Shown: piece after piece, positions 1 through 64,000 of the stretch
Numbering within the stretch: position 1 is the first letter of the stretch
Layout of the letters: each line of letters starts with the position of its first letter
Origin: Rufibacter latericius
GTDB taxonomy: Bacteria; Bacteroidota; Bacteroidia; Cytophagales; Hymenobacteraceae
Reading direction: 5' to 3'
Length of the DNA: 64,000 bases
Assembly: GCF_003721515.1 (NCBI RefSeq)
Contig: NZ_RJJD01000013.1
Location: forward strand, 62,001-126,000
Translations under genes and position numbers: made by a program
The notes under the pieces: generated by a model
What the model saw: only the letters and a program-made list of their open reading frames with translations
Database searches by the model: none
Told to the model about the DNA's origin: nothing

Positions 1-1
1 G

Positions 2-532
2 GCAACTGGCAGTTCCAATACTAAAATGATGGACCTTATGCACGGGAATATGACCGCGATGCAGGGGATGAAGATGACGGGGGATGTGGACCATGATTTT
101 GCCCAGATGATGGCCATCCACCACGAAGGGGCCTTGGCCATGGCCCAGGAAGAAGCCGATAACGGGCAGGATACCATGCTGGTGAATATGGCCAAAACAA
201 CCTTAGCTACCCAAAAAGAAGAACAGGACAGGCTTCAGCAATTTGTCTCCAGCCACCAGCCCGCCTCTGGCGACACGGCCGCTTCCATGCAGCTGATGCA
301 ACCCATGAAAGCCATGATGGCCGGCATGGACCATTCCATGAAGGGAACGACCGACCATCATTTTGCCAGCCTGATGGCCATGCACCACCAAAGCGGGATC
401 GATATGGCGAAAGCCTATCTCCCCAATGCCAAAGTGCCGGAATTGAAGGCGATGGCCCAGAAAATTGTGGAGGACCAGCAGAAAGAAAAAGAAATGCTGG
501 ATACCTGGTTGAAGGGACATCCCCAGCAGTAG
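2..532 (+). CDS. DUF305 protein, 5' end cut by window
   Basis: The frame is open from base 2 through the first ATG at 26, so the true start, probably with a signal peptide, lies upstream of the window. Counted from the ATG at 26, two DUF305 units are visible: one from about residue 22 (DHDFAQMMAIHHEGALAMA) and a second from about 110 (DHHFASLMAMHHQSGIDMA). Each has the HH pair typical of this family of Met/His-rich, four-helix periplasmic proteins. DUF305 proteins often sit beside copper or silver resistance genes, and an RND metal-efflux operon follows here, so a periplasmic metal-binding role is inferred. It is transcribed towards that operon's last gene, with a terminator between. Confidence 0.85.
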   Translation, partial: ATGSSNTKMMDLMHGNMTAMQGMKMTGDVDHDFAQMMAIHHEGALAMAQEEADNGQDTMLVNMAKTTLATQKEEQDRLQQFVSSHQPASGDTAASMQLMQPMKAMMAGMDHSMKGTTDHHFASLMAMHHQSGIDMAKAYLPNAKVPELKAMAQKIVEDQQKEKEMLDTWLKGHPQQ

Positions 533-564
533 CGTTACCTTAATTTTTAAAGCTTTTGCCATTG

Positions 565-597
565 AAAAGGGACCCTTGGAGAAGAGTCCCTTTTTTG
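565..597 (+). terminator. Rho-independent terminator after the DUF305 gene
   Basis: AAAAGGGAC (565-573) pairs with GTCCCTTTT (586-594) across a 12-nt loop and runs into a T tract. It lies 32 bases past the DUF305 stop and separates that gene from the convergent AraC-type gene. Confidence 0.8.
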
Positions 598-655
598 TTT
601 TCTAACCCGTAGGAAGGATATTTGATTTCTGCCAGGCAGCGCAGAGAGGATCTCC

Positions 656-1252
656 TTACCTTCTTTTCATTTGATCCAAGGGTAAGCGGTCCCGGACAGC
701 CAGTTTCTTGTAGTCCGAAGGCGTATACCCGGTGATGGCTTTGAACTGCTTGGAGAGGTGGCTCAGGCTGCTGTAATGCAGCCGTGCGGCTATTTCCCCC
801 AAAGATAGCTCCTCATAGTCCAGCTGCGCTTTGATATACTCAATCTTCTGCAGAATGATATACCGTTCGATGGTCATGTTCTCGACAGAGGAAAAGGCAT
901 GGCTGAGGGTACTGTAATCTTTCCCCAGGGCCTGACTCAGAAAAGTGGAATAGTTGGTGGTGATTTTCTCCTCCCGGTAATGGATCAAGTCGATAAGCAA
1001 GGTTTTGATCTGTTCCACCAGCTTCAGTTTCCTGTCCTCCAACAACTCGAAGCCATAGTCCTCCAACACTACTTTAACCCTTTCCTTTTCCATTGCCTCC
1101 AGAGGCCTGGTTAATTCCACGAAACCTAACTGCACTCCTAGGACAGGAAGATTAAGCAGGGCAAATTGCTCTTGGATGATCCGGATACAGCGCGGGCACA
1201 CCATATTTTTAATGCTGAGGATAGTCTTGTTCTCGGCGGCCTGTGGTTCCAT
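656..1252 (-). CDS. AraC-family regulator with CxxC metal-sensing-like head
   Basis: A 198-residue transcription factor. The C-terminal 80-odd residues are an AraC-type helix-turn-helix domain (IAARLHYSSLSHLSKQFK, then GYTPSDYKKL). The N-terminus is short and begins with a heavy-metal-associated-like stretch, MVCPRC (C19 and C22), instead of a sugar-binding cupin. This compact architecture is common in Bacteroidetes next to copper-export genes. It is the last gene of the minus-strand metal-efflux run, 38 bases after the DUF2911 gene, and is the obvious candidate regulator. Metal binding by the CxxC is inferred from sequence only. Confidence 0.85.
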   Translation of the reverse strand: MEPQAAENKTILSIKNMVCPRCIRIIQEQFALLNLPVLGVQLGFVELTRPLEAMEKERVKVVLEDYGFELLEDRKLKLVEQIKTLLIDLIHYREEKITTNYSTFLSQALGKDYSTLSHAFSSVENMTIERYIILQKIEYIKAQLDYEELSLGEIAARLHYSSLSHLSKQFKAITGYTPSDYKKLAVRDRLPLDQMKRR

Positions 1253-1290
1253 GTTTTAGGAATAAAGAAATAAATGGATGGAACTGGATG

Positions 1291-1920
1291 CTACAATTCT
1301 AGGGGAACAGGAAGCCGTAACCGCCCCCAATGCATCGCCACGGTCCCTTTATCGTCCCCTTCGGAAGTGATTTCATAGCGCAGGCGCTCCTGGTGGCTGG
1401 CAGTCTCCTCGGGGGTAACCGAAAGGCGAACGACATCGTCTTTGGGGGCGTATTCATCAGCCAGGTGCTGTTCCCAGTTCCGGTTCAGGATGACGGTCCA
1501 TTCCTTCTCGCCGGGGATGGTGAACAAGGCATATTTTCCGGCCGGGATTTCCGTGCCGCCCAAGCGAATAGGCCCGTCCGTTTCCAGGGTGGTGGCGGAA
1601 TGGGCACCCGTCACCCATACTTGGCCATAGGCCACGAGTCCGCCCCACACCACCCGCTTCCGAACGGCCGGGGAGTGGTAGTTTACCTGCAGATTGACCG
1701 CGCCTATCCGCCCGGTGGCCACCGCTTTGAGGCTTCCCTTGAGGGTGTCGGGTTCAGGTTGCCGCTGAATCGTGGCTGCATCTTCCGCCTTCGTTATAGG
1801 GGATACGGCAGGGGTTGCCTCTTTCTCTTGCGTTTTTTTGGTATCCGGGTTTTGGGTGCATGATTGAAAGACAAGAGTGAGAGTAGTAAGAAAGCCGAAG
1901 AAGGTTACTTTTGAAAGCAT
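1291..1920 (-). CDS. DUF2911 lipoprotein
   Basis: A 209-residue predicted lipoprotein: hydrophobic N-terminus ending in a lipobox (VFQSC, Cys21), then a charged linker and a DUF2911 domain (for example VWGGLVAYGQVWVTGA and PAGKYALFTIPGE). DUF2911 proteins are exported Bacteroidetes proteins of unknown biochemical role. The gene sits in the minus-strand metal run between the HxxxHPLIVHFP-type membrane protein and the AraC regulator, so it is probably co-transcribed with the efflux system. The function is otherwise unknown. Confidence 0.85.
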   Translation of the reverse strand: MLSKVTFFGFLTTLTLVFQSCTQNPDTKKTQEKEATPAVSPITKAEDAATIQRQPEPDTLKGSLKAVATGRIGAVNLQVNYHSPAVRKRVVWGGLVAYGQVWVTGAHSATTLETDGPIRLGGTEIPAGKYALFTIPGEKEWTVILNRNWEQHLADEYAPKDDVVRLSVTPEETASHQERLRYEITSEGDDKGTVAMHWGRLRLPVPLEL

Positions 1921-1962
1921 GGGTTTTATTTTAAAGGTCTTGAAAGATGTTTTGAGGTAAGA

Positions 1963-2652
1963 TCAATGATGTTGTTCCAGGTATTTCCCCTGAGGCCCTA
2001 CGCCTTCTATATGCACCAACTGCGCCCCGTAGTGGCCTGCCATGCTCACGGCGTACCCCGCCCCTATCAGGATAACCGCCGCCACGGCAATGCTCCAACG
2101 TTTCCCTTTCAAGGCCAAGACGCTCAACAGCTGGGCCAGTAACCCCAACCCGGACAGGTAGATGGTGTAGTCCGCGTATTTATCGTGCTCTTTCAAGACC
2201 AATTCGGCATGCGCGGTAAGCCCATCGGTATGCGGATGGGACCAGTGCGTGGCGGCATAGGCCGTCACAAAGCCCACCAGCACCAGGATGGTCACGGCCC
2301 AGTTCAGCTGCTTGTTTCCGAAAAGGATGTTCACAAACTGCATGGCGGCGGCGATCATCAGCAGCATGATGGGGAAATGGACGATCAAGGGGTGGATGTG
2401 CGGGAATTCCGCCAGCGAGGCATGTACCTTCCCTGGATCAGCTACGTGTCCGGCATGCTCTGCCGGGGTCATGTCCTTCAGCACCACCGTGTCGCCGTCC
2501 GGTTTTGGTTCCAGCCGGGCAGAATCCACTGGGGCTACCTTGGCTTTCTTCGGGTGCTTTTCCCCTCCGTGCGCCACACTGCTTTGTGGTTTTAGAAACA
2601 GGGCCAGGAACAGGAAGGCCAGGAAGTAAAGGGAAATGTGATTGGGTTTCAT
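1963..2652 (-). CDS. DUF2231-like integral membrane protein
   Basis: A 229-residue protein with a signal-like N-terminus, a polar His- and Asp-containing linker, then a block starting with HIHPLIVHFPIM and about four hydrophobic helices. The HPxxVHFP signature and helix pattern match DUF2231-type membrane proteins, which are often found with c-type cytochromes or metal-handling genes. Several histidines lie at predicted membrane edges (HIHPLIVH, ATHWSHPHTDG, HYGAQLVHIEG), which would suit metal or haem contact. It sits 34 bases downstream of the YncE-like gene in the metal run. The family call is moderate and the function unknown. Confidence 0.7.
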   Translation of the reverse strand: MKPNHISLYFLAFLFLALFLKPQSSVAHGGEKHPKKAKVAPVDSARLEPKPDGDTVVLKDMTPAEHAGHVADPGKVHASLAEFPHIHPLIVHFPIMLLMIAAAMQFVNILFGNKQLNWAVTILVLVGFVTAYAATHWSHPHTDGLTAHAELVLKEHDKYADYTIYLSGLGLLAQLLSVLALKGKRWSIAVAAVILIGAGYAVSMAGHYGAQLVHIEGVGPQGKYLEQHH

Positions 2653-2686
2653 CTAAGAGATTGGGTTTAGAGATGGTCAGGTTTGT

Positions 2687-3754
2687 TTATGGCCGGAGGA
2701 CCAATCCGTTCGGTTTCTTGCCCACCGGGATGGTGGAACGTACCGTATGGTCTGCTACTTTGATGACGGAAACGGTACCCGCTCCCTGGTTGGTGACATA
2801 GGCGGTCACCCCATCCGGGGAGAAGGCGATGGCGTGGGCATCCGCCCCGGTAGAGATGTCTCCCTGCCTGATCCATCGGCCATTGGCCTTTTTGTAGTAG
2901 ACTACCTTGCCGTTGGTGGCATCGCTTACCCAAAGTTCCTGCTGGCCTGCGTGGTAAGTCACATAGCCAGGTTTAAAGCCTAGCGTAATCGTTTCCGTGA
3001 CCGTGGCGGTGCTCACCTGTATCTCAGATACCGTCTGGTCTGTTTCATTGTCTGCATACATATAACCGTTCCCTGCCGGCCAGGCACCCACCGGGTCTTT
3101 GCCCACCGGTATGGTGGCCAGAATGGATTTCGTGGCAGGGTGGATAACAGAGACGGTAGCATCCAAGGTATTGGCGGCGAAGACTCGGTTGCCATCGGCT
3201 GAGAAAGTGATTTCAGACAGACCTTTGCCTACCGGGATGGTGTTTTTCAGGGTCCAGCTTCCCACATTGTACACCAGTACCTGGCTCTGGTGGTCATCTT
3301 CCTGGGAGACCCAAAGCTCTGACCCGTCTGCGTTGAAGGCGGCGTTATGCGGCATTTTCGGGAGAATAATCTCCTTCTCGATTTGGCCGGTGTAGCTGTT
3401 GAGTACGACCACTTTTAAGCCACTCATCCCGCCCATTCCTCCGCCATCATGGCCGGCGCTCAGGTCCGTGCTGGTGATGGCCACCGCCAACCTGGTTTTG
3501 TCTGGGCTCATGTTGATGTGGTGCGGAAACGTGGCCCCGTTCAGGCTGATGTGGTCTTGGTGGGTAAGGTCGTTCAGGTTGATGACATCTATATCATTGG
3601 ACTCGCCGTTCACCACGAACGCGGCGGGATAGTCGATGTTCAGTTCCATGTCTTCCATCTCCTCCTCCATGTCGGCTTCGGTATGGAAATTACAGGCGGT
3701 GAAACCCAACAGCAGGCTCGCCAGGAGAGATAGGGTGATTTTTCTAGGTGCCAT
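2687..3754 (-). CDS. YncE-like beta-propeller lipoprotein
   Basis: A 355-residue predicted lipoprotein (lipobox GFTAC, Cys21) followed by a seven-bladed propeller of YncE / surface-layer-protein type. Repeated units of the form 'VSVI.P.T..I.ATIPVGK.P.G' are seen near residues 190-230 and again at the C-terminus (YVTNQGAGTVSVI, then STIPVGKKPNGL). An acidic stretch (EEEMEDMELN) and a Met/Gly/His patch (HDGGGMGGMSG) could bind metal. It follows the second RND adaptor with a 91-base gap. Proteins of this type are frequent partners of copper-resistance operons, but no activity is established here. Confidence 0.85.
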   Translation of the reverse strand: MAPRKITLSLLASLLLGFTACNFHTEADMEEEMEDMELNIDYPAAFVVNGESNDIDVINLNDLTHQDHISLNGATFPHHINMSPDKTRLAVAITSTDLSAGHDGGGMGGMSGLKVVVLNSYTGQIEKEIILPKMPHNAAFNADGSELWVSQEDDHQSQVLVYNVGSWTLKNTIPVGKGLSEITFSADGNRVFAANTLDATVSVIHPATKSILATIPVGKDPVGAWPAGNGYMYADNETDQTVSEIQVSTATVTETITLGFKPGYVTYHAGQQELWVSDATNGKVVYYKKANGRWIRQGDISTGADAHAIAFSPDGVTAYVTNQGAGTVSVIKVADHTVRSTIPVGKKPNGLVLRP

Positions 3755-3845
3755 GGGTTCTATCGTTTAAGTTGGATATTCAAGTTGTTTTGGCATTCGG
3801 CGCGAAAGCCATCCATGGGAAGGCTTGAGGGCAATCCGCCATGGG

Positions 3846-5165
3846 TTAAGGATTGTGGCCCGCCATGGGGTCTGCCCCTTTCTTCAGGACAAACTCACTG
3901 TAGAGCAGATAGGCCCCCGTGACCACCACCGTGTCACTGACGCTCAGGCCGCTGGCAATGGCCACCTGGTTCGCACTTTCCCCGCCCAGGGTCACTTTCC
4001 GGGGACTGAAGGTGTTCTCCCCGGTTTTCACCCAGACATGCGCGCCCTTGGAATCCCGGATGACCGCATCCAGCGGAAGGGTCAGGGCCTCGCTCACCGG
4101 GGCCGGTAGGTTGATGGTCGCCTGGGTACCGGGGATCAACGCCCCCTTGGGGTTAGGCAATGCGGCCCTGGCCACCACCACCTGGCTGCCCTGCCGGAAC
4201 TCCGGGTTGATGAAGGCCACCTTGGTTTTGATGGGGGCGGACACCCCCGGCACGGTTACCTCCACGGGAGTCCCTATCCTCACTTGGCTTGCCTCCAGCG
4301 CGTACAGTTCGGCCTCCACCCAAATGGAATTGAAGCGGCTCACCCGGTACAGCGGGCTGCCCTCCGCCACGTAGCCCCCCTCGGCGGCGGAAATCTCCGT
4401 CACCGTGCCGGAGGCAGGGGCCACAAAGGTGATGCGGGCGTCCAGGCGGCGGCTCCGGGCGATCCGGTTGATCTGGGCGTTGGTAAGCCCCGTCAGTACC
4501 AGTTTTCTCCGGCTGGCGTCCAGGATGGAGGCGAACTGCCCTTCCCCCGGAAATGCCTGCACCTGGTCCAGGGCCAGCAGATATTCCTGCTCCAGGGTAA
4601 GCAGGGTCTCGCTGTAGAGGTCATAGAGCGGCTGCCCTTTGCGGATGGGCTGGCCCGTCTCTTTCACGTACAACCTTTCGATCCGTCCGGCTGCCCGGCT
4701 GCTGATCAGGTCGGCCTGGGTCTGGTCCACGACCAGCCGGCCCGTGAGGACCGTGCTGCTGCCGACCTGCCCCATCCTGACCGGCCTAACGGTGATATTG
4801 CCCAGCCGCACCTGGCTTTCGCTGAGCATGATACTCGTCTCCGTACTTCCCGGGGCCGGTTTCTTCACCGGTACCAGGTCCATGCCGCAGATGGGGCAGG
4901 AACCCGGCTTGTCCCCCGTGATCTGGGGGTGCATCGGGCAGGTGTAAGAGGAGGCCGGTTCCTTCTTGGCGGACTGGTTCTTGGCCGCGACCAGGTCCAT
5001 GCCGCAGACCGGGCAGGAGCCGGGCTCGCCTTCGACAATCTGCGGGTGCATCGGGCAGGTATAAGTGGTGCCCGTATCCGTGTGCTGGTGTTCGTCTTTC
5101 CCGGTGCAGGCTACCACTATAGCTGTCGCTAGGAAGATTAAGAATAGGTTCTTTAGCTGTCTCAT
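3846..5165 (-). CDS. cusB: RND efflux periplasmic adaptor with two metal-binding domains
   Basis: A 439-residue membrane-fusion protein of the CusB/HlyD type with a lipoprotein-like N-terminus (VVACT). Two consecutive heavy-metal-binding domains stand before the adaptor core: YTCPMHPQIVEG...CPVCGMDLV and YTCPMHPQITGD...CPICGMDLV (about residues 34-103). The rest shows barrel-sandwich and beta-barrel adaptor sequence (for example GRIERLYVKETGQPIRKGQPLYDLYS). Its start overlaps the stop of the upstream adaptor by 4 bases (ATGA), so the two are translationally coupled. It is expected to link the inner-membrane pump to the TolC channel for Cu(I)/Ag(I) or related cations. The symbol is by family. 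Confidence 0.9.
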   Translation of the reverse strand: MRQLKNLFLIFLATAIVVACTGKDEHQHTDTGTTYTCPMHPQIVEGEPGSCPVCGMDLVAAKNQSAKKEPASSYTCPMHPQITGDKPGSCPICGMDLVPVKKPAPGSTETSIMLSESQVRLGNITVRPVRMGQVGSSTVLTGRLVVDQTQADLISSRAAGRIERLYVKETGQPIRKGQPLYDLYSETLLTLEQEYLLALDQVQAFPGEGQFASILDASRRKLVLTGLTNAQINRIARSRRLDARITFVAPASGTVTEISAAEGGYVAEGSPLYRVSRFNSIWVEAELYALEASQVRIGTPVEVTVPGVSAPIKTKVAFINPEFRQGSQVVVARAALPNPKGALIPGTQATINLPAPVSEALTLPLDAVIRDSKGAHVWVKTGENTFSPRKVTLGGESANQVAIASGLSVSDTVVVTGAYLLYSEFVLKKGADPMAGHNP

Positions 5166-6502
5166 CTATTATTATCTGCTACCCTAATGAAACTTTCGCT
5201 GTCCACCAGGAACTGGGCATTGGCCGCGATCACATCCTGGGCGGTCAGGCCCTGGGTTACCTCCACCTGTCCGTCGGCACGTTGCCCCACCCGCACAGCC
5301 GTTGGCTTGAATACCCCGTTGACTTTGAGAAAAGCCACGGATTGGGTACCCAGGTCCAGCACCGCCTCTTTGGGAACCCATAAAGCCGCGCCGGTACTGT
5401 ACCTCGTTCTACCCGTGAGGAGTTGGCCGATAACCATGGACTTTCCCTGCGCCGGGAGCAAGGCCCGGACCTGGGCGAAGTTCTCCCCGGCCCCGTAGAC
5501 CGGCTCCACCAGGTTCACGGTGGACTGCACCGATTCGCCGGGCAGTTGGTTGAAGGTGATGGTGATCGGCGTCCCTTTCCGCAGCTGCCCCACCAAGGCG
5601 CTGGCCACGTTGAACTGCGCCCATACCTGGGAGGCATCCACCACTTTGAGCAGGGCCTGCCCCGTGGTCACGTACATGCCTTCCCGGATGGCAAAACCTG
5701 TATTCTGGGCGAGGGCCGTTGCAGCACTGCCGCTGCCTCCCGCCGTACTGGACGCACCGCCCATGCCCATCCCATCACCTCCTGCGGCAGCGGTGGCAGC
5801 AGGAGCCGTTGGGGGAGTTGCCGTAACGGATGGGTCCAGCACGTAGCCGGTGTAAGGGCTGTAAACGGAAAAGGTATAGGTTTCCTTCCCAGTTCGGGTT
5901 AGTTGGCTGATCTGGCCTGCCGTAGCCCCTAACAGGCGCAGTTTCTGCTTCGCCCCCTGAATGAGGGAGGTATTGCTAGGGTCATTCTGCAGAAGGTACA
6001 CCAGTTCTTTCTGGGCGGTCACCAGCTCAGGGCTGTAGATATCGTACAGTTTCTGGCCCTTGCGGACCGGCTGGTAGTTGAACTGCACGTACAGTTTTTC
6101 CACCCTTCCCCCAAAACGGGCCGGGATGGTGTACTGCCGGCGCGTGTCGTAGGTCACCACCCCGCTCATCGTGATCTCATTCTCCACCTGCCTCTGCTCC
6201 GGCTGGGTGGTCCCCACCGAGGAGACCACCGTCTGGTTGGCAGGCTGTAGCAAGTAATTCAGGTCCGTGGATACGGGGGCAGCGGGGGCGTTGGCCGGTT
6301 GCCTGGCCACCAGGTCCATGCCACAGATGGGACAGGAACCCGGCTTGTCCTGCACGATCTGCGGGTGCATGGGGCAGGTGTATTCCATGACGTGGGTGGC
6401 CTCCGCCGATTCCCCTTTGCCCTGGTCCTTGCAGCCGGCGAAGGAGAACGGCACCAGCAAAACCAGCAGCCAGATGAATTTATTTCTCCAGTTCTTTCTC
6501 AT
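5162..6502 (-). CDS. cusB: RND efflux periplasmic adaptor with one metal-binding domain
   Basis: A 446-residue adaptor with signal/lipobox FSFAGC, one heavy-metal-binding domain (YTCPMHPQIVQD...CPICGMDLV, about residues 41-66), then HlyD-type core (GRVEKLYVQFNYQPVRKGQKLYDIYSPEL). A Gly/Ala/Met-rich insert around residues 225-265 (GGDGMGMGG...GSGSAATA) looks like a flexible loop and could bind Cu(I) through methionines. It overlaps the TolC gene by 23 bases and the next adaptor by 4. Two adaptors for one pump suggests either a hetero-oligomeric adaptor ring or a separate metal-delivery role. This is a paralogue of the downstream adaptor rather than a close duplicate. Confidence 0.9.
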   Translation of the reverse strand: MRKNWRNKFIWLLVLLVPFSFAGCKDQGKGESAEATHVMEYTCPMHPQIVQDKPGSCPICGMDLVARQPANAPAAPVSTDLNYLLQPANQTVVSSVGTTQPEQRQVENEITMSGVVTYDTRRQYTIPARFGGRVEKLYVQFNYQPVRKGQKLYDIYSPELVTAQKELVYLLQNDPSNTSLIQGAKQKLRLLGATAGQISQLTRTGKETYTFSVYSPYTGYVLDPSVTATPPTAPAATAAAGGDGMGMGGASSTAGGSGSAATALAQNTGFAIREGMYVTTGQALLKVVDASQVWAQFNVASALVGQLRKGTPITITFNQLPGESVQSTVNLVEPVYGAGENFAQVRALLPAQGKSMVIGQLLTGRTRYSTGAALWVPKEAVLDLGTQSVAFLKVNGVFKPTAVRVGQRADGQVEVTQGLTAQDVIAANAQFLVDSESFIRVADNNR

Positions 6503-7742
6503 AATTAACGCCGATCAGGTAAAGCTGTTCCAGGTTGTTGAGGTATTCCATCTGGGCCATGTTCAGGGCTTCCCAGGCATCGATCACCAGCGGCAGCTGC
6601 CCCGTGTTCTGCTCGTAGCCCAGCAGGGTGGTCTCGTAGTTGCGGCGCAGGGCCGGGATGATCTTCTTCTCGTAGTTCCGCACCTGCGTGCGCTTGGTCT
6701 GCAGTTCCAGGGCCATGCTGGCCACCATGTTACGGGCCTCGTTCAAGAGGTTCTCCCGTCCCTTCTGCATCCCCTGTATCTCCAGGGCCATGGCCTTGCT
6801 GTTGGCCTTGTACATCTTGGAGGACCAGGGGGCAATGGGGATGGAGACCATCCCCATCAGGGTGAAGGACTGCGGCATCATCCGGTCGCGGGGCATCATG
6901 TTCTCGAACCGGATGCCGAAGTCCGGTTTCCGCTGCAGGTTCTCCAGGCGCAGGTTGAGTTGCATGGACTCAATGGTGCGGTCTACCTGGCGGATGTCGC
7001 TGCGGGCGGCACCCAAAGAGGCGGTGTCGGGCAGCACCGTCGGTTCCGGGGCTTGGGCCGTGGTGTCGATGCGGAAGCGGTTCTCCGGCGGCAGGTTCAT
7101 CAGCATGTTCAGCTGGATGTTTCGCATGGTGATCTCACTCTCGTTCATCACCAGCATGTTCTCCACCTCGCCCAGCCGTCCCTCGGCCTTGTAGATACTG
7201 CCCAGCGAACCTTGGTTGTAGGGGTAGCGGACCTTGCCCAGCTTGAGCATGAACTGCATGATGCGCTGACTTTCCAGCAGCACGGATCTTTTCTTCTCCA
7301 GCACCACCCATTGGTAGTAGGCGGTCCTGGCCTGCGCCCGCAGTTGGTTGAAGGTGTTGTCCCGCCCCGCCTCCTCGATGGCCGCCTTGGAAAGCTGGTA
7401 TTTCTCCCGGGCCTTCAGCTTGGCGGGGTTGGTGATGTCCTGCTCCACGGCGGTCATGTACATGGCGTCGTCCTGTCCTCCCATCTCCTCTCCCTCCATG
7501 GGCATCTGCCCCGGGTAGGGGTACATGAACACCCCGGCCCCCACCATGGGCGCCATCTGGCTCCTGGCCCCTTTCGCCATGGCGTTCTGCGCCTGGGCGC
7601 GGAGTCCGAATTCCTGCAGCATGGGATTGTTCCGGGAGATCCGGTGCAGCACGGTGTCCAACGGAAGCACCGGCGTTTGGGCGCTTGCCGCTCTCCCCAG
7701 CAACAGCAGCAAGGCCAATAGGTATATTCTAGTGTTTAACAT
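6480..7742 (-). CDS. cusC: TolC-family outer-membrane efflux protein
   Basis: A 420-residue outer-membrane channel component with a cleavable signal (MLNTRIYLLALLLLLGRAASA) and the long amphipathic helices of the OEP/TolC fold. A Met-rich segment lies around residues 70-90 (MYPYPGQMPMEGEEMGGQDDAMYM), unusual for generic TolC proteins and consistent with a copper or silver exporter. The gene overlaps the RND pump stop by 14 bases and the following adaptor by 23. It would form the outer-membrane exit duct of the CusCBA-type complex. Confidence 0.88.
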   Translation of the reverse strand: MLNTRIYLLALLLLLGRAASAQTPVLPLDTVLHRISRNNPMLQEFGLRAQAQNAMAKGARSQMAPMVGAGVFMYPYPGQMPMEGEEMGGQDDAMYMTAVEQDITNPAKLKAREKYQLSKAAIEEAGRDNTFNQLRAQARTAYYQWVVLEKKRSVLLESQRIMQFMLKLGKVRYPYNQGSLGSIYKAEGRLGEVENMLVMNESEITMRNIQLNMLMNLPPENRFRIDTTAQAPEPTVLPDTASLGAARSDIRQVDRTIESMQLNLRLENLQRKPDFGIRFENMMPRDRMMPQSFTLMGMVSIPIAPWSSKMYKANSKAMALEIQGMQKGRENLLNEARNMVASMALELQTKRTQVRNYEKKIIPALRRNYETTLLGYEQNTGQLPLVIDAWEALNMAQMEYLNNLEQLYLIGVNYEKELEK

Positions 7743-9642
7743 CGTAGATTTCTAGTTTGCCGTGTTTTTTTAACTCGTAGAGTTTCGTCATCTCAAACAC
7801 CACGGGCGTCACCAGCAGGATGTGGATGGAGGAGGTGAACACCCCCCCGATCAGCGGCAGCACGATGGGCAGCATCACATCCGTGCCTACCCCGGTGGCC
7901 CACAGCACGGGGATCAATCCGAAAAGTGAGACGGAAACGGTCATGATCTTGGGGCGCAGCCTCTTAGCCGCACCTTGGAAGACATAGTCGCGGATGTCCC
8001 GCTTGGTGATCGTCTGGCTGGAGTTCCCCTTCTTGGCCACCAACTCATCCATGGCCTCGTTGAGGTACACCACCATCAGCATGCCGGTCTCCACCGCCAT
8101 CCCGAACAGGGCGATGAAGCCCACCGCCACCGCCACTGACAGGTTGATGCCGTAGAAGTACACGATGAATACTCCGCCCACCAAAGCGAAGGGAATGGTG
8201 ACCAGGTTAAGGAAAGCCTCCTTTAAAGACCCAAATGAGAAATACAGGATCAGGAAGATAATCAGCACGACCAAGGGGATGATGATTTTTAGGGTCTGAT
8301 TCGCCCGGATCTGGTTTTCCCACTGCCCACTCCACTCCAACCGGTAACCGGTGGGCAGAACGCCCATTTCCCCGTTCAGCTTTTGGATCGCTTCCTGCAC
8401 GGTGCTGCCCAGATCGCGGTCCCGCACGTTGAACAAAACCGCCCCGCGCAGCTGCGCGTTTTCGGAAGCAATCATCGGAGGCCCGTCCACGAACCGCACG
8501 TCGGCTACCGCTGACAAAGGAACTGTCCCGGCCGTAGCTGATTTGATGGGGATGCGGCCGATGCGCTCCAGGCTGTTGCGGTACTCCTGCGCCAAGCGCA
8601 GGTTGATGGAGAACCGCTGACGGCCCTCGATGGTATTCCCGATGGTCATCCCGCCCAACGCGGACTCCACCACGCTGTTCACGTCATCCACGGACAGCCC
8701 GTACCGGCCCAACTCCCCACGGCGGGTCTGGATCTCCAGGTACCTCCCGCCGGTCACGGGTTCAATGTACAGATCCTTCACGCCTTCCACTCCCTGCAGG
8801 GCATTGCGTACCTTCTCTGATACTACCGCGATGGAGTCCAGGCTCTGCCCGTACACTTTCACCCCCACGTCGGTCCGGATGCCGGTAGCCAGCATGTTGA
8901 TGCGGTTGATGATGGGCTGTGTCCATCCGTTGATCACGCCCGGTATTTGCAATTTCTGGTCCAACTCGGCAATGATCTTGGCCTTGGTCATGCCCTCACG
9001 CCACTCGGACTCCGGCTTCAGCTGGATGATGGTCTCGATCATGCTGATGGGCGAGTTGTCGGTGGCGGTGCTGGCCCGGCCCGCTTTGCCCAGCACCTGC
9101 GCCACTTCCGGCACGGATTTGATGATTTTGTCCTGCACCTGTAGGATGCGCTTGGCCTCCGAGTTGGAGATATCGGGCAGGGTGACTGGCATGAACAGGA
9201 TGGAACTCTCATCTAAGGGCGGCATGAACTCCGAACCCAAACTCATTAGCATAGGGATGCTGACCAGCAGGGCCACGATGTTAATCCCGATGGTGGTCTT
9301 GCGCCACTCCAGGCACCAGCGCAGGACAGGGCCGTAGACTTTTTCCAGCCCGCGGTTGATGGGGTTGGCACTCTCCGGCTTGAACTTACCCTTGAGCAGC
9401 AGGGAGAGCAGCACCGGGGTCACCGTGATGGCCACAAGGGCATCGACGATCAGGATAAAGGTCTTGGTCCAGGCCAAGGGGCTGAATAGCCTACCTTCCT
9501 GCCCGGTCAGCAAAAACACCGGCAGGAAAGAGGTGATGATGATGATGGTACTCCAGAACACGCTGGGGCCAACCTGCTTGGAGGCTTTCTCTATGATTGA
9601 AAGGCGTGTTTCCTTATCCATGGTTTTCTTTGGTTTGGGCAT
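7729..9642 (-). CDS. cusA: CusA/CzcA-type RND pump, C-terminal part
   Basis: 637 residues matching the C-terminal 60% of a heavy-metal RND permease, from just before TM5 (EKASKQVGPSVFWSTIIIITSFLPVFLLTGQEG) to TM12 (LLVTPVVFEM). The N-terminal part is encoded by the upstream ORF, in a different frame, overlapping by 29 bases. The summed length (about 1,060) equals a normal CusA. Either a single-base frameshift has split one gene, or two polypeptides assemble. The ATG at 9642 is in frame and could be used by translational coupling. The break falls in the cytoplasmic loop between TM4 and TM5, which would tolerate a natural split. Confidence 0.85.
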   Translation of the reverse strand: MPKPKKTMDKETRLSIIEKASKQVGPSVFWSTIIIITSFLPVFLLTGQEGRLFSPLAWTKTFILIVDALVAITVTPVLLSLLLKGKFKPESANPINRGLEKVYGPVLRWCLEWRKTTIGINIVALLVSIPMLMSLGSEFMPPLDESSILFMPVTLPDISNSEAKRILQVQDKIIKSVPEVAQVLGKAGRASTATDNSPISMIETIIQLKPESEWREGMTKAKIIAELDQKLQIPGVINGWTQPIINRINMLATGIRTDVGVKVYGQSLDSIAVVSEKVRNALQGVEGVKDLYIEPVTGGRYLEIQTRRGELGRYGLSVDDVNSVVESALGGMTIGNTIEGRQRFSINLRLAQEYRNSLERIGRIPIKSATAGTVPLSAVADVRFVDGPPMIASENAQLRGAVLFNVRDRDLGSTVQEAIQKLNGEMGVLPTGYRLEWSGQWENQIRANQTLKIIIPLVVLIIFLILYFSFGSLKEAFLNLVTIPFALVGGVFIVYFYGINLSVAVAVGFIALFGMAVETGMLMVVYLNEAMDELVAKKGNSSQTITKRDIRDYVFQGAAKRLRPKIMTVSVSLFGLIPVLWATGVGTDVMLPIVLPLIGGVFTSSIHILLVTPVVFEMTKLYELKKHGKLEIYDVKH

Positions 9643-10891
9643 CGGCCAGATGCCGGTAAGCGTTCTCCACCATTACAATAGCGTCATCCACGATCACCCC
9701 AATGGATAGGGCGATTCCGGTCAGGGACATGATGTTGGAGGTGATCCCGAAGGCGTTCAGCAGAATGAAACCGATGGCGATGGAAAGGGGAAGCTGAATG
9801 ATGATGATGAGCGCACTGCGCCAATGGAAGAGGAAAAGGAACACGATAAAGGACGCCACCAGCATCTCCTCTATAAGGGTGGTCTTGATGGAGTTTACTG
9901 ACTCATTGATGAGCCCGCTCCGGTCATAGACGATGTTGAACTTGACGCCCTTGGGCAAACCGGCGGAGACCTCCTCCATCTTGGTCTTGACGTTCCGGAT
10001 CACCTCCTCCGCGTTCTCGCCGTAGCGCATCACCACGATACCGCCCACGGCCTCGCCTTCCCCGTTGAGGTCGAAAATCCCCAGGCGGGTCTCCCCCGTC
10101 ATCTGCACGGTGGCGATGTCGCGCACGCTCACCGGGATGGAATTCTGGGTGGTGATGGGGATGTTCTCTATCTCCTCCGTGGATTTGAGATAGCCGGTGG
10201 TCTTGATGATGTAGCCGATGTCGCTCATCTCAAACTTACGGCCCCCGCTCTCGTTGTTGTTGGCCCGTACCGCTGCCATCACCTGCGGCACCGACAGGTT
10301 GTAATACGTCAGTTTGTTGGGGTCCACCGTGACCTGGTACTGCTTCTGGAAGCCCCCGAAGGAGGCGATCTCGCTCACGCCCGGCACGTTCTGGAGCGAG
10401 AACTTCACGTACCAGTCCTGGATGGCGCGCTGCTCGCCCAGGTCCATGCCTGGGGCCTCCAGCGTGTACCAGAGGATGTGGCCCACGCCCGTACCGTCCG
10501 GCCCCAGGGTGGGGATGGCTCCCTCCGGCAGCAGCCGGTTGGCGTAGTTGAGGCGCTCCAGCACCCGTTCCCGCGCCCAGTAGATATCGGTCTGATCCTG
10601 GAAGATAATGTAGATGAAACTCATCCCGAACATGGAAACGCCCCGCACATACTTCACCTGCGGCATGCCCTGCAGGTTGGTTACCAGGGGGTAAGTCACC
10701 TGGTCTTCGATGATCTGCGGGCTGCGGCCCATCCACTCGGTGAAGACGATGACCTGGTTTTCGGACAGGTCCGGGATCGCGTCCACCTTGTTGGTGGCCA
10801 CGGAGTAGACCCCCCAGCCGAACATGCCGGCCGCGATCAGCAGGACAATCATTCGGTTGCGCAGGGAGAAGGAAATCAGTTTAGCAATCAT
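9614..10891 (-). CDS. cusA: CusA/CzcA-type RND pump, N-terminal part
   Basis: 425 residues covering TM1 (FSLRNRMIVLLIAAGMFGWGVYSV), the first large periplasmic loop (ENQVIVFTEWMGRSPQIIEDQVTYPL) and TM2-TM4, ending after the conserved VDDAIVMVENAYRHLAD. A full pump would continue in the +1 frame into the next ORF. It lies 56 bases after the small metal-binding lipoprotein gene and starts the pump-TolC-adaptor run. The proton-driven pump would expel monovalent or divalent metal from periplasm or cytoplasm. Whether this half makes functional protein is uncertain. Confidence 0.85.
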   Translation of the reverse strand: MIAKLISFSLRNRMIVLLIAAGMFGWGVYSVATNKVDAIPDLSENQVIVFTEWMGRSPQIIEDQVTYPLVTNLQGMPQVKYVRGVSMFGMSFIYIIFQDQTDIYWARERVLERLNYANRLLPEGAIPTLGPDGTGVGHILWYTLEAPGMDLGEQRAIQDWYVKFSLQNVPGVSEIASFGGFQKQYQVTVDPNKLTYYNLSVPQVMAAVRANNNESGGRKFEMSDIGYIIKTTGYLKSTEEIENIPITTQNSIPVSVRDIATVQMTGETRLGIFDLNGEGEAVGGIVVMRYGENAEEVIRNVKTKMEEVSAGLPKGVKFNIVYDRSGLINESVNSIKTTLIEEMLVASFIVFLFLFHWRSALIIIIQLPLSIAIGFILLNAFGITSNIMSLTGIALSIGVIVDDAIVMVENAYRHLADAQTKENHG

Positions 10892-10947
10892 GCTCTGCAG
10901 GAAATGATCCCCCCGGCTGCTATGCCGGGAGGAAAGAATGGAAAGGA

Positions 10948-11229
10948 TTAATGCTGGTCGCCCGCTTGGTGCTCATGGGCGGCGGCGGCGGCGGAGTCCA
11001 GCTTTTCGCCGGGCTTCACCTCTTCCAGGAACATGCCGCATTTAGGGCATTTTCCGGGTTTGTCGCTTATTACCTCCGGGTCCATAGGACAAGTGTAGGT
11101 GACACCGGCTACCTGCTGGTTCGTCTCTGTTCCTTCGGCGGCTTTCTGCTCGGTGGCAGAACCGTTACAGGCGGAGAATAGGGTTAGGCCAAAAAAAGCC
11201 ACGGCAAGGGTTGATTTCAAGGTTCTCAT
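10948..11229 (-). CDS. Small heavy-metal-binding-domain lipoprotein
   Basis: A 93-residue lipoprotein: start at the ATG at 11229 giving [21 protein letters not shown] (lipobox FSAC), then a linker and one heavy-metal-binding domain (YTCPMDPEV...[11 protein letters not shown]). The frame is open further upstream, but the longer N-terminus spoils the signal peptide. It carries the same CPM(H/D)P...CPxCGM module as the two adaptors and is the first gene of the efflux operon, so it probably buffers or hands over metal in the periplasm. The tail is rich in Ala and His ([14 protein letters not shown]). Confidence 0.85.
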
Positions 11230-11576
11230 GAAAGGGAATATATAGATGAATGAAAAGAGGGTTTCTTCCCCTGTAAGGAGCATCCCCAAAGACAAAAGTC
11301 TTTTAGGGCATGCTTCTTAGGCAAGGGAATACAGCGGTGCTGCGAGGCAAAGCCTGAATAATCCTAAAGGAGGTGAGCGTAAAATCCGGATACAGGCAGG
11401 CGCTAGCCAACTGCTGGCTCTATAGGGAGCACAGGAGGTGGCAAGGGCCTAAGCACAAGCGACAAGGGCTAGGAAAATGTGGCTTGGGCAGGTAAAAATA
11501 CCCGGCTGAAAATTACGGTCTAGGGTACGACGTTTGGGGAGGAGAATCGCAAGCGTTCCTAGACGGGGAAAGGGTA
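11230..11576. other. Intergenic upstream of the metal operon
   Basis: No convincing ORF in 347 bases. It should hold the promoter of the minus-strand efflux operon. The dyad at 11288-11303 is the only clear element. A GGAGG-rich stretch lies near 11369 but without a coding frame after it. No riboswitch was recognised. Confidence 0.5.
11288..11303. promoter_or_regulatory. Inverted repeat upstream of the metal-efflux operon
   Basis: AAAGAC-AAAA-GTCTTT, a perfect 6-bp dyad with a 4-bp spacer, 59 bases upstream of the start of the small metal-binding lipoprotein gene. Its position suits an operator for the operon. Which regulator binds is unknown. Confidence 0.4.
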
Positions 11577-11972
11577 CTATATAATAAAGGTTTGATGTAG
11601 GATGCCGATGAGCCTGCCGGGGACCGGAGGGGGCAAGGTGAAATGGGGGATCGTCTCCAGGATGGAAGGCCGGATGTGTTCGGTGAAGTCCGGATAGGTG
11701 CCTGGCTCCTTCGCCACCTTGGCCACCTGTTGGGCCGGAGCGTTGAGGTTGGTGTGGGAGGCTACTCCCCGCTGCATGACACAGGACAGGTCATTGCAGG
11801 ATTTCATAGGCTTCTTGGAAGCCTTTTTGCAGCAGCAGCCTGGTTCGGCGAAAAAACCGATTGAAGTCCCTTTTCCGCCGGAACACTGCGAGACCGCCAC
11901 GCGGAAGCCCATAGAAGCCAGGGAAAGGGCCACTATCAAGCTAAGGTGAACTAGTTTATGCAGTGTTTTCAT
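11577..11972 (-). CDS. Cys-rich exported protein (HYC_CC_PP-like)
   Basis: A 131-residue protein with a signal peptide (SLIVALSLASMGF) and a cysteine cluster (CSGGKG, then GCCCKKASKKPMKSCNDLSCVM). The CC pair, the small size, the Pro-rich tail (PPPVPGRL) and the place beside metal-efflux genes resemble the Bacteroidetes HYC_CC_PP family, often linked to metal resistance. The assignment is tentative because the HYC element is not obvious. It is on the same strand as the efflux operon, 347 bases upstream, and may be a separate transcript. Confidence 0.65.
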   Translation of the reverse strand: MKTLHKLVHLSLIVALSLASMGFRVAVSQCSGGKGTSIGFFAEPGCCCKKASKKPMKSCNDLSCVMQRGVASHTNLNAPAQQVAKVAKEPGTYPDFTEHIRPSILETIPHFTLPPPVPGRLIGILHQTFII

Positions 11973-12245
11973 CCAGGAAGCGGTTTTGCTTTCGTATCAC
12001 AACGTCAGCAGCCAGCAAGAGTTGCCTGATCTGCTGACCTTTACTTGGCAAAAGTAGAGATAGAGGCGTAATAAGTTGTTATACAATTATGGTGGAAACT
12101 TATATAATTAGTTCTATTCCTTATGACTCCTGGAATTAGCAGTTAGACAGATCGTTAGGGCAAGGCAAACCTATAGAAGTGTTCCCGTCCGCCTCGATGT
12201 TCCATAAGGCGGGTTGCTGCTGGAAGTGAAGGCAAGGCCCCGGAG

Positions 12246-12572
12246 CTATGCTGGCGTACTTTCAGGCGTCGTAGGGTGGTGGGTCTGCAAATAGATAAGT
12301 TTCTCCCTCGCTAATGTGAGGGTCTCCAGGGTACAGTTGTGCCGATGCAGTTCCTGGGCCACTTTTTCCCCAAAAAACTGTAGCTTCAGCGCGGGCAGAT
12401 CGGTTTTGAGAACCGCCGCCATTTTCATCAGGTTGATCTCTTTGGGCAGCACGGAATCTGCTTCCAATTGACTTAGTTGGAAGCGACTAAGACCTATCTC
12501 CTTGGCTAAGCGGACTTGGGTGCATTTTTGGGATTTGCGCAAGCGGCGTACGAACCTGCCGAAACTTTCCAT
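12246..12572 (-). CDS. XRE-family helix-turn-helix regulator
   Basis: A 108-residue protein from the ATG at 12572 (MESFGRFVRRLRKSQKCTQ). Residues 1-60 form an XRE/Cro HTH: RLRKSQKCTQVRLAKEIGLSRFQLSQLEADSVLP. The tail has a helical segment ending in a Pro/Thr-rich end. The frame is open 12 codons further up, but the chosen start fits the family. It resembles regulators of mobile or stress genes. Target genes are unknown and it stands alone between intergenic spaces. Confidence 0.8.
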   Translation of the reverse strand: MESFGRFVRRLRKSQKCTQVRLAKEIGLSRFQLSQLEADSVLPKEINLMKMAAVLKTDLPALKLQFFGEKVAQELHRHNCTLETLTLAREKLIYLQTHHPTTPESTPA

Positions 12573-12869
12573 GGTATTCTTGTTCAAGGCAATACAAAGT
12601 AAGCCCATTTCAACCTAAAAACCATCGCTTTCAGGCCGAAATGGGCGTTTGTCCGAGCTTTGGATTCCCACTAGGCCCTTGCAAACAAATGATAACTCTT
12701 AATAGATAATTTTAATGGGTAATGAAAAGATAACTAGAAAGAGGCTAGTGCCTGGAGGGGGTCACCTTAGGAAAGAATACGGATCGTGGTTGGCAGCCTA
12801 ACAAAAGGCTATAACTAATGGGCAGGTGTTAAATAGTTGAATGGATTATGCAGGTGAAGGGATTTCATG

Positions 12870-13112
12870 TCATGCAAGATCCATGTCCTCTGAAGTAGCC
12901 AGGGGTTGGGGTATACTCTCCTGTGTCCCTGAGGCGCTGTCCCCCAGCTTGAAATACGCAAGCCTGCCTTCTATCAGGCCTTGGTAAACCCGCAGCCCCT
13001 CAAGCTTTTCACTCTCTTCTTCCCTAGTTATCAAGTACCTTACGTACACCAACTTCTCCTCTGCTTCTGCCCTGGTAAGGGTGGAGGCATCAAAATTCTC
13101 AAACCAATTCAT
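12870..13112 (-). CDS. Hypothetical small acidic protein
   Basis: 80 residues starting at the ATG at 13112, which has a good GGGAGG ribosome site 8 bases upstream; a longer frame starts at 13151 but lacks one. The sequence (MNWFENFDASTLTRAEAEEKLVYVRYL) is helical and charged, with no signal or membrane segment. I do not recognise the family. It lies 170 bases upstream of the first STAS-like gene on its strand side and may belong to the same group of small regulators. Confidence 0.55.
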   Translation of the reverse strand: MNWFENFDASTLTRAEAEEKLVYVRYLITREEESEKLEGLRVYQGLIEGRLAYFKLGDSASGTQESIPQPLATSEDMDLA

Positions 13113-13321
13113 CTCAAATCCCTCCCTTTCATTACCTTTTCTCCCTTTCATAACCTGTAAATCCTCCTTTTATTTTGGGCCCGCTTGGGAGATTTGAAAG
13201 ATAGTGCAACAACTATACTGATTAAGTGCCATTTGGAGGCTTGCCCCTTAAACTTAGATTTTGCCGAAGCTTACCACAGAAGTTTGGTTTAAGGCTTATC
13301 GGCTGAAGGACTGATGCATGA

Positions 13322-13744
13322 TTAACCATTTGATTGAAGGCCTAGGTCCAAACGATTCAGCCAAGAAATAGCAGGGGCAACCTCTGTGAAGCTCTGGAAC
13401 TGGATGGGCAACTTATTGCCTTTGAACACCTTTCTCACCACATGTTCCCTGAAATGGCTGGAGGAGATGATCCTTGCAATCTTTTGGACGCGGGTGGAGG
13501 TTAAACTCTTCACGAAATGGGCGATGACTGGCGCAAATACCTCCTCCCCCACATCCACCTGGGTATCCCTTGCGTCAAACAGGAGCTTTTTGCTGTCGTA
13601 GTTCCTTACGTGCTCCACGATGATGCCAAAGGAGCTGCTGATCTCAGGAACGAGGATATCACTCACCGGTGGAAAACTGACAGACATGATATCAGTGGCA
13701 GGGTCGTACTCCAAATTAAGAAAACCACTGGTATAGATATTCAT
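13322..13744 (-). CDS. STAS/SpoIIAA-like protein, paralogue A
   Basis: 140 residues. The layout (LEYDPATDIMSVSFPP, then VEHVRNYDSKKLLFDARDTQVDVGEEV and a closing FRSFTEVAPAISWLN-like helix; here FQSFTEVAPAISWLN) resembles single-domain STAS-like proteins common in Bacteroidetes. A paralogue with the same order of motifs follows at 13901. No signal peptide or membrane segment. Such proteins are thought to act in regulation, but no partner kinase, phosphatase or transporter is adjacent here. The function is unknown. Confidence 0.65.
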   Translation of the reverse strand: MNIYTSGFLNLEYDPATDIMSVSFPPVSDILVPEISSSFGIIVEHVRNYDSKKLLFDARDTQVDVGEEVFAPVIAHFVKSLTSTRVQKIARIISSSHFREHVVRKVFKGNKLPIQFQSFTEVAPAISWLNRLDLGLQSNG

Positions 13745-13900
13745 GGGCGTTGGCTAGGATGTACAGACAAACGGCACTTCCCTCCTATTCGTTACCATGA
13801 TCCCAAGCCGTGGTAACCAACAGGTTCTAAATGCTTCCTAAGACCATCCAAACGCACTTACTGATTATGACAGGAATCCTGATATCTGAAATGGAAGGGA

Positions 13901-14308
13901 CTAGCCTTTGAGCCACTCCAAAGCCTCTACTTTTTTGGTGAAGTTCTGGAGTTCGAAGGTAAGCATACCAGCCTGCTCGATTTCCCTGATGTCCTTCTCG
14001 GCATTCTCCTCCACTGCCGGGCTAGGAGACTGAAGACGCGCTAGTTTCACCAGCCTGGTCTTCATCAGGCCTTCGGCAAGATACATCCCAATCTGCAGGC
14101 TCTCCTGCTCGCTGACAGATACAGTTGTCCTGCTGGAATCCAGCAGGAGCCTTTTGACATCATAGCTTCTGACGTTCTCTAGCAGGATTTTTATACTGTC
14201 CTTTATCTCAGGGAGAAGGTGGTCATGCAAATCAGGGTGTGCCACCTCTAAGATGTCAGTAGCAGGGCTATAGTCTAACTTTATGATGGTGTTCTCGAAC
14301 AAAATCAT
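13901..14308 (-). CDS. STAS/SpoIIAA-like protein, paralogue B
   Basis: 135 residues, the same fold layout as the neighbour at 13322: IKLDYSPATDILEVAHPDL at the N-terminus, LENVRSYDVKRLLLDSSRTTVSV in the middle and FTKKVEALEWL at the end. The paralogues are clearly diverged, so this is an old tandem duplication. The gene precedes its paralogue by 156 bases on the minus strand. No catalytic motif is visible and the function is unknown. Confidence 0.65.
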   Translation of the reverse strand: MILFENTIIKLDYSPATDILEVAHPDLHDHLLPEIKDSIKILLENVRSYDVKRLLLDSSRTTVSVSEQESLQIGMYLAEGLMKTRLVKLARLQSPSPAVEENAEKDIREIEQAGMLTFELQNFTKKVEALEWLKG

Positions 14309-14496
14309 TGCTGTGGGAAGGCTGGGGCGTTTATGCTGTGGTTCTCCAACGTACGCCTAACAATCAATAGTTCCTAAACATATGCGGTTTATATATATTA
14401 ATCGTAAGTGGTTGAGGGGAAGGATGGGCAAGACAAGATTATTGAATAATGCAAACGATAGGACTTGGGGAATAGGCAAGCGCAATAGACGTCAAT

Positions 14497-14540
14497 CAGC
14501 CAGTTCCCTTCTGGCTGGTAAGGCAGAAGAGAACTGGCTG
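14497..14540. repeat. Long imperfect hairpin between STAS and TonB genes
   Basis: CAGCCAGTTC (14497-14506) pairs with GAACTGGCTG (14531-14540) and CTTCTG (14508-14513) with CAGAAG (14524-14529), giving a 17-bp arm with one mismatch and a 10-nt loop. It lies 60 bases downstream of the TonB receptor stop on the minus strand. No T tract follows on either strand, so it is either an atypical terminator or an RNA-stabilising hairpin. Confidence 0.6.
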
Positions 14541-14600
14541 TACGCCTGGAAGAAGGGTAAAGAGTAGGTGACCCGTTAGCCCCTTATCCGGATAGGGCGA

Positions 14601-17015
14601 TTAGAACCTGTAGGAAAGGGTAGTGACAAACTGACGGGGAGGGATCGGGTTAACGCTGTAGTTCTCGTGCACCAGGTAATTGAGCTCATTGGTGATATTG
14701 GACAGCTTGCCCAGGAGGGAAAACTTGTGGCGGGTATACCCCAGCGAAACATCAAACGTGGTGAAACCGCTTACCGGGATCAGGCGGTTGAATTTCTGCG
14801 CCTGGCCCACTTGGTTGTTCCAGCCGGCGTTCCGCTCCCCGGTGTAGAAACCGGAGGCACCCACTTTCAAGCCTTTCAGGGCCGTTGTTTTGAGGGTGTA
14901 GAAGATGGTGGCGTTGGCGGTATGGGCCGGGTTGCTCACCAGGCGCTCCCCCTCTATATAGCTGCCCTTGGAACCGGGGGTGTCCGTGTAGCGCATGAAG
15001 TTGTAGCTGTATCCCGCCAGGAAGGTCAGGCTTGGCACGAGGGTACCGCTCAGGTCCACCTCCGCCCCGTCACTGGTGGTCTGCCCGGTGAATTCCTTAA
15101 TGGTGGCGTCCGTATTCAACGTGGTACCGTCGGCCAGGTACTGCGCCTGCAAAGCCAGGTCATTGTTGATGATCCGGTAAAAGGTGACATTGACCGAGAG
15201 CAGGTCTTTGATCAAATCATTTTTCACGCCTGCTTCATACTGGTCCACGATGGAGGGCTTCAGGTTCTGCTGAAACACATCCTTCCCGGTGTTGGGGACG
15301 AAGTTGTTGGAGTAACTGGCAAACAGGGAAGTCGTGGAGGTCGGCTGGTAAACTACCCCTACCCGAGGGGAAAATGCCCGGTCGTATTTAGTCGTAGCTG
15401 TGGTGCTGTTCTTGACCTCATTGTTCGTCAAGTCATACAGTTTGGCGACGGCAACTTTCTGGTAAGACCACCGAAGTCCGGCCAAGACCTTGAACTTGTC
15501 TGAAATGCTGATCAGGTCCTGAAAATAGGTTCCGATACGGTAGGTAGGGGTTTCGGTGCGGAGGGTGGCCGTGGCAAGGGGCTCATCGGTGCGAGGGGTG
15601 AATTTGGTGGGGTCCAGAAGGTTGATGGAATCGTACACGTCGCCCTTGCCCAAAGAAGATATTTTGAATGTATGGGAAGTGTTCAGGTAACGTTCCGCAT
15701 CCGCCCCCACCAGCACGGTATGGCCCAGGCCGAAGGTTTTGAATTCCCCGTTCAGGTTGATCTGCCCGGTGTAGTAATCCTCCGAGATATCCGACCGGGT
15801 TAGTTTCCGGCCCCAATCCCCGTCGGCGTCCGCCTGAATCCGCTCGGTAGAGAAATAGTCCCGGCCGAACTTCTGCTGTGACCCGATGAAGTTCAGCTTC
15901 CAGGTCTCGTTCAGTTGGTGGTCCACCGTGGCCGAGGTAGTTACCTGGTTGACCTTGTTGTAGGCCCAGGGAGCGTTGAAAAAGGTAGACCGGCCAATCG
16001 TGGTGGGAATCTTGCTGTCTAAAGAGCCGATCCCGAAGTCCGGGGTGAAGTCATGGTTCATGTAATCCCCCTGCACCAAAATAGTGGTTCTGGAACCCAG
16101 TTTGTAGAGGAGGGAAGGATTTACGTAGTACCGTTTTGATTCCACGCTGTTCCGGTAGCTCTCCGACGTTTCGAAGGTGCCGATCATCCGGAAGGCCAGG
16201 TTTTGGGAAATCGGCCCGTACACATCCGCTATGGGTTTGTAGAGGTTATAGCTGCCCGCCCGCAGGGCTATCTCTCCGCCGTACTCGAATTTGGGCTGCT
16301 TCGTCACCATGTTGATGATGGCCCCGCCGGACACGTTGCCATACAGCAAAGCGGCACTTCCCTTCAGTACTTCCACCCGTTCCAGGGTGCTGGCCTCCGG
16401 GATGACCGCGGAGTTGGAGCGGGCCCCGTTCTTGAAAATGTTGTTGGCCCCTAGGTTGTACCCGCGGGCAAAGAAGGTCTCCGCCGTACTGCCCCGGCTG
16501 GTGCCCAGGGAAACCCCGTTCACGTTCTTGATGACGTCGCTCAGCCTGGAAGCCTGCTGGTTGGCGATCACCTCGCTGTTCACGATGGTCATGCTCTGGG
16601 GCATGTCCAGGGGGGCAATGGCTATTTTCCCGATGGCCAATGGCTTTTTGTTGATGGTCTTTCCGGCGGTTACCACTACCTCGGAGATCCGGGCGGCGTT
16701 TTCCACTAACTCAAAATTGACCTTGGTTGTCTTTCCGGCTTCCACGGTGATGCTCGTTTCCTTGCTTTCCAACCCCACAAAAGAGCTGGTCAGGGTATAA
16801 GTGCCGGGGGGAACGCCCTGGATCGTGTAGAAACCATCCTCTCCGGTAACGGCACCTTTGCTGGTTCCCGTTAAACCCACATTTACGTAAGCGGCGGGTT
16901 TCCCGTCGCTGGACTTTATTTTGCCGCTTACCCTGCCCGTCGCCTGGGCAAACGCGTGCTGGCCGAAGGCCAGGAAGACTAGAATTGGGAAGAGGAAGGA
17001 GTAGATCTGTCTCAT
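14601..17015 (-). CDS. TonB-dependent siderophore receptor
   Basis: An 804-residue outer-membrane receptor: signal peptide (FLFPILVFLAFGQHAFA), a carboxypeptidase-regulatory-like domain at about 26-110 (GRVSGKIKSSDGKPAAYVNV), a TonB plug (about 130-250: LDMPQSMTIVNSEVI, then VLKGSAALLYGNVSGGAIIN) and a 22-strand barrel ending in an aromatic residue (TTLSYRF). The plug resembles FhuA/FpvA-type ferric-siderophore receptors. Two Fur-box-like palindromes flank its promoter, which supports iron control. It is monocistronic, between the STAS pair and small unknown genes. Confidence 0.9.
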   Translation of the reverse strand: MRQIYSFLFPILVFLAFGQHAFAQATGRVSGKIKSSDGKPAAYVNVGLTGTSKGAVTGEDGFYTIQGVPPGTYTLTSSFVGLESKETSITVEAGKTTKVNFELVENAARISEVVVTAGKTINKKPLAIGKIAIAPLDMPQSMTIVNSEVIANQQASRLSDVIKNVNGVSLGTSRGSTAETFFARGYNLGANNIFKNGARSNSAVIPEASTLERVEVLKGSAALLYGNVSGGAIINMVTKQPKFEYGGEIALRAGSYNLYKPIADVYGPISQNLAFRMIGTFETSESYRNSVESKRYYVNPSLLYKLGSRTTILVQGDYMNHDFTPDFGIGSLDSKIPTTIGRSTFFNAPWAYNKVNQVTTSATVDHQLNETWKLNFIGSQQKFGRDYFSTERIQADADGDWGRKLTRSDISEDYYTGQINLNGEFKTFGLGHTVLVGADAERYLNTSHTFKISSLGKGDVYDSINLLDPTKFTPRTDEPLATATLRTETPTYRIGTYFQDLISISDKFKVLAGLRWSYQKVAVAKLYDLTNNEVKNSTTATTKYDRAFSPRVGVVYQPTSTTSLFASYSNNFVPNTGKDVFQQNLKPSIVDQYEAGVKNDLIKDLLSVNVTFYRIINNDLALQAQYLADGTTLNTDATIKEFTGQTTSDGAEVDLSGTLVPSLTFLAGYSYNFMRYTDTPGSKGSYIEGERLVSNPAHTANATIFYTLKTTALKGLKVGASGFYTGERNAGWNNQVGQAQKFNRLIPVSGFTTFDVSLGYTRHKFSLLGKLSNITNELNYLVHENYSVNPIPPRQFVTTLSYRF

Positions 17016-17022
17016 TATTGCT

Positions 17023-17040
17023 ATTTAGATTAAATCTAAT
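17023..17040. promoter_or_regulatory. Fur-box-like palindrome 1
   Basis: ATTTAGATTAAATCTAAT. The central 15 bases, TTAGATT-A-AATCTAA, are a perfect dyad. It lies 8 bases upstream of the TonB receptor start codon and downstream of the -7 element, so binding would block transcription. The match to a Fur operator is by eye. Confidence 0.6.
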
Positions 17041-17046
17041 TTGACG

Positions 17047-17077
17047 CAAATATAGAGACGGTATCTCAACCTGCAAA
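17047..17077 (-). promoter_or_regulatory. Bacteroidetes-type promoter of the TonB receptor
   Basis: On the minus strand TTTG (17077-17074) and TATATTTG (17054-17047) are separated by 19 bases, an exact match to the Bacteroidetes housekeeping consensus (TTTG, about 19 bases, TAnnTTTG). It lies between the two Fur-like dyads and 32 bases upstream of the start codon. Confidence 0.7.
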
Positions 17078-17080
17078 TAT

Positions 17081-17101
17081 TATTTAGATTGATTCTTAAT
17101 A
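17081..17101. promoter_or_regulatory. Fur-box-like palindrome 2
   Basis: A second imperfect dyad, TATTTAGATT-G-ATTCTTAATA, with 8 of 10 paired positions. It shares the ATTTAGATT half with palindrome 1 and lies just upstream of the -33 element. Confidence 0.5.
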
Positions 17102-17260
17102 ATTTTTCAGGCGATTTAGAGGCTTTGAAAGGTGAAAGACGGGGGGAAAGGGTGCCCATGTAACCCAAATCCTTCCTTTCACACCATAGTAGGAAAGGGA
17201 AATAAAGCCCGGAACTGGACTAGCCCGGAAGCAGCCCAAGCTAATCCAGTTCTGGGAACT

Positions 17261-17506
17261 CTAGGCGGAAAGAAGATGCTCGGGGTGCCCCAGTACCTCC
17301 AGGACATAGCGCAGACCTGCCCAGCTCTGCTCGGGAACTTGGCAATCCATCACCTCTTCGATAAAGGCGGTCATCTTTTCCAGGGGGCAATCACCCTCGA
17401 TCCTGTACTGGGAAGAAGCCAAAAACTTCTCCTGTAACTCTGTGCTTTCTACTCTGACAATAAATCCTTCTTTGGTGTACAGTACAATTTCATGGCCGTT
17501 AATCAT
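17261..17506 (-). CDS. Hypothetical 81-residue protein
   Basis: An acidic 81-residue protein starting at the ATG at 17506 (MINGHEIVLYTKEGFIVRVESTELQEKF); a longer frame would need a GTG start. No signal, membrane segment or known motif. It begins 4 bases after the stop of the upstream small gene at 17511, so the two form a pair. The pairing of a small HTH-like gene with a small partner recalls regulatory or toxin-antitoxin cassettes, but the sequence gives no proof. Confidence 0.5.
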   Translation of the reverse strand: MINGHEIVLYTKEGFIVRVESTELQEKFLASSQYRIEGDCPLEKMTAFIEEVMDCQVPEQSWAGLRYVLEVLGHPEHLLSA

Positions 17507-17510
17507 GTCG

Positions 17511-17795
17511 TTAGTGGTTACTTGGTGGGGGGGAAGCAAAAATGACACTTACCAAGGTTAAAAACTCAACGTTGACCAACTTTGCGAAAGCCTGAAGCTC
17601 GGATACCCGGAAGGTGCTGGGGTCTTTTATTTTAGCCTGCAGCCGGACGGTGTTCAAACTGAGCTTCTTGGCGATATGGGTAACCGGGATAATCGCAACT
17701 ATCTCCCCGAGACTCTTTATCTTACCTTCCTCCAAGCCAATCTTCACCTTCACGTATCGTAAGTCATCCTCAAAGTTGATCTCAGTTGTTTTCAT
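17511..17795 (-). CDS. Small HTH-like protein
   Basis: 94 residues from the ATG at 17795 (MKTTEINFEDDLRYVKVKIG); the frame upstream uses only TTG. Residues 40-80 (THIAKKLSLNTVRLQAKIKDPSTFRVSELQAFAKLVNV) look like a minimal helix-turn-helix of the type found in phage and mobile-element regulators. It is followed after 4 bases by the 81-residue gene. A DNA-binding role is inferred from this resemblance only. Confidence 0.55.
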   Translation of the reverse strand: MKTTEINFEDDLRYVKVKIGLEEGKIKSLGEIVAIIPVTHIAKKLSLNTVRLQAKIKDPSTFRVSELQAFAKLVNVEFLTLVSVIFASPPPSNH

Positions 17796-17822
17796 CGGGA
17801 GCGTAATTGAAATCTTTGACAA

Positions 17823-18365
17823 AGCATATAAAACTATGAAGCCCTGTCCTACAAGTCCGGGTAGTGAGCGAAGCGCAATAGGTCAATTTAGTTAAGTAAA
17901 ATACTAAAGCGGCTGAATACCTGCAAACAAGCGGGGCACGAAAGCTGAAAAAAATTCATTAGGAAAGAATCAGGGCAATTAACCTGACGCAAAACACTTC
18001 CCTCCTCAAAACAAGAACCGGAAACAGGATGAACCTCTGCCTGATTTACCAGGGAAGGTCACCGGAGGTACTTATCCCGTTGCCGGCAGGGCCAATTTCC
18101 AATCCTCCCCTCCGGTCACGGGAACAATCCCCCTTTACATTATATACGATATGTACCGGTGAATGACTACGGAAAGTATAGGTTTTGTAAATCCCAGGTT
18201 TGGGTTACTCCGCAGCGTAAATGCAGCCAGCCTTCCAGGTAACAATTGGAAAAAGGGGCAAGAGAATACTACTCCTTGCGGCAGGACACGCCGGAAAGAA
18301 ATCCAGATCGTTCGGTACCCGTATGATAGAACTTTAAAGGGTTGGTATAACTTAAGAGGGATGCG
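17823..18365. other. Intergenic stretch without a credible gene
   Basis: 543 bases. A 77-codon frame at 18163-18396 is open but low in coding character and overlaps the better small gene at 18366. No terminator, repeat or tRNA was recognised. An ATATACGATAT segment near 18141 is the only palindromic trace. Confidence 0.4.
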
Positions 18366-18554
18366 ATGGATACTGTCAATACACTCATCTTCCTAAGCCT
18401 GACGATAGGGGTTGTCTGCACCTTCCTACTCTGGCTCCATGACCGGAAGCCCTACCTGAAACAGGAGACCTATAAGACCATAAGCGTCATCTCCTTTATC
18501 TTCAACATCACGGGTAGCTTCCTTTGTTTGAGTGTCCTGCTCAACTGGGGCTAA
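18366..18554 (+). CDS. Small two-helix membrane protein
   Basis: 62 residues with two hydrophobic helices (about 6-24, LIFLSLTIGVVCTFLLWL, and 40-60, ISFIFNITGSFLCLSVLLN) joined by a basic loop (HDRKPYLKQETYK). A purine-rich GAGGGATG precedes the start by a few bases. The amino-acid composition fits a real membrane peptide, but no family is recognised. It is convergent with the Fic gene. Small membrane proteins beside toxin-antitoxin loci can be toxins, but there is no direct evidence for that here. Confidence 0.5.
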   Translation: MDTVNTLIFLSLTIGVVCTFLLWLHDRKPYLKQETYKTISVISFIFNITGSFLCLSVLLNWG

Positions 18555-18624
18555 CGACCCTTTACGCGGGCAAAGGCGTGGTGGACCTTCGGCCCCGTAG
18601 GTCCGGTTGGTAGGCAAGGCAATT

Positions 18625-19662
18625 CTATTTTACCCTGGGCCCTTTTAGTTTTTGGGTTAGCTCCTCCCCTATTTTCTGCCCTTTGGCTATTTTCTCCAAT
18701 TGCAGGATAGAGTGCCCGAATCGTTGGGCATCCTGGAGGTCCTGGGAGGCGGGCGCCACCATGGGGTGGTTCACAACCGCCTGGATGACGGCATGGAAAG
18801 CATCTTTGTGGGGAAGGATCTGCTTCTCGTCGAACCGCACTTCCTGGAACCGCTGCAGGAAAGTATCGATCGGCTCCATTCCCCGCAGCGCCGGGTACAC
18901 CTCGGTCAGCCGGAGGAAAGTGACGTCAAACTCCCGCTTCGCTTCCATCCGCAGTAGTTCCTGTGATAAAGGAGGAATCGGTACGGCGGGGATGCTGCGG
19001 AGCCACTCGGCCTCCTGGGTGGGCACCGGATAAGTCACCGTGCGGAGCATGCTTTTCAGACCTTCCAGGTTACGGGCCCGGTCCGGGGCACCATGGACCC
19101 GAACCATGCCAACATCCCGACCGTGGTTGTAGTCTTCCTTGTTCTTCAGCTGGTTGAAATCAAGGCGGTATCCTGCTTGGGACGCCAGTTGCGTAAAGGC
19201 GCTCTGCAGGCTTCGACCGTTGCCTTCCCGGAACGGGTGGGTATAGTTGTACTGGTCCAGGTAGAAGGCAGCCCGTTCCGTGAACTGGTCGAGGGGCAGG
19301 CCTTTCAGGTAGTTTTCCTTTTCCAAGTGCGCGGCCAGGGCCTGCAGGTTCCCGTCGATGTCGGGATAGGGGGCAAAAACCATGATTTCCCTGCTGCCCG
19401 TTGCATAAGTAGGCTTGTGCCCCTGGAACTGGCGGTCGGCCCTGGTTTCCCCCGCCCAGGGATAGATATCCCCGAAAATGAACCGGTGGATCTGCTGGAA
19501 GTGGTTTTTATCAAATCTGCCGCCCGGCACCCCTCCCCTACTTTTAAGCTCCTCCACACTGGTCCAGGCGATGTTGGCCTCTGCCTGGGAGAGGGCGGAA
19601 GCATCGGTGATCCCTAATTTATTTAAGAGAACGCCTTGGCTATCCGAGAATAAATCCCCCAT
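18625..19662 (-). CDS. Fic/DOC-family protein (putative AMP transferase)
   Basis: 345 residues. The Fic core has the full catalytic motif HPFREGNGRS (residues 142-151), with the His, the acidic Glu and the anion-binding NGR. The upstream flap-type segment IYPWAGETR is at 66-74. An extra 180-residue C-terminal helical region of unknown role follows. Fic enzymes usually transfer AMP to hydroxyl side chains of target proteins. The upstream gene, 10 bases away, encodes a VbhA-like partner, so the pair reads as a type II toxin-antitoxin module of the FicT-FicA type. Confidence 0.88.
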   Translation of the reverse strand: MGDLFSDSQGVLLNKLGITDASALSQAEANIAWTSVEELKSRGGVPGGRFDKNHFQQIHRFIFGDIYPWAGETRADRQFQGHKPTYATGSREIMVFAPYPDIDGNLQALAAHLEKENYLKGLPLDQFTERAAFYLDQYNYTHPFREGNGRSLQSAFTQLASQAGYRLDFNQLKNKEDYNHGRDVGMVRVHGAPDRARNLEGLKSMLRTVTYPVPTQEAEWLRSIPAVPIPPLSQELLRMEAKREFDVTFLRLTEVYPALRGMEPIDTFLQRFQEVRFDEKQILPHKDAFHAVIQAVVNHPMVAPASQDLQDAQRFGHSILQLEKIAKGQKIGEELTQKLKGPRVK

Positions 19663-19672
19663 ACCCTATAGG

Positions 19673-19927
19673 TTAGACAGGCTTTTCGGAAGGGACGGAA
19701 CTGTACCGGCGCTTCGTTTCCGTGATGATCCTTTCCTTGACCTCCGCCAAGGAAAGCTCCCCGTCCACGTAACGTTGCATCAACTCCACTGCGAAATCGT
19801 CAGGCATGGGGGCATTGGTCAGGATCCCCGCTAGGGAACTTAAAGCCGATTTCTCCCTTTCGATCCTGGCTTCCACTTGATCCGGGGTTAATCCTGGCCG
19901 CGCTGGCTTGAAAACATCTAATAGCAT
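19673..19927 (-). CDS. VbhA-like antitoxin of the Fic protein
   Basis: 84 residues from the ATG at 19927 (the codon before it would be TTG). The end YVDGELSLAEVKERII (from about residue 53) is the usual C-terminal pattern of Fic-inhibitor antitoxins of the VbhA family. The helix that normally carries the inhibitory (S/T)xxxE(G/N) motif reads ALSSLAGILTNA, so the glutamate that blocks ATP binding is not seen where expected. It is directly upstream of the Fic gene and presumably made with it. The family call is from pattern and context. Confidence 0.7.
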   Translation of the reverse strand: MLLDVFKPARPGLTPDQVEARIEREKSALSSLAGILTNAPMPDDFAVELMQRYVDGELSLAEVKERIITETKRRYSSVPSEKPV

Positions 19928-19991
19928 CAATCGAAATAGTTAGGATAGGTTATATACGGCAAAATGCTGGTAAAGGCCTTAAAACAGGGAA

Positions 19992-20038
19992 TATCCATTT
20001 ACCCATTATCAACCCTAAACATGATGGGTAAATGGATA
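19992..20038. repeat. 15-bp inverted repeat between Fic and ars operons
   Basis: TATCCATTTACCCAT (19992-20006) and ATGGGTAAATGGATA (20024-20038) are a perfect pair around 17 bases. It lies 118 bases past the last ars gene and 65 bases upstream of the antitoxin start. It could end the ars transcript (TTTT follows on the minus strand) or be an operator for the Fic module. Confidence 0.65.
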
Positions 20039-20155
20039 AAATCCAAGAAATTTTAGGAAGGCAGAAGTACCAGGGCTATTGCAAAATAATCAAAGCTTTG
20101 AAGGAGTTTGGTTAACCCCAAGGACCTAAGTAGCCTGCGGATGGAAGTTGATGTT

Positions 20156-21256
<1,101 letters not shown>

Positions 21257-21276
21257 ATCAGTCTATTTAAAGCGTT

Positions 21277-22056
21277 TTAAGCGGTTCTGAGCATACCTGC
21301 GAATTCATTGGGCAATGGGCTTGCCTCCACGGCCTGAGCCGCTCTCTCCACGTCGTAGGCCACACGGACGAACTCCACCTTGATGCTCTCAGGGTTGGTC
21401 AGCTTGCTCTCAGGCGTCAGTTCCAAGATCACGTAACCAGCGCGTGGGTCGCCGTCCTTGGGCTTGCCCACTGAGCCGATGTTGATGGCGTGGCGGTAAC
21501 GGGTCTGCCCCTCATGGTCATAGGGCATGGCGCGGTGGTAGGGCTTGTGCGTGTGGCCGAAGAATAGGATATCGGCCCCTGCGTCTGCGAACATGTGCAG
21601 GAAACTCTTCTCGGGCCTGTCCTCAAACAGGTACTCATTGATCTTGCGGGGGCTGCCGTGCACCAGCAGCATCTCCATCCTGTTCTCAGCCTTTGAGTCA
21701 TCCATGAAGGTGAGGCGGATGTGGCGCGGGAGCATCCGTAGGTACTGGCGGGTCTCCTCTGTGACGATGTGGTTGGTGTAGTCGATGGACTGCTGTCCGA
21801 GGTCTTTCTCTGTGTCGGTCTTGTAGGCGCACCCGCAGTTGGGGCTGGCCAGACCCACACCCTCGTCGTAGTTCCCCGCGATGGTGGGAATCCTTCTTCT
21901 TCTAATCTCGGCCACTACCTCATTCGGCCAAGTGGCATAGCCCACTAAGTCACCTAGGCAATAAACAGCGTCTAGGTTCTGATTGTCCATGTCGGCCAAC
22001 ACTGCCTCAAGGGCGGGAAGGTTGGCATGGATGTCGCTGAAAAGGGCGATTCTCAT
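21277..22056 (-). CDS. Calcineurin-like metallophosphoesterase in ars operon
   Basis: 259 residues with all metallophosphoesterase motifs in order: DIHAN (8-12), GDLVGY (36-41), GNYDE, VHGSPR and GHTHKPY. The residues for a two-metal centre are thus present. It sits between arsC and the ACR3 pump, with 3 bases to arsC and 20 to the pump, so it is co-transcribed with the arsenic genes. A cysteine pair (NCGCAYK) lies in the middle. The substrate is unknown. A role in arsenic metabolism is inferred only from the operon. Confidence 0.85.
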   Translation of the reverse strand: MRIALFSDIHANLPALEAVLADMDNQNLDAVYCLGDLVGYATWPNEVVAEIRRRRIPTIAGNYDEGVGLASPNCGCAYKTDTEKDLGQQSIDYTNHIVTEETRQYLRMLPRHIRLTFMDDSKAENRMEMLLVHGSPRKINEYLFEDRPEKSFLHMFADAGADILFFGHTHKPYHRAMPYDHEGQTRYRHAINIGSVGKPKDGDPRAGYVILELTPESKLTNPESIKVEFVRVAYDVERAAQAVEASPLPNEFAGMLRTA

Positions 22057-22059
22057 AGT

Positions 22060-22503
22060 TTATTCTGTTGGGGTGAAAACGGTTTCTCTGGTGATGTGCG
22101 CGGCGGCAAACGTGCGGCAGTATTCCTTGATCTCTTCCCTAGCCTTCCTGAAGGCAGCCCTTACCTCCTCTTCGGTTCCCGTGGCCTTGGCTGGGTCAGT
22201 GAAGTTCTGGTGGAACCGTTGGGCCTTGGACGGAAAGTACGGGCAGTTCTCCTGCGCGTGGTCACACACGGTGATGATGTAGTCAAAAGGTACATCTCGG
22301 TATTCATCGATGTGGTTGGAGGTGTGGCCCGAGAGATCAATGCCGTCTTCCGCCATCGTGGAGATCGCCTTGGGGTTCACTCCGTGGGTTTCTATCCCCG
22401 CACTGAAGATGTTGGCGTGGCCGCCCGTGAAATGCCGCAGGTATCCTTCCGCGATCTGGCTCCGACAGGAATTGCCGGTGCAGAGAACAAGTATATTCTT
22501 CAT
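22060..22503 (-). CDS. arsC: Arsenate reductase, LMW phosphatase type
   Basis: 147 residues from the ATG at 22503 (MKNILVLCTGNSCRSQIAEGYLRHF); a start 9 bases earlier is possible. The CX5R loop CTGNSCRS near the N-terminus and the downstream Cys-containing VCDHAQENCPYF are those of low-molecular-weight phosphatase-type ArsC enzymes, which reduce arsenate to arsenite through a thiol cascade with thioredoxin or a related donor. It lies between arsN and the metallophosphoesterase in the ars operon and supplies the arsenite that the ACR3 pump expels. Confidence 0.9.
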   Translation of the reverse strand: MKNILVLCTGNSCRSQIAEGYLRHFTGGHANIFSAGIETHGVNPKAISTMAEDGIDLSGHTSNHIDEYRDVPFDYIITVCDHAQENCPYFPSKAQRFHQNFTDPAKATGTEEEVRAAFRKAREEIKEYCRTFAAAHITRETVFTPTE

Positions 22504-22521
22504 GTTTGTCATTTGTCGTGA

Positions 22522-23013
22522 TCAATCATTACCCGCCACTAGGCTGCGCCGCTCAAGGAAGTAGACGCTGCGCCAGACCCCGTGGTGCTTCGCCAGCCGT
22601 TCCCTGAGGCCGACGATGCGAAAGCCGTTCTTCTCATGGAGTTTCACGCTGGCCACGTTCTCAGGGAAGATGCCCGCCTGAATTGTCCAGATGCCGTTGT
22701 TCTCGGCCTCAGTGATCAGGTGTTTGAGCAGCTTCTCGCCGATACCCTTTCCCCTGAAACCTTGGCCCACGTAGACGCTGACCTCGGCCACGCCTGCGTA
22801 AACGCAGCGGCTGGAGACGGGTGAAAGGGCAACCCAACCGCAGACTTCCTCCCCTTCCAGAGCCACGAAGCGGCAACTGTTGAGGTGTCCTTTGTCCCAG
22901 TCCTCCCAAGAAGGGGCTTCGGTCTGGAAGGTGGCCTGCCCCGTGGCGATCCCCTCAAGGTAGATGCGCTTCACGTCCACCCAATGCGACGGTAGCAAGG
23001 GTGCTATAGGCAT
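22522..23013 (-). CDS. arsN: GNAT acetyltransferase, ArsN type
   Basis: 163 residues of the GNAT fold closest to phosphinothricin/ArsN1 acetyltransferases: the acetyl-CoA site VYVGQGFRGKGIGEKLL (about 98-114) and the C-terminal EKNGFRIVGLRERLAKHHGVWR are typical. ArsN1 enzymes N-acetylate organoarsenicals or phosphinothricin-like compounds, and the gene is a frequent ars-operon member. It lies 10 bases downstream of the DUF6428 gene and 18 bases upstream of arsC. The true substrate is not shown by sequence. Confidence 0.85.
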   Translation of the reverse strand: MPIAPLLPSHWVDVKRIYLEGIATGQATFQTEAPSWEDWDKGHLNSCRFVALEGEEVCGWVALSPVSSRCVYAGVAEVSVYVGQGFRGKGIGEKLLKHLITEAENNGIWTIQAGIFPENVASVKLHEKNGFRIVGLRERLAKHHGVWRSVYFLERRSLVAGND

Positions 23014-23023
23014 AGTCTTCGGT

Positions 23024-23590
23024 TTAGCAGCAGCCAGACCCTGGCGTGCAGCTTTCGGCGGGGAACGTGGTCAGTTCCACCAACTGGACTTTCTTCTTCT
23101 CTGGGGCTGGGGCGCAGCACTCCTCGCCTTTGTCATTGGTGCCGCAGCTTCCACCGCGCTCGATGGCCTTGCACTGCACGAAATCAGGGCTTAGGTTGAC
23201 GATCAGGTTCTCCCCGTCGGCGATGAACTGGGACGGGTACATCTGGCGGGTGTCAAACTGTGAGTTGCCGAACTCGATCTTCACCGTGCCCAGCGGGTTC
23301 AGCGGCAATACCTTTTCTACCACCCCTATAATGGAAAGGGCCTTGCTCACCTTCATCTCACGGTTGCTGTCCCGTTGCTCAGGCTCCCAGAGCTGCACGA
23401 TGACCTCCGTCCACGTGTTCATCACCCCGCCGCAGTCCACCGACACGATCGGGGCTTGTTTGATCTCGGTGATGTGGTAGGAAACGTCCACCAGTTTCCC
23501 TTCGGCGTACTGGAACTGTAGGTGCAGGTCTGGTTTACGCTGAAGCTCGGCCTTGAATTCTTGCCAGTTGATGAAATCTGCTCTGTTCAT
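23024..23590 (-). CDS. DUF6428-family protein, Cys-rich tail
   Basis: 188 residues. The first 135 are soluble mixed alpha/beta sequence (FINWQEFKAELQRKPDLHLQFQYAEGKLVDVSYHITEIK), matching my memory of the DUF6428 proteins that follow arsR in many Bacteroidetes ars operons. The end is Cys-rich: GGSCGTNDKGEECCAPAPEKKK, then ESCTPGSGCC. Such thiol clusters could bind arsenite or a metal. An ArsR-type operator copy lies just upstream (23594-23609). It is 10 bases ahead of arsN. Function unknown; family name moderately sure. Confidence 0.7.
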   Translation of the reverse strand: MNRADFINWQEFKAELQRKPDLHLQFQYAEGKLVDVSYHITEIKQAPIVSVDCGGVMNTWTEVIVQLWEPEQRDSNREMKVSKALSIIGVVEKVLPLNPLGTVKIEFGNSQFDTRQMYPSQFIADGENLIVNLSPDFVQCKAIERGGSCGTNDKGEECCAPAPEKKKVQLVELTTFPAESCTPGSGCC

Positions 23591-23593
23591 ATG

Positions 23594-23609
23594 ATTGCGA
23601 TATTACGAT
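23594..23609. promoter_or_regulatory. ArsR-operator-like site, copy 2
   Basis: On the minus strand the 16 bases read ATCGTAATATCGCAAT, matching copy 1 (ATCGTAACATTGCGAT) at 13 of 16 positions. It lies in the 37-base gap between arsR and the DUF6428 gene, 4 bases upstream of the latter's start codon, so it may give an internal arsenite-responsive control point. Confidence 0.5.
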
Positions 23610-23627
23610 GAATATGGATAAAAAATT

Positions 23628-23960
23628 TTAGCAGCAGCTATCCCTGCACTCCACGCTGGCGGAGAAAAGGTTCAGGAAGATGTCTCGTACTTCTTCAAAT
23701 TTGTGTTTGTCAATGCAGTAGCACACGCTGGTGCCCTCCACGGTGCCAGTGATCAGCCCAGCGGACTTGAGTTCCTTCAGGTGCTGTGAGACCGTGGCCT
23801 GCGCCAGCGGAAGCACCTCCACCAGGTCACCGCAGATGCAGGCCTTGCTCTTGAGCAGGTGCTGGAGAATCGCTATCCTGGCAGGGTGCGCCAAGGCTTT
23901 CGCGTAAGCGGCGACCGTGTTCTGCTCCTCCGTGAAATTCTGCGTCTTAGTGACTCCCAT
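23628..23960 (-). CDS. arsR: ArsR-family arsenite-responsive repressor
   Basis: 110 residues starting at the ATG at 23960; the frame runs 65 codons further up without ribosome-site or family support. The winged helix has the recognition helix [17 protein letters not shown] (53-69). The arsenite-sensing motif [12 protein letters not shown] (C41, C43) follows the classical CxC arrangement at the start of helix 3, and the C-terminal VECRDSCC offers further thiols. It is first gene of the ars operon and sits 20 bases from an operator-like dyad. Arsenite binding would release it and open the operon. Confidence 0.92.
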
Positions 23961-23980
23961 GATTGGTAGATGATTATTAC

Positions 23981-23996
23981 ATCGCAATGTTACGAT
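23981..23996. promoter_or_regulatory. ArsR-operator-like site, copy 1
   Basis: ATCGCAATGTTACGAT (plus strand), an imperfect dyad with ATCG/CGAT ends, 20 bases upstream of the arsR start. A related copy lies before the next gene. Position and repetition support an ArsR operator. Confidence 0.6.
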
Positions 23997-24151
23997 AAAA
24001 TAATGATAACCGCAACTCCCTTTCCATTGGTGCTCTATTTTTTTGACTTGATGAGGAGGAGCGAGGGAGGCTCCACCACCTGCTTTGTAATAGCCTTTGA
24101 CTAAAAAGTTGCGGAGAGTGTAGGCACAATACCGGCACCCTCCGCGGGCCA

Positions 24152-25138
24152 TCAAAGCGCCATTTCAGCGATGTGGTGGAAGGCTTTTTGGTCGGCTTTG
24201 AACCGCTCGTTGATAGTCAGGGCCGATTTCCCGTTGAACAGGGCATAATTGGCGGCATTGTATAAAAGCCATAGGTTCGCCTCGGTCTGCAACTCCTTTT
24301 CCTCGAACCGCAACCGCTCCATGGCCAGAGAGGACAATTTCTTGGGCAATCCCGCTTGGAGGATCACTTTTTGGACGTCTGCCTCCGTGGGCACGGCCAC
24401 TTCCACCAATTTTTGGTAAATAGTGCCGGTCACCGAGAGGCTTTGTGCAGTGAAATTTTTCAGGATCTTGGTAAGGTGCTCTTTGAAAAACGCCAGGTTC
24501 AACCCCTTGTGGTGGAACGTCTCGGCCAGGATCCTTTCCTCTTTCCGGATCCGTTCAATCGTGACGTGCTCCACTTTTTCCTGCAGGGCATCCAGGTACT
24601 TTTTAGGCTGGCCGTTCGCCAACCAATTAAAATACTCCTCATACCCCATAAACTCGTCGGCCCATCCCATCAGCCCGTTGGAGCATATCTGACGGTAATA
24701 GGATACCTTTACTTTTTCCTCGTTGGTGGATTCGATGGAGGAACCCTGAATGGTAAAGGGGCTTTTCCCGGTGTAGGAATTGGTGATGATGAGGTTTTTA
24801 TAGATACGCTCGGGGCCTACGTGCAGGCTGTCCGGCAACACGATGTTGATCCCGAAATCCCCCAGCGAAGTAAAGCGGGCATCCAAGACATACTCCTGGG
24901 TTACGCTGTTGACTACCTCCCGCAGCAATTCATTGGGGATCAAAGTATACTCCTCACTTTGCAGGGCAAAGACGTGCTGTGTGCCATCAGGCATAGCGCC
25001 CACGACCGCCCGTTGCCGGTCGGAGGGAAGCAACTGGTACGAACCGGGTAGAAGAGCCTGCAGTTTCTCTTCCCGGACCGGAAAACAGAGTCGGTCCCAG
25101 GAGTTTGATCTTTCGAGATGTGCGCTTTGGGTGGCCAT
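24152..25138 (-). CDS. DUF932 domain protein
   Basis: 328 residues from the ATG at 25138 ([26 protein letters not shown]); an upstream extension of 26 codons is unlikely to be translated. The body matches DUF932, a phage/plasmid-derived family seen in conjugative elements (LVESxx-type opening, then [22 protein letters not shown] and [14 protein letters not shown] in the middle). Function unknown. It is the first gene of the mobile-element part on this strand and lies 191 bases upstream of the arsR promoter without overlap. Confidence 0.8.
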
Positions 25139-25461
25139 GGTCTTAGAGGTTTTAAGTACAATTGTTAAACCGTTTCCTTTACTATATATACGTTTCGTAT
25201 CATCACAAAGATACATAATGTATATATTAATTTATGCACAGAAACTAGTGCTTTAAAACTTTTTCCCTTGGCTTTATTATTTATTAATTCCTGATTACTA
25301 GCCTATTATTACATGGAAAGCAATTCCTTCCCTAAGCTGGGCAGTTGTCTTGTAGGGCTAGAAGCTCGAAGGAAAATCTAGGGAGCAGATTTGTCGTCGC
25401 GACCGAAGCAATGCGCAGTCCGGAGTGGGTCCGACCGGTAGGGAGCCTCCCCCCTTTTCAT
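25139..25461. other. Regulatory gap upstream of the DUF932 gene
   Basis: No gene. On the minus strand a -7-like TATCTTTG lies at 25213-25206. Two small palindromes flank it: ATACG-TTT-CGTAT (25188-25200) and ATACAT-A-ATGTAT (25211-25223). These look like promoter and operator of the DUF932 gene. The rest (25230-25461) shows nothing recognisable. Confidence 0.4.
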
Positions 25462-25494
25462 AAAAAAACCAAACCCGTTCCTGGATCTGGTTTT
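25462..25494 (-). terminator. Terminator after the toprim gene
   Basis: On the minus strand AAAACCA (25494-25488) pairs with TGGTTTT (25471-25465) over a 16-nt loop and runs into seven or more T residues, 24 bases after the stop at 25518. Confidence 0.6.
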
Positions 25495-25517
25495 CTCTGC
25501 TGGCCCTGCGGTGACTT

Positions 25518-27137
25518 CTACAGTCTGCGGCTTACCTGTGGTATCTTCTCTTTGGGGTTGGCCCTTCTCTCCAGAGGAGTATCCTTCGGCAAAGCTTCTT
25601 GGTTTTCCCTGTCCGCTACCGCTCCCCCTTTTTTCTCCTGCTGCAGCACCTGTAGGCTTTCCTCATTCTCTTTCCCCAACCCGAAGGTTTGCTGGAGCTG
25701 TTCGTAGCGCCCTGGCTGGAGAACCACGAACTTCAGATCGTCATGCGTCAGCTTTTCGGCTGGGCTCTTTTTCAGATCATTTTTATTGATTTCCGCTAGC
25801 AACTCGGGGCTTTTGTGGATGGCTTTGATCAGTTTCAGATCCTCGTTGTAGTCGTTTAGAATGGCTTTCTTAATCTCTATCTTTTTCTCCAACCCTGCCG
25901 CTGAAACCAACGCCTTGTTGAACTGGTGCAGGGCGAAGAAAGTAGTCGGAATCTCAACGATAAACTGATTTCCAGTCAGGTTGAATTTGATTTTATCCTT
26001 TTCCAGTTCGTTTTTGACGACGTTGCCCAATCCCTCCTTTTTTAGTTCCTCGTCGATTTGCCCGTGGTACTGCTTCAGTGCCCGCATCAGCCTGTCGGCC
26101 AGGTCCACGAGAGCACCAGGTTCAGTATGGAGGCTGGAGAAAGCCAGCTTAAGGCTGTTTTTGGGATTTGCCAGCCGTTGGGAGGGGAATTTTTCGGCAG
26201 CTAATTCCCTCAGGAACATCAGATCATAGTAGGCTCCCTTTTTGTCATTGTCATTGGCCGTCACGTACTGAAAATCAGGGTCCGTGTTGCCTTTGGCTTT
26301 CAGTTCCTTGATGGTTTGGATCTGGTGGCTGGTAAGATTCCCGCCGTAGGAAATGTACAAGGTATTTTGCGGTTTCCGGAGTTCCTGGTAGCTAAGGGCG
26401 TCCAAGGCACTTTCCACCAGCACGATCCGGTCTAACTTGTGGGGCATATTGGAGTGCCAAACCCCGTTGCTCCGGTCGGAGCCTTCGGCATGGGCCTTGT
26501 AATCCCTGTTTCGAATCTCCAGGCCCACCATCCGGGTATCATGGGCCAGGTGGTAGGGAAACGCCACATTGGTATAGACCGGTCCCGGTTTGGCCGGATC
26601 CTGGTATTGCACATTGTAGATACGCCCGATGAATTCCGGTTTTTCCAAGGTTTCCAGGGAGATCCCCCTTTCCCGGAAGAAGTCTTTTTTATAAAGCGGT
26701 TTGAGCTGGTAGTAGTCGATCAGAAATTGATGCGCTTCGATGTTATGGAGGGTTCCGGTATCCACCAGCTGCCGGTTCTGCTGCCTGGCCGGTTCCGGCA
26801 GTTTCAGGTACTGGTACAGGATGGCATTCACGTTGGCGTTTTCGTTCCGGTTGCTGTTTTGCGGAAACAGGGTACCCAGCCTCCTTTTCACGAAATTGAT
26901 CAGGCTGCCTTTATCCGTGTCATCCTCGGGATTCCAATAGCCCTGGTTCCCAGGATTCGTCGGATTGAGGATGATAATCCGGTCATTGGTTTGCGGGTTG
27001 AAAAAGACCGGGGTCCGGGAACCCTTTTTCACCTCATGGTGGTAACCGTTGGCAGTAGCCAGCTCAATGATGGAGATTTCCTGGCGGAAGTCCTCAAAGC
27101 TTTTGGCATCCGGGTATTTACTTCTGAAATCCTCCAT
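25518..27137 (-). CDS. Toprim-domain, primase-like mobile-element protein
   Basis: 539 residues. The N-terminal third has the DUF3991-type zinc-finger-like region of primases (YHHEVKKGSRTPVFFNP, then GSLINFVKRRLG). The toprim domain is at about 225-300: IVLVESALDALSYQEL with the metal-binding Glu, and YVTANDNDKKGAYYD carrying the DxD-like pair. A long charged C-terminal half follows. Such proteins are widespread in Bacteroidetes conjugative elements and plasmids and may act as primase in transfer or replication. Located after the DUF3945 gene (84-base gap) and ended by its own terminator. Confidence 0.85.
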   Translation of the reverse strand: MEDFRSKYPDAKSFEDFRQEISIIELATANGYHHEVKKGSRTPVFFNPQTNDRIIILNPTNPGNQGYWNPEDDTDKGSLINFVKRRLGTLFPQNSNRNENANVNAILYQYLKLPEPARQQNRQLVDTGTLHNIEAHQFLIDYYQLKPLYKKDFFRERGISLETLEKPEFIGRIYNVQYQDPAKPGPVYTNVAFPYHLAHDTRMVGLEIRNRDYKAHAEGSDRSNGVWHSNMPHKLDRIVLVESALDALSYQELRKPQNTLYISYGGNLTSHQIQTIKELKAKGNTDPDFQYVTANDNDKKGAYYDLMFLRELAAEKFPSQRLANPKNSLKLAFSSLHTEPGALVDLADRLMRALKQYHGQIDEELKKEGLGNVVKNELEKDKIKFNLTGNQFIVEIPTTFFALHQFNKALVSAAGLEKKIEIKKAILNDYNEDLKLIKAIHKSPELLAEINKNDLKKSPAEKLTHDDLKFVVLQPGRYEQLQQTFGLGKENEESLQVLQQEKKGGAVADRENQEALPKDTPLERRANPKEKIPQVSRRL

Positions 27138-27221
27138 AGGAAAAAAGTAAAGGTGTAGAATGGAAGGGGGAAAGTAGTCCGACCCGGCCGACTTGAAGCC
27201 AGCCAGGCAGCCCAGCGTGGT

Positions 27222-28811
27222 TTATAGTTTTGGTCCCCTTCTTTTGGCCGCCTTCGGTTCCGGCTCCTGCTGCTGCTTGCTTTCCACGGTATCGGAGTGT
27301 TTCACCGTTTCCGCTTTGTTCCCCTCGTTATTGGCGGCTACCTGTATTTTATTCTCCGGTTGGATGGTTTGGTGGACGGCAGTAGCGGGCAAAGAACGGA
27401 AAGAAAATCCCTTTTTGGCGGGATCGATTTGCACGGTGGCCGAAAACTCCTGGTTCTTATCGTCTTTCATCCCGGCGATGGGGGTAGGCTTGCCTTGCTC
27501 CAGGGATTTCTTTTGCTCGTCCGTCAACAGGACCCCCCACAAGGTATTCGGGATCTTGATCCGATCGGCCCGGACGGCCACTAATTCCTGGGTATCCCGG
27601 TCTACCCCTATATAGGCCTGGAATTCCTTGTTGGTGGACCTATCGGTGAGGGTTACCTGTTTATTCAAGTTTCCGCTTTCTTTCAGGTTTTGTTTGTCCT
27701 CCGGGGAGAACGCATAGCCCAGGTAGGAGGTGGGGATATCCAGGTGGGCTCGTACGCCATGGAATACAAAGGTCGGCTTCCCGGTCGGATCTTCCGCCAA
27801 CCGGAATTTTCCGTCGAGGGACACTTTCACGCCCCCTAAGTCCCCTTTCAGCCCTTGGAGCAGGGAGGTCTTTTCCCCATTCAGAAGCTTGGTCAGGTTA
27901 TCGGTTTTTTCCAACAGATCCTTGGTGAGGCCTAGTTTCTCGGCATCTTTCCAGTTGATGTCCTCCGGGTTGAATTTTGTTTTCTGCATGTCTAGTGTTT
28001 TGCTATAGGATGGTTGGGCAGCCTTAGGTTTGCCATCGTCGATCTCGGAAGATCCTACCTCATCATTCTTCACGAAGTAAACCATATTTCTGAAATCCTG
28101 CCGTAAAGTTGTCTTCGGACTACCGTCCTCCCCTGTGATGAAAAGGACCATGTTGCTTAGATTCTGCCGCAAGGTCAGCTTCCCCGTGCCCTCCTCCGGG
28201 AAGTGCCACCGATCCTTCTGACCCTTCAACACAAAGGAGTTATTCCCTTCCGGATCAGGGGCCAGCTTTTCCAGCAGCTGTTGCTGCCGGTCTTCCGGAA
28301 GATGGACAAAGGCCCTTTCCGTGGCGTCGGTCATCCCGGAGGTCCCTGTTTTGTCTTCCAGGGCTATCAGCCCTTTGATCAGATCGGCTTTCAAGTCAGG
28401 CAAGCTCTCCTGTATTTCCCGGGCCGCCGTGGCGGGCGATTTGGAAACCGGCACGGCCAACACTTCTAAAGAATCCGAAGTACCGTAATTGTTTTTGAAG
28501 TTAATAATAAAGTTACCCAGAAACCCTTTGTGGGGAATTATTTCAAAAACGGGGCCATCCGCTTGCCTGGGCTGGGCAGGATCATGGAGCCTGGTTTTGC
28601 CTTGGGGATCTTTCCCGAGGATGTGGACCTCCCCCGTTTCTTTGTTCAAGGTAAAAAGGTGTTGGGGGGATTCCCCTGGGTGCTGTGTCTTACTCTCCGC
28701 CTTCGTAAGCTCCTCTTCCGTGCCGGATTTCTCTTCCCTGGCTTTCGTCTTCCCGGTTTCCCCGAGGCCGTGATTTCCTGTCCCCATCAGGGGTGATGCT
28801 ACCGTTGCCAT
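27222..28811 (-). CDS. DUF4099/DUF3945 domain protein
   Basis: 529 residues from the ATG at 28811; a start at 28859 is possible. The N-terminal half is variable and contains an internal duplication (LTLRQNLSNMVLFITGEDG and TTLRQDFRNMVYFVKNDEV, about 210-265). A DUF4099 module follows (FNPEDINWKDAEKLGLTKDLLE), then two DUF3945 repeats (YAFSPEDKQNLKESGNLNK and GVLLTDEQKKSLEQGKPTP), and a basic end (KAAKRRGPKL). These domains are common on Bacteroidetes conjugative elements, next to topoisomerase or primase genes, but biochemically uncharacterised. It is divergent from the M23 peptidase gene. Confidence 0.8.
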   Translation of the reverse strand: MATVASPLMGTGNHGLGETGKTKAREEKSGTEEELTKAESKTQHPGESPQHLFTLNKETGEVHILGKDPQGKTRLHDPAQPRQADGPVFEIIPHKGFLGNFIINFKNNYGTSDSLEVLAVPVSKSPATAAREIQESLPDLKADLIKGLIALEDKTGTSGMTDATERAFVHLPEDRQQQLLEKLAPDPEGNNSFVLKGQKDRWHFPEEGTGKLTLRQNLSNMVLFITGEDGSPKTTLRQDFRNMVYFVKNDEVGSSEIDDGKPKAAQPSYSKTLDMQKTKFNPEDINWKDAEKLGLTKDLLEKTDNLTKLLNGEKTSLLQGLKGDLGGVKVSLDGKFRLAEDPTGKPTFVFHGVRAHLDIPTSYLGYAFSPEDKQNLKESGNLNKQVTLTDRSTNKEFQAYIGVDRDTQELVAVRADRIKIPNTLWGVLLTDEQKKSLEQGKPTPIAGMKDDKNQEFSATVQIDPAKKGFSFRSLPATAVHQTIQPENKIQVAANNEGNKAETVKHSDTVESKQQQEPEPKAAKRRGPKL

Positions 28812-28862
28812 GGCTCTAATTTTTAAGGTAAAAAAATCAACTGGCCGAAAGAAAGACATAAG

Positions 28863-28881
28863 TTATTCATAAGATGAATAA
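28863..28881. promoter_or_regulatory. Inverted repeat TTATTCAT-AAG-ATGAATAA
   Basis: A perfect 8-bp dyad with a 3-bp spacer in the divergent region between the DUF3945 and M23 genes. The inner TATTCAT-N3-ATGAATA has the same design as the twin operators before the tra operon (TATTTAT-N3-ATAAATA), with one change per half. Confidence 0.6.
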
Positions 28882-28899
28882 ACGGCCACTTTTTTACTG

Positions 28900-28917
28900 C
28901 GTATAATTCATGATACG
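28900..28917. promoter_or_regulatory. Inverted repeat CGTAT-N8-ATACG
   Basis: CGTAT (28900-28904) and ATACG (28913-28917) around 8 bases, 21 bases upstream of the M23 peptidase start codon. A second operator candidate in the same divergent promoter region. Confidence 0.35.
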
Positions 28918-28937
28918 AATAATTTTAAAAAAATGGC

Positions 28938-29675
28938 ATGTCGCACTACCTAAAATATGCCGCGTTCGCCTTGCTAGGACTGGGGGAGGTACCAGGTCAG
29001 GCCCAGTCCTTCCCAGCGGCCCAGGACCCTCTGCCCTGGGAGAAGAAATCGGAAACGGAAAAGCGACGGGAATCCCTGCTCTGGCTGCGTAAACAGGCCC
29101 TGCGGGATGAGATTACCTTCGTAACGGAGGATCTCTTAAGGCAATCGACCACCTATGGCGAGGTGTTGCGCCTTCTCCGAATCTCCCGGTTTGATTCCCG
29201 GATCCTCCGGACGATCCCCAGCCTGGTGCCGGTCAAGCAATCGTCAGTAAGGAATTTCAGGGTTAGTTCCGGGTTCGGGTACCGGGCGCACCCCGTGAAG
29301 GACGCGGTTCTTTTCCATGGGGGAATTGACATACCGGCCCCGAACGGCACCCCGGTCTATGCCGTGGCCGATGCGGTCGTTTCCCGTTCGGTTTCCTTCC
29401 ATGAGGCCTTGGGGAACTTCGTGCAGCTGGATCATCGGAATGGGTTCTCCACGGTCTACGGGCATCTGCTCCGGTTTATCGTCACCCCCGGACAAACCGT
29501 GCAGCAAGGGCAAGTGGTGGGTTATGTGGGGCAGACGGGGTTGAGTACGGGGAACCACCTGCATTACATCGTCGCCAAAAACGGGCGGCCCCTCGATCCC
29601 CTGCCTTTCTGCTTTCTGATGTTTGAGAAGTTCAGGGCGGAAGCAGGCACCCCCTATTCCAGCCGCTCAAAATAG
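28938..29675 (+). CDS. M23-family peptidoglycan endopeptidase
   Basis: 245 residues with a signal peptide (YLKYAAFALLGLGEVPGQAQS) and a LytM/M23 domain from about 115: SGFGYRAHPV, HGGIDIPAPNGTPVYA with the first zinc His and Asp, then GNHLHYIVAKNG with the HLH motif. It would cut peptide cross-links in the cell wall. In conjugative elements such enzymes open the wall for the transfer apparatus, and the MobC and tra genes nearby support that. It is the only plus-strand gene in this block and overlaps the XRE gene tail-to-tail by 22 bases. Confidence 0.88.
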   Translation: MSHYLKYAAFALLGLGEVPGQAQSFPAAQDPLPWEKKSETEKRRESLLWLRKQALRDEITFVTEDLLRQSTTYGEVLRLLRISRFDSRILRTIPSLVPVKQSSVRNFRVSSGFGYRAHPVKDAVLFHGGIDIPAPNGTPVYAVADAVVSRSVSFHEALGNFVQLDHRNGFSTVYGHLLRFIVTPGQTVQQGQVVGYVGQTGLSTGNHLHYIVAKNGRPLDPLPFCFLMFEKFRAEAGTPYSSRSK

Positions 29676-30019
29676 GAATCCAAGTTCTCTACCTTGTCTT
29701 CAGGCCTTAGGCGGGGGGTAAACCTCGAATTGTCCTCGGCCAGGATGTAATTCAGGTTAAAGTCCTGCTTCAGGTAGTAGTTCAGGATCACCAGCAGGTT
29801 TTCCACGGTTCCCCTGCCGGCGGATTCCAGCCGCTGGATGTTGCCCTGGTTTAAATCAAGTTCCTGGGCCAACCGCATCTGGGTCAGTTTCGGCTTGATG
29901 GACGTGCGGATCTCCAGCAGCCTCTTTCCTACGAGGGCCTGGAACGCGGCCGTTTCCATGGCCGGGAGACCCGTATTGCTGTTCGGTATATTTTCTGATG
30001 CTTCCTCAATATGCTCCAT
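29654..30019 (-). CDS. XRE-family regulator of the mobile element
   Basis: 121 residues. A helix-turn-helix of XRE type lies at about 30-85 (KRLLEIRTSIKPKLTQMRLAQELDLNQGNIQRLESAGRG), followed by a helical segment and an acidic tail (EDKVENLDSYFERLE). The gene is downstream of mobC by 5 bases on the same strand, so it is probably co-transcribed with the mobilisation genes and could control them. It overlaps the end of the convergent M23 peptidase gene. Confidence 0.8.
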   Translation of the reverse strand: MEHIEEASENIPNSNTGLPAMETAAFQALVGKRLLEIRTSIKPKLTQMRLAQELDLNQGNIQRLESAGRGTVENLLVILNYYLKQDFNLNYILAEDNSRFTPRLRPEDKVENLDSYFERLE

Positions 30020-30024
30020 TGTGA

Positions 30025-32016
30025 TTACTTAGATGCTGGTGCCGGGGCTTCCGCCTTTATCCTGGTCAGCTCCGCCTGGATCAGGTCTGCTATATCGGCT
30101 TTGATTTGCAGGTAGTTTTGTTGGATGATCTCCTCCATGCGGTCTCTCCCGGTTTCATCCGTGAAATTCGTGATAACGGGGATTTCCCGGTACGTACGTT
30201 CCTCTTCCTGCACCGCTTTGACATCGATCTTGATTTTCCCGTGGAATACCTTTTGGGTGATTTCCTGGCCCAGGTTATCCGCCACCGCCCCGACGAACAC
30301 TCCCTGGGACAGGTTGGCGATCTTACTGGCCGGGAGCATGCTGTCCAATTGGGTAGAGGTGGAGGAAGAGGTGGAATCCCGGCTGACGGACACGCTCTGG
30401 CGCTTCTGCAGGATCCGGCCGAATCGCTCCGACAGCTGCTTGGCGCTATCCCCTACCACCTGTCCCGAGAAAATATTCCCGATGGTATTCTTGATGACCG
30501 TGGCCTCGGCCCGGCCGTAATCCCTTTCCAATTGGGAAAAGTCCTGGAACCCCAATAACGTGCTCACCTTATTGCTTCGGGCGGTGGCAATCAGGTTATC
30601 CAGCCCTTTGAAGTAGATCGTCGGCAGCTCATCGATGATGACGGAGCTTTTCAGCCGGTGTTTCTGGTTGATCAGTTTGATGATCCGGGCATTGTACAGC
30701 CCCAGGGCCGCCCCGTAGACGGCTTGCCGATCGGGGTTGTTGCCCACGCACAGGACTTTCGGGGCTGCGGGGTTATTCAGGTCCAGCGTGAAGTCATTGC
30801 CGCTCATGACCCAGTAAAGCTGCGGGGAGGCCAGCCGGGACAAGGGGATCCGAGCACTGGCGATCTGGCCTTCCAGCTGTTCCATGGCCCCTCCCTCGAA
30901 CGCGGAGACGAAGGGCTTGACATAGTTCTCGATCTCCGGATAACTCCCCAGGATCGGGAAGATCTCCTCGTACTTCCGGCTCAGGAATTCGATGGCGTGG
31001 GGGAACGTACAGTACTTCCCGTTTTCATACAGCCGCAGGAACCAGATGATGGCCGCCAGGAAGTTGATCGGGGACTCTACGAAAAACTCCCCCTGCTTCT
31101 CGATCCATTTTTTATTCAGGTTGAGCATAATGGTATAGGAACTCTCGTAGGCATCGATGATATCGCTCATCATGGAGGGCAGGAGCGGATTACACCGGTG
31201 GCTCTTAGCTGGGTTGTCGAAGTTGATGACGTAAAAGGCGGGCTTTACGGGGTACTTGTCGTAGTTCCGCAGCAGGGTGTTGTAGGCGATGCGGGACAGG
31301 TCATCAAACTTGTAATCGTAAATGTACATGGCGAATCCCTTGGCGATGTGCTGCCTGATGAACTGGTTGACCACCGCGAAGGACTTCCCGGAGCCGGGTG
31401 TTCCGGTGACCCCAGTGGCTCGGAAGGGATTGACGACGTTGACCCACCCTTTTCTTTTTTTTCCCTTCCATTGGTACTCCGTGGGCAGGTTGACCGAAAA
31501 CTCATTTTCCAGCAACCCCTCCTCTTGGGGAAACGATTCGTTTTCGGCATTGAAGATATCCTTCATCAGGTCCGAGCTGAATAATCGGGACAGGTAATTC
31601 CCGCCCTTCAGGAGCAGCAGGTAGCCGAGGGCCAGGGTGCTGATGTAAAAAAAGGAATGGAGGGTGAGCTGGGGGAAGAGATGCAAAAGCAGGTCATTGG
31701 CGAAAAACAGCCCGGAACCCAGGAGAAAGTAGCCACCGATGCTTTTCCCGGAGACCTTCTCTGATTTGACGCCCTTGGTCCCCAGGCAGGAGATCCCCAG
31801 TAGCAGGAGGCAGGCCCCTTTGGAATAGAGGGGATCGGAGAAAAGCCCGCTTCCTTTCGCCAACTTCAGCAAAACGGAATCCAGGAAAGGGACCGTCCAG
31901 CCGTTGCCCTGGAAAGCGGAATAGCAAAACCAGTACACATGGATTCCGAGTAAAAAAATACTGAGGATCCGGGTGAAGTCCATCAGCTTGGATAAGGCTC
32001 TTTGATCTTCGTGCAT
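30025..32016 (-). CDS. mobC: MobC/TraG-type conjugative coupling protein
   Basis: 663 residues. The N-terminus bears the YWFCY motif (residues 28-32) that names this family of Bacteroidetes mobilisation proteins, with several membrane helices (to about 140). The cytoplasmic ATPase has Walker A GTPGSGKS (205-212) and Walker B in SVIIDELPTIYF, followed by the Gln-containing motif LLGFQDFSQLERDYG of VirD4 proteins. It would bring the relaxase-DNA complex to the type IV secretion channel. A -7-type promoter lies 78 bases upstream, at 32094-32101. Confidence 0.92.
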   Translation of the reverse strand: MHEDQRALSKLMDFTRILSIFLLGIHVYWFCYSAFQGNGWTVPFLDSVLLKLAKGSGLFSDPLYSKGACLLLLGISCLGTKGVKSEKVSGKSIGGYFLLGSGLFFANDLLLHLFPQLTLHSFFYISTLALGYLLLLKGGNYLSRLFSSDLMKDIFNAENESFPQEEGLLENEFSVNLPTEYQWKGKKRKGWVNVVNPFRATGVTGTPGSGKSFAVVNQFIRQHIAKGFAMYIYDYKFDDLSRIAYNTLLRNYDKYPVKPAFYVINFDNPAKSHRCNPLLPSMMSDIIDAYESSYTIMLNLNKKWIEKQGEFFVESPINFLAAIIWFLRLYENGKYCTFPHAIEFLSRKYEEIFPILGSYPEIENYVKPFVSAFEGGAMEQLEGQIASARIPLSRLASPQLYWVMSGNDFTLDLNNPAAPKVLCVGNNPDRQAVYGAALGLYNARIIKLINQKHRLKSSVIIDELPTIYFKGLDNLIATARSNKVSTLLGFQDFSQLERDYGRAEATVIKNTIGNIFSGQVVGDSAKQLSERFGRILQKRQSVSVSRDSTSSSTSTQLDSMLPASKIANLSQGVFVGAVADNLGQEITQKVFHGKIKIDVKAVQEEERTYREIPVITNFTDETGRDRMEEIIQQNYLQIKADIADLIQAELTRIKAEAPAPASK

Positions 32017-32093
32017 CTGCTGAAAAGGGTAAGGTCCAATCGAGTATCGGGGCAGTGAGTCGTGTTAGGTTCCGGTGAAGGGAAGAGCCAAGG

Positions 32094-32101
32094 CAAATAT
32101 A
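32094..32101 (-). promoter_or_regulatory. -7 element before mobC
   Basis: TATATTTG on the minus strand, a full TAnnTTTG match, 78 bases upstream of the mobC start. No clear -33 TTTG at the usual distance, so the promoter is a partial match. Confidence 0.4.
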
Positions 32102-32219
32102 TAGATTTCAGCTATATGTACGCCCTCTTTCCCCAACTAGAAAAGGCGGGGAAGAGGCCCGTTCTGCCCCGGTATACGGGCAAGCCCTATCCATGGGATG
32201 AATAATAATCACCAAGGGT

Positions 32220-34661
32220 TTACCAACGCAAGCGCCGGCGCCTTTTCCGCTTCTGCTCCGGCCGGTGTTCCTCCTTCTCCCCTTGCTCGTTCCCGAAGAC
32301 GGCGTCGGCGAAATTACGGAAGAGAATCCCCAAACTCTCCAGCAAACGGGCCCCGTGGGTTGATTCCGCCCGGTAAAGGCTGGTCAAGGAGGCATTCTGG
32401 CTCGGCTCCCGCAAGGTATCGGACGGGTATTCCGCTATTTCCTTTCGGATGAGGGGAATCAGATCGGTGGCCTGGAGCATTCCTGCCCCGGGGTCTTTCC
32501 GGTTTCGGGGCAGGTTTTCCGCCAGGTGTTTCTCTATTTGGTTGGCCAGCGGTTTATTTATCCCATGGATGAAACGTAGGACGCGGTGGGTAGCTTTTAG
32601 GTCATTCCGTTGGAGGGCTTGGCTCAGGGAGACCAGAAGGCGGTACTTAGGGGACACGGTGACTTCCCCGGTTTGCGATTCCCGGAAGACGAGACGCTTG
32701 ACGCTGGCCTCGGTTTCCGGGTTGAAGCCATGGGATTTCAGCAGGTTCGCCAGCGACGCTCCCGCTTTTACAAAGGTGCTCTCCGGCAGCGTATGGTACC
32801 CGAGGTGGTACGCCACCGGCTCCCCTCCCCTTCCGGGGACCGGTTTGATGAGCAACCCGTTTTCCAGCAGATAAGAGAGGGTCTGGGGGTAGTCCAGGCC
32901 TTTGTCCATCCCTTGGTAGACCCCGGCGGCATAGTCCCGGTTGGCGTGACTCAATAGCAGATGCCGGTCCGCTTTGGAGAGGAAAGGTAGGATGGGGGAA
33001 CGATCCAGTTGCCCCATCCGCTCCCCTAGCCGCAACGTACCGTACTGCCGCTCTTCCGGGGCCTGGCTCATGGTTTTGAGGATCTGCCGGTCCATTTTAT
33101 GGAACACCGGGATCCCCCCTTCGGACACCGTAAGTTTCCCAAGGATGGCCGGCACGCCCAGCAGTTGGAAAAGGGTCGTATTCGGCACGGTATACCCCAC
33201 CTCGGGACTCTTGGAGGAGTGGATGAGCAGGTCCTCCCCTTTCTGGGAAAACGTGATGTGGAGGGCGTACAGGAAGCTTAGCTTTTGGCGCAGGCTCAGT
33301 TCCCCGTTGGATTGGACATAGTGGAGCAGAGGCGGCGTATTCGCCTGGAAATACCCGTTCTCTTTCTCCTGTACCTGGGGCAATTGCCGTTGCCGGTATT
33401 CCATGAAATTGCTGACCGCCAATTCGGCTTGCTTCCCCTCCAGCTGGGGAACCTGTTTTAGTAATTGCAACGCAAAGGCCCCTTTTAACTGCGGCAAGGC
33501 GTTGATGAGGCTGCTTTCAAAGAAATAGTTTTGGTCTGTTTTCCGGTAGCCATTGTAAATACGCACCAGTTCCTGGTTCGCCTGCTGCAGGTCAGGGCGG
33601 GACAAAGTCGCTTCGGCAAACCGTTGGCCTAGGTAAGGAGCGGAATACGCGGTGCCCAAAGCCTGGCTATCTAAAACGGTTTTCGTGTGGGCGTCGATAT
33701 AGGTGAGGCTGGCCAGGCCCTTCTCCCCGCCCTCCCGGCAGATGACCTGTATTTCCTGCTCCTGTAGCCTTTCCTTGAAATGAGCCAGGGTGAGGTACGG
33801 ATAGGCGGTTAGAACGGTCTTTATCTTGCCGCAGAGGGTAGCTTTAACGTGGCTTTCGGTTATCTTTTGCCCGTCTTCGGTGAACTTGGCCGACAGGGCG
33901 GGCCAGCCGACCTCTTTCCCGATGCTGCTGGCTTTGATCCTGCTGCCGACCCTCTCCCCTACCGGGTTGATGATTCCGTAAAACAACCCCAGCGTCTTGC
34001 TAGGATCGTTGGGGTCGGTTACCTCGTCCACGGTCACGTGGTACTGGTTCAGCAGGGCTTTGTATTCTGCCAGGGAGGAAAACCGATACTCCCGGGTGGC
34101 GGAGCGCACCACGGCGGCGATGGCGCTTTTCGTGTCCGTCTTGCCGTACTCGATGGCCCGGACATCAATCGGCTCAAAGACATTTCTCCCATTGGGTATC
34201 TTCTCGCCGGCGGGCACCAACCCGTATTTCGCCTCCAGGTCTTTCCGGATCTCTTCCGACCGGTACCGGTCTTGGCTGCTGGGGATGGCTTTGCCGTCCA
34301 GGCCCACGCTGACCGAGACGAGGTGCAGGTGGGTCCGCTCGATGTCTTCGTGCTTGTAGATGAGGTAGGGTTGCTGGCCGTAGTTCATCCGCTCCAGATA
34401 CTCCCGGGCGATCTCCGTCAGCTGCTCGTCGCTGAGTCTGTCCTCCGGGTCTGGGTTCAGGGAAACATGGAAGGTCGGCTTACTGATCTTCGGGTTCAGC
34501 CGGAGATAGGCCTGCAGCCCCTGGATCTTGTCCTGCAGCGTCAGCTCCTCCGGGTCCTTGAGGTCATTGATCAACTGCGCGTACAAGACGCTGGAGTGCT
34601 CCTTCTCATTGTACTTGAGCAGACCGACGATGTCTTTGCCTCGAATTATCCTTGCAACCAT
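32220..34661 (-). CDS. mobB: MobB relaxase
   Basis: 813 residues. The relaxase domain is N-terminal: FHVSLNPDPEDRLSDEQL (64-81), then YKHEDIERTHLHLVSV (102-117), the three-His metal site (H104, H111, H113) of MOB-type nucleases. A tyrosine for strand cutting is expected near the N-terminus (Y17 or Y27). The rest is a long, poorly conserved C-terminal region ending in a basic tail (EQKRKRRRRLRW). It nicks oriT and pilots the strand. Its start overlaps the end of mobA by 16 bases. Confidence 0.9.
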   Translation of the reverse strand: MVARIIRGKDIVGLLKYNEKEHSSVLYAQLINDLKDPEELTLQDKIQGLQAYLRLNPKISKPTFHVSLNPDPEDRLSDEQLTEIAREYLERMNYGQQPYLIYKHEDIERTHLHLVSVSVGLDGKAIPSSQDRYRSEEIRKDLEAKYGLVPAGEKIPNGRNVFEPIDVRAIEYGKTDTKSAIAAVVRSATREYRFSSLAEYKALLNQYHVTVDEVTDPNDPSKTLGLFYGIINPVGERVGSRIKASSIGKEVGWPALSAKFTEDGQKITESHVKATLCGKIKTVLTAYPYLTLAHFKERLQEQEIQVICREGGEKGLASLTYIDAHTKTVLDSQALGTAYSAPYLGQRFAEATLSRPDLQQANQELVRIYNGYRKTDQNYFFESSLINALPQLKGAFALQLLKQVPQLEGKQAELAVSNFMEYRQRQLPQVQEKENGYFQANTPPLLHYVQSNGELSLRQKLSFLYALHITFSQKGEDLLIHSSKSPEVGYTVPNTTLFQLLGVPAILGKLTVSEGGIPVFHKMDRQILKTMSQAPEERQYGTLRLGERMGQLDRSPILPFLSKADRHLLLSHANRDYAAGVYQGMDKGLDYPQTLSYLLENGLLIKPVPGRGGEPVAYHLGYHTLPESTFVKAGASLANLLKSHGFNPETEASVKRLVFRESQTGEVTVSPKYRLLVSLSQALQRNDLKATHRVLRFIHGINKPLANQIEKHLAENLPRNRKDPGAGMLQATDLIPLIRKEIAEYPSDTLREPSQNASLTSLYRAESTHGARLLESLGILFRNFADAVFGNEQGEKEEHRPEQKRKRRRRLRW

Positions 34662-35086
34662 TTTTCCCTTAGCTGAAGTAAAAGTGCGTGGAATTCACTT
34701 TGCGCCTTCCCCAGTTGGGCGGTCAGCTCCACCAGCTTGGCCACTTCGGGGGGCACGGGCCTCCCGTCGGTCAGGGAATTTATCTTCTTGACGACCTGGT
34801 TATAGTTCGTCCCGATGGCCTTGATCTCCCGGACCAGGTGCTGCATCTCCGTGGCCAGCAGCACGTTCGTGCTGTCCCGCAGGGCGAGCTTCTGGTGGAA
34901 CATGAGATCATGGTACATCTCGGATTTATGCCGGTAGGCAGACTGCCGGAACCAATCGTCCAGTTTTTTATAATCCTTCTCGGTGACCCGGAACTTGATT
35001 TCTTCGGAGGCCAGGTCCTGCGGGGGCTTGGGCTTCCGCCCGCCCCGCCCCTTCTTTTTCTCGAGTGGTTTCTCTTCCTTTTCCAT
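34646..35086 (-). CDS. mobA: MobA-type relaxosome accessory protein
   Basis: 146 residues. The N-terminus is basic and low-complexity (KEEKPLEKKKGRGGRKPKPPQ). The following KFRVTEKDYKKLDDWFRQSAY resembles a ribbon-helix-helix entry, and IGTNYNQVVKKINSL is the signature of Bacteroidetes MobA/MobC relaxosome proteins. It should bind oriT DNA and assist the relaxase. It is the first gene of the mob operon, and the upstream 1.1-kb 4-bp-periodic array is the likely place of its target. Confidence 0.85.
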   Translation of the reverse strand: MEKEEKPLEKKKGRGGRKPKPPQDLASEEIKFRVTEKDYKKLDDWFRQSAYRHKSEMYHDLMFHQKLALRDSTNVLLATEMQHLVREIKAIGTNYNQVVKKINSLTDGRPVPPEVAKLVELTAQLGKAQSEFHALLLQLREKWLQG

Positions 35087-35292
35087 GGGCGTGTTCTTTC
35101 ATGACGACGGCGGCAAAGCGGTTTTCCTCCTGGCATTAGCGACCTCTGAGAGAACCGGTTTTAGTTTTTGTGGAACAAAAACATATCTTGCTTTTTGCTG
35201 ACGCAAAACATACCTCTTTATACTGAAAGTACCAAGGGATGGTTGAGTAGATTTTAGAAAGCGTGCCGGGAAACCATTACAACAGAGGCTTT

Positions 35293-36400
35293 ACAGCGAT
35301 GTAAGTAGTTAAGTAGTTAACTAACCACAAAAGTAAGTAGTTAGGCAGATAGGTAAAGGGATATGTATCTACTTAGGGAAGCAAGTAAACAATTGGGAAA
35401 CAAAAGACTTATCTGTACCTTCGGGGATCCAAACGGGTAAGTAGATAGACAAACAGATAGTTAAGTAAATAAGTAGATAGGTACTTAACCAAGTAGACAA
35501 ATAGCTATTTTGGAAAGCACGTAAATAGATAGTTAAGTAGAAGTCTACATCGATAGCGAACCATCTACTTAGACAGACAGGTAACCATCTACTTATATGG
35601 GTATTTAGCGAGCTAAGTATAAAGCGAAGCAAGTAAACCGGCAAATAAGTAAATAGATATGTGGATATATAGAGAAACAAGTGCTTAGCCAATTAAATAA
35701 ATAAACATATAACCCATTATCTACTTACCCAAGCCACCTTATATACATTTAAACATCCACTTAGATATACAACTGGACAGATATCTATTTGCATACCTAC
35801 TTATACAAGTAAACAGATAAGTAAGTAGTTCGCTAAACAAGTAAACCGACAATTAAACAAGCAAGTACATAGATAAGCAAGTAGACAGACATCTAAGTAA
35901 CTATCTTTAAAGATAGGTAGACAGACAAGTAAACATCTAAGGAGCTATATAGGTATTTATTCTTATACTTGCTTAGACAAATAAGTAATTAGAGGGTTAA
36001 GTAACCACTTATACAAACAGATAAGTAACTACCCATGTAAATAAATACTTATATAAATAGTTAGACAACTAGATAATTAAGTAGGCAGGCAAAGGGCTAA
36101 AAAGATAAACAAGTAAATAGACAGCTAAGTAGGTAAGTAAAAAGAGAAGTAAGTAGGTGAGTAAATAGAGAAGCAAGTAGGTAAGTAAATGAAGAAGTAA
36201 GTAGGTACCTATTCAGTTATCTAAGCAAACAGGTATATGGGTACTTAAGCAGTTATACAACTAAGTAGGCAGGAAAATAAAAGCCGCTGGAAGTACAGAA
36301 GTGGCCACGTTAACAAGTAGGCATTTAAGCAAACAAGTATCTATCTACTTACTTGTCTAGATAGACAAGTAAGTAGACGGTTAAGTAAGTAGAAAAGCAA
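35293..36400. repeat. 1.1-kb non-coding array with strict 4-bp phase (NYAN tetrads)
   Basis: Cutting the sequence into tetrads from 35293 gives A in the third place of 243 of 277 tetrads (my hand count, 88%), mostly with T or C before it, such as GTAA, GTAG, ATAG, ACAA, ACAG. No phase slip occurs over 1,108 bases, so a TpA or CpA step recurs every 4 bp. AAGTA occurs about 42 times and TACTT about 11. Order beyond the tetrad is not repeated, so it is not a simple tandem repeat. The pattern starts and stops sharply between mobA and parA. It holds no gene: an open frame at 35369-35692 (minus) is only the translated repeat. Best guess: oriT or partition site. Confidence 0.85.
36344..36377. repeat. 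34-bp palindrome upstream of parA
   Basis: TCTACTTACTTGTCTA (36344-36359) and TAGACAAGTAAGTAGA (36362-36377) are perfect 16-bp arms with a 2-bp centre. It ends 32 bases before the parA start codon and lies inside the 4-bp-phased array. Candidates: operator of parA, centromere element, oriT nick-region hairpin. Confidence 0.8.
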
Positions 36401-36409
36401 AAGACAATA

Positions 36410-37153
36410 ATGACGAGAGAAACGAAATTTATTTCATTTTTTAACCAGAAGGGGGGAGTGGGTAAATCTACCCTGGAGATTTTGATGGCCAGCTACTGCC
36501 ACAATGTGCTGGGGTTGAAGGTGGCCATCCTGGATGCGGACTATCCCCAGCTGAACATCCATAAGCTAAGGGAAGATGAAATCAACATGGTGCGTAAAAA
36601 CGAAGCCTACCAGCAGGCCTTTGCCGGCCTGGGCAAACCGGTGTACCCGATCGCGAACACCAACCCGGCCGAATCCGTGAAAGAGATGGATATCTTCCTG
36701 GAATTGGAAGCAGGGGAGGAGCCGTACGATATTGTCTTCGTGGATCTGCCGGGTACCATCAACACGCCCGGGGTGCTCCAAACCATCAGCCAGCTGGACC
36801 ACATTTTCATTCCCCTGATAGCGGACCAGCTCGTGATCAAAAGCAGCCTCGAATTCGGCTTACTGGTGAATGATAACCTGATTGGGAAACCGAACGTCAA
36901 CCTGAAGTCCCTTCATTTCTTCTGGAACAATGTCGTCAAGTCGGAAAAGTCAAACCTGTATGACGTGTCCAATTCCGTGATCGGGCAAGCCGGGTTAAAC
37001 TGCCTGAAGACCGTGATCGGCCAAAGCGTGAAATTCAGGAAACCTGAGTTCAGGTCCACCATCTTCCCGATGCAACCCGCCCTCATCAAGGACACCAACA
37101 TGGTCCCGTTGATTGAGGAAGTCTTAGCGCAAATCAATGTCTCCCCTAGATAA
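36410..37153 (+). CDS. traA: ParA-family ATPase, TraA
   Basis: 247 residues with the deviant Walker A NQKGGVGKST (12-21) including the signature lysine, ILDADYPQLN (about 40-49), and the DLPGT Walker B-type segment (FVDLPGTINTPG). This is the MinD/ParA fold. In Bacteroidetes conjugative elements the first tra gene encodes such a protein. It follows the 34-bp palindrome by 32 bases and overlaps a possible early start of traB. No ParB gene was found. It might segregate the element or position the transfer machine. Confidence 0.88.
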   Translation: MTRETKFISFFNQKGGVGKSTLEILMASYCHNVLGLKVAILDADYPQLNIHKLREDEINMVRKNEAYQQAFAGLGKPVYPIANTNPAESVKEMDIFLELEAGEEPYDIVFVDLPGTINTPGVLQTISQLDHIFIPLIADQLVIKSSLEFGLLVNDNLIGKPNVNLKSLHFFWNNVVKSEKSNLYDVSNSVIGQAGLNCLKTVIGQSVKFRKPEFRSTIFPMQPALIKDTNMVPLIEEVLAQINVSPR

Positions 37154-37166
37154 CATAATAAACAAG

Positions 37167-37667
37167 ATGGCAAAGAACAGAAAGAGCCCAGCATTTGATG
37201 AAAGTCTCCTGATTGGAAGCATCAGCGGTTTGAACAGAAACAAAGAGGCGGCCCCCGAACCGTCAGCGGCTCCGCAACCGTCGGCGCCTACTGAGCCCTT
37301 ACCCCCGGAGGAAGTCCCTCCGTTGGAAAACAAGGCTACGCCGGAACCCGAGAGGAGGGAAGCCCCGGCAAGCACCCTGGAACCAGGCGAGGGGGAAAGC
37401 AAAGGAAAGAAAGAACCGAAACCGGCCGCTACCGCCAAATCCCAGGGAAAGCGTTGGGAATACGGGCGTTTCCTTCAAGCTACCCCGGGCCGCAAAGAAG
37501 CCCGGGCCTACATCTCGGAAACCCACCACAACAAATTAAGGAGGATCCTGGCCTTCACGGACAAGAAAATCGCCCTCGCTGATTATCTGGAGAATGTGCT
37601 GGAGGAACACTTCGAGCAATACGAAGCCCAGATCAAAGAACTATACGGAAAGCACCTGGGAAGCTAA
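37167..37667 (+). CDS. traB: DUF3408 protein, TraB
   Basis: 166 residues from the ATG at 37167; a start at 37137, overlapping traA, is also open. The N-terminal half is Pro/Ala/Glu-rich and disordered; the C-terminal part (AYISETHHNKLRRILAFTDKKIALADYLENVLEEHFEQYE) is the DUF3408 helical domain, with ribbon-helix-helix-like character. It partners ParA in the tra clusters of Bacteroidetes elements and may be the DNA-binding partner in place of ParB. A strong terminator follows, so traA-traB form a two-gene unit. Confidence 0.82.
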   Translation: MAKNRKSPAFDESLLIGSISGLNRNKEAAPEPSAAPQPSAPTEPLPPEEVPPLENKATPEPERREAPASTLEPGEGESKGKKEPKPAATAKSQGKRWEYGRFLQATPGRKEARAYISETHHNKLRRILAFTDKKIALADYLENVLEEHFEQYEAQIKELYGKHLGS

Positions 37668-37690
37668 GCTTTCCCAAGCATTGCCAGGCA

Positions 37691-37731
37691 GAGGCTACCA
37701 TGGGGAAATCCCCGGGTAGCCTCTTTTTTTT
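37691..37731 (+). terminator. Terminator after traAB
   Basis: GAGGCTACC (37691-37699) pairs with GGTAGCCTC (37715-37723), with a further GGGGA/TCCCC inner stem, followed by eight T residues (37724-37731). Confidence 0.9.
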
Positions 37732-37773
37732 ACCAATTGTAAACCGAAGAACAAATTTAAAAATTGTTAAAAA

Positions 37774-37790
37774 TATTTATCCCATAAATA
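37774..37790. promoter_or_regulatory. tra-operon operator candidate 1
   Basis: TATTTAT-CCC-ATAAATA, extended to 10-bp arms (37771-37793). A second copy with the same 7-bp arms and 3-bp spacer lies 41 bp downstream. Confidence 0.6.
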
Positions 37791-37814
37791 TTTGTTACCG
37801 TATAGCTTCTAAAG

Positions 37815-37831
37815 TATTTATATTATAAATA
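37815..37831. promoter_or_regulatory. tra-operon operator candidate 2
   Basis: TATTTAT-ATT-ATAAATA, same arms and spacing as candidate 1, 41 bp further on and about 158 bases upstream of the first gene of the T4SS operon. The two centres are about four helical turns apart. Confidence 0.6.
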
Positions 37832-37988
37832 TATTGGCGACACATACCGGAAGCCACCACCTTTAACCTGAAACCTGAAATCCGCGGCAGACAGCACGTT
37901 CACGAAACTATTCCAAGTACTTCACGGCGTAAGAACCGGCAGGAAGTGCGTTCGTTATCCCGGCCCAACAGGCCAAAATGTTACGATT

Positions 37989-38759
37989 ATGTTTGAAGGC
38001 ATTACCTGGGGACAATTCTGCTTTTTCGTGTTAGGCGCGGTCACCGTCTACTATCTCGGGGTAGGGGCGGTGTATTACCGGGCAGAGGTGCTGGCAATGC
38101 TCGGGAAGAAGCGGAAAGCGGACGGCCTGGTTCCCGCTCCTGCCAATTCCCCGGTGCCGACTTTCTCGGCGGTGGGCAGTACGCCTGATTATGGCCATAG
38201 CCTGTCTCACGTCTCTGCGTCGGGCACCCCAAATGATTTGACCGCTCAATATGACCAAGGGCCGGAAGGGTTTGACGTGCAGGATCAGGAAGAAGAATAT
38301 CTGGAGGAAGAATATCTGGAGGAGGAATACCAGGAAGAAGAGTACCAAGAGGAAGAGTACCCAGTAGGGGAGGGGCTTGGGGAGGGAGAAGAGTTGCTTT
38401 TCGGGGAGGAGGTAGACCTGGAAAAACAATTTATCCCCTTCGAGGCCGCGGAATCCCCGGAAGTGGAAACGGGTGGGATTTCGGTGCAGGAGCTTAGCCG
38501 GACCATGGAGCTTCTCCAGCAGGAGGATATTTCCGGCCGTGAAAAAGGGGAGCTGTCCAAAAACCTGGATTTGATTGAGGATACCCTGCTCCTCCAATCC
38601 CTCCTTTCCGGCAATGCCCGGGCCCGGGAAAAGCTGGATTCCCTGATCGGGGCCAGGTGGTACGAAGCAGCCGAAGAAGAGACGGTGAGAGGGGAACAAG
38701 TGATCAAGGATTCCTTTGCCGATGTGGACATGACCAAGCTGATGAATAAGATAATGTAA
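37989..38759 (+). CDS. Membrane-anchored Glu/Tyr-rich tra-operon protein
   Basis: 256 residues. One hydrophobic helix near the N-terminus (about 8-30: GQFCFFVLGAVTVYYLGVGAVYY), a basic stop-transfer (GKKRKA), a Pro/Ser linker, then five copies of a pentapeptide EEEY(L/Q) (about 98-120) and a helical acidic end. The place matches TraC/TraD of Bacteroidetes conjugative transposons, but sequence similarity is not recognised. It heads the T4SS operon and lies 34 bases before traE. The acidic repeat could bind a basic partner. Function unknown. Confidence 0.6.
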   Translation: MFEGITWGQFCFFVLGAVTVYYLGVGAVYYRAEVLAMLGKKRKADGLVPAPANSPVPTFSAVGSTPDYGHSLSHVSASGTPNDLTAQYDQGPEGFDVQDQEEEYLEEEYLEEEYQEEEYQEEEYPVGEGLGEGEELLFGEEVDLEKQFIPFEAAESPEVETGGISVQELSRTMELLQQEDISGREKGELSKNLDLIEDTLLLQSLLSGNARAREKLDSLIGARWYEAAEEETVRGEQVIKDSFADVDMTKLMNKIM

Positions 38760-38793
38760 CCCTTCATTTTTTAACCCTCAAACTTCTAGAAAC

Positions 38794-39111
38794 ATGAAAC
38801 GAGTAGCGAAAAGACAGGTAGGATGGGCTTTGGCCGTGGTAACCCTGGCAGGGATCGCCCCGGAGGTATTTGCCCAGGGGAACGGCGCGGCCGGCATTGA
38901 GGCGGCCACGGCGGAAGTGACCAGCTATTTTGACCCGGCCACGAAACTGATGTATGCGGTAGGGGCGGTGCTGGGCCTGATCGGGGGGGTGAAGGTGTAC
39001 TCCAAATGGAACAGCGGCGATCCCGATACCCAGAAAGTGGCGGCGGGATGGTTTGGCAGCTGCATCTTCCTGGTGATCGTCGCGACGGTGCTGCGGTCGT
39101 TTTTCCTCTAG
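38794..39111 (+). CDS. traE: DUF4134 protein, TraE (VirB2-like)
   Basis: 105 residues: signal-like N-terminus (RQVGWALAVVTLAGIAPEVFAQ), then two hydrophobic helices (LMYAVGAVLGLIGGVKVYSKW and CIFLVIVATVLRSFF). This is the DUF4134/TraE pattern, equivalent to VirB2 pilin by size and topology. It lies second in the T4SS operon, 34 bases after the Glu-rich gene and 12 bases before traF. It probably forms the pilus or channel lining. Confidence 0.85.
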   Translation: MKRVAKRQVGWALAVVTLAGIAPEVFAQGNGAAGIEAATAEVTSYFDPATKLMYAVGAVLGLIGGVKVYSKWNSGDPDTQKVAAGWFGSCIFLVIVATVLRSFFL

Positions 39112-39123
39112 AATCCTGTTCCC

Positions 39124-39447
39124 TTGGCCAGTTACCACATCAACAAGGGGATTAACAAGCCGGTCGAATTCAAGGGGTTGAAGGCGCAGTACCTGGTGTA
39201 TTTTGCGGCCGGGTTGTTGGGCATCTTCCTGGCCTTCACCATCCTCTACATCCTCGGGGTCAACCTCTACGGGTGCACGGCCGTGGCCATTGGGGCGACC
39301 AGCTTGTTATTCCATTTTGTCTTCAAATGGAACCGGGTCTACGGCGAGCATGGGTTTATGAAAAACGCGGCGGCCCGCCGACGGCCGAACTACCTGATCA
39401 ACCAGGGGAAGTTTTTAAGAGTGTTACGGTATAAGAAAAAGCGGTAG
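39124..39447 (+). CDS. traF: DUF4133 protein, TraF (VirB3-like), TTG start
   Basis: 107 residues. The sequence (ASYHINKGINKPVEFKGLKAQYLVYFAAG) is characteristic of DUF4133/TraF; relatives begin just here, and the only in-frame start is TTG at 39124. Two membrane helices (about 21-60), then a basic tail (RRRPNYLINQGKFLRVLRYKKKR). It corresponds to VirB3, an inner-membrane T4SS part, and is followed after 3 bases by the VirB4 ATPase gene. The weak start may tune its level below TraE. Confidence 0.85.
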   Translation: MASYHINKGINKPVEFKGLKAQYLVYFAAGLLGIFLAFTILYILGVNLYGCTAVAIGATSLLFHFVFKWNRVYGEHGFMKNAAARRRPNYLINQGKFLRVLRYKKKR

Positions 39448-39450
39448 GTT

Positions 39451-41943
39451 ATGGGCGTTGTATACAAGTCGGATACCCTCGAATCGAAACTGCCTTTGTA
39501 CAAGGTGGAGCACGATTGTATCATCAACAAGTTTGCCGAGATCACGGTGTGCTTCCGGGTGGACCTGAAGGAGATTTTCACCCTTTCCCAACCGGAGTAT
39601 GAAAGCCTGCACCAATCGTGGATCAAGGCCCTGCGGATCCTCCCCAAATACACCATCGTCCACAAGCAGGATTGGTTTGTGGAGGAAAGGTACCGTCCGG
39701 ATTTCGGCCAGGAGAATTTAAGCTTCCTGGATCGGGCCTTTGAGCGCCATTTCAACGAACGCCCCTACCTGCACCATTACTGCTACCTCTTCTTGACCCT
39801 TTCCTACCCGGAGAAAGCCAGGAAAAACAGCCTATGGGGTTCCCTCGTGCGGGGAAAGCTCATCCCGAAGGAGATAGACTCGCCCCAGGTCCTCACTGCC
39901 TTTTTTGATACGGTCAGCCAGTTCCAGCGCATCCTGACCGATGGCGGGGCGGTAGGTCTGGTCCGCCTGACGGAGACGGAGATCCTGGGCTCGGCGGGGA
40001 AAGCGGGGATCATCGAAAGATACTTGGCCGTGAGCCAGGAAAACCAGCCTTTGTTGTCTGACCTTGATTTCTCCCAGGGCCTGCAGATCGGGGCGAACCA
40101 TTTCAACCTGTTCACCCTCTCCCACCTGGAGGATCTGCCCGGCGCGGTCAGTACCGAAAAACGGTATGAGCGCCTTAGCACCGATAAGAGCAGCTGCCAC
40201 CTGGGATTTGCCTCGCCCGTGGGTTTGCTGCTGTCCTGCAACCATCTGTATAACCAATACATCTTCCTCGACGACCACACCGAGAACCTGCGGGAATTCG
40301 AGCGCAAGGCCCGCAACCTGAATTCCCTGGCCTTGTATAGCCGGGAGAACGCCGTGAACAAAGAGTGGTACGACCAGTATCTGAACGAGGCCCTCAGCTT
40401 CAACCAAACCTCAGTCCGGGCCCATTTCAACGTGCTGCTGTGGTCGGAAGACCCCGAGCAGCTGAAAGAGTACCGCAACCTGACCTCGGCTGGGATTGCG
40501 GCCATGGACTGCAAGCCCCGCCTGAACACCAAGGACCTGCCTTCCCTGTACTGGGCGGGAATTCCCGGGAATGCCTCCGATTGCCCCAGTGAGGAAACGT
40601 TTTACACGTTCCTGGAGCAAGCCTGCTGCTTTCTCAACCACGAAACCAACTACCTTTCCTCCAGCAGCCCGTTTGGGCTGAAAATGGTGGACCGCATGAG
40701 CGGTAAGCCCATTCTGGTGGACATCTCCGATGAGCCGATGAAAAAAGGCTACACCACGAATCGGAACAAGTTCATCCTAGGCCCCTCGGGCTCCGGTAAA
40801 TCCTTCTTCACCAACCACATGGTGAAGCAATACTATGAACAGGGAACCCATGTGCTGCTGGTCGATACCGGGAACTCCTATTTAGGGCTGTGCCACCTGA
40901 TCAACCGGCAAACGAAGGGACAGGATGGCGTGTACCTGACGTACACCGAGGAAAACCCCATCAGCTTCAACCCTTTCTACACCGAGGACGGACTATTTGA
41001 TATCGAAAAAAAGGAAAGCATCAAAACCCTGATCCTGACCCTCTGGAAAAAAGACACCGATATCCCAACCCGGGCCGAGGAGGTGGCCCTGTCCAACGCG
41101 GTGAACTATTACCTGGTGGCCCTAAGGGAAAGAACGGATATCACCCCCGGCTTCAACACCTTCTATGAGTTTGTGAACGGTGCCTACCGCAAGATCCTGG
41201 AGGAGAAAAAGGTAAGGGAAAAAGACTTTGACCTCGACAACTTCATCAATGTCCTGGCGCCCTATTACGAAGGGGGGGAATACGACTACCTGCTCAACTC
41301 GGAGAAGGAATTAGACCTCTTGAATAAGCGGTTCATCGTCTTTGAATTGGATAACATCAAAGACCACAAGATCCTGTTCCCGGTGGTGACCCTGATCATC
41401 ATGGAGACCTTTATCAACAAGATGCGCCGCCTGAAGGGAGTCCGGAAAATGATCCTGATAGAAGAGGCCTGGAAAGCGATCGCCAAGGAAGGGATGGCCG
41501 AATACATCAAATACCTCTTCAAGACCGTCCGTAAATTCTTCGGGGAGGCGGTGGTCGTGACCCAGGAGGTGGACGACATCATCCATTCCCCCATCGTGAA
41601 AGACACCATCATCAATAACTCGGATTGTAAGATCCTGCTCGACCAGCGCAAGTACCTCAACAAGTTCGATCAGATCCAGAACCTGCTGGGCCTCTCCGAG
41701 AAGGAAAAAGAACAGGTGCTGTCCATCAACCTGGACAACAATCCCCGACGCCGCTACAAAGAGGTGTGGATCGGGCTGGGAGGGGTCAAGAGCGCCGTGT
41801 ATGCGACCGAGGTTTCCCCGGAGGAATATTTTACCTACACAACCGAGGAAACCGAAAAAGTAAAGCTGCTGGAATTGGCGGAGCGGAAAGGGAATATGGA
41901 GGCAGCGATCACGGAAATGGCGAACCTCGCCCGAGCCAGTTGA
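39451..41943 (+). CDS. traG: TraG conjugation ATPase (VirB4)
   Basis: 830 residues. The Walker A FILGPSGSGKSFF is at about 441-453 and the Walker B KMILIEEAWKAIA lies near 672, with the VirB4 C-terminal end (FKTVRKFFGEAVVVTQEVDDI). The N-terminal 430 residues are the DUF3875-like domain of TraG proteins. It powers assembly of the T4SS. It lies 3 bases from traF, and a lipoprotein gene is inserted after it (31 bases). Confidence 0.93.
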   Translation: MGVVYKSDTLESKLPLYKVEHDCIINKFAEITVCFRVDLKEIFTLSQPEYESLHQSWIKALRILPKYTIVHKQDWFVEERYRPDFGQENLSFLDRAFERHFNERPYLHHYCYLFLTLSYPEKARKNSLWGSLVRGKLIPKEIDSPQVLTAFFDTVSQFQRILTDGGAVGLVRLTETEILGSAGKAGIIERYLAVSQENQPLLSDLDFSQGLQIGANHFNLFTLSHLEDLPGAVSTEKRYERLSTDKSSCHLGFASPVGLLLSCNHLYNQYIFLDDHTENLREFERKARNLNSLALYSRENAVNKEWYDQYLNEALSFNQTSVRAHFNVLLWSEDPEQLKEYRNLTSAGIAAMDCKPRLNTKDLPSLYWAGIPGNASDCPSEETFYTFLEQACCFLNHETNYLSSSSPFGLKMVDRMSGKPILVDISDEPMKKGYTTNRNKFILGPSGSGKSFFTNHMVKQYYEQGTHVLLVDTGNSYLGLCHLINRQTKGQDGVYLTYTEENPISFNPFYTEDGLFDIEKKESIKTLILTLWKKDTDIPTRAEEVALSNAVNYYLVALRERTDITPGFNTFYEFVNGAYRKILEEKKVREKDFDLDNFINVLAPYYEGGEYDYLLNSEKELDLLNKRFIVFELDNIKDHKILFPVVTLIIMETFINKMRRLKGVRKMILIEEAWKAIAKEGMAEYIKYLFKTVRKFFGEAVVVTQEVDDIIHSPIVKDTIINNSDCKILLDQRKYLNKFDQIQNLLGLSEKEKEQVLSINLDNNPRRRYKEVWIGLGGVKSAVYATEVSPEEYFTYTTEETEKVKLLELAERKGNMEAAITEMANLARAS

Positions 41944-41974
41944 GTACGCATCTGTATAACCTAACTTCTGCACC

Positions 41975-42406
41975 ATGAAAAAGCCCCAATTGCCAAAAAC
42001 CAAATGCTATGTCGTAGGATTGGCCCTCTTTCTGCTGGCTGCCTGTTCTTCGCAACCGGAAACCCCCGCTTCGGCAACGGACCCTACCGCCGAGTCCCGC
42101 TCCGAGCCCACCAAAGACGGTTCTGACCCAGACGAGGAACTACCGCTGGCGACTGATGATGCTGATAAATTTATTGGCGAATGGAAGTCGGTACAAAGCG
42201 AGGGAAGGGATCACACCATCATCACAAGAAACGGGGAAAACTTCCTGATTCAGCAAGGTAAAAAAACGGTGCCTGGGGTTTGGGATGAAGCAAACAATGT
42301 AATTAGAATGAATGTAGGGGTGCCCATGGATATCATGTACATCGAAAATGAGGACATGATTGTGTTTGGCAGTGGCGGCAAGTATCGCCGGGTATCGGAG
42401 AAATGA
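41975..42406 (+). CDS. Lipoprotein inserted within the tra operon
   Basis: 143 residues with a classical lipoprotein signal (GLALFLLAAC), a Ser/Thr/Asp/Glu-rich linker (about 27-65), and a small beta-rich domain with FIGEWKSVQSEGRDHTIITRNG at about 66-90, resembling lipocalin/DUF-type short beta folds. It stands between traG and traI, the place where some elements carry surface-exclusion or accessory genes. Exclusion is therefore a suggestion only. I do not recognise the family. Confidence 0.65.
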   Translation: MKKPQLPKTKCYVVGLALFLLAACSSQPETPASATDPTAESRSEPTKDGSDPDEELPLATDDADKFIGEWKSVQSEGRDHTIITRNGENFLIQQGKKTVPGVWDEANNVIRMNVGVPMDIMYIENEDMIVFGSGGKYRRVSEK

Positions 42407-42446
42407 CGGAGTAATGCATAGAGGAAAAACTTAAACAGGAGGAAGT

Positions 42447-43061
42447 ATGAAAAAGGTAATTTTCATCGGGGCGTTTTGGGTGCTTTTAAACTTTACCGCC
42501 TCCGCGCAATTCGTGGTAGCCGATCCGACGGCTTTCACCCAGCGGGCCCTGCAACAGATCACGAACATAACGGAACAGATTCAGCAGAAGTACGAACTGG
42601 TGCGGACCTTCCAGGAAACCTCCAAGATCTACAACCAGGGGAAAGAGTGGTACGATGGCCTGAAAAGGGTGAGCACGACCGTGGCGGAGTATCAGAAAAT
42701 CTACGAAACCCTGCAACTCACCGCCGAGATCGTGGACCTGTACGGCACGAACATCAGCCGTTTCCGGATGGACAAGAACTTCTCCCCGGCGGAAGTGGAT
42801 TACATTACCGATGGGTACGGCAAGCTCTTGGCGGAAAGCTCCCGCCTGGTGGACGACCTGAACCTGGGGGCCAAGGCGAGCAGCCTGAGCCTGACCGACA
42901 AGGAACGGCTGGACATGATCAACACCACCTTCGAGAAGGTCAGGCAGCACAAGGCGCTGGTCCAGTATTATACAAACAAGAACATCTCCGTTTCCTACCT
43001 GCGCGCGAAAAAGAAAAACAATACCGAAGGGGTGCTGCGCTTATACGGCTTAGCCCAGTAA
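42447..43061 (+). CDS. traI: DUF4141 protein, TraI (VirB5-like)
   Basis: 204 residues with a signal peptide (KKVIFIGAFWVLLNFTASAQ) and a helical, coiled-coil-prone body (NITEQIQQKYELVRTFQETSKIYNQGKEWYDGLK). This is the DUF4141 family, taken as the VirB5-like periplasmic pilus component. It has a strong AGGAGG ribosome site 6 bases before the ATG. Next gene, traJ, starts after 19 bases. Confidence 0.85.
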   Translation: MKKVIFIGAFWVLLNFTASAQFVVADPTAFTQRALQQITNITEQIQQKYELVRTFQETSKIYNQGKEWYDGLKRVSTTVAEYQKIYETLQLTAEIVDLYGTNISRFRMDKNFSPAEVDYITDGYGKLLAESSRLVDDLNLGAKASSLSLTDKERLDMINTTFEKVRQHKALVQYYTNKNISVSYLRAKKKNNTEGVLRLYGLAQ

Positions 43062-43080
43062 CGAAGAAAGGGAGAGCGGC

Positions 43081-44121
43081 ATGAACGACGAATGGCTGAG
43101 CTTACACGAGATCCTCCGGCAGCTGTATGAGGAAATGCTGCCCTTGTGCGGTTCCCTGATCGGGGTGGCCCGGGGGATCGCCGGCCTAGGGGCAATCTTC
43201 TACATCGCCAACCGCGTGTGGCGGCACATGGCCAACAATGAGCCGATTGATTTTTACCCTTTGCTTCGGCCTTTCGCCATCGGCTGGTGCATCCTGCTTT
43301 TCCCGCTGGTCATCGGGGCGTTGAATGGCATTCTGAATCCGGTGGCCACGGCCACGGGGGCCTTGGTAGACACCCAGAACGTCCAAGTACGGGAGTTCCA
43401 GGAACAGCTGACCAAACTGGAGGAAGCAAGCATGAAAAAGGAGGGGAAAGGCTGGATGGTCGATGATGCAGAATTTGAAAAGAAATTAGAGGAACTAAAC
43501 CCTATTGACGTCGGTGGAATGACCGGAATGTACACGGAACGGGCCATGTACCAGTTACAAACGAATGTAAGAGAATGGTTTAAAGAAGTACTCATTGTGC
43601 TGTACGAGGCGGCCAGCCTGGTGCTGGATACCATCCGGACCTTTTTCCTGATCGTGATGGCGATTATCGGCCCGATCTCTTTCGGTTTGGCGGTTTTCGA
43701 CGGTTTTCACGGCACCCTAACCAACTGGATCGCCCGGTACATCAATGTGTTCCTCTGGTTACCGGTCGCTAATATTTTCGGAGCCATTATCTCCAAAATC
43801 AATGTGCTCATGCTGCAGAAAGATATCGCGGACCTGCAGAGCGGCGGAGATTTTGACGCCACCAATACGGCGTACCTGGTCTTTCTGCTGATCGGGATTT
43901 TCGGGTATACCTGCGTGCCGACGGTGGCGGGGTGGATCGTGCAATCCTGCGGCGGGGGCCGGTTCATGACCAGTATCACCCATGCCTCCTCCAGCGTGGT
44001 GGGAAGTGCCGGATCTGCGGCCGGAGCCGGGGCAGGGGCTATTGCCGGACGAAGTGTGACGGCCGCCAAGAATCTTGCGAATGCCCCCAGCCAAGTCATG
44101 GCCGGGTACCAAAAACTTTAA
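43081..44121 (+). CDS. traJ: TraJ membrane protein (VirB6-like)
   Basis: 346 residues with about six membrane helices (for example LIGVARGIAGLGAIFYIANRVW and LLFPLVIGALNGILNPVA; SLVLDTIRTFFLIVMAIIGPISFGLAVF), matching TraJ/TrbL/VirB6 proteins of the inner membrane channel. The C-terminus is Gly/Ala/Ser-rich (SAGSAAGAGAGAIAGRS). It is between traI and traK in the operon; traK starts 14 bases later. Confidence 0.9.
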   Translation: MNDEWLSLHEILRQLYEEMLPLCGSLIGVARGIAGLGAIFYIANRVWRHMANNEPIDFYPLLRPFAIGWCILLFPLVIGALNGILNPVATATGALVDTQNVQVREFQEQLTKLEEASMKKEGKGWMVDDAEFEKKLEELNPIDVGGMTGMYTERAMYQLQTNVREWFKEVLIVLYEAASLVLDTIRTFFLIVMAIIGPISFGLAVFDGFHGTLTNWIARYINVFLWLPVANIFGAIISKINVLMLQKDIADLQSGGDFDATNTAYLVFLLIGIFGYTCVPTVAGWIVQSCGGGRFMTSITHASSSVVGSAGSAAGAGAGAIAGRSVTAAKNLANAPSQVMAGYQKL

Positions 44122-44135
44122 GGAAAGGGGAAAAT

Positions 44136-44759
44136 ATGCAGTTCAAGAGTCTATCCAACCTGGAGACCAGCTTTAAGCAAATGAGGCTGTTCCTCCTCAT
44201 CTTTATCGGCCTGACCTTTTGCCTATCGGTCTATGTCGTGTACATGTCCTTTAGCTTCGCCAAGAAATCCCGGGAGAAAATATACGTCCTGGACAATGGC
44301 AAATCCCTGATGCTGGCCATCTCCCAGGATATGAAGCAAAACCGGCCGGTGGAGGCCCGGGATCACGTCAAACGCTTCCATGAACTTTTCTTCACGTTGG
44401 CCCCCGACCAAAAGGCCATCGATTACACCATCAACCAGGCCCTGTACCTGTGTGATGAGTCCGCTCAGGATGAATACGCCAACCTGAAGGAGGCCGGGTA
44501 CTTCTCCAGCCTGATTGCGGGGAACGTGAGCCAGGAAATCAGAATTGACAGCGTGCTTACGGATTTCAACGAATACCCTTATACGGCCCGCTGCTACGCC
44601 ACCCAGACCATCATCCGGTCTACCTCCGAGACCAAACGCTCCCTGGTCTCCCAATGCCAGTTGCGCGATGTTTCCCGGAGCGACGATAACCCGCACGGTT
44701 TTCTGATGGAGAAATGGCGCGTCTTGGAGAACCGGGATGTACAGGTGACAGCCCGGTAG
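44136..44759 (+). CDS. traK: TraK (VirB8-like)
   Basis: 207 residues from the ATG at 44136, behind AAGGAAAGGGG; the open frame runs further up within traJ but out of its frame. A single N-terminal helix (LFLLIFIGLTFCLSVYVVYMSF) is followed by a periplasmic domain of VirB8/NTF2-like type (for example VEARDHVKRFHELFFTLAPDQ). It links inner-membrane and core-complex parts. Next gene begins 2 bases after the stop. Confidence 0.85.
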   Translation: MQFKSLSNLETSFKQMRLFLLIFIGLTFCLSVYVVYMSFSFAKKSREKIYVLDNGKSLMLAISQDMKQNRPVEARDHVKRFHELFFTLAPDQKAIDYTINQALYLCDESAQDEYANLKEAGYFSSLIAGNVSQEIRIDSVLTDFNEYPYTARCYATQTIIRSTSETKRSLVSQCQLRDVSRSDDNPHGFLMEKWRVLENRDVQVTAR

Positions 44760-44761
44760 CT

Positions 44762-45028
44762 ATGCAAAGTACCCCTTTGGAGTGGGTGAAATCCCAATGG
44801 AAGACCCTCCAAGGATCCCTGGTCGGATACCTGCAGCAAAAGGAAAGGGGCTTGACGCTCCGACGGAAGAAGATTTACTTTTTCCTGTTTGTCTTTTCTT
44901 TTGGGGGCTTCTTCCTGTATTGTCTGGTCTCGGGTTTGGCCGGGTTTGGAAGTTCAGGTTTCAAGGTTACCTCTATTAAACGCCCGCTCGTCAAGCAACA
45001 GATGCAATCGCTGGATTCAATAAAGTAA
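44762..45028 (+). CDS. traL: TraL, DUF3989-type single-helix protein
   Basis: 88 residues from the ATG at 44762, with a basic N-terminal part, one membrane helix (FFLFVFSFGGFFLYCLVSG, about residues 40-58) and a short exterior tail. This fits DUF3989/TraL by size, topology and place between traK and traM. No enzymatic motif. The previous gene ends 2 bases before it. Confidence 0.78.
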   Translation: MQSTPLEWVKSQWKTLQGSLVGYLQQKERGLTLRRKKIYFFLFVFSFGGFFLYCLVSGLAGFGSSGFKVTSIKRPLVKQQMQSLDSIK

Positions 45029-45201
45029 GCTAAGCAAGGAGACTTTGGCTGGTACATCCGATGATTTCCCGAGCAGTGGATCAGGAGTTGCCTGGACCTG
45101 AGTTGACGGAGAATTTCTATGCCCTTCAGAATCCAGGTGACCGCCATTCTATCAGATACCCAAGGCACGTGGTACAAAACCAGAATTATAAATTTTCAAC
45201 T

Positions 45202-46476
45202 ATGGATACTTCCCCAATTCAACACTCCCCGGAATTCCTCCACCAGCGAAAAATGGCAATGGTGTTGCCGGTGTTTGTGGTCCCGTTTCTGGGGATCATC
45301 TTTTTCCTTTTCGGTGGTGGCACCCCGGCAGCCAATGCGACCCTGCAGGCCAGCGGCCTGAACACGGAAGTCCCGAAAGCCACCTTTAAAACCGCTATCA
45401 GCGACAAACTGACGGCGTACCAGCAGAAAGAAAAACAGGAGGCGGATGCGGAAAGGATGCGTTCCCTCGAGGAGTACCATGTGAGCCCCGCTTCAGCTTC
45501 TCCTGGCTTGGATACCGGTGCCGTAACTCCGGAAGCCAGGGGGCTGGCCTATTCCCCCGCGCCTCGCTCTGCTCCTCGGTCAACTCCCAGCTATGACCGC
45601 CGGGAGTACGAACACCTGACCGGCAAGGTAAACGACTTTTACCGAACCCCGGCCACTACTTCCTCCCTGTCGGAGGCGAAGATGAACCGGTTGTTGGAAC
45701 TGATGGAAAAAGAACAAAATGGGGCCCCCAACCCGGTTGACGTGGAGCGGGAACTCAGAAACAACCAGTACCTGCAGTACCTCCAACGCACCCTGGCCAG
45801 CGGCCAGTTCGCCGGGGAGAAGCCCGTGCGGCCGAGACAGGACACCGTGGCCCGGAAGCCGAAAAGGAAGCTGGTGGAAGTGACCGGGCACCAACCCAAA
45901 GTAGCCAGCAGCCTGCCCCAGGGAAGGGGAGGGGAGGGGCAACCCAACCGGCAGCAGGGCAATTCCTTCTATTCGCTCGGGGGCAGTGAGGGCCAGGTCA
46001 GCGGCAATACCATCAGCGCAGTGATCCACAGCGACCAGACGGTGGTATCCGGGGCCACGGTGAAACTGCGCCTCTTGAACGAACTCCAGCTGGAGGGCAC
46101 GCTCATCCCCAAAAACACCTTTGTCTACGGCGTCGCAGCGGTCAAGCATGAGCGCCTGGGCATTACGGTGGAGAACATCCGGCACGGCAAGGAGATCCTG
46201 CCGGTCGCCCTGCAGGTATACGACAGCGACGGCCTGCCTGGGGTCTCCATCCCCGGCTCCCTGGACCGGGAAGCCGGCAAGCAGGCGCTGGGCTCCATGG
46301 CCTCCAGCGGGAGCTACAACGTGACGATGGCCCAAGGAGTGGGCGAGCAGGTGGCCCTGCAGGCCGCGCAGGGTGGCATCAACGGGGTCAAGGCGCTGGC
46401 CTCCAAAAAGGCCCGGCTGGAGAGGGTCCACGTGAAAGCCAATTACCGGGTCTACCTGATCCCGGAGAACTTTTAA
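45202..46476 (+). CDS. traM: TraM (VirB10-like)
   Basis: 424 residues from the ATG at 45202; 47 codons open upstream lack a membrane-protein start. A single helix (KMAMVLPVFVVPFLGIIFFLF) is near the N-terminus, then a Pro/Ser/Ala-rich linker and a C-terminal beta-domain (SGATVKLRLLNELQLEGTLIPKNTFVYGVAAV) typical of VirB10/TraM. It should bridge inner and outer membranes in the core complex, with TraN. Next gene begins 23 bases later. Confidence 0.88.
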   Translation: MDTSPIQHSPEFLHQRKMAMVLPVFVVPFLGIIFFLFGGGTPAANATLQASGLNTEVPKATFKTAISDKLTAYQQKEKQEADAERMRSLEEYHVSPASASPGLDTGAVTPEARGLAYSPAPRSAPRSTPSYDRREYEHLTGKVNDFYRTPATTSSLSEAKMNRLLELMEKEQNGAPNPVDVERELRNNQYLQYLQRTLASGQFAGEKPVRPRQDTVARKPKRKLVEVTGHQPKVASSLPQGRGGEGQPNRQQGNSFYSLGGSEGQVSGNTISAVIHSDQTVVSGATVKLRLLNELQLEGTLIPKNTFVYGVAAVKHERLGITVENIRHGKEILPVALQVYDSDGLPGVSIPGSLDREAGKQALGSMASSGSYNVTMAQGVGEQVALQAAQGGINGVKALASKKARLERVHVKANYRVYLIPENF

Positions 46477-46499
46477 TCCGAACTTTAACCTTAGCATCC

Positions 46500-47477
46500 A
46501 TGAAAAAGCATCTCCTTTCCCTTGGTATATTCCTTTTGGCGGGCTTCTCGGCGCTGGCCCAGAACCGGCAGCCTTTCAAGGATACCCAGCTGTTGAAATC
46601 ATTTTCCCTGGGGGTCTCCTATGCCAAAACGGTCAACCTTATTTTTCCCAGCGGGGTGCACAGCGTGGACCTGGGCTCCGCCGCGGTGATTGCCGACAAG
46701 TTCGCCGGGGTGGAGAACGTCCTCCGGGTGAAAGCCAATGCCAAGGGGTTCCCGGAAACCAACCTCTCGGTCATCACCAAGGACGGCCGGCTCTATTCCT
46801 TCCACGTGCGCTACCAGGAGGAGCCCACTTCCCTGACCTATCAGATCGAGGGAGGGGATCATACGGGCATTACCAATCCCTTGGTTCAGTCCCAATCGAA
46901 AGTCGCCCCGGCCGTCTACCTAACTGCCTCCCTAAATACTGCTGCGCCCGTCTCGTTTGAATCGGTCCTCATGAATGAGGCGGAGTTGGCGTACTACAGC
47001 CATGAAATCGCTGAACGAAGGGATTATATCTCCGGCATAGGCATGCATAAAAACAAGATCACCTTTGGGGTGGACGGGATCTATGTCAAGGATAACGTCC
47101 TGTTCTTCCCCATCACCGCCAAAAACAAGGGCAACCTCAACTATGACATTGACTTTATCAAATTCTACGTCCGGGACAAAAAGCAGCGCAAGCGGACGGC
47201 CGTCCAGGAAACGGAGGTGACGCCGATCTTCGTCTATCCGGAGGGACAGAACACCATCACTGGTCGGTCCGAACTGAAGCGGGTGTACTGCCTGGAGAAA
47301 TTCACCATCCCGGATAAAAAGATGCTGGTGGTGGAGATGTACGAGAAGAACGGGGGTCGGGTGATGACGATGGAAGTGGGCAACCGGGACATTGTCAGGG
47401 CGTCTCCCGTCCACTTCAACAAAAGGCAATCAGCGGCTAATGTTAATGCTCTAAAGCAATATGGGGAAGATAGATAA
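46500..47477 (+). CDS. traN: TraN, DUF4138 (VirB9-like)
   Basis: 325 residues with signal peptide (KKHLLSLGIFLLAGFSALAQ) and the beta-rich DUF4138/TraN domain (SYAKTVNLIFPSGVHSVDLGSAAVIA), with the usual IGMHKNKITFGVDGIYVKDN near residue 180. It would form, with TraM, the outer-membrane core. It is the last clear tra gene: traO, traP and traQ homologues were not seen before the terminator. Confidence 0.88.
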   Translation: MKKHLLSLGIFLLAGFSALAQNRQPFKDTQLLKSFSLGVSYAKTVNLIFPSGVHSVDLGSAAVIADKFAGVENVLRVKANAKGFPETNLSVITKDGRLYSFHVRYQEEPTSLTYQIEGGDHTGITNPLVQSQSKVAPAVYLTASLNTAAPVSFESVLMNEAELAYYSHEIAERRDYISGIGMHKNKITFGVDGIYVKDNVLFFPITAKNKGNLNYDIDFIKFYVRDKKQRKRTAVQETEVTPIFVYPEGQNTITGRSELKRVYCLEKFTIPDKKMLVVEMYEKNGGRVMTMEVGNRDIVRASPVHFNKRQSAANVNALKQYGEDR

Positions 47478-47573
47478 TGCTTACCAGCGGATTATGTTTG
47501 TTTTCAGATAGGATGGCGATAGGCTGAATGGGTACCGTGTGTGAAGGTGAATCAAGTTCTTAGCCAAGCGTCG

Positions 47574-47618
47574 GGAGGTAGCAAGAAGAAAGTAACTTCT
47601 TGCTACCTCCTTCATTTT
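47574..47618 (+). terminator. Terminator of the tra operon
   Basis: GGAGGTAGCAAGAAG (47574-47588) and CTTCTTGCTACCTCC (47596-47610) form a perfect 15-bp stem with a 7-nt loop, followed by TTCATTTTT. It lies 97 bases past traN. Confidence 0.88.
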
Positions 47619-47775
47619 TAGCATTTGCTAGAACTGAAGCAAAACTTAGCGGCAGAAACTCCCTAAACAATGAATCTGGGCAAATACCTTTGCAACACAT
47701 CGTATATGATCCTTTCAATCTCTTCCTCCAAGTAGCGTATAACACTCTCTGAACTGGATATTTATTTCCTGCTAA

Positions 47776-48427
47776 TTACACAGCGCATTTATCCACGAGC
47801 TTTCGTTTGAGGCCCTCAGGGGCATCACCCAGTTTAAGGTGGTAAGGGAAAATCCAATCCGCAGTCTTATGTATAAGCCTTTGTATTCCTGAAGCAAGGG
47901 CTTTCGCTTTGTAATTCAGCGTATTTTGGTGATATTTCTTAGCATCCTCGTCCTGCACCAATTCACCTTCTCTGTTTCCGAATCATAATAGGTCATGTAC
48001 TTAGGGTTAATTTCATCTTCATAACCGAAGAATACCTGAGGCGTGCTGAGGAGGTGCCTTCTCTTACTATAAAAGATAAGGACATGTGCGTTGATAATGA
48101 GGGAATAGGAAGACCGTTTTAAATTTTCTGGCGCTTTTTTCTTTAAGTCCCTGCGTCATAGGCCCTATTATTGCTATCTGAGAAAACGGAAGCAACCTCT
48201 ATTTCAAAGCTGTTTCCTTCTCCACTATCTACTTTTACCCCCACTTTCATTTCAACGGATAGTTTACGTTTGAGGTACTGAGCCTTTTCTGCTATCTTAT
48301 TCCCCTGCCCAGCTGCTACCCCGACCGGTGGCGGAAAGAATACAGGGCACCCCACCCTTTGGGTACTTACCAGAAGATAACCGTTTCCACCTACATCAGG
48401 CGTCCTGCATAACAAAAAAATCAACAA
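47776..48427 (-). pseudogene. Decayed gene with apparent frameshifts, family unknown
   Basis: Three stretches in different frames may be parts of one protein. Minus-strand 48427-48143 reads MLIFLL...KVGVKVDSGEGNSFEIEVASVFSDS. Near 48157-47965 another frame reads APENLKRSSYSLIINAHVLIF, then TPQVFFGYEDEINPKYMTYYDSE. From 47961 a third frame reads LVQDEDAKKYHQNTLNYKAK, ending PYHLKLGDAPEGLKRKL. The last part begins only with TTG. The pieces are unfamiliar, so frameshift decay is an inference. They follow the end of the tra operon on the opposite strand and may mark the edge of the element. Confidence 0.4.
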
Positions 48428-48459
48428 GACGTTTAAACAAAAAAGTAAATAAAGCCCCC

Positions 48460-48663
48460 ATGAAAAAATTATTGATTATTTCACTCGGAACTTTAACTTT
48501 TGCCTGCGGCAATACTGAAAACTCAAACCTCGATAGCAATACTGCGGATGAGAGCGTAGAAATTGGATCTGGAGATGAGATTAGCCCACAGTTAAAGTCT
48601 GAGTCAGATTCCTCCAATGCCCTTGAGGTAGACACCGTTTCATCTGCCGCAGAAATCAACTAG
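48460..48663 (+). CDS. Small acidic lipoprotein
   Basis: 67 residues from the ATG at 48460: MKKLLIISLGTLTFAC, a clear lipoprotein signal with the lipid-attachment cysteine at 16, then an Asn/Ser/Asp/Glu-rich tail without fold. The frame upstream of the ATG overlaps the decayed gene and is not expected to be used. Small acidic lipoproteins of this kind are common orphan genes in Bacteroidetes. Function unknown. Confidence 0.6.
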   Translation: MKKLLIISLGTLTFACGNTENSNLDSNTADESVEIGSGDEISPQLKSESDSSNALEVDTVSSAAEIN

Positions 48664-49056
48664 CAGAGGTAAAGGGTATCGTGAGAGGGGTAGGCCAAAA
48701 CCATGGTGCAGAAACGAAATGATCCTACAGGAGAAACCTTTTGGATCTACCTGTCCAAACAGGACTTTCTCCCATCACCTTATTCAGGTCGCCCGGTTAA
48801 ACCTGTTCCTACGGGCCTCTTCCTGCTTTACTTTCTCCATCCGCAGGCAAATCAATAAAGGGAATATAGTATAAAATAGGCGATGGCCTACTTGAACAGA
48901 GGTGACCTCTGCTTCATGCTGGGTAGCGGGAAGTGTTTCCTGCCCCTTTATGAACCTAGAATCATAACTCGTTTGGTTTTAGGAGCCTGGGAGCCACTTC
49001 TGGGGAAAGTAGCCTGTATCCTTGCCTTAGAAATGCAAGATGAAGTACATCAAAAC

Positions 49057-49070
49057 ATGATTGATGTCAT
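49057..49070. promoter_or_regulatory. Crp/Fnr-type dyad upstream of nos genes
   Basis: ATGA-TTGATG-TCAT: TGA and TCA half-sites with 6-bp spacing, as in Crp/Fnr-family operators. The same ATGA-N6-TCAT design occurs at 59136-59149. It lies about 65 bases before the predicted transcription start. Confidence 0.5.
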
Positions 49071-49114
49071 AAATAAAAGATGTATTCATCCTTTATTTTA
49101 CTGCCGATGGAATT

Positions 49115-49122
49115 TACTTTTG
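49115..49122 (+). promoter_or_regulatory. -7 element of the nos transcript
   Basis: TACTTTTG, a TAnnTTTG match, 39 bases before the cytochrome start codon. TTTA at 49092-49095 stands at 19-bp spacing where TTTG is expected. Confidence 0.45.
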
Positions 49123-49160
49123 TTTCATAATTCGCTCAACAACCATTAATCCTAATTCTC

Positions 49161-49685
49161 ATGAAAAAACAGTTCAGCAGCATCGTCAACAAAACCAGGT
49201 CTCCCCTGCGGATGCAGGCAGTAGTTATTATGTGTGCCGCTCTTTTATTTGGTTGCTCTTCTGAGCAGAAGGAAACCGCCAGCGAACCCGAATATACACT
49301 TCACGAAGACGCTGTAGCGCAAGCCGAAAAAGAGGCTGCAGAAAACGGTTTTGGTGTTGGCCCCGTGAAAACCGTAGAAGTTGGAGCGGAGATAGACCAG
49401 GCCCTTGCCACTACCGGCAAAGCCATCTTTGACGGCAAATGTACTGCCTGCCACCAACTGAGTGATCAGAAGGTAGTAGGCCCGGGTCTGGCGGGGGTTA
49501 CGGGGCGCCGCAAGCCGGAGTGGATCATGAACATGATCGTTAACCCAGAGGAGATGACTAAGAAAGACCCCGAGGCTAAGAAGCTGTTGGCGGAGCACCT
49601 GACCCAGATGACCAACCAGAATGTTACCGAGTCTGATGCTCGGGCCATTCTGGAGTACCTGAGACAGAACGACAGCAAAAGCTAG
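49161..49685 (+). CDS. c-type cytochrome lipoprotein of the nos cluster
   Basis: 174 residues with signal/lipobox (VVIMCAALLFGC) and one class I cytochrome c domain: haem site CTACH (near residue 95) and a later methionine ligand candidate in MTKKDPEAKKLLAEHLTQM. Monohaem cytochromes of this kind head many clade II nos clusters and probably give electrons to NosZ. It is 30 bases upstream of nosZ. Confidence 0.88.
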   Translation: MKKQFSSIVNKTRSPLRMQAVVIMCAALLFGCSSEQKETASEPEYTLHEDAVAQAEKEAAENGFGVGPVKTVEVGAEIDQALATTGKAIFDGKCTACHQLSDQKVVGPGLAGVTGRRKPEWIMNMIVNPEEMTKKDPEAKKLLAEHLTQMTNQNVTESDARAILEYLRQNDSKS

Positions 49686-49715
49686 TAGACCTTACAAGTA
49701 ACCCTTCTATTAAAC

Positions 49716-51764
49716 ATGGAAACACTTATCAATAAGTATAAGAGTAGTGTCCCTAAGATTGGCCTGTTGGTGGCGTTGGCCGCCGGTACCATGCTGCAAA
49801 GCTGTAGTAACTCTGGAGAGGGTGGCGGTGGCAATGCCAAGGACGGCGCCATTGCCGCAGATGCTGCTACGGCGGTGTATGTGGCTCCTGGCAAGCACGA
49901 CGAGCTCTACTCGTTCCTTTCAGGCGGCTTCAACGGCCAGGTGTCTGTTTACGGGATTCCTTCTGGCAGGCTGCTCAAGGTGATCCCGGTTTTCAGCCAG
50001 TTTGCCGAGAACGGCTACGGCTACAATGAGGAAACCAAGCCCATGCTGATGACCTCGCACGGCTTTGTGCCCTGGGATGACCTCCACCACCCCAAACTTT
50101 CCCGTGCGAACGGAACGGCGGATGGCCGCTGGCTCTTCGTAAACGGGAACAACACCCCCCGTGTGGCCCGGATAGACCTGAAAACGTTTGAGACGGTGGA
50201 GATCATGGAGATCCCTAACTCTGCCGGTAACCACTGTTCGCCCTATCCCACCAACAACAACGAATACATTATCGCGGGTACCCGCTTCAGTGTACCGCTG
50301 GACATGAAAGGTGGTACCGCTGATGCAAGTCTGTCGGATTATAAAGACAAGTTCAGAGGATCCATTTCCTTTATAAAGATGGATCCGGGGCATGGCGACA
50401 TGAAACTGGATTTCCAGGTGCTGGTGCCCGGCTTTGACTATGATCTAGCCAACGGCGGCAAAGGGCCATCAGAAGACTGGGTATTCTTCACTACCTACAA
50501 CACAGAGAAATCTGGTACCTTGAAGGAGCTGGGCGCCTCGCAGAACGACCGCGATTACCTGGCAGCCATCAATTGGAAATTAGCGGCCAAGTATGCCAAA
50601 GAAGGCAAGACGCACGAAATGCCCGCCAACTACTACCACAACAAGATGGACCATGGCTCACATACCGCCAAATCTAACGTAATAAAAAAGGTGCGTTACC
50701 TGCTTCCGGAGGAGTGCCCGGGCATGATGTACCTGATTCCGGCGCCTAAGTCGCCGCACGGCATTGACGTAGACCCAACTGGCGAGTTTATGGTGGTAAA
50801 CGGCAAGCTGGCCTCTTCACTGCCGGTGTTCTCTTTCTCCAAGATGCAGAAAGCCATCAAGAACAAAGACTTTGACGGGGAAGTGAACGGTATTCCGGTG
50901 TTCAAGTATGAGTCTGTGCTGCACGCCGAGGTGAAAGAGCCGGGCTTAGGGCCCTTACACACGGAGTTTGACGGGAAAGGCAATGCATACTCCACCATGT
51001 TCGTGTCTTCTGAGGTGGTGAAATGGAGCCTGAAGGACTTCAAGGTGAAGGACAGGATCCCCGTGTATTATTCCCCTGGCCACTTAATGATCCCAGGCGG
51101 CGATACCAAGGAACCGTACGGCAAGTACCTCATCGCGATGAACAAGATCACGAAAGACCGCTACCTGCCCACCGGCCCCGAGTTGATGCACTCCGCCCAA
51201 CTGATTGACATCAGCGGGGAGAAGATGAAGCTGCTCCTGGACTTCCCTACCCTGGCCGAACCGCACTACGCGCAGGGTATTGCCGCCAGCAAGATTGCGC
51301 CTAACAGCGTCAAGTTCTTCAAGTTGGACGAAAACACGCACCCTGATGCCGTGAAGAACGAGAAAAGCGTGAGTGTGACCCGTAAAGGCAAAACGGTGAA
51401 AGTGAAAATGACCTCCATCAGAAGCCACTTCACACCTGATAACATTGAAGGCATACAGGTAGGCGACACCGTGCTCTTCCACGTAACCAACCTGGAGCAG
51501 GACTGGGATGTGCCGCACGGTTTTGCCATCATGGGGGCCAACAACGCGGAGACGCTGATCATGCCGGGTGCTACCCAAACCCTGCGGTGGGTGCCTAAAG
51601 CGGAGGGTATTTTCCCCTTCTACTGTACAGACTTCTGCTCTGCCTTGCACCAGGAAATGCAGGGGTACGTGCGGGTTTCCAAAAAGGGATCTACCGTTCC
51701 CATAAAATTCTCAACCGGGGTCAAAAAACCGGTGCCTCCGGCCTCCGCCTATTTAAGTAAGTAA
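49716..51764 (+). CDS. nosZ: Nitrous-oxide reductase, clade II, lipoprotein type
   Basis: 682 residues. The N-terminus has a Sec/lipoprotein signal (GLLVALAAGTMLQSC) rather than a Tat motif, which marks clade II NosZ. The first 550 residues are the seven-bladed propeller holding the CuZ cluster (SHGFVPWDDLHHPKLSR, then NAGNHCSPYPTNN-type segment; here SAGNHCSPYPTNN). The C-terminal cupredoxin bears the CuA site: DVPHGFAIMG and CTDFCSALHQEMQGYV. It reduces N2O to N2. A terminator follows at 51782. Confidence 0.95.
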   Translation: METLINKYKSSVPKIGLLVALAAGTMLQSCSNSGEGGGGNAKDGAIAADAATAVYVAPGKHDELYSFLSGGFNGQVSVYGIPSGRLLKVIPVFSQFAENGYGYNEETKPMLMTSHGFVPWDDLHHPKLSRANGTADGRWLFVNGNNTPRVARIDLKTFETVEIMEIPNSAGNHCSPYPTNNNEYIIAGTRFSVPLDMKGGTADASLSDYKDKFRGSISFIKMDPGHGDMKLDFQVLVPGFDYDLANGGKGPSEDWVFFTTYNTEKSGTLKELGASQNDRDYLAAINWKLAAKYAKEGKTHEMPANYYHNKMDHGSHTAKSNVIKKVRYLLPEECPGMMYLIPAPKSPHGIDVDPTGEFMVVNGKLASSLPVFSFSKMQKAIKNKDFDGEVNGIPVFKYESVLHAEVKEPGLGPLHTEFDGKGNAYSTMFVSSEVVKWSLKDFKVKDRIPVYYSPGHLMIPGGDTKEPYGKYLIAMNKITKDRYLPTGPELMHSAQLIDISGEKMKLLLDFPTLAEPHYAQGIAASKIAPNSVKFFKLDENTHPDAVKNEKSVSVTRKGKTVKVKMTSIRSHFTPDNIEGIQVGDTVLFHVTNLEQDWDVPHGFAIMGANNAETLIMPGATQTLRWVPKAEGIFPFYCTDFCSALHQEMQGYVRVSKKGSTVPIKFSTGVKKPVPPASAYLSK

Positions 51765-51781
51765 TTTCTTCAAACTAAAAA

Positions 51782-51822
51782 GACAGCGGAGGTTTCTACA
51801 TAGACTCCGCTGTCTTTTTTTT
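51782..51822 (+). terminator. Terminator between nosZ and downstream nos genes
   Basis: GACAGCGGAG (51782-51791) pairs with CTCCGCTGTC (51805-51814), 13-nt loop, then eight T residues. It lies 18 bases past the nosZ stop. Confidence 0.9.
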
Positions 51823-51844
51823 ATTTCACCTTAACCTAAAAAGG

Positions 51845-52444
51845 ATGACCGCTTACCACAGAGGATTGATGGTTCTCGCCGCCTTGTCGCTAGGCCTTTT
51901 GTTTCTCTTCCCTATGTGGAAGATCTACCTGGAAGCCCCCCAATACCCCGAGGGGCTGGAACTGCACATTTGGGTTAACAAACTGGGCGGTAGTACGGAA
52001 GGCGTGCTTCAGAATTTCAACATCCTGAACCATTACATCGGCATGGCGCCCATCCATCCAGAATCTTTTGCCGAACTAAGAGTCATGCCCTACATCGTAG
52101 TCATTCTGATGGTAACGGGCGTAATTGTGGCTTTCCTGGGAAAAAGGAAACTGATCTTAGGTTGGGTAGTTCTGCTGATGCTGGGGGGAGCCGTTGGGTT
52201 ACTGGACTTTTACCTGTGGTTGCACGAATTCGGGACTAACCTTAACCCCCAGGCGCCTATCAAAGTACCGGACATGACCTATATCCCCCCCATGCTGGGC
52301 AGTAAGCAGCTTCTCAACTTTAATGCGTTGTCGTTGCCCTCTTGGGGAAGTCTGGGTATCTTACTGGCTGTCATATTTGCCTGGTTGGTGTATTATCTAA
52401 GCTCCAAGCCTAAGGGCAAAGAATCAACTCCCTCTTTATCATGA
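51845..52444 (+). CDS. Membrane protein of the nos cluster
   Basis: 199 residues, four hydrophobic helices (LMVLAALSLGLLFLFPMWKIYL; MPYIVVILMVTGVIVAFL; LGWVVLLMLGGAVGLLDFYLWL; LGILLAVIFAWLVYYL) and conserved-looking periplasmic segments (LEAPQYPEGLELHIW; LNHYIGMAPI; KVPDMTYIPPMLGSKQLLNF). Homologues typically sit between nosZ and nosL/nosD in Bacteroidetes. The role in NosZ maturation or electron supply is inferred from place alone. Overlaps nosL by 4 bases. Confidence 0.75.
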   Translation: MTAYHRGLMVLAALSLGLLFLFPMWKIYLEAPQYPEGLELHIWVNKLGGSTEGVLQNFNILNHYIGMAPIHPESFAELRVMPYIVVILMVTGVIVAFLGKRKLILGWVVLLMLGGAVGLLDFYLWLHEFGTNLNPQAPIKVPDMTYIPPMLGSKQLLNFNALSLPSWGSLGILLAVIFAWLVYYLSSKPKGKESTPSLS

Positions 52445-52908
52445 AACAAATTTTTTCCCTCCCCTATGGCTGGCTGGTGCCAGCCGTTTTGTTGCTTACG
52501 GCCTGTTCAACGGAGCCCAAGCCGGTCCCTTACGGCAACGCCAACTGCACGCATTGCAGCATGACCATTACGGATGTGCGGTACGGGGCCGAATTGGTGA
52601 ATGACAAAGGCAAGCCTTCCTTCTTTGACGCGGTGGAATGCCTGGCGGCCTATGTCAACCGTAAGCCGGAAGAAGGCCGAAAAGCCTCTTTTCTGATGGT
52701 GACTGATTTTTCAAACCCTACAGAACTCATACCGGTAAACAGCGCCCATTTCGTGCGGAGCGCAGCTTTGCCCAGCCCTATGGGCATGAACCTATTGGCC
52801 GTTTCAACGCAAGAGGCCGCCAGGAAAATACAGCAGGAGCAGGGTGCAGAGCTGCTCACCTGGGGTCAGGTGCTGGCAATTGTAAAGAATGATGAGAAAC
52901 TTCACTAA
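52441..52908 (+). CDS. nosL: NosL copper chaperone lipoprotein
   Basis: 155 residues with lipobox (LLLTAC) and the NosL signature NCTHCSMTITDVRYGAELV (Cys-x2-Cys-x-Met near residue 35), which binds Cu(I). It delivers copper for NosZ maturation together with NosDFY. Starts within the end of the previous gene (4-base overlap) and its end overlaps nosD by 20 bases. Confidence 0.9.
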   Translation: MKQIFSLPYGWLVPAVLLLTACSTEPKPVPYGNANCTHCSMTITDVRYGAELVNDKGKPSFFDAVECLAAYVNRKPEEGRKASFLMVTDFSNPTELIPVNSAHFVRSAALPSPMGMNLLAVSTQEAARKIQQEQGAELLTWGQVLAIVKNDEKLH

Positions 52909-54217
52909 AAGGGTACTGACAGCAGCAAGTATTCTGCTGCTGTCAGTACCCGGCCAAAGCGCGGCAGGGGCCAACGTCATGGTGTGCAAAACCTGCGCCC
53001 TTACGTCTGTGAAGCAGGCGGTGCTGCAGGCCAAGCCCGGCGATACCGTGCTGGTGAACGGCGGCGTGTACCAAGAATCAAAGATAGAGATAGACAAGCC
53101 CCTCACCTTGATCGGGAAAAACAACCCGGTCATTGATGGCAACTTCACGGGGCTGCTTATCGCGGTAACCGCCGATAACGTGATTATCCAGGGGTTCACC
53201 CTCAAAAACGTGGCCACCAGCTATTCCAGAGACGATGCCGCCATTCGGGTGTTTCAGCGCAGCAATATCAAAATTCTGGATAACACCATCCTGAAAACCT
53301 ACTTCGCGATCTACCTGCAAAACTCAGACCAGATCGTAATCAAGGGGAATACCATCAAAGGAGAGAACAAGGACAGGACCGAGTCTTCCCTGGGCAACGC
53401 CATCAATCTGTACTACACAGACAATGTGGAGATAACCGACAACGAGGTGCAGGGCCACCGCGACGGCATTTACCTGGAGGTGGTGAAGAACAGCCAGGTG
53501 CACCGCAACATCAGCCACCAGAACATGCGCTACGGGCTGCATTTCATGTTCTCGGACGGAAACACGTACACGCATAACACCTTCCGAAACAATGGGGCGG
53601 GCGTGGCTGTGATGTACACCACCGGTGTCCGGATGGAGCACAACACCTTCGAGGAGAACTGGGGCGCGGCCTCCTACGGCCTCCTGCTCAAGGACATCAG
53701 CAACAGTGTCATCCACCACAATACTTTCCGGCGCAACACCACCGCCATCCACATGGAAAGCTCCAGCCGGCTGGATATAAAGAATAACGATTTTGAGCGG
53801 AACGGCTGGGCTATCAAGGTGATGACCACTTGTATAGAAGACACTTTCCGGCTGAATAATTTCACCGGCAACTCCTTTGACGTGAGCACCAACGGCAGCA
53901 TCCAGGAAAACCACTTCGAGCATAACTACTGGGACAAGTACACGGGCTATGACCTGGACAAAGACCAGAAGGGTGATGTGCCCTACCGCCCCGTAAGTTT
54001 GTTCTCCATGCTGGTGGAGCGGGTGCCGCCGGCAGTGATGTTCATGCGCAGCTTTATGGTAGACCTGCTGGACAACCTGGAGAAAGTGCTGCCGAGCATT
54101 ACCCCCGAACAACTGGTTGACAGACAACCGCTGATGAAGAAGATACACCATGATAACGATAGAAAAATTGCGCAAGTCCTACGGCAAGCTACAGGTGCTC
54201 AACAACGTGAGCATTGA
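52889..54217 (+). CDS. nosD: NosD periplasmic maturation protein
   Basis: 442 residues with a signal peptide (RVLTAASILLLSVPGQSAAG) and CASH-type right-handed beta-helix repeats (for example NIKILDNTILKTYFAIYLQ; NVEITDNEVQGHRDGIYLE; GLHFMFSDGNTYTHNTF). It acts with NosF and NosY in maturation of the copper-sulfur cluster of NosZ. The end overlaps nosF by 68 bases, longer than usual; the last 20-odd residues may have been added by loss of an earlier stop. Confidence 0.92.
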   Translation: MMRNFTKRVLTAASILLLSVPGQSAAGANVMVCKTCALTSVKQAVLQAKPGDTVLVNGGVYQESKIEIDKPLTLIGKNNPVIDGNFTGLLIAVTADNVIIQGFTLKNVATSYSRDDAAIRVFQRSNIKILDNTILKTYFAIYLQNSDQIVIKGNTIKGENKDRTESSLGNAINLYYTDNVEITDNEVQGHRDGIYLEVVKNSQVHRNISHQNMRYGLHFMFSDGNTYTHNTFRNNGAGVAVMYTTGVRMEHNTFEENWGAASYGLLLKDISNSVIHHNTFRRNTTAIHMESSSRLDIKNNDFERNGWAIKVMTTCIEDTFRLNNFTGNSFDVSTNGSIQENHFEHNYWDKYTGYDLDKDQKGDVPYRPVSLFSMLVERVPPAVMFMRSFMVDLLDNLEKVLPSITPEQLVDRQPLMKKIHHDNDRKIAQVLRQATGAQQREH

Positions 54218-54857
54218 GTTTGAGGCAGGCAAAGTCATATCCATCATAGGCCCTAACGGGGCCGGTAAAACAACATTAGGCAAGTGCATTCTGGGCATGG
54301 TCCTGCCCGACAAGGGCGACATCCGGCTGAACGGCGAAAGCGTGCTCAACAAACACGCGTACCGCAGCCAGATTGGGTATATGCCCCAGATTGGGCGCTA
54401 CCCCGAGAATATGAAAATCCGGCAAGTGATAGAGATGGTGCGGGATATCCGCAAAGACGGCATAGGGATGGATGAGGAACTGCTTGGCTTATATGGGCTG
54501 CCCGCTATGTACGACAAACGCATGGGTGCCCTCTCTGGCGGCACCAAGCAGAAGGTGAGTGCGGCGCTGGCGTTTATGTTTGACCCGCAGGTGCTGCTGT
54601 TGGATGAGCCCACCGCCGGGCTAGACCCCATCTCCGCCGAGATCCTGAAAGAAAAGATCCTGAGGGAGAAAAAAAAAGGGAAACTGATCCTCCTCACCTC
54701 GCACATCATGAGCGAGGTGGAGGAGGTGGCCGACGAGGTGCTGTGCCTGGTGGAGGGCAGCGTGAAATTCCACGAGACCATCGCCCGCCTGAAGGAGCAG
54801 ACCAACGAGGAGCGCCTGAGCCGGGCCATCGCCAAAATCATGAACGAGGAAAACTAA
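54150..54857 (+). CDS. nosF: NosF ABC-transporter ATPase
   Basis: 235 residues with Walker A GPNGAGKTT (about 32-40), signature LSGGTKQKVSAALAF, and Walker B LLLDEPTAGLDP. It pairs with the permease NosY and the periplasmic NosD to supply sulfur species for NosZ. Starts inside the end of nosD and ends 3 bases before nosY. Confidence 0.93.
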   Translation: MITIEKLRKSYGKLQVLNNVSIEFEAGKVISIIGPNGAGKTTLGKCILGMVLPDKGDIRLNGESVLNKHAYRSQIGYMPQIGRYPENMKIRQVIEMVRDIRKDGIGMDEELLGLYGLPAMYDKRMGALSGGTKQKVSAALAFMFDPQVLLLDEPTAGLDPISAEILKEKILREKKKGKLILLTSHIMSEVEEVADEVLCLVEGSVKFHETIARLKEQTNEERLSRAIAKIMNEEN

Positions 54858-54860
54858 GCC

Positions 54861-55628
54861 ATGCGCAAGATCATCAAGTACGTGCTTTACGACATCGTCA
54901 GAAGTAAAATCATCATCGCCTACACCTTGTTTCTGCTGTTGCTCTCCATCGGCTTGTTCAACCTGGGCGGCAGTGCAGATAAGGGCTTGCTGAGTCTGCT
55001 GAACCTGGTGCTGCTCACGGTGCCGCTCATCAGCGTTGTGTTTGCCACCACCCACTTTTACAACTCCTATGAGTTCATGGAACTGCTGGTGGCCCAGCCC
55101 ATAGACCGCCGGAAGATTTTCCTGAGCGAGTACCTGGGCGTGGCTTTCTCGCTCTCGGCCGCTTTTCTGGTGGGGGTGGGCGTTCCGGTCCTGCTCTTCG
55201 GGGCCAGCCTCACGGGGGTATACCTGGTGCTGACGGGCGTTTTCATCACCTTCATCTTCGTGGCGATGGCGTTCCTGGCCTCGGTGATCACGCGCGACAA
55301 GGCCAAGGGCATCGGCATTGCCCTGTTGCTGTGGTTTTACTTCGCATTGATTTATGATGGTATTGTGCTGTTCATCCTGTATTCCTTCGGTGATTACCCA
55401 TTGGAGTACGCCACTCTGGCGATGACTGCCCTGAACCCCGTCGACCTGGGCCGCATCCTGGTATTGCTGAACCTGGATGTCTCGGCCCTGATGGGGTACA
55501 CCGGTGCTTTGTACAAAAGCATTTTGGGCAGCCTTTGGGGAATTTCCCTGGCGTTCGGGTTATTGGTGGTGTGGGTGTTAGCGCCCTTGCTGTGGGCCAG
55601 GAGAATATTCTCCAGAAAAGATATCTAA
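54861..55628 (+). CDS. nosY: NosY ABC-transporter permease
   Basis: 255 residues and about six membrane helices (for example IVRSKIIIAYTLFLLLLSIGLF and LLSLLNLVLLTVPLISVVFA; GIGIALLLWFYFALIYDGIVLF). The family is the ABC-2-type permease of NosY, partner of NosF. It is the last gene of the nosL-D-F-Y run and is followed by a long perfect hairpin. Confidence 0.92.
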   Translation: MRKIIKYVLYDIVRSKIIIAYTLFLLLLSIGLFNLGGSADKGLLSLLNLVLLTVPLISVVFATTHFYNSYEFMELLVAQPIDRRKIFLSEYLGVAFSLSAAFLVGVGVPVLLFGASLTGVYLVLTGVFITFIFVAMAFLASVITRDKAKGIGIALLLWFYFALIYDGIVLFILYSFGDYPLEYATLAMTALNPVDLGRILVLLNLDVSALMGYTGALYKSILGSLWGISLAFGLLVVWVLAPLLWARRIFSRKDI

Positions 55629-55640
55629 GGCAAAGTGGTC

Positions 55641-55680
55641 TTTGCCCTGGCCTGTTTATGGAAAAACAGGCCAGGGCAAA
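55641..55680. terminator. Perfect 17-bp hairpin after nosY
   Basis: TTTGCCCTGGCCTGTTT (55641-55657) and AAACAGGCCAGGGCAAA (55664-55680) with a 6-nt loop. No T tract follows. Its place 12 bases past the nosY stop suggests terminator or 3' stabilising function. Confidence 0.6.
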
Positions 55681-55840
55681 ATAAAGGCCATGGGCACGGC
55701 CCTGCTTTGCCGGGGAAAGGTGTTATGTTGGTGGAGAGGTGGCCTCGCACAGCATGATGGGTGCCATTGTATCCCTTAAGGCAAGATGGCACTACTGGGT
55801 AAACAGTTTCAAATGAATGTGTTCCCAGAGCCCTTGCTTT

Positions 55841-56270
55841 ATGGAATCCCTTTTGATAGTAGCTTCTTTAGCTGGTCCGCATCTGCCCTGCACCTCGCCA
55901 GATGCTCCCGCAACCAGTCCGGAAACCGCCCATGCCGCCCATGCGGAACCTGCTTCCACCCATGGCCTTGCGCTGAACGGGAAGAGCGCTGGAAAGCAGA
56001 TGAGGCCACCAAAGCGAACCTGCGGCACCAACAAGCAGCCAAAACCGATTCCCTGCCTTAAAGGAGCTGGGGCAGGGTTTGCAGCATGGGTTCAAGGAAG
56101 TGTTTGCCGACTGCCAAATGAAAGGCCCGCCACACGACATGCTGCACACGTACCTGATGCCTATGCTAGCGGATGTGAAAGTGCTGAGGGGCAATGACCT
56201 GACAGCCGCCGCCAAGTCCCGCAACCGCCTGGCCCTGCCCCCGGGCCAATACCAGCGCCATTCCAAATAA
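55841..56270 (+). pseudogene. Frameshifted small exported protein
   Basis: Three consecutive frames give one continuous protein: MESLLIVASLAGPHL... to ...HGLALNGK (from 55841), then ERWKADEATKANLRHQQAAKTDSL (about 55978-56055), then LKELGQGLQHGFKEVFADCQMKGPPHDMLHTYLMPML...YQRHSK (to 56270). The whole resembles the small Bacteroidetes periplasmic proteins with an LNxGxxWKxN opening and a late CxMKGxxHDxLHxxLxP segment, function unknown. Two single-base shifts interrupt it, so it is a pseudogene or carries sequencing errors. It follows the nos genes. Confidence 0.65.
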
Positions 56271-56615
56271 TGCCTATAAAAGCGATAACCGATACTAGCC
56301 TCAGCCGAAGGCAAGGTCTGATCGGTTACCGCTGTTTACTCTGGTGGTGTTGGCTTTCAACTGTCTTTAGTTGTTTTCGGCCTGAGGGGTAGCAAAATAA
56401 GTTATTCTGTCAGTTATGGCAGTTCCGGAGGGCGGTACTGGGCTGTTGGATTCTCCCGCCTAAGCAAACACCGAAAGTCACTTCAAAAGTTTAGACAGCA
56501 CTGTCGTGGTCTTTGACTTCGGCAGAATCAGAGCTTGAATTTCCCGTAATGGTTTCAGGGAAAGAGGCCTAGAACGGCTTCCGCTCCTGAAAACTACTTT
56601 AGATGGAAATACTTT
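56271..56615. other. Gap between pseudogene and norZ
   Basis: 345 bases without an open frame of quality. It holds the 3' ends of two convergent genes. No clear terminator hairpin or repeat was recognised. Confidence 0.4.
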
Positions 56616-58910
56616 TTATTTGCTTACCAATTCTTCGTGCGCCGGAATGTCTTTAGACACGTCCTCGTCTTCTTCCAGCGAATGCCCGGTTTTCAGGCCG
56701 ATGACAAACCAGGCCAAAGCACCAGCGCCCACCGCGAAAATAGTGTCACCTATTACTCGCAGCCACCGCAGGACCTCCATGGCGTCAGTTTGCATGAATT
56801 CCATGGAGCGGGCATACCAAAGGCCGTATTTCACGCTGGCCCAGGTCTGCATCAATCCAATAGGCAGCACACTGATCAAAACCATGAGGGCCAGGCCGAT
56901 GTTGATGGACCAGAACGCAAAACTGATGACCCCGTCCTTCCAGCGTCTCCGGCTGGAGAGGCCTTTCAGGACAAACAGCATCAGGCCAATACCCAGCACC
57001 CCGTACACGCCAAACAAGGCGGTGTGGGCGTGTACCGGTGTGGTATTCAGCCCCTGCATGTAGTACAGCGCAATGGGCGGGTTAATTAGGAAGCCGAACA
57101 CGCCCGCACCCACCAGGTTCCAGAACGCCACGGCGATAAAGCAGTAGATGGGCCATTTATAGGCTCTGATCCAGGTGGTGGAGCGGCTGATGGTAAAGTT
57201 ATGGTAGGCCTCAAACCCAATGAGCACCAGCGGCACTACTTCCAGGGCGCTGAACGTGGCCCCTAAGGCCATCACGGACGTAGGCGTTCCGGAGAAATAC
57301 AGATGGTGAAACGTGCCTATAATGCCCCCGAACAGGAAAATGATGGTGGAGAACAACACGGTGGCGGTGGCCATTTTGGTTTCCAGCAAGCCCATCCGCA
57401 CAAACAGGAACGCGATGACCACGGTGGCGAATACCTCAAAGAAACCTTCTACCCACAGGTGCACCACCCACCAGCGCCAATACTCGGCGATGGCCAGGTT
57501 GGTGTGCTGGCCCCACATAAGGCCCGCGGCCCAGAACAAGGCAATGGCTGCGGAAGAGATCAGAAACATGCCCAACAAATGCCGGCCTTCGGCATCACTT
57601 TTAAACGCGGGCCAGATGGCGCGAACCATCAGAAACAGCCACAGGAACAAACCTATCAGCAGGAAAATCTGCCAGAAACGGCCCATGTCTACGTATTCAT
57701 AGCCCTGGTGCCCAAACCAGAAGTTCTCGCCGTAGCCCAGTTTCTGCATAACCCCGAACCACTGCCCAGCCAGCGAGCCCGCTACAATAATGAGCAGGCA
57801 GATGAACAGGAAGTTAACGCCCAGCCGCTGGAACTTCGGCTCATGCCCCGAAACGGCCGGGGCAATGTACAAGCCGGTCGCCAGCCAGGAGGTGGCAATC
57901 CAAAAGATGCCCAGTTGCACGTGCCAGGTACGGGTAATGGAGTAGGGCAGGAAATCTGAGAGCGGGAAGCCATACAGGGCCTGCCCTTCCACGCCGTAGT
58001 GGGCCGTAACCACCCCAAACGTAATCTGCACGACGATGAGAGCGGTTACAATCCAAAAGTATTTAAGGGTGGCGCGCATGGACGACGTGGCCTGCAAACC
58101 CAGCAAGGGGTCTTCCTTAGGGAGTTTGCTGTGGTCTAGTTCCTCTTCTTTGTGCGAGGCATAATAAAAGGCCAGCAGACCAATGCCCGAGATAAGCACA
58201 ATCACGCTGAAGCCGGTCCAGATGAGGAGGTCGGCGCTGGGGCGGTTTCCTACTAGTTCCTCGGCGGGCCAGTTGTTTGTGTAGGTGATATCCTGACCGG
58301 GGCGTTCGGTGACGCAGGCCCAGGTGGCCCAGAAGAAGAAGGCGTTCAGCTTGCGCATGCGCTCCGGATCCTCTACCGTGTTGTTTTTCATGGCGTAGGC
58401 ATCGCGGTACTCCGCCAGGGCCGAGTCGTTCATGAAAAGGCCGGTATAATGCGCACTTACCCCGGCAATGGCCTCGGCGCGGAGGTCGGAGATGGTAAGT
58501 ATGCCGGTTTCTAAATTATAGCCATTGGCCCTGATCTGTTTCTGCAAGCGGGCCTGCAGCATGGCTTTCGTTTCCTCGTTCAGGGCATCATAGTTGGTGC
58601 CTTTGGCCTCCTGGGCCCAACGGTCTAAGAAGAACATGGCTTCTTTGTGGAGCCAATCAGCGGTCCAGTCGGGGGCGGTGTAGGCCCCATGGCCCCAGAT
58701 GGAGCCTAGTTCCTGGCCACCCGTAGACTGCCACACATTTTGCCCATCCATAATGTCCTGGGCGGTAAAGATGGTTTGGCCTGAGGCTGTGACCACCCTT
58801 TCCGGAATGGGCGGTGCCTCCCGGTAAATTTCAGAACCATAGTAGCCGAGAACGGCAAAGGACCCGACTATAACGACAATGAATCCGATCCAGAGTTTTT
58901 TGTACCTCAT
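56616..58910 (-). CDS. norZ: Quinol-type nitric oxide reductase (qNOR)
   Basis: 764 residues from the ATG at 58910 (MRYKKLWIGFIVVIVG). The N-terminal extension with GGQELGSIWGHGAYTAPDWTADWLH (about residues 68-92) marks the single-subunit qNOR. The following 12-helix NorB-like body has the non-haem iron region HLWVEGFFEVFATVVIAF and HLYFSGTPTSVMALGATFSALEVVPL. It reduces NO to N2O with quinol electrons in the cytoplasmic membrane. It is divergent from the membrane gene at 59241, with a Crp/Fnr-type dyad between. Confidence 0.94.
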   Translation of the reverse strand: MRYKKLWIGFIVVIVGSFAVLGYYGSEIYREAPPIPERVVTASGQTIFTAQDIMDGQNVWQSTGGQELGSIWGHGAYTAPDWTADWLHKEAMFFLDRWAQEAKGTNYDALNEETKAMLQARLQKQIRANGYNLETGILTISDLRAEAIAGVSAHYTGLFMNDSALAEYRDAYAMKNNTVEDPERMRKLNAFFFWATWACVTERPGQDITYTNNWPAEELVGNRPSADLLIWTGFSVIVLISGIGLLAFYYASHKEEELDHSKLPKEDPLLGLQATSSMRATLKYFWIVTALIVVQITFGVVTAHYGVEGQALYGFPLSDFLPYSITRTWHVQLGIFWIATSWLATGLYIAPAVSGHEPKFQRLGVNFLFICLLIIVAGSLAGQWFGVMQKLGYGENFWFGHQGYEYVDMGRFWQIFLLIGLFLWLFLMVRAIWPAFKSDAEGRHLLGMFLISSAAIALFWAAGLMWGQHTNLAIAEYWRWWVVHLWVEGFFEVFATVVIAFLFVRMGLLETKMATATVLFSTIIFLFGGIIGTFHHLYFSGTPTSVMALGATFSALEVVPLVLIGFEAYHNFTISRSTTWIRAYKWPIYCFIAVAFWNLVGAGVFGFLINPPIALYYMQGLNTTPVHAHTALFGVYGVLGIGLMLFVLKGLSSRRRWKDGVISFAFWSINIGLALMVLISVLPIGLMQTWASVKYGLWYARSMEFMQTDAMEVLRWLRVIGDTIFAVGAGALAWFVIGLKTGHSLEEDEDVSKDIPAHEELVSK

Positions 58911-59240
58911 AAAAGTGAGTTTAAGTATAAAAAAATGCGCGCAGCCTATAGAATACAAACAGGGTAAATAGGAGTACTACCGCCCTGAAACTTGAGAATA
59001 GACGCCTTTTGCCACTCATTTTAAATATTGCTAGTGGTAAATATTGTTGTCAATAAGGTTGAATTGAAACTTAGGCAATTGTGAATTCCCATTCGGTTAC
59101 CATTCCAAAGGTCATATTCGGGCCAAGGAAGGGAAATGACAAAAGTCATCTATAAAAGAGTTATATATCTTTTATTAACCTATGTCTGCACTTTACTTTT
59201 AACTCCTAGAGGAGCCTAGGCAAAGTGCTTAGGAAAACAA
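58911..59240. other. Divergent control region of norZ and the 59241 gene
   Basis: 330 bases without a gene, AT-rich. The ATGA-N6-TCAT dyad (59136-59149) lies here, 226 bases from norZ and 92 from the plus-strand gene. No second dyad was found. No terminator. Confidence 0.5.
59136..59149. promoter_or_regulatory. Crp/Fnr-type dyad in norZ divergent region
   Basis: ATGAC-AAAA-GTCAT, a perfect 5-bp dyad, with the same ATGA-N6-TCAT frame as the site before the nos genes. Confidence 0.55.
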
Positions 59241-60536
59241 ATGGACGGGAATAACACAGCAGCGGCAGCAAAAAGTGATGCCTTGACCCTTTCGTCTAAG
59301 CGCGGTTGGTTTTTGGTGGCGCTGGCCAACCTGGTGGTGGTGGCGTTTCTGGGGCTTCTGCTGCGGTATATGATGGTGGGCACGGTACCGGCGGTGAATT
59401 ATAAGTATCTGCTTCACGCGCATTCGCACGTGGCTTTGCTGGGTTGGCTCTATGCCGCGGTTTTTGTGGCCTTGCTGGCCTCATATTTGCCGGAAGAGTT
59501 GCGCAACAAGCCCACCTACACCTGGCAGTTCTGGCTCTCGCAGGGCACGGTACTGGGCATGTTGGTGAGCTTTCCGATACAGGGCTACGCGCCAGGCTCT
59601 ATTACCTTTTCCACGGTGCACCTGCTCCTGAGTTACTGGTTTATCTATCAATTTCTAAAGGATGCCAAAACCGCCTGCGTTAGCCAAGGGAAACACGGAT
59701 TTTCCTTTCGGCTGGTCAAGGCGGCCTTGATTTTTTTGGCGCTTTCCTCGTTAGGTCCTTGGGCCATGGCGCCCATCGTGGCCACCGGGCACAGCGGCAG
59801 CGAAATGTACTACAACGCCATCTATTTTTACCTCCACTTCCAGTACAACGGGTGGTTGGTGTTTGCCGTGTTGGGGCTTTTGCTCTGGATGCTGGAGCAC
59901 CACGGTATTGCCTTTGATTTTAAAACCGCCCTTGCTTTTTTCAGGCTGATGTTCTGGGCTTGTCTGCCCGCTTACCTGCTCTCCTTCCTTTGGACGAAGC
60001 CCGCCGGCCTTGTTTTTCTGGCGGCGGGAGCAGCGGCCTCGGTGCAGGTGGTGGCGCTGGCCTTGCTGCTACAGATGCTCTGGCCCGCGCGCGCGCAACT
60101 CCTGCGCCTGTTCGGGAGATGGGACCGCGCTTTGTTCTCCTTGGCGGCGTTCGCCTTTGTCCTCAAAACAGGCATGCAACTTCTGACGGCCTTCCCTTAC
60201 CTGGCCGCGCTGGCCTTTCAGGTGCGGTTCTTCATCATCGGGTACCTGCATTTGGTGCTCATCGGGTTTGTCAGCCTTTTCCTGTTTGCCTTTTTCTTCC
60301 GGCTGGGATGGCTAAGCTTTCGGGGCCGCATGGGCCGCTGGGGAATGGGCTTTTTCCTGGCCGCCTTTGCCGGTACCGAGGTCCTCCTTTTCCTACAGGG
60401 TGCGTTTCTCTGGCTCAGGCTTGGTGCCCTTCCTTATTTTTATGAACTGATGTTCAGCATCAGCACCCTGCTGCCAGGGGGAATTCTGCTGATTTTGCTT
60501 GGGCAGTGCCGGGCAGGCAGGAAAGTCGTTTCTTAG
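59241..60536 (+). CDS. Multi-helix membrane protein, haem-copper-oxidase-like
   Basis: 431 residues with about 12 helices. Histidine-bearing helix YKYLLHAHSHVALLGWLYAAVF (about 52-74) resembles helix 2 of oxidase subunit I or NnrS-type proteins; HFQYNGWLVFAVLGLLLWMLEHHG lies further on, and GYLHLVLIGFVSLFLF near 335. The sixth ligand and the catalytic His trio are not complete to my eye, so it is unlikely to be an oxidase. Related protein at 63311. The position beside norZ and ric suggests a role in NO response or haem-copper assembly. Function inferred only. Confidence 0.7.
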   Translation: MDGNNTAAAAKSDALTLSSKRGWFLVALANLVVVAFLGLLLRYMMVGTVPAVNYKYLLHAHSHVALLGWLYAAVFVALLASYLPEELRNKPTYTWQFWLSQGTVLGMLVSFPIQGYAPGSITFSTVHLLLSYWFIYQFLKDAKTACVSQGKHGFSFRLVKAALIFLALSSLGPWAMAPIVATGHSGSEMYYNAIYFYLHFQYNGWLVFAVLGLLLWMLEHHGIAFDFKTALAFFRLMFWACLPAYLLSFLWTKPAGLVFLAAGAAASVQVVALALLLQMLWPARAQLLRLFGRWDRALFSLAAFAFVLKTGMQLLTAFPYLAALAFQVRFFIIGYLHLVLIGFVSLFLFAFFFRLGWLSFRGRMGRWGMGFFLAAFAGTEVLLFLQGAFLWLRLGALPYFYELMFSISTLLPGGILLILLGQCRAGRKVVS

Positions 60537-60633
60537 TGGAAGGCTGGCTTTCTGTTCCGGCGAATACTGCGGCGGCCGCATAAACCGTGACATTCAGCCA
60601 TCCTTGTACAAAACACATCAGAAAAACCCGCTG

Positions 60634-60667
60634 TTTTCGGCCTCTTTTCGGGAAATCAGGCCGAAAA
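60634..60667 (+). terminator. Hairpin after the 59241 gene
   Basis: TTTTCGGCCT (60634-60643) and AGGCCGAAAA (60658-60667), a perfect 10-bp stem with 14-nt loop. No long T tract, only TTTCTCTTTT after 9 bases. Confidence 0.5.
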
Positions 60668-60728
60668 AGGCCCGTTTCTCTTTTGATTCCCCTGCATCGG
60701 CCGGGGGCGTCTGCTCGCTTTGCGGCAA

Positions 60729-60742
60729 ATTAACAAAGTCAT
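60729..60742. promoter_or_regulatory. Partial Crp/Fnr-type dyad upstream of ric
   Basis: ATTA-ACAAAG-TCAT, one base from the ATGA-N6-TCAT pattern. The right half and flank AAAGTCATCT equal those of the site at 59136. It is about 160 bases from the ric -7 element, so activation from here is uncertain. Confidence 0.3.
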
Positions 60743-60901
60743 CTGCCGCCCGTCATGACGAGCATCAGTGGGGAAGGCCCCACCGTGGGTGGTAATTTTG
60801 CATCATCGCAGCAGCAAACAAGAAGTGTATTTGCCGATGTAGTAAAGGTAGAAATAAAATAATAAAATACCTTTAAGTCTTTTATTATTGAAATGTTTTT
60901 T

Positions 60902-60909
60902 TAACTTTG
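60902..60909 (+). promoter_or_regulatory. -7 element of ric
   Basis: TAACTTTG, an exact TAnnTTTG match, 41 bases upstream of the ric start codon. No clear -33 element. Confidence 0.45.
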
Positions 60910-60950
60910 AAGTGTTGATTGAAACAAGAACCCAAACTTACTAACTTAAC

Positions 60951-61907
60951 ATGTCAACTACTGAAACCAAAGACGTCTTAGATGTTACCGCGCTGGAGCC
61001 GCGCATGAAGCACCCTACCATTTTTGAATGGTTCGACGAACTGAAAGGCGGCGAGGCCTTCATCATCCATAATGACCATGACCCTAAGCCGCTGTACTAC
61101 CAGTTGCTGGGCGAGCGCGGCAATATTTTCAAGTGGGAATACCTGGCGCAAGGCCCTGAGGTATGGGAGGTGAAAATCTCTAAACTCACGACCACTGAGG
61201 AAGAGAGCATTGGCGAGATGGTGGCGAAAGACTTCAGGAAGGCACAGGTTTTCAAGAAATACGGCATTGACTTCTGCTGCGGCGGCAAGAAATCTATCAG
61301 CCAGGTATGCGAGGAGAAAGGCATTAACCCTGAGGTGGTGGAGCTTGAATTGAATGCCTTGCCAGATACTTCAGCGGTGGCTCAAACCGACTTTGCCAGT
61401 TGGGACCTTTCCTTCCTGGCCGACTACATTGTGAATATCCACCATAGGTACGTACGGGAGGCCATTCCGGCCTTGTATGAATACACCAGCAAGATTGCCC
61501 GCGTGCATGGCACCAACCATCCAGAGTTGTTGCAGGTGGCCAAGCACTTTGCGAATGTGGCCAATGAACTGGGGAGCCACATGCCTAAAGAAGAACGCGT
61601 GCTGTTCCCGTTCATCAAGCAACTGAATGAGGCCAAGCAGAAAGGCGAAAAAGTGGCTCCTCCGGCTTTTGGCAGCATTCAGAACCCCATCAATATGATG
61701 GAGATGGAGCACGAGGCCGCCGGTGGCGAATTGGAAGCCATCAGAACCCTGACCAATGATTTCACCCTGCCCGAGGATGCCTGCGCCACCTACCAAGTGG
61801 CTTTCGCCAAGCTGCAGGAGTTTGAAGAAGATTTACAGCGCCACATTCATTTAGAGAACAACATTTTGTTCCCTAAGGCGCTAGAAGTGGAAAAAGAAGT
61901 TTTATAA
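60951..61907 (+). CDS. ric: RIC iron-sulfur repair di-iron protein with DUF2249 domain
   Basis: 318 residues. Domain order: DUF2249 (about 10-80, HPTIFEWFDELKGGEAFIIHNDHDPKPLYYQL), ScdA-type N-terminal domain with the CCGG motif (about 84-140, FKKYGIDFCCGGKKSI) and a hemerythrin di-iron domain (about 148-310) with HHRYVREAI, HGTNHPEL, HMPKEERVLFPF, MEHEAAGGELEAI and HIHLENNILFP. RIC/YtfE proteins mend NO-damaged Fe-S clusters. The DUF2249 fusion to the front is additional. It starts the plus-strand group to 64 kb. Confidence 0.92.
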   Translation: MSTTETKDVLDVTALEPRMKHPTIFEWFDELKGGEAFIIHNDHDPKPLYYQLLGERGNIFKWEYLAQGPEVWEVKISKLTTTEEESIGEMVAKDFRKAQVFKKYGIDFCCGGKKSISQVCEEKGINPEVVELELNALPDTSAVAQTDFASWDLSFLADYIVNIHHRYVREAIPALYEYTSKIARVHGTNHPELLQVAKHFANVANELGSHMPKEERVLFPFIKQLNEAKQKGEKVAPPAFGSIQNPINMMEMEHEAAGGELEAIRTLTNDFTLPEDACATYQVAFAKLQEFEEDLQRHIHLENNILFPKALEVEKEVL

Positions 61908-61981
61908 GTAAGTGGAAGGGGCGGACCATCGCAGGCCTGCCCACTTCCCACAACTTAAATAGGGCACTGCCCACGAACGTC

Positions 61982-62485
61982 ATGAAAGCTACTGTGACAC
62001 CCCAAAAAAGAGACAAGAGTCTGGTACCCCTTTCCCGTGACCACCACTTCGGTCTGTTGTTCTGCTGGAAGATTAGGCAGGGACTCAAAAAAGGCACTGA
62101 CCTGAAACTGCTGCGCGCCTACGTGCGCTATTTCTGGAACATCGTTCTCAAAGCACACTGCCAGGAGGAAGAGTGGCTGCTGGCCCGCGTGCTACCCCAA
62201 GACCATGAAGTACGCCTGAGGCTGGAAGAGGAGCACCGCCTCCTGCAGACACTGGTAGTCCTCATTCAGGAAGGCAGTCCCATGAACAAAGAGCTGTTCA
62301 AAGTACTGGACAAAGACCTCACCAACCACATACGCTGGGAGGAGCGCGAGCTGTTCCCGTACCTGCAGAGCTTAGTACCTGCTGAAGAGTTGGAACTTGC
62401 CGCCAAGCTATTGGAGCACAAACACGAACCCAGGGAAGACGCATTCACGCCTGAATTCTGGTCTTCCAATGCCAAAGCCGCTTAG
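61982..62485 (+). CDS. Hemerythrin-domain protein
   Basis: 167 residues, four-helix hemerythrin type. Candidate iron ligands: SRDHHFGLLFCWKI (about 18-31), HCQEEEWLLARVL, LEEEHRLLQTL and HIRWEERELFPYLQ. It probably binds NO or O2, or senses them. It is 74 bases after ric and 2 bases before the DUF2249 gene, in what looks like one operon for NO response. Confidence 0.88.
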   Translation: MKATVTPQKRDKSLVPLSRDHHFGLLFCWKIRQGLKKGTDLKLLRAYVRYFWNIVLKAHCQEEEWLLARVLPQDHEVRLRLEEEHRLLQTLVVLIQEGSPMNKELFKVLDKDLTNHIRWEERELFPYLQSLVPAEELELAAKLLEHKHEPREDAFTPEFWSSNAKAA

Positions 62486-62487
62486 CC

Positions 62488-63306
62488 ATGCAAATTGCCG
62501 CCACCACCAAAATCTCAGCTGTAATCAAGGAAAATCCTGCGGCCATTGAAGCCATCGTTTCTATCAACCGGCATTTTGAGAAGCTCAGGAATCCGTTGCT
62601 GCGCAAGATTCTGGCCTCCAGGGTGACCATAGCCGATGCGGCCCGCATGGGTGGCTGCCAGGTAGAGGCCTTTTTTGAAAAGCTGGCGCCGCTGGGGTTT
62701 GAGGTGAAAAAGCAAACTGCTGAGGCGGTGCCGCAGGTAATACCCTCAGCTTTTGTTTTTCCGGTGTTCTTGCAAGAGCTGCCCCCAAATGCCTTCCTCT
62801 ACCTCGATGTGCGCGAAGATATTGCCGCTGGCAATGACCCGTTCCTGAGCATCATGAAGGCGGTTGAGCAAGTGAACGGGCAGAACGCCCTGGTCATTCT
62901 CAACACGTTTGAGCCCACACCGCTTATTCAGATTCTGCAGAAACGCGGCTATGTCAGCTTCGCAGAGGTGAAGTCACCGGAGCTGGTCTATACCTACTTC
63001 TGGCGCAAAGGTGCCGGGACGGTTTCTTCTACTTTGGCGAGCGCCGAATGGACTGGTGACTTTGAACAAAGCCTGGCCCAGTATGCAGGAAACCTGAAGC
63101 AGGTTGACGTGCGCCAATTGGAAATGCCGTTGCCTATGGTTACTATTCTCAAGGAACTGGAGGGGCTGCCTTTCGGGAAAGCCTTGCACGTGACCCATCA
63201 GCGGGTGCCCCAGTTCCTGCTCCCCAAGTTGCAGGAAAGGGGCTTTCAGGTAGCCATAAAAGAAGTAGGTCCCGGGGAAGTGTATCTGCTCATTTATAAA
63301 CCTTAA
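62488..63306 (+). CDS. DUF1858/DUF2249 protein
   Basis: 272 residues. A DUF1858-like N-terminal domain (IAATTKISAVIKENPAAIEAIVSINRHFEKLRNP, about 3-36) is followed by two DUF2249 units (about 95-170: LPPNAFLYLDVREDIAAGNDPFLSIM; and 203-270: VDVRQLEMPLPMVTILKELEGLPFGKALHV). DUF2249 proteins occur beside NO-response genes. The same domain is fused to RIC upstream. Starts 2 bases after the hemerythrin gene. Function unknown. Confidence 0.85.
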   Translation: MQIAATTKISAVIKENPAAIEAIVSINRHFEKLRNPLLRKILASRVTIADAARMGGCQVEAFFEKLAPLGFEVKKQTAEAVPQVIPSAFVFPVFLQELPPNAFLYLDVREDIAAGNDPFLSIMKAVEQVNGQNALVILNTFEPTPLIQILQKRGYVSFAEVKSPELVYTYFWRKGAGTVSSTLASAEWTGDFEQSLAQYAGNLKQVDVRQLEMPLPMVTILKELEGLPFGKALHVTHQRVPQFLLPKLQERGFQVAIKEVGPGEVYLLIYKP

Positions 63307-63310
63307 AGCC

Positions 63311-64000
63311 ATGAGTACCGCAACCGCCTCCAATTCCCCCAGCAAATGGGTAGTGTTGCCGCATTATGCCTTTGCCGCCCTTTCTTTTTTGACGCTCACG
63401 TTGCTGCTGCTCTTCTCCACCGATGCCTTTGGCGGCCACTATTTTCACCCCAAGCTCCTGACGCTGACCCACGTGGCAGTGCTGGGCTGGGCGACCATGA
63501 CCATCTTCGGGGCACTGTACCAATTGCTGCCGGTAGTGCTGGAAGGCAAACTCTACAGTGAGAAGCTGGCCCTCTGGACGTTCGGGTTGTTAGGGACGGG
63601 TACCATTCTGCTGGCGTACTCCTTCTGGTTTTTCCAGGTGGGCTTGCCCATGCATCTGGCGGCCTGCTGCCTGTTGATTTCCTTTCTGCTCTTCAACATC
63701 AACATCCTCCAGACGGCCAGGAAAGCACCTAAGTGGACGGTAGAGGCAGATTTTATATTGACGTCGGCGGCCTGGCTTTTGCTCACCGGTTTTATTGGGT
63801 TACTGATGGCGGTGAACTTTTCAACGCCATTTCTGCCCCAGGACCACGTGCACTACCTGAAACTGCACGCCCACATCGGAATGGCCGGTTGGTTTCTGCT
63901 TTTGATAATAGGGGTTGGGTCCAAACTGATTCCTATGTTCCTGCTGGCGCACGTAGAGGGCACCAAACACCTGAACTGGTCTTACAACCTCATCAACGCG
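63311..64000 (+). CDS. Haem-copper-oxidase-like membrane protein, 3' end cut
   Basis: 230 residues visible from the ATG at 63311 (MSTATASNSPSKWVVLPHYAFAALSFLTL) to the window end, open throughout. Helices include LLTLTHVAVLGWATMTIFGALYQLLPVVL and HYLKLHAHIGMAGWFLLLIIGVGSKLIPMFLLAH. The THxxVLGW and HAHxGMAGW pattern is like oxidase subunit I or NnrS-type proteins and like the gene at 59241. It begins 4 bases after the DUF2249 gene, so it belongs to the same transcript. The missing C-terminus prevents a firmer call. Confidence 0.75.
   Translation, partial: MSTATASNSPSKWVVLPHYAFAALSFLTLTLLLLFSTDAFGGHYFHPKLLTLTHVAVLGWATMTIFGALYQLLPVVLEGKLYSEKLALWTFGLLGTGTILLAYSFWFFQVGLPMHLAACCLLISFLLFNINILQTARKAPKWTVEADFILTSAAWLLLTGFIGLLMAVNFSTPFLPQDHVHYLKLHAHIGMAGWFLLLIIGVGSKLIPMFLLAHVEGTKHLNWSYNLINA

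Follow-up and report, generated by a model that had tools for sequence, protein, structure and literature searches.

The 1108 bases between mobA and parA in the window (the whole 64,000-nt stretch of Rufibacter latericius DNA analysed here) form an array in which A recurs at nearly every fourth position. We consider that this array is probably a centromere-like site of the type Ib kind, a lattice of tetrads that would be coated by the DUF3408 protein TraB and moved by the ATPase ParA, a reading built on sequence comparison. As such it would probably be the handle by which elements of this sort are delivered to daughter cells or to the conjugation machinery.

The four-base lattice

Counted as tetrads from 35293 to 36400, the array has A at the third position in 243 of 277, a figure identical to the hand count given in the original prediction. 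The base before it is usually T or C, as had also been noted, with a pyrimidine at position 2 in 247 tetrads (T in 175, C in 72). The commonest form is RYAR (122/277), and its reverse complement, YTRY, accounts for 29/277. None of 2000 mononucleotide shuffles put more than 146 A into a single phase. The array lies where it was first placed, 206 bases from mobA (start 35086) and with 9 bases between its end and parA (36410). In the Fourier spectrum of the interval, period 4 has a power of 56.0 and its harmonic, period 2, a power of 70.5; the next listed peak is only 1.95, and the value at exactly period 8 is 3.1. The period-4 peak that had been anticipated is therefore present, but it is not the single peak expected, since periods 4 and 2 both dominate. 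For 200-bp Fourier windows across the 64 kb, the best value outside the array was 3.7, compared to 14.9 within it, and the leading phase was identical in all 40-bp windows scanned from 35281 to 36381.

Tetrad similarity showed no excess at any lag from 1 to 20 (top z 1.8), which implies a lattice of interchangeable words and not a higher-order repeat, a 24-bp tandem block excepted. The best 240 bp of the array gave no 8-bp superperiod (log10 p -0.8), and across the whole array the 8-bp component is weak (log10 p -3.1). Coding sequence was rejected as a source of the array, as the original prediction had argued, the period-3 signal being absent; a 107-aa antisense ORF at 35369-35692 was taken to be a by-product of the lattice. 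Ordinary iterons were likewise rejected, again in keeping with the prediction, as the repeat families are just 60-88% alike and are spaced by multiples of 4. A simple sigma-70 scan gave fewer hits than shuffles do.

Change in the array between close relatives

When the array DNA was compared to 59 genomes, matches were found only in its own genome and in two of the same genus (loci L033 and L034, 73-74% identical), and the three sequences can be aligned over the entire mobA-parA gap. The alignment gaps are of 4, 24 and 48 bp in the main array, 16 bp at the mobA-side edge and 4 bp in the parA-proximal part. Gaps of 1 and 2 bp occur solely at about 36270-36290 and outside the array. The claimed lack of any phase slip holds in the window but is partly luck, as both relatives shift by 1 bp at about 36270-36290. 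On either side of that shift lie the main array and a shorter segment of approximately 90 bp next to parA, the latter with a 34-bp inverted repeat.

Substitutions are unevenly distributed over the tetrad. Between the window and the two relatives, position 3 differs at 33/230 and 28/229 sites (12-14%), and each of the other positions at 59-69 of 229-230 (26-30%), approximately double the rate. T-C exchanges make up 46/69 and 42/65 of the differences at position 2. Between L033 and L034 themselves position 3 is less protected, with 34/229 differences (15%) against 48-57/229 elsewhere (21-25%). Identity to the relatives is 69% at 35440-36260, 89% in the mobA flank and 96% at 35389-35438. From these alignments, selection thus appears to preserve the lattice, the words themselves changing more rapidly than the flank or the conserved island. 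The suggested origin, a tetranucleotide repeat whose indels were all multiples of 4, is compatible with the gap sizes, but the position-specific substitutions are those of a maintained sequence and not of a decaying one.

Parts of the array and neighbouring genes

Two local features depart from the plain lattice: a stretch at 35389-35438 which fits the phase poorly, and the tandem block at 36111-36207. The main lattice (35293..36269, + strand) has approximately 244 tetrads, and its commonest words, GTAA, GTAG, ACAA and ATAG, are of the RYAR form. The poorly fitting stretch (35389..35438) is the conserved island whose mean identity to L033 and L034 is given above. Both relatives carry TACCTTTG there and the window carries TACCTTCG. 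We take TACCTTTG to be a promoter-like match to TAnnTTTG, and the 50-bp island may be a promoter candidate. The 24-bp tandem block (36111..36207, + strand) contains or adjoins 48 bp missing in L033 and L034. A lattice break or spacer, where the relatives change phase, occupies 36270..36310 and is followed by the parA-proximal lattice (36311..36400, + strand); 36335-36409 is 90% identical to the relatives. A perfect inverted repeat of 34 bp, with arms of 16 nt set 2 nt apart, lies within it at 36344..36377, and this proximal lattice would be operator-like.

The parA gene (traA; 36410..37153, + strand) encodes a ParA-type ATPase of 247 aa with its Walker A motif inside the first 21 residues and no N-terminal extension, ie a short ParA lacking the N-terminal DNA-binding domain, as in type Ib systems. 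Directly downstream, its start overlapping the end of parA, is traB (37137..37667, + strand), which encodes a small DUF3408 protein with a predicted flexible N-terminal tail, again the type Ib arrangement. On the other side of the array, all on the - strand, are mobA (34646..35086), a relaxosome accessory protein gene (MobC_2 over cut-off; NikA-like and Bacteroid_MobA below it), mobB (32220..34661), the relaxase gene (Relaxase over cut-off), and mobC (30025..32016), for the coupling protein (Bacteroid_MobC over cut-off). Between mobA and the array, at 35164-35208, two short inverted repeats seen by eye flank CTTGC. This segment is a candidate oriT and lies outside the array. A [GT]CTTGC motif is present near mobA in 8 of 17 mobA-parA gaps of relatives, a count that has no chance baseline, and a search of the 17 gaps for shared oriT words gave little above shuffles.

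The element carrying the array

The ends of the contig that includes the window (166,891 bp) overlap by 88 bp, which is the pattern expected of a circular plasmid assembled from k-mers. The contig carries the only Rep_3 match in the genome, no match to Phage_integrase and a single match to AAA_31, which is this ParA. From its sequence it looks like a circular Rep_3 plasmid of about 167 kb, and a low-copy plasmid of that size is expected to need partition. The region 49716-58958 of the window holds nosZ, the gene for a Sec-dependent nitrous-oxide reductase, whose neighbours resemble, by eye, nosD, nosF and nosY and a quinol-type nitric-oxide reductase; by eye these look like denitrification cargo on a plasmid bearing conjugation genes. 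Genes at 1-11000 resemble heavy-metal or RND efflux genes, also by eye.

Lattices upstream of related parA genes

All loci were scored alike, by the dependence of base on phase at periods 2-13 in 200-bp windows up to 700 bp upstream of ParA, and a lattice was called where the larger of z4 and z8 exceeded 7. The z-scores are maxima over windows and so are to be read against the controls; several of the loci are drafts. A 4- or 8-bp lattice was found upstream of this type of ParA in 62/67 loci and at none of 58 control ParA loci, where the highest score was 6.0 and the top period was never 2, 4 or 8. Lattices were present in 29/30 loci of the same family (the window included; these being the 30 best of the matches found in 123/200 genomes, and the exception is L016), in 8/12 loci from named genomes (exceptions L040, L046, L047 and L048), in 5/5 plasmid loci, and in all 20 loci from a phylum-wide draw of 395 genomes, the weakest with a z of 7.6. 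The draw, at E 1e-30, listed 22 loci from 18 of the 395 genomes, and the window and L121 were left out. The loci from named genomes are L037-L048 (E up to 7e-24), and the controls are the weaker matches L049-L107, less L056, which was too short. The sets overlap, in that some of the genomes contain the same plasmids as the named records. Period 2, the harmonic of 4, was the top period in 3/30 family, 1/12 named, 5/20 phylum and 0/58 control loci.

No clear lattice was seen, then, in 5/67 loci (L016, L040, L046, L047 and L048). L047 and L048 have ParA and DUF3408 without a 4- or 8-bp lattice; by eye, repeated GAGTCAAA-like words stand in the lattice's place in L047. Away from ParA in the longer positive loci, 0/1981 windows scored above z 8. 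Among the control loci 9/3712 did so, all in L050, L052 and L073 and more than 1 kb from ParA. These three loci, from Bacteroidales genomes, have a 4- or 8-bp periodicity there with z of 8 to 15, and L073 has a strong 11-bp period too.

The search of related elements put forward with the original prediction found the lattice recurring beside this type of ParA, each element with its own word: GTAA/GTAG in the window, GCAA in L039, TCAC/GTGA in L118 and TATACTTT in L112. Boxes spaced at 8 bp are of the CTTC type in L025 and L030, and of GTAA in L007. By threshold, an 8-bp component is present in 28 of 63 arrays; the other 35 are pure 4-bp lattices.

Relatives of the window ParA were found at 97 places in 95 plasmid records. 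In the annotated plasmids the mob genes come first, followed by the array, parA and either DUF3408 or a small gene without a name, and in 8 of the 11 annotated plasmid stretches examined tra genes (DUF4134, traG) lie further downstream of the module. In L117, mob is accompanied by ParA, DUF3408 and a weak 8-bp lattice (z 8.2), and the annotation shows no tra gene over the 7 kb downstream. L120 is a stretch of a Hymenobacter plasmid whose mob system is a different one. Its ParA is a distant relative with an 8-bp lattice (z 11.4) upstream, and its incomplete gene table lists no tra gene within 7 kb. A clean TCAC/GTGA lattice (z4 24.0) occupies 6385-6940 of L118, a Spirosoma plasmid; the downstream protein resembles, by eye, a classical ribbon-helix-helix protein, and the locus is a good experimental model. 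In L109 (Bacteroides fragilis p214_V8GG_COL1) two consecutive DUF3408 genes follow ParA and differ in their strand regions, and the additional binding protein may recognise another word.

Covariation of array words with TraB

The product of the gene after parA usually has a tail and a strand-helix-helix-like segment, as judged by eye, and by models for the window protein. Eight of 10 full-length proteins encoded downstream of parA exceed the DUF3408 cut-off, and 28/32 downstream proteins match DUF3408 at E up to 10. The AlphaFold model of TraB (pLDDT 69) has an extended-helix-helix topology at the C-terminus, and the C-terminal domain may have a ribbon-helix-helix fold. Confidence is low over approximately residues 1-120, and the flexibility of the tail is a prediction. 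Foldseek with this model gave no useful match. A PDB sequence search for DUF3408 returned nothing with one protein and only chance-level rows with a 32-row profile. Profile alignment of TraB with MobA, in the same register, gave E 0.038, and a control against ParA gave E 0.081. DUF3408 was found at one locus in viral contigs; tblastn in plasmids gave no match, though the ParA relatives there carry annotated DUF3408.

Similarity of array 4-mer profiles was compared, pair by pair, to protein identity. Seven loci had been excluded beforehand (L016, L040, L046, L122, L113, L114 and L117, the last three being two repeats and a contig from a viral collection). From the 70 loci taken, seven were dropped: L011 (no ParA found by the script), L023, L025 and L116 (no downstream ORF), L120 (not alignable, removed by hand), and L047 and L048 (no lattice). 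MobA was found for 52 of the remaining 63 arrays, and removal of three near-identical loci left 49. Close pairs were those with ParA identity of at least 0.6, a limit picked after seeing the data, which gave 129 pairs with 44 of the 49 loci in 8 clusters.

Among close relatives the array words follow TraB, and not MobA or ParA. For the close pairs, r with array similarity was 0.833 for TraB, 0.823 for the TraB strand region, 0.479 for MobA and 0.402 for ParA. The partial r of TraB given ParA and MobA was 0.747, a value reached by 0/2000 within-cluster permutations of the 129 pairs; the corresponding values were -0.001 for MobA (1146/2000) and 0.119 for ParA (223/2000). Linkage by itself would favour ParA over TraB, because parA sits between the array and traB. 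One pair, L130 and L131, has ParA proteins that are 90% identical, unrelated arrays (r 0.02) and unlike TraB strand regions. Over all 1326 pairs of the 52 loci, a partial Mantel test gave 0.077 for TraB (25/500), 0.079 for MobA (34/500) and 0.128 for ParA (2/500), ie TraB explains the words no better than MobA or ParA across the full set, where the words are taken to be saturated. This result, like the lattice-like windows in the control loci, weighs slightly against the centromere reading.

Within TraB, columns around the strand score above the rest in the close pairs (mean 0.43 vs 0.21, p 0.0002) and also under a looser pair limit (0.17 vs 0.10 elsewhere, p 0.03). When pairs were taken down to a ParA identity of 0.45, the strand region did no better than the remaining TraB (partial 0.337 vs 0.404), and the strand residues presumed to face the DNA did not, taken together, rank highest among the columns in either pair set. 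From the covariation, we infer that TraB recognises the array. Escape from shared compatibility would be expected to produce this pattern, in which words and TraB diverge together and ParA changes little.

Known systems and alternative explanations

Type Ib systems have a small ribbon-helix-helix binding protein with a flexible tail, which is also a repressor, and a centromere of short repeats (PMC7308502, PMC5016525). In these accounts parH of TP228 consists of degenerate tetramer boxes with AT-rich spacers, and the order of centromere, ParA-type gene and small-protein gene in ParF-ParG-parH resembles that of array, parA and traB here. The earlier view that no described element has this design was nearly right: parH has tetramer boxes with spacers (PMC7308502), but a contiguous 4-bp lattice was not found in the literature search, nor was such a use in Bacteroidota transfer loci. 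The boxes of parH are separated by spacers, whereas the window tetrads are contiguous over approximately 1.1 kb without a clear 8-bp component, so that the window does not show spacing of the parH type; of the 63 arrays of its relatives 28 have an 8-bp component. The arrays also depart from type Ib in that the 35 pure lattices have no spacer component and in that the site adjoins transfer genes.

Other partition systems show partial likenesses. In omega/parS of pSM19035 a ribbon-helix-helix protein acts on short-repeat arrays, direct and inverted (PMC5016525). The omega/parS genes, however, are not in one operon. The parS repeats of pSM19035 are said to be heptads, compared to 4 bp here. The srpMRC system of SXT/R391 ICEs is likewise a partition system on conjugative elements and active there (PMC4489591), but its ATPase is of the actin type, another class. 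Each ParMRC family of the Clostridium perfringens conjugative plasmids has its own binding protein and its own centromere, and these appear to determine compatibility (PMC9426499), although they belong to type II systems with other proteins.

The main rival to partition is a role in transfer. In Agrobacterium, VirC1 is ParA-like, VirC2 has a ribbon-helix-helix fold and overdrive lies beside the nicked border; the likeness is that of a ParA-like protein and a ribbon-helix-helix protein with a site beside the transfer origin, and the difference is that overdrive is shorter and acts in transfer. By analogy, TraB would coat the array beside oriT and ParA would bring the element to the mating channel, with segregation secondary or absent. 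The window-type gene neighbourhood fits such an enhancer in the annotated plasmid stretches, where tra genes follow the module in 8/11, and an adjacent oriT is suggested by the inverted repeats seen by eye and by CTTGC near mobA (8/17 gaps, with no chance baseline). On the other hand, L117 and L120 have a lattice and ParA with no annotated tra gene nearby, and the window plasmid contig has no AAA_31 match other than this ParA. We regard a transfer device of this kind as unlikely, although both roles may apply, given that active partition systems are known from ICEs (PMC4489591). It counts against partition that the module usually adjoins tra genes, even in possibly integrated elements, where segregation would be relevant only after excision.

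It is less probable still that the array is simply a large operator, through which TraB silences tra and mob promoters and ParA tunes TraB. The array does sit between the divergent mob and tra genes, both relatives have a promoter-like TAnnTTTG in the conserved island, and type Ib binding proteins double as repressors (PMC5016525); but 277 tetrads over approximately 1.1 kb would be far beyond the need of an operator, and the constant ParA motor would be left unexplained. The original prediction offered use as oriT or centromere among other possibilities. Centromere is the best fit, and oriT is very improbable for the array itself. The array adjoins mobA, and MobA resembles NikA-like DNA-binding proteins, below the family cut-off; however, given ParA and TraB the words have no link to MobA in close relatives (partial r -0.001 for MobA, an indirect measure), and the possible oriT inverted repeats, seen by eye, are beside mobA and outside the array. 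A functionless tetranucleotide repeat in neutral decay can scarcely be entertained: gaps in multiples of 4 and the local 24-bp tandem block do point to slippage-like growth, but conservation is position-specific, the lattice is associated with one type of ParA, and its words covary with TraB.

The anatomy matches that of type Ib systems, which leads us to propose TraB as the protein that coats the lattice and ParA as its motor. In this proposed centromere, TraB would recognise the 4-bp words and coat the lattice through its C-terminal strand-helix-helix domain, probably of ribbon-helix-helix fold, and its flexible N-terminal tail would engage the ParA ATPase. ParA would then carry the TraB-coated DNA across the nucleoid, and both daughter cells would thereby receive a low-copy circular element. 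The lattice segment next to parA, which includes the 34-bp palindrome, may double as an operator at which TraB represses parA-traB.

Implications

We put forward, more tentatively and as a suggestion that could well fail, a class of centromere spread over the whole phylum and built on a unit of four contiguous base pairs, in which DUF3408 would read every tetrad. Its evolvable word code, switching with the strand region, would determine how the conjugative plasmids and integrative elements of Bacteroidota fall into compatibility groups. The centromere reading offers a testable role for DUF3408 and for the ParA gene that heads Bacteroidota tra clusters, in a phylum to which many gut bacteria, with their conjugative transposons, belong, and it suggests that such elements are actively positioned. 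It would also offer a rule to predict which elements can share a cell, and dozens of natural pairings of protein and word with which to study four-base reading in an unbroken lattice.
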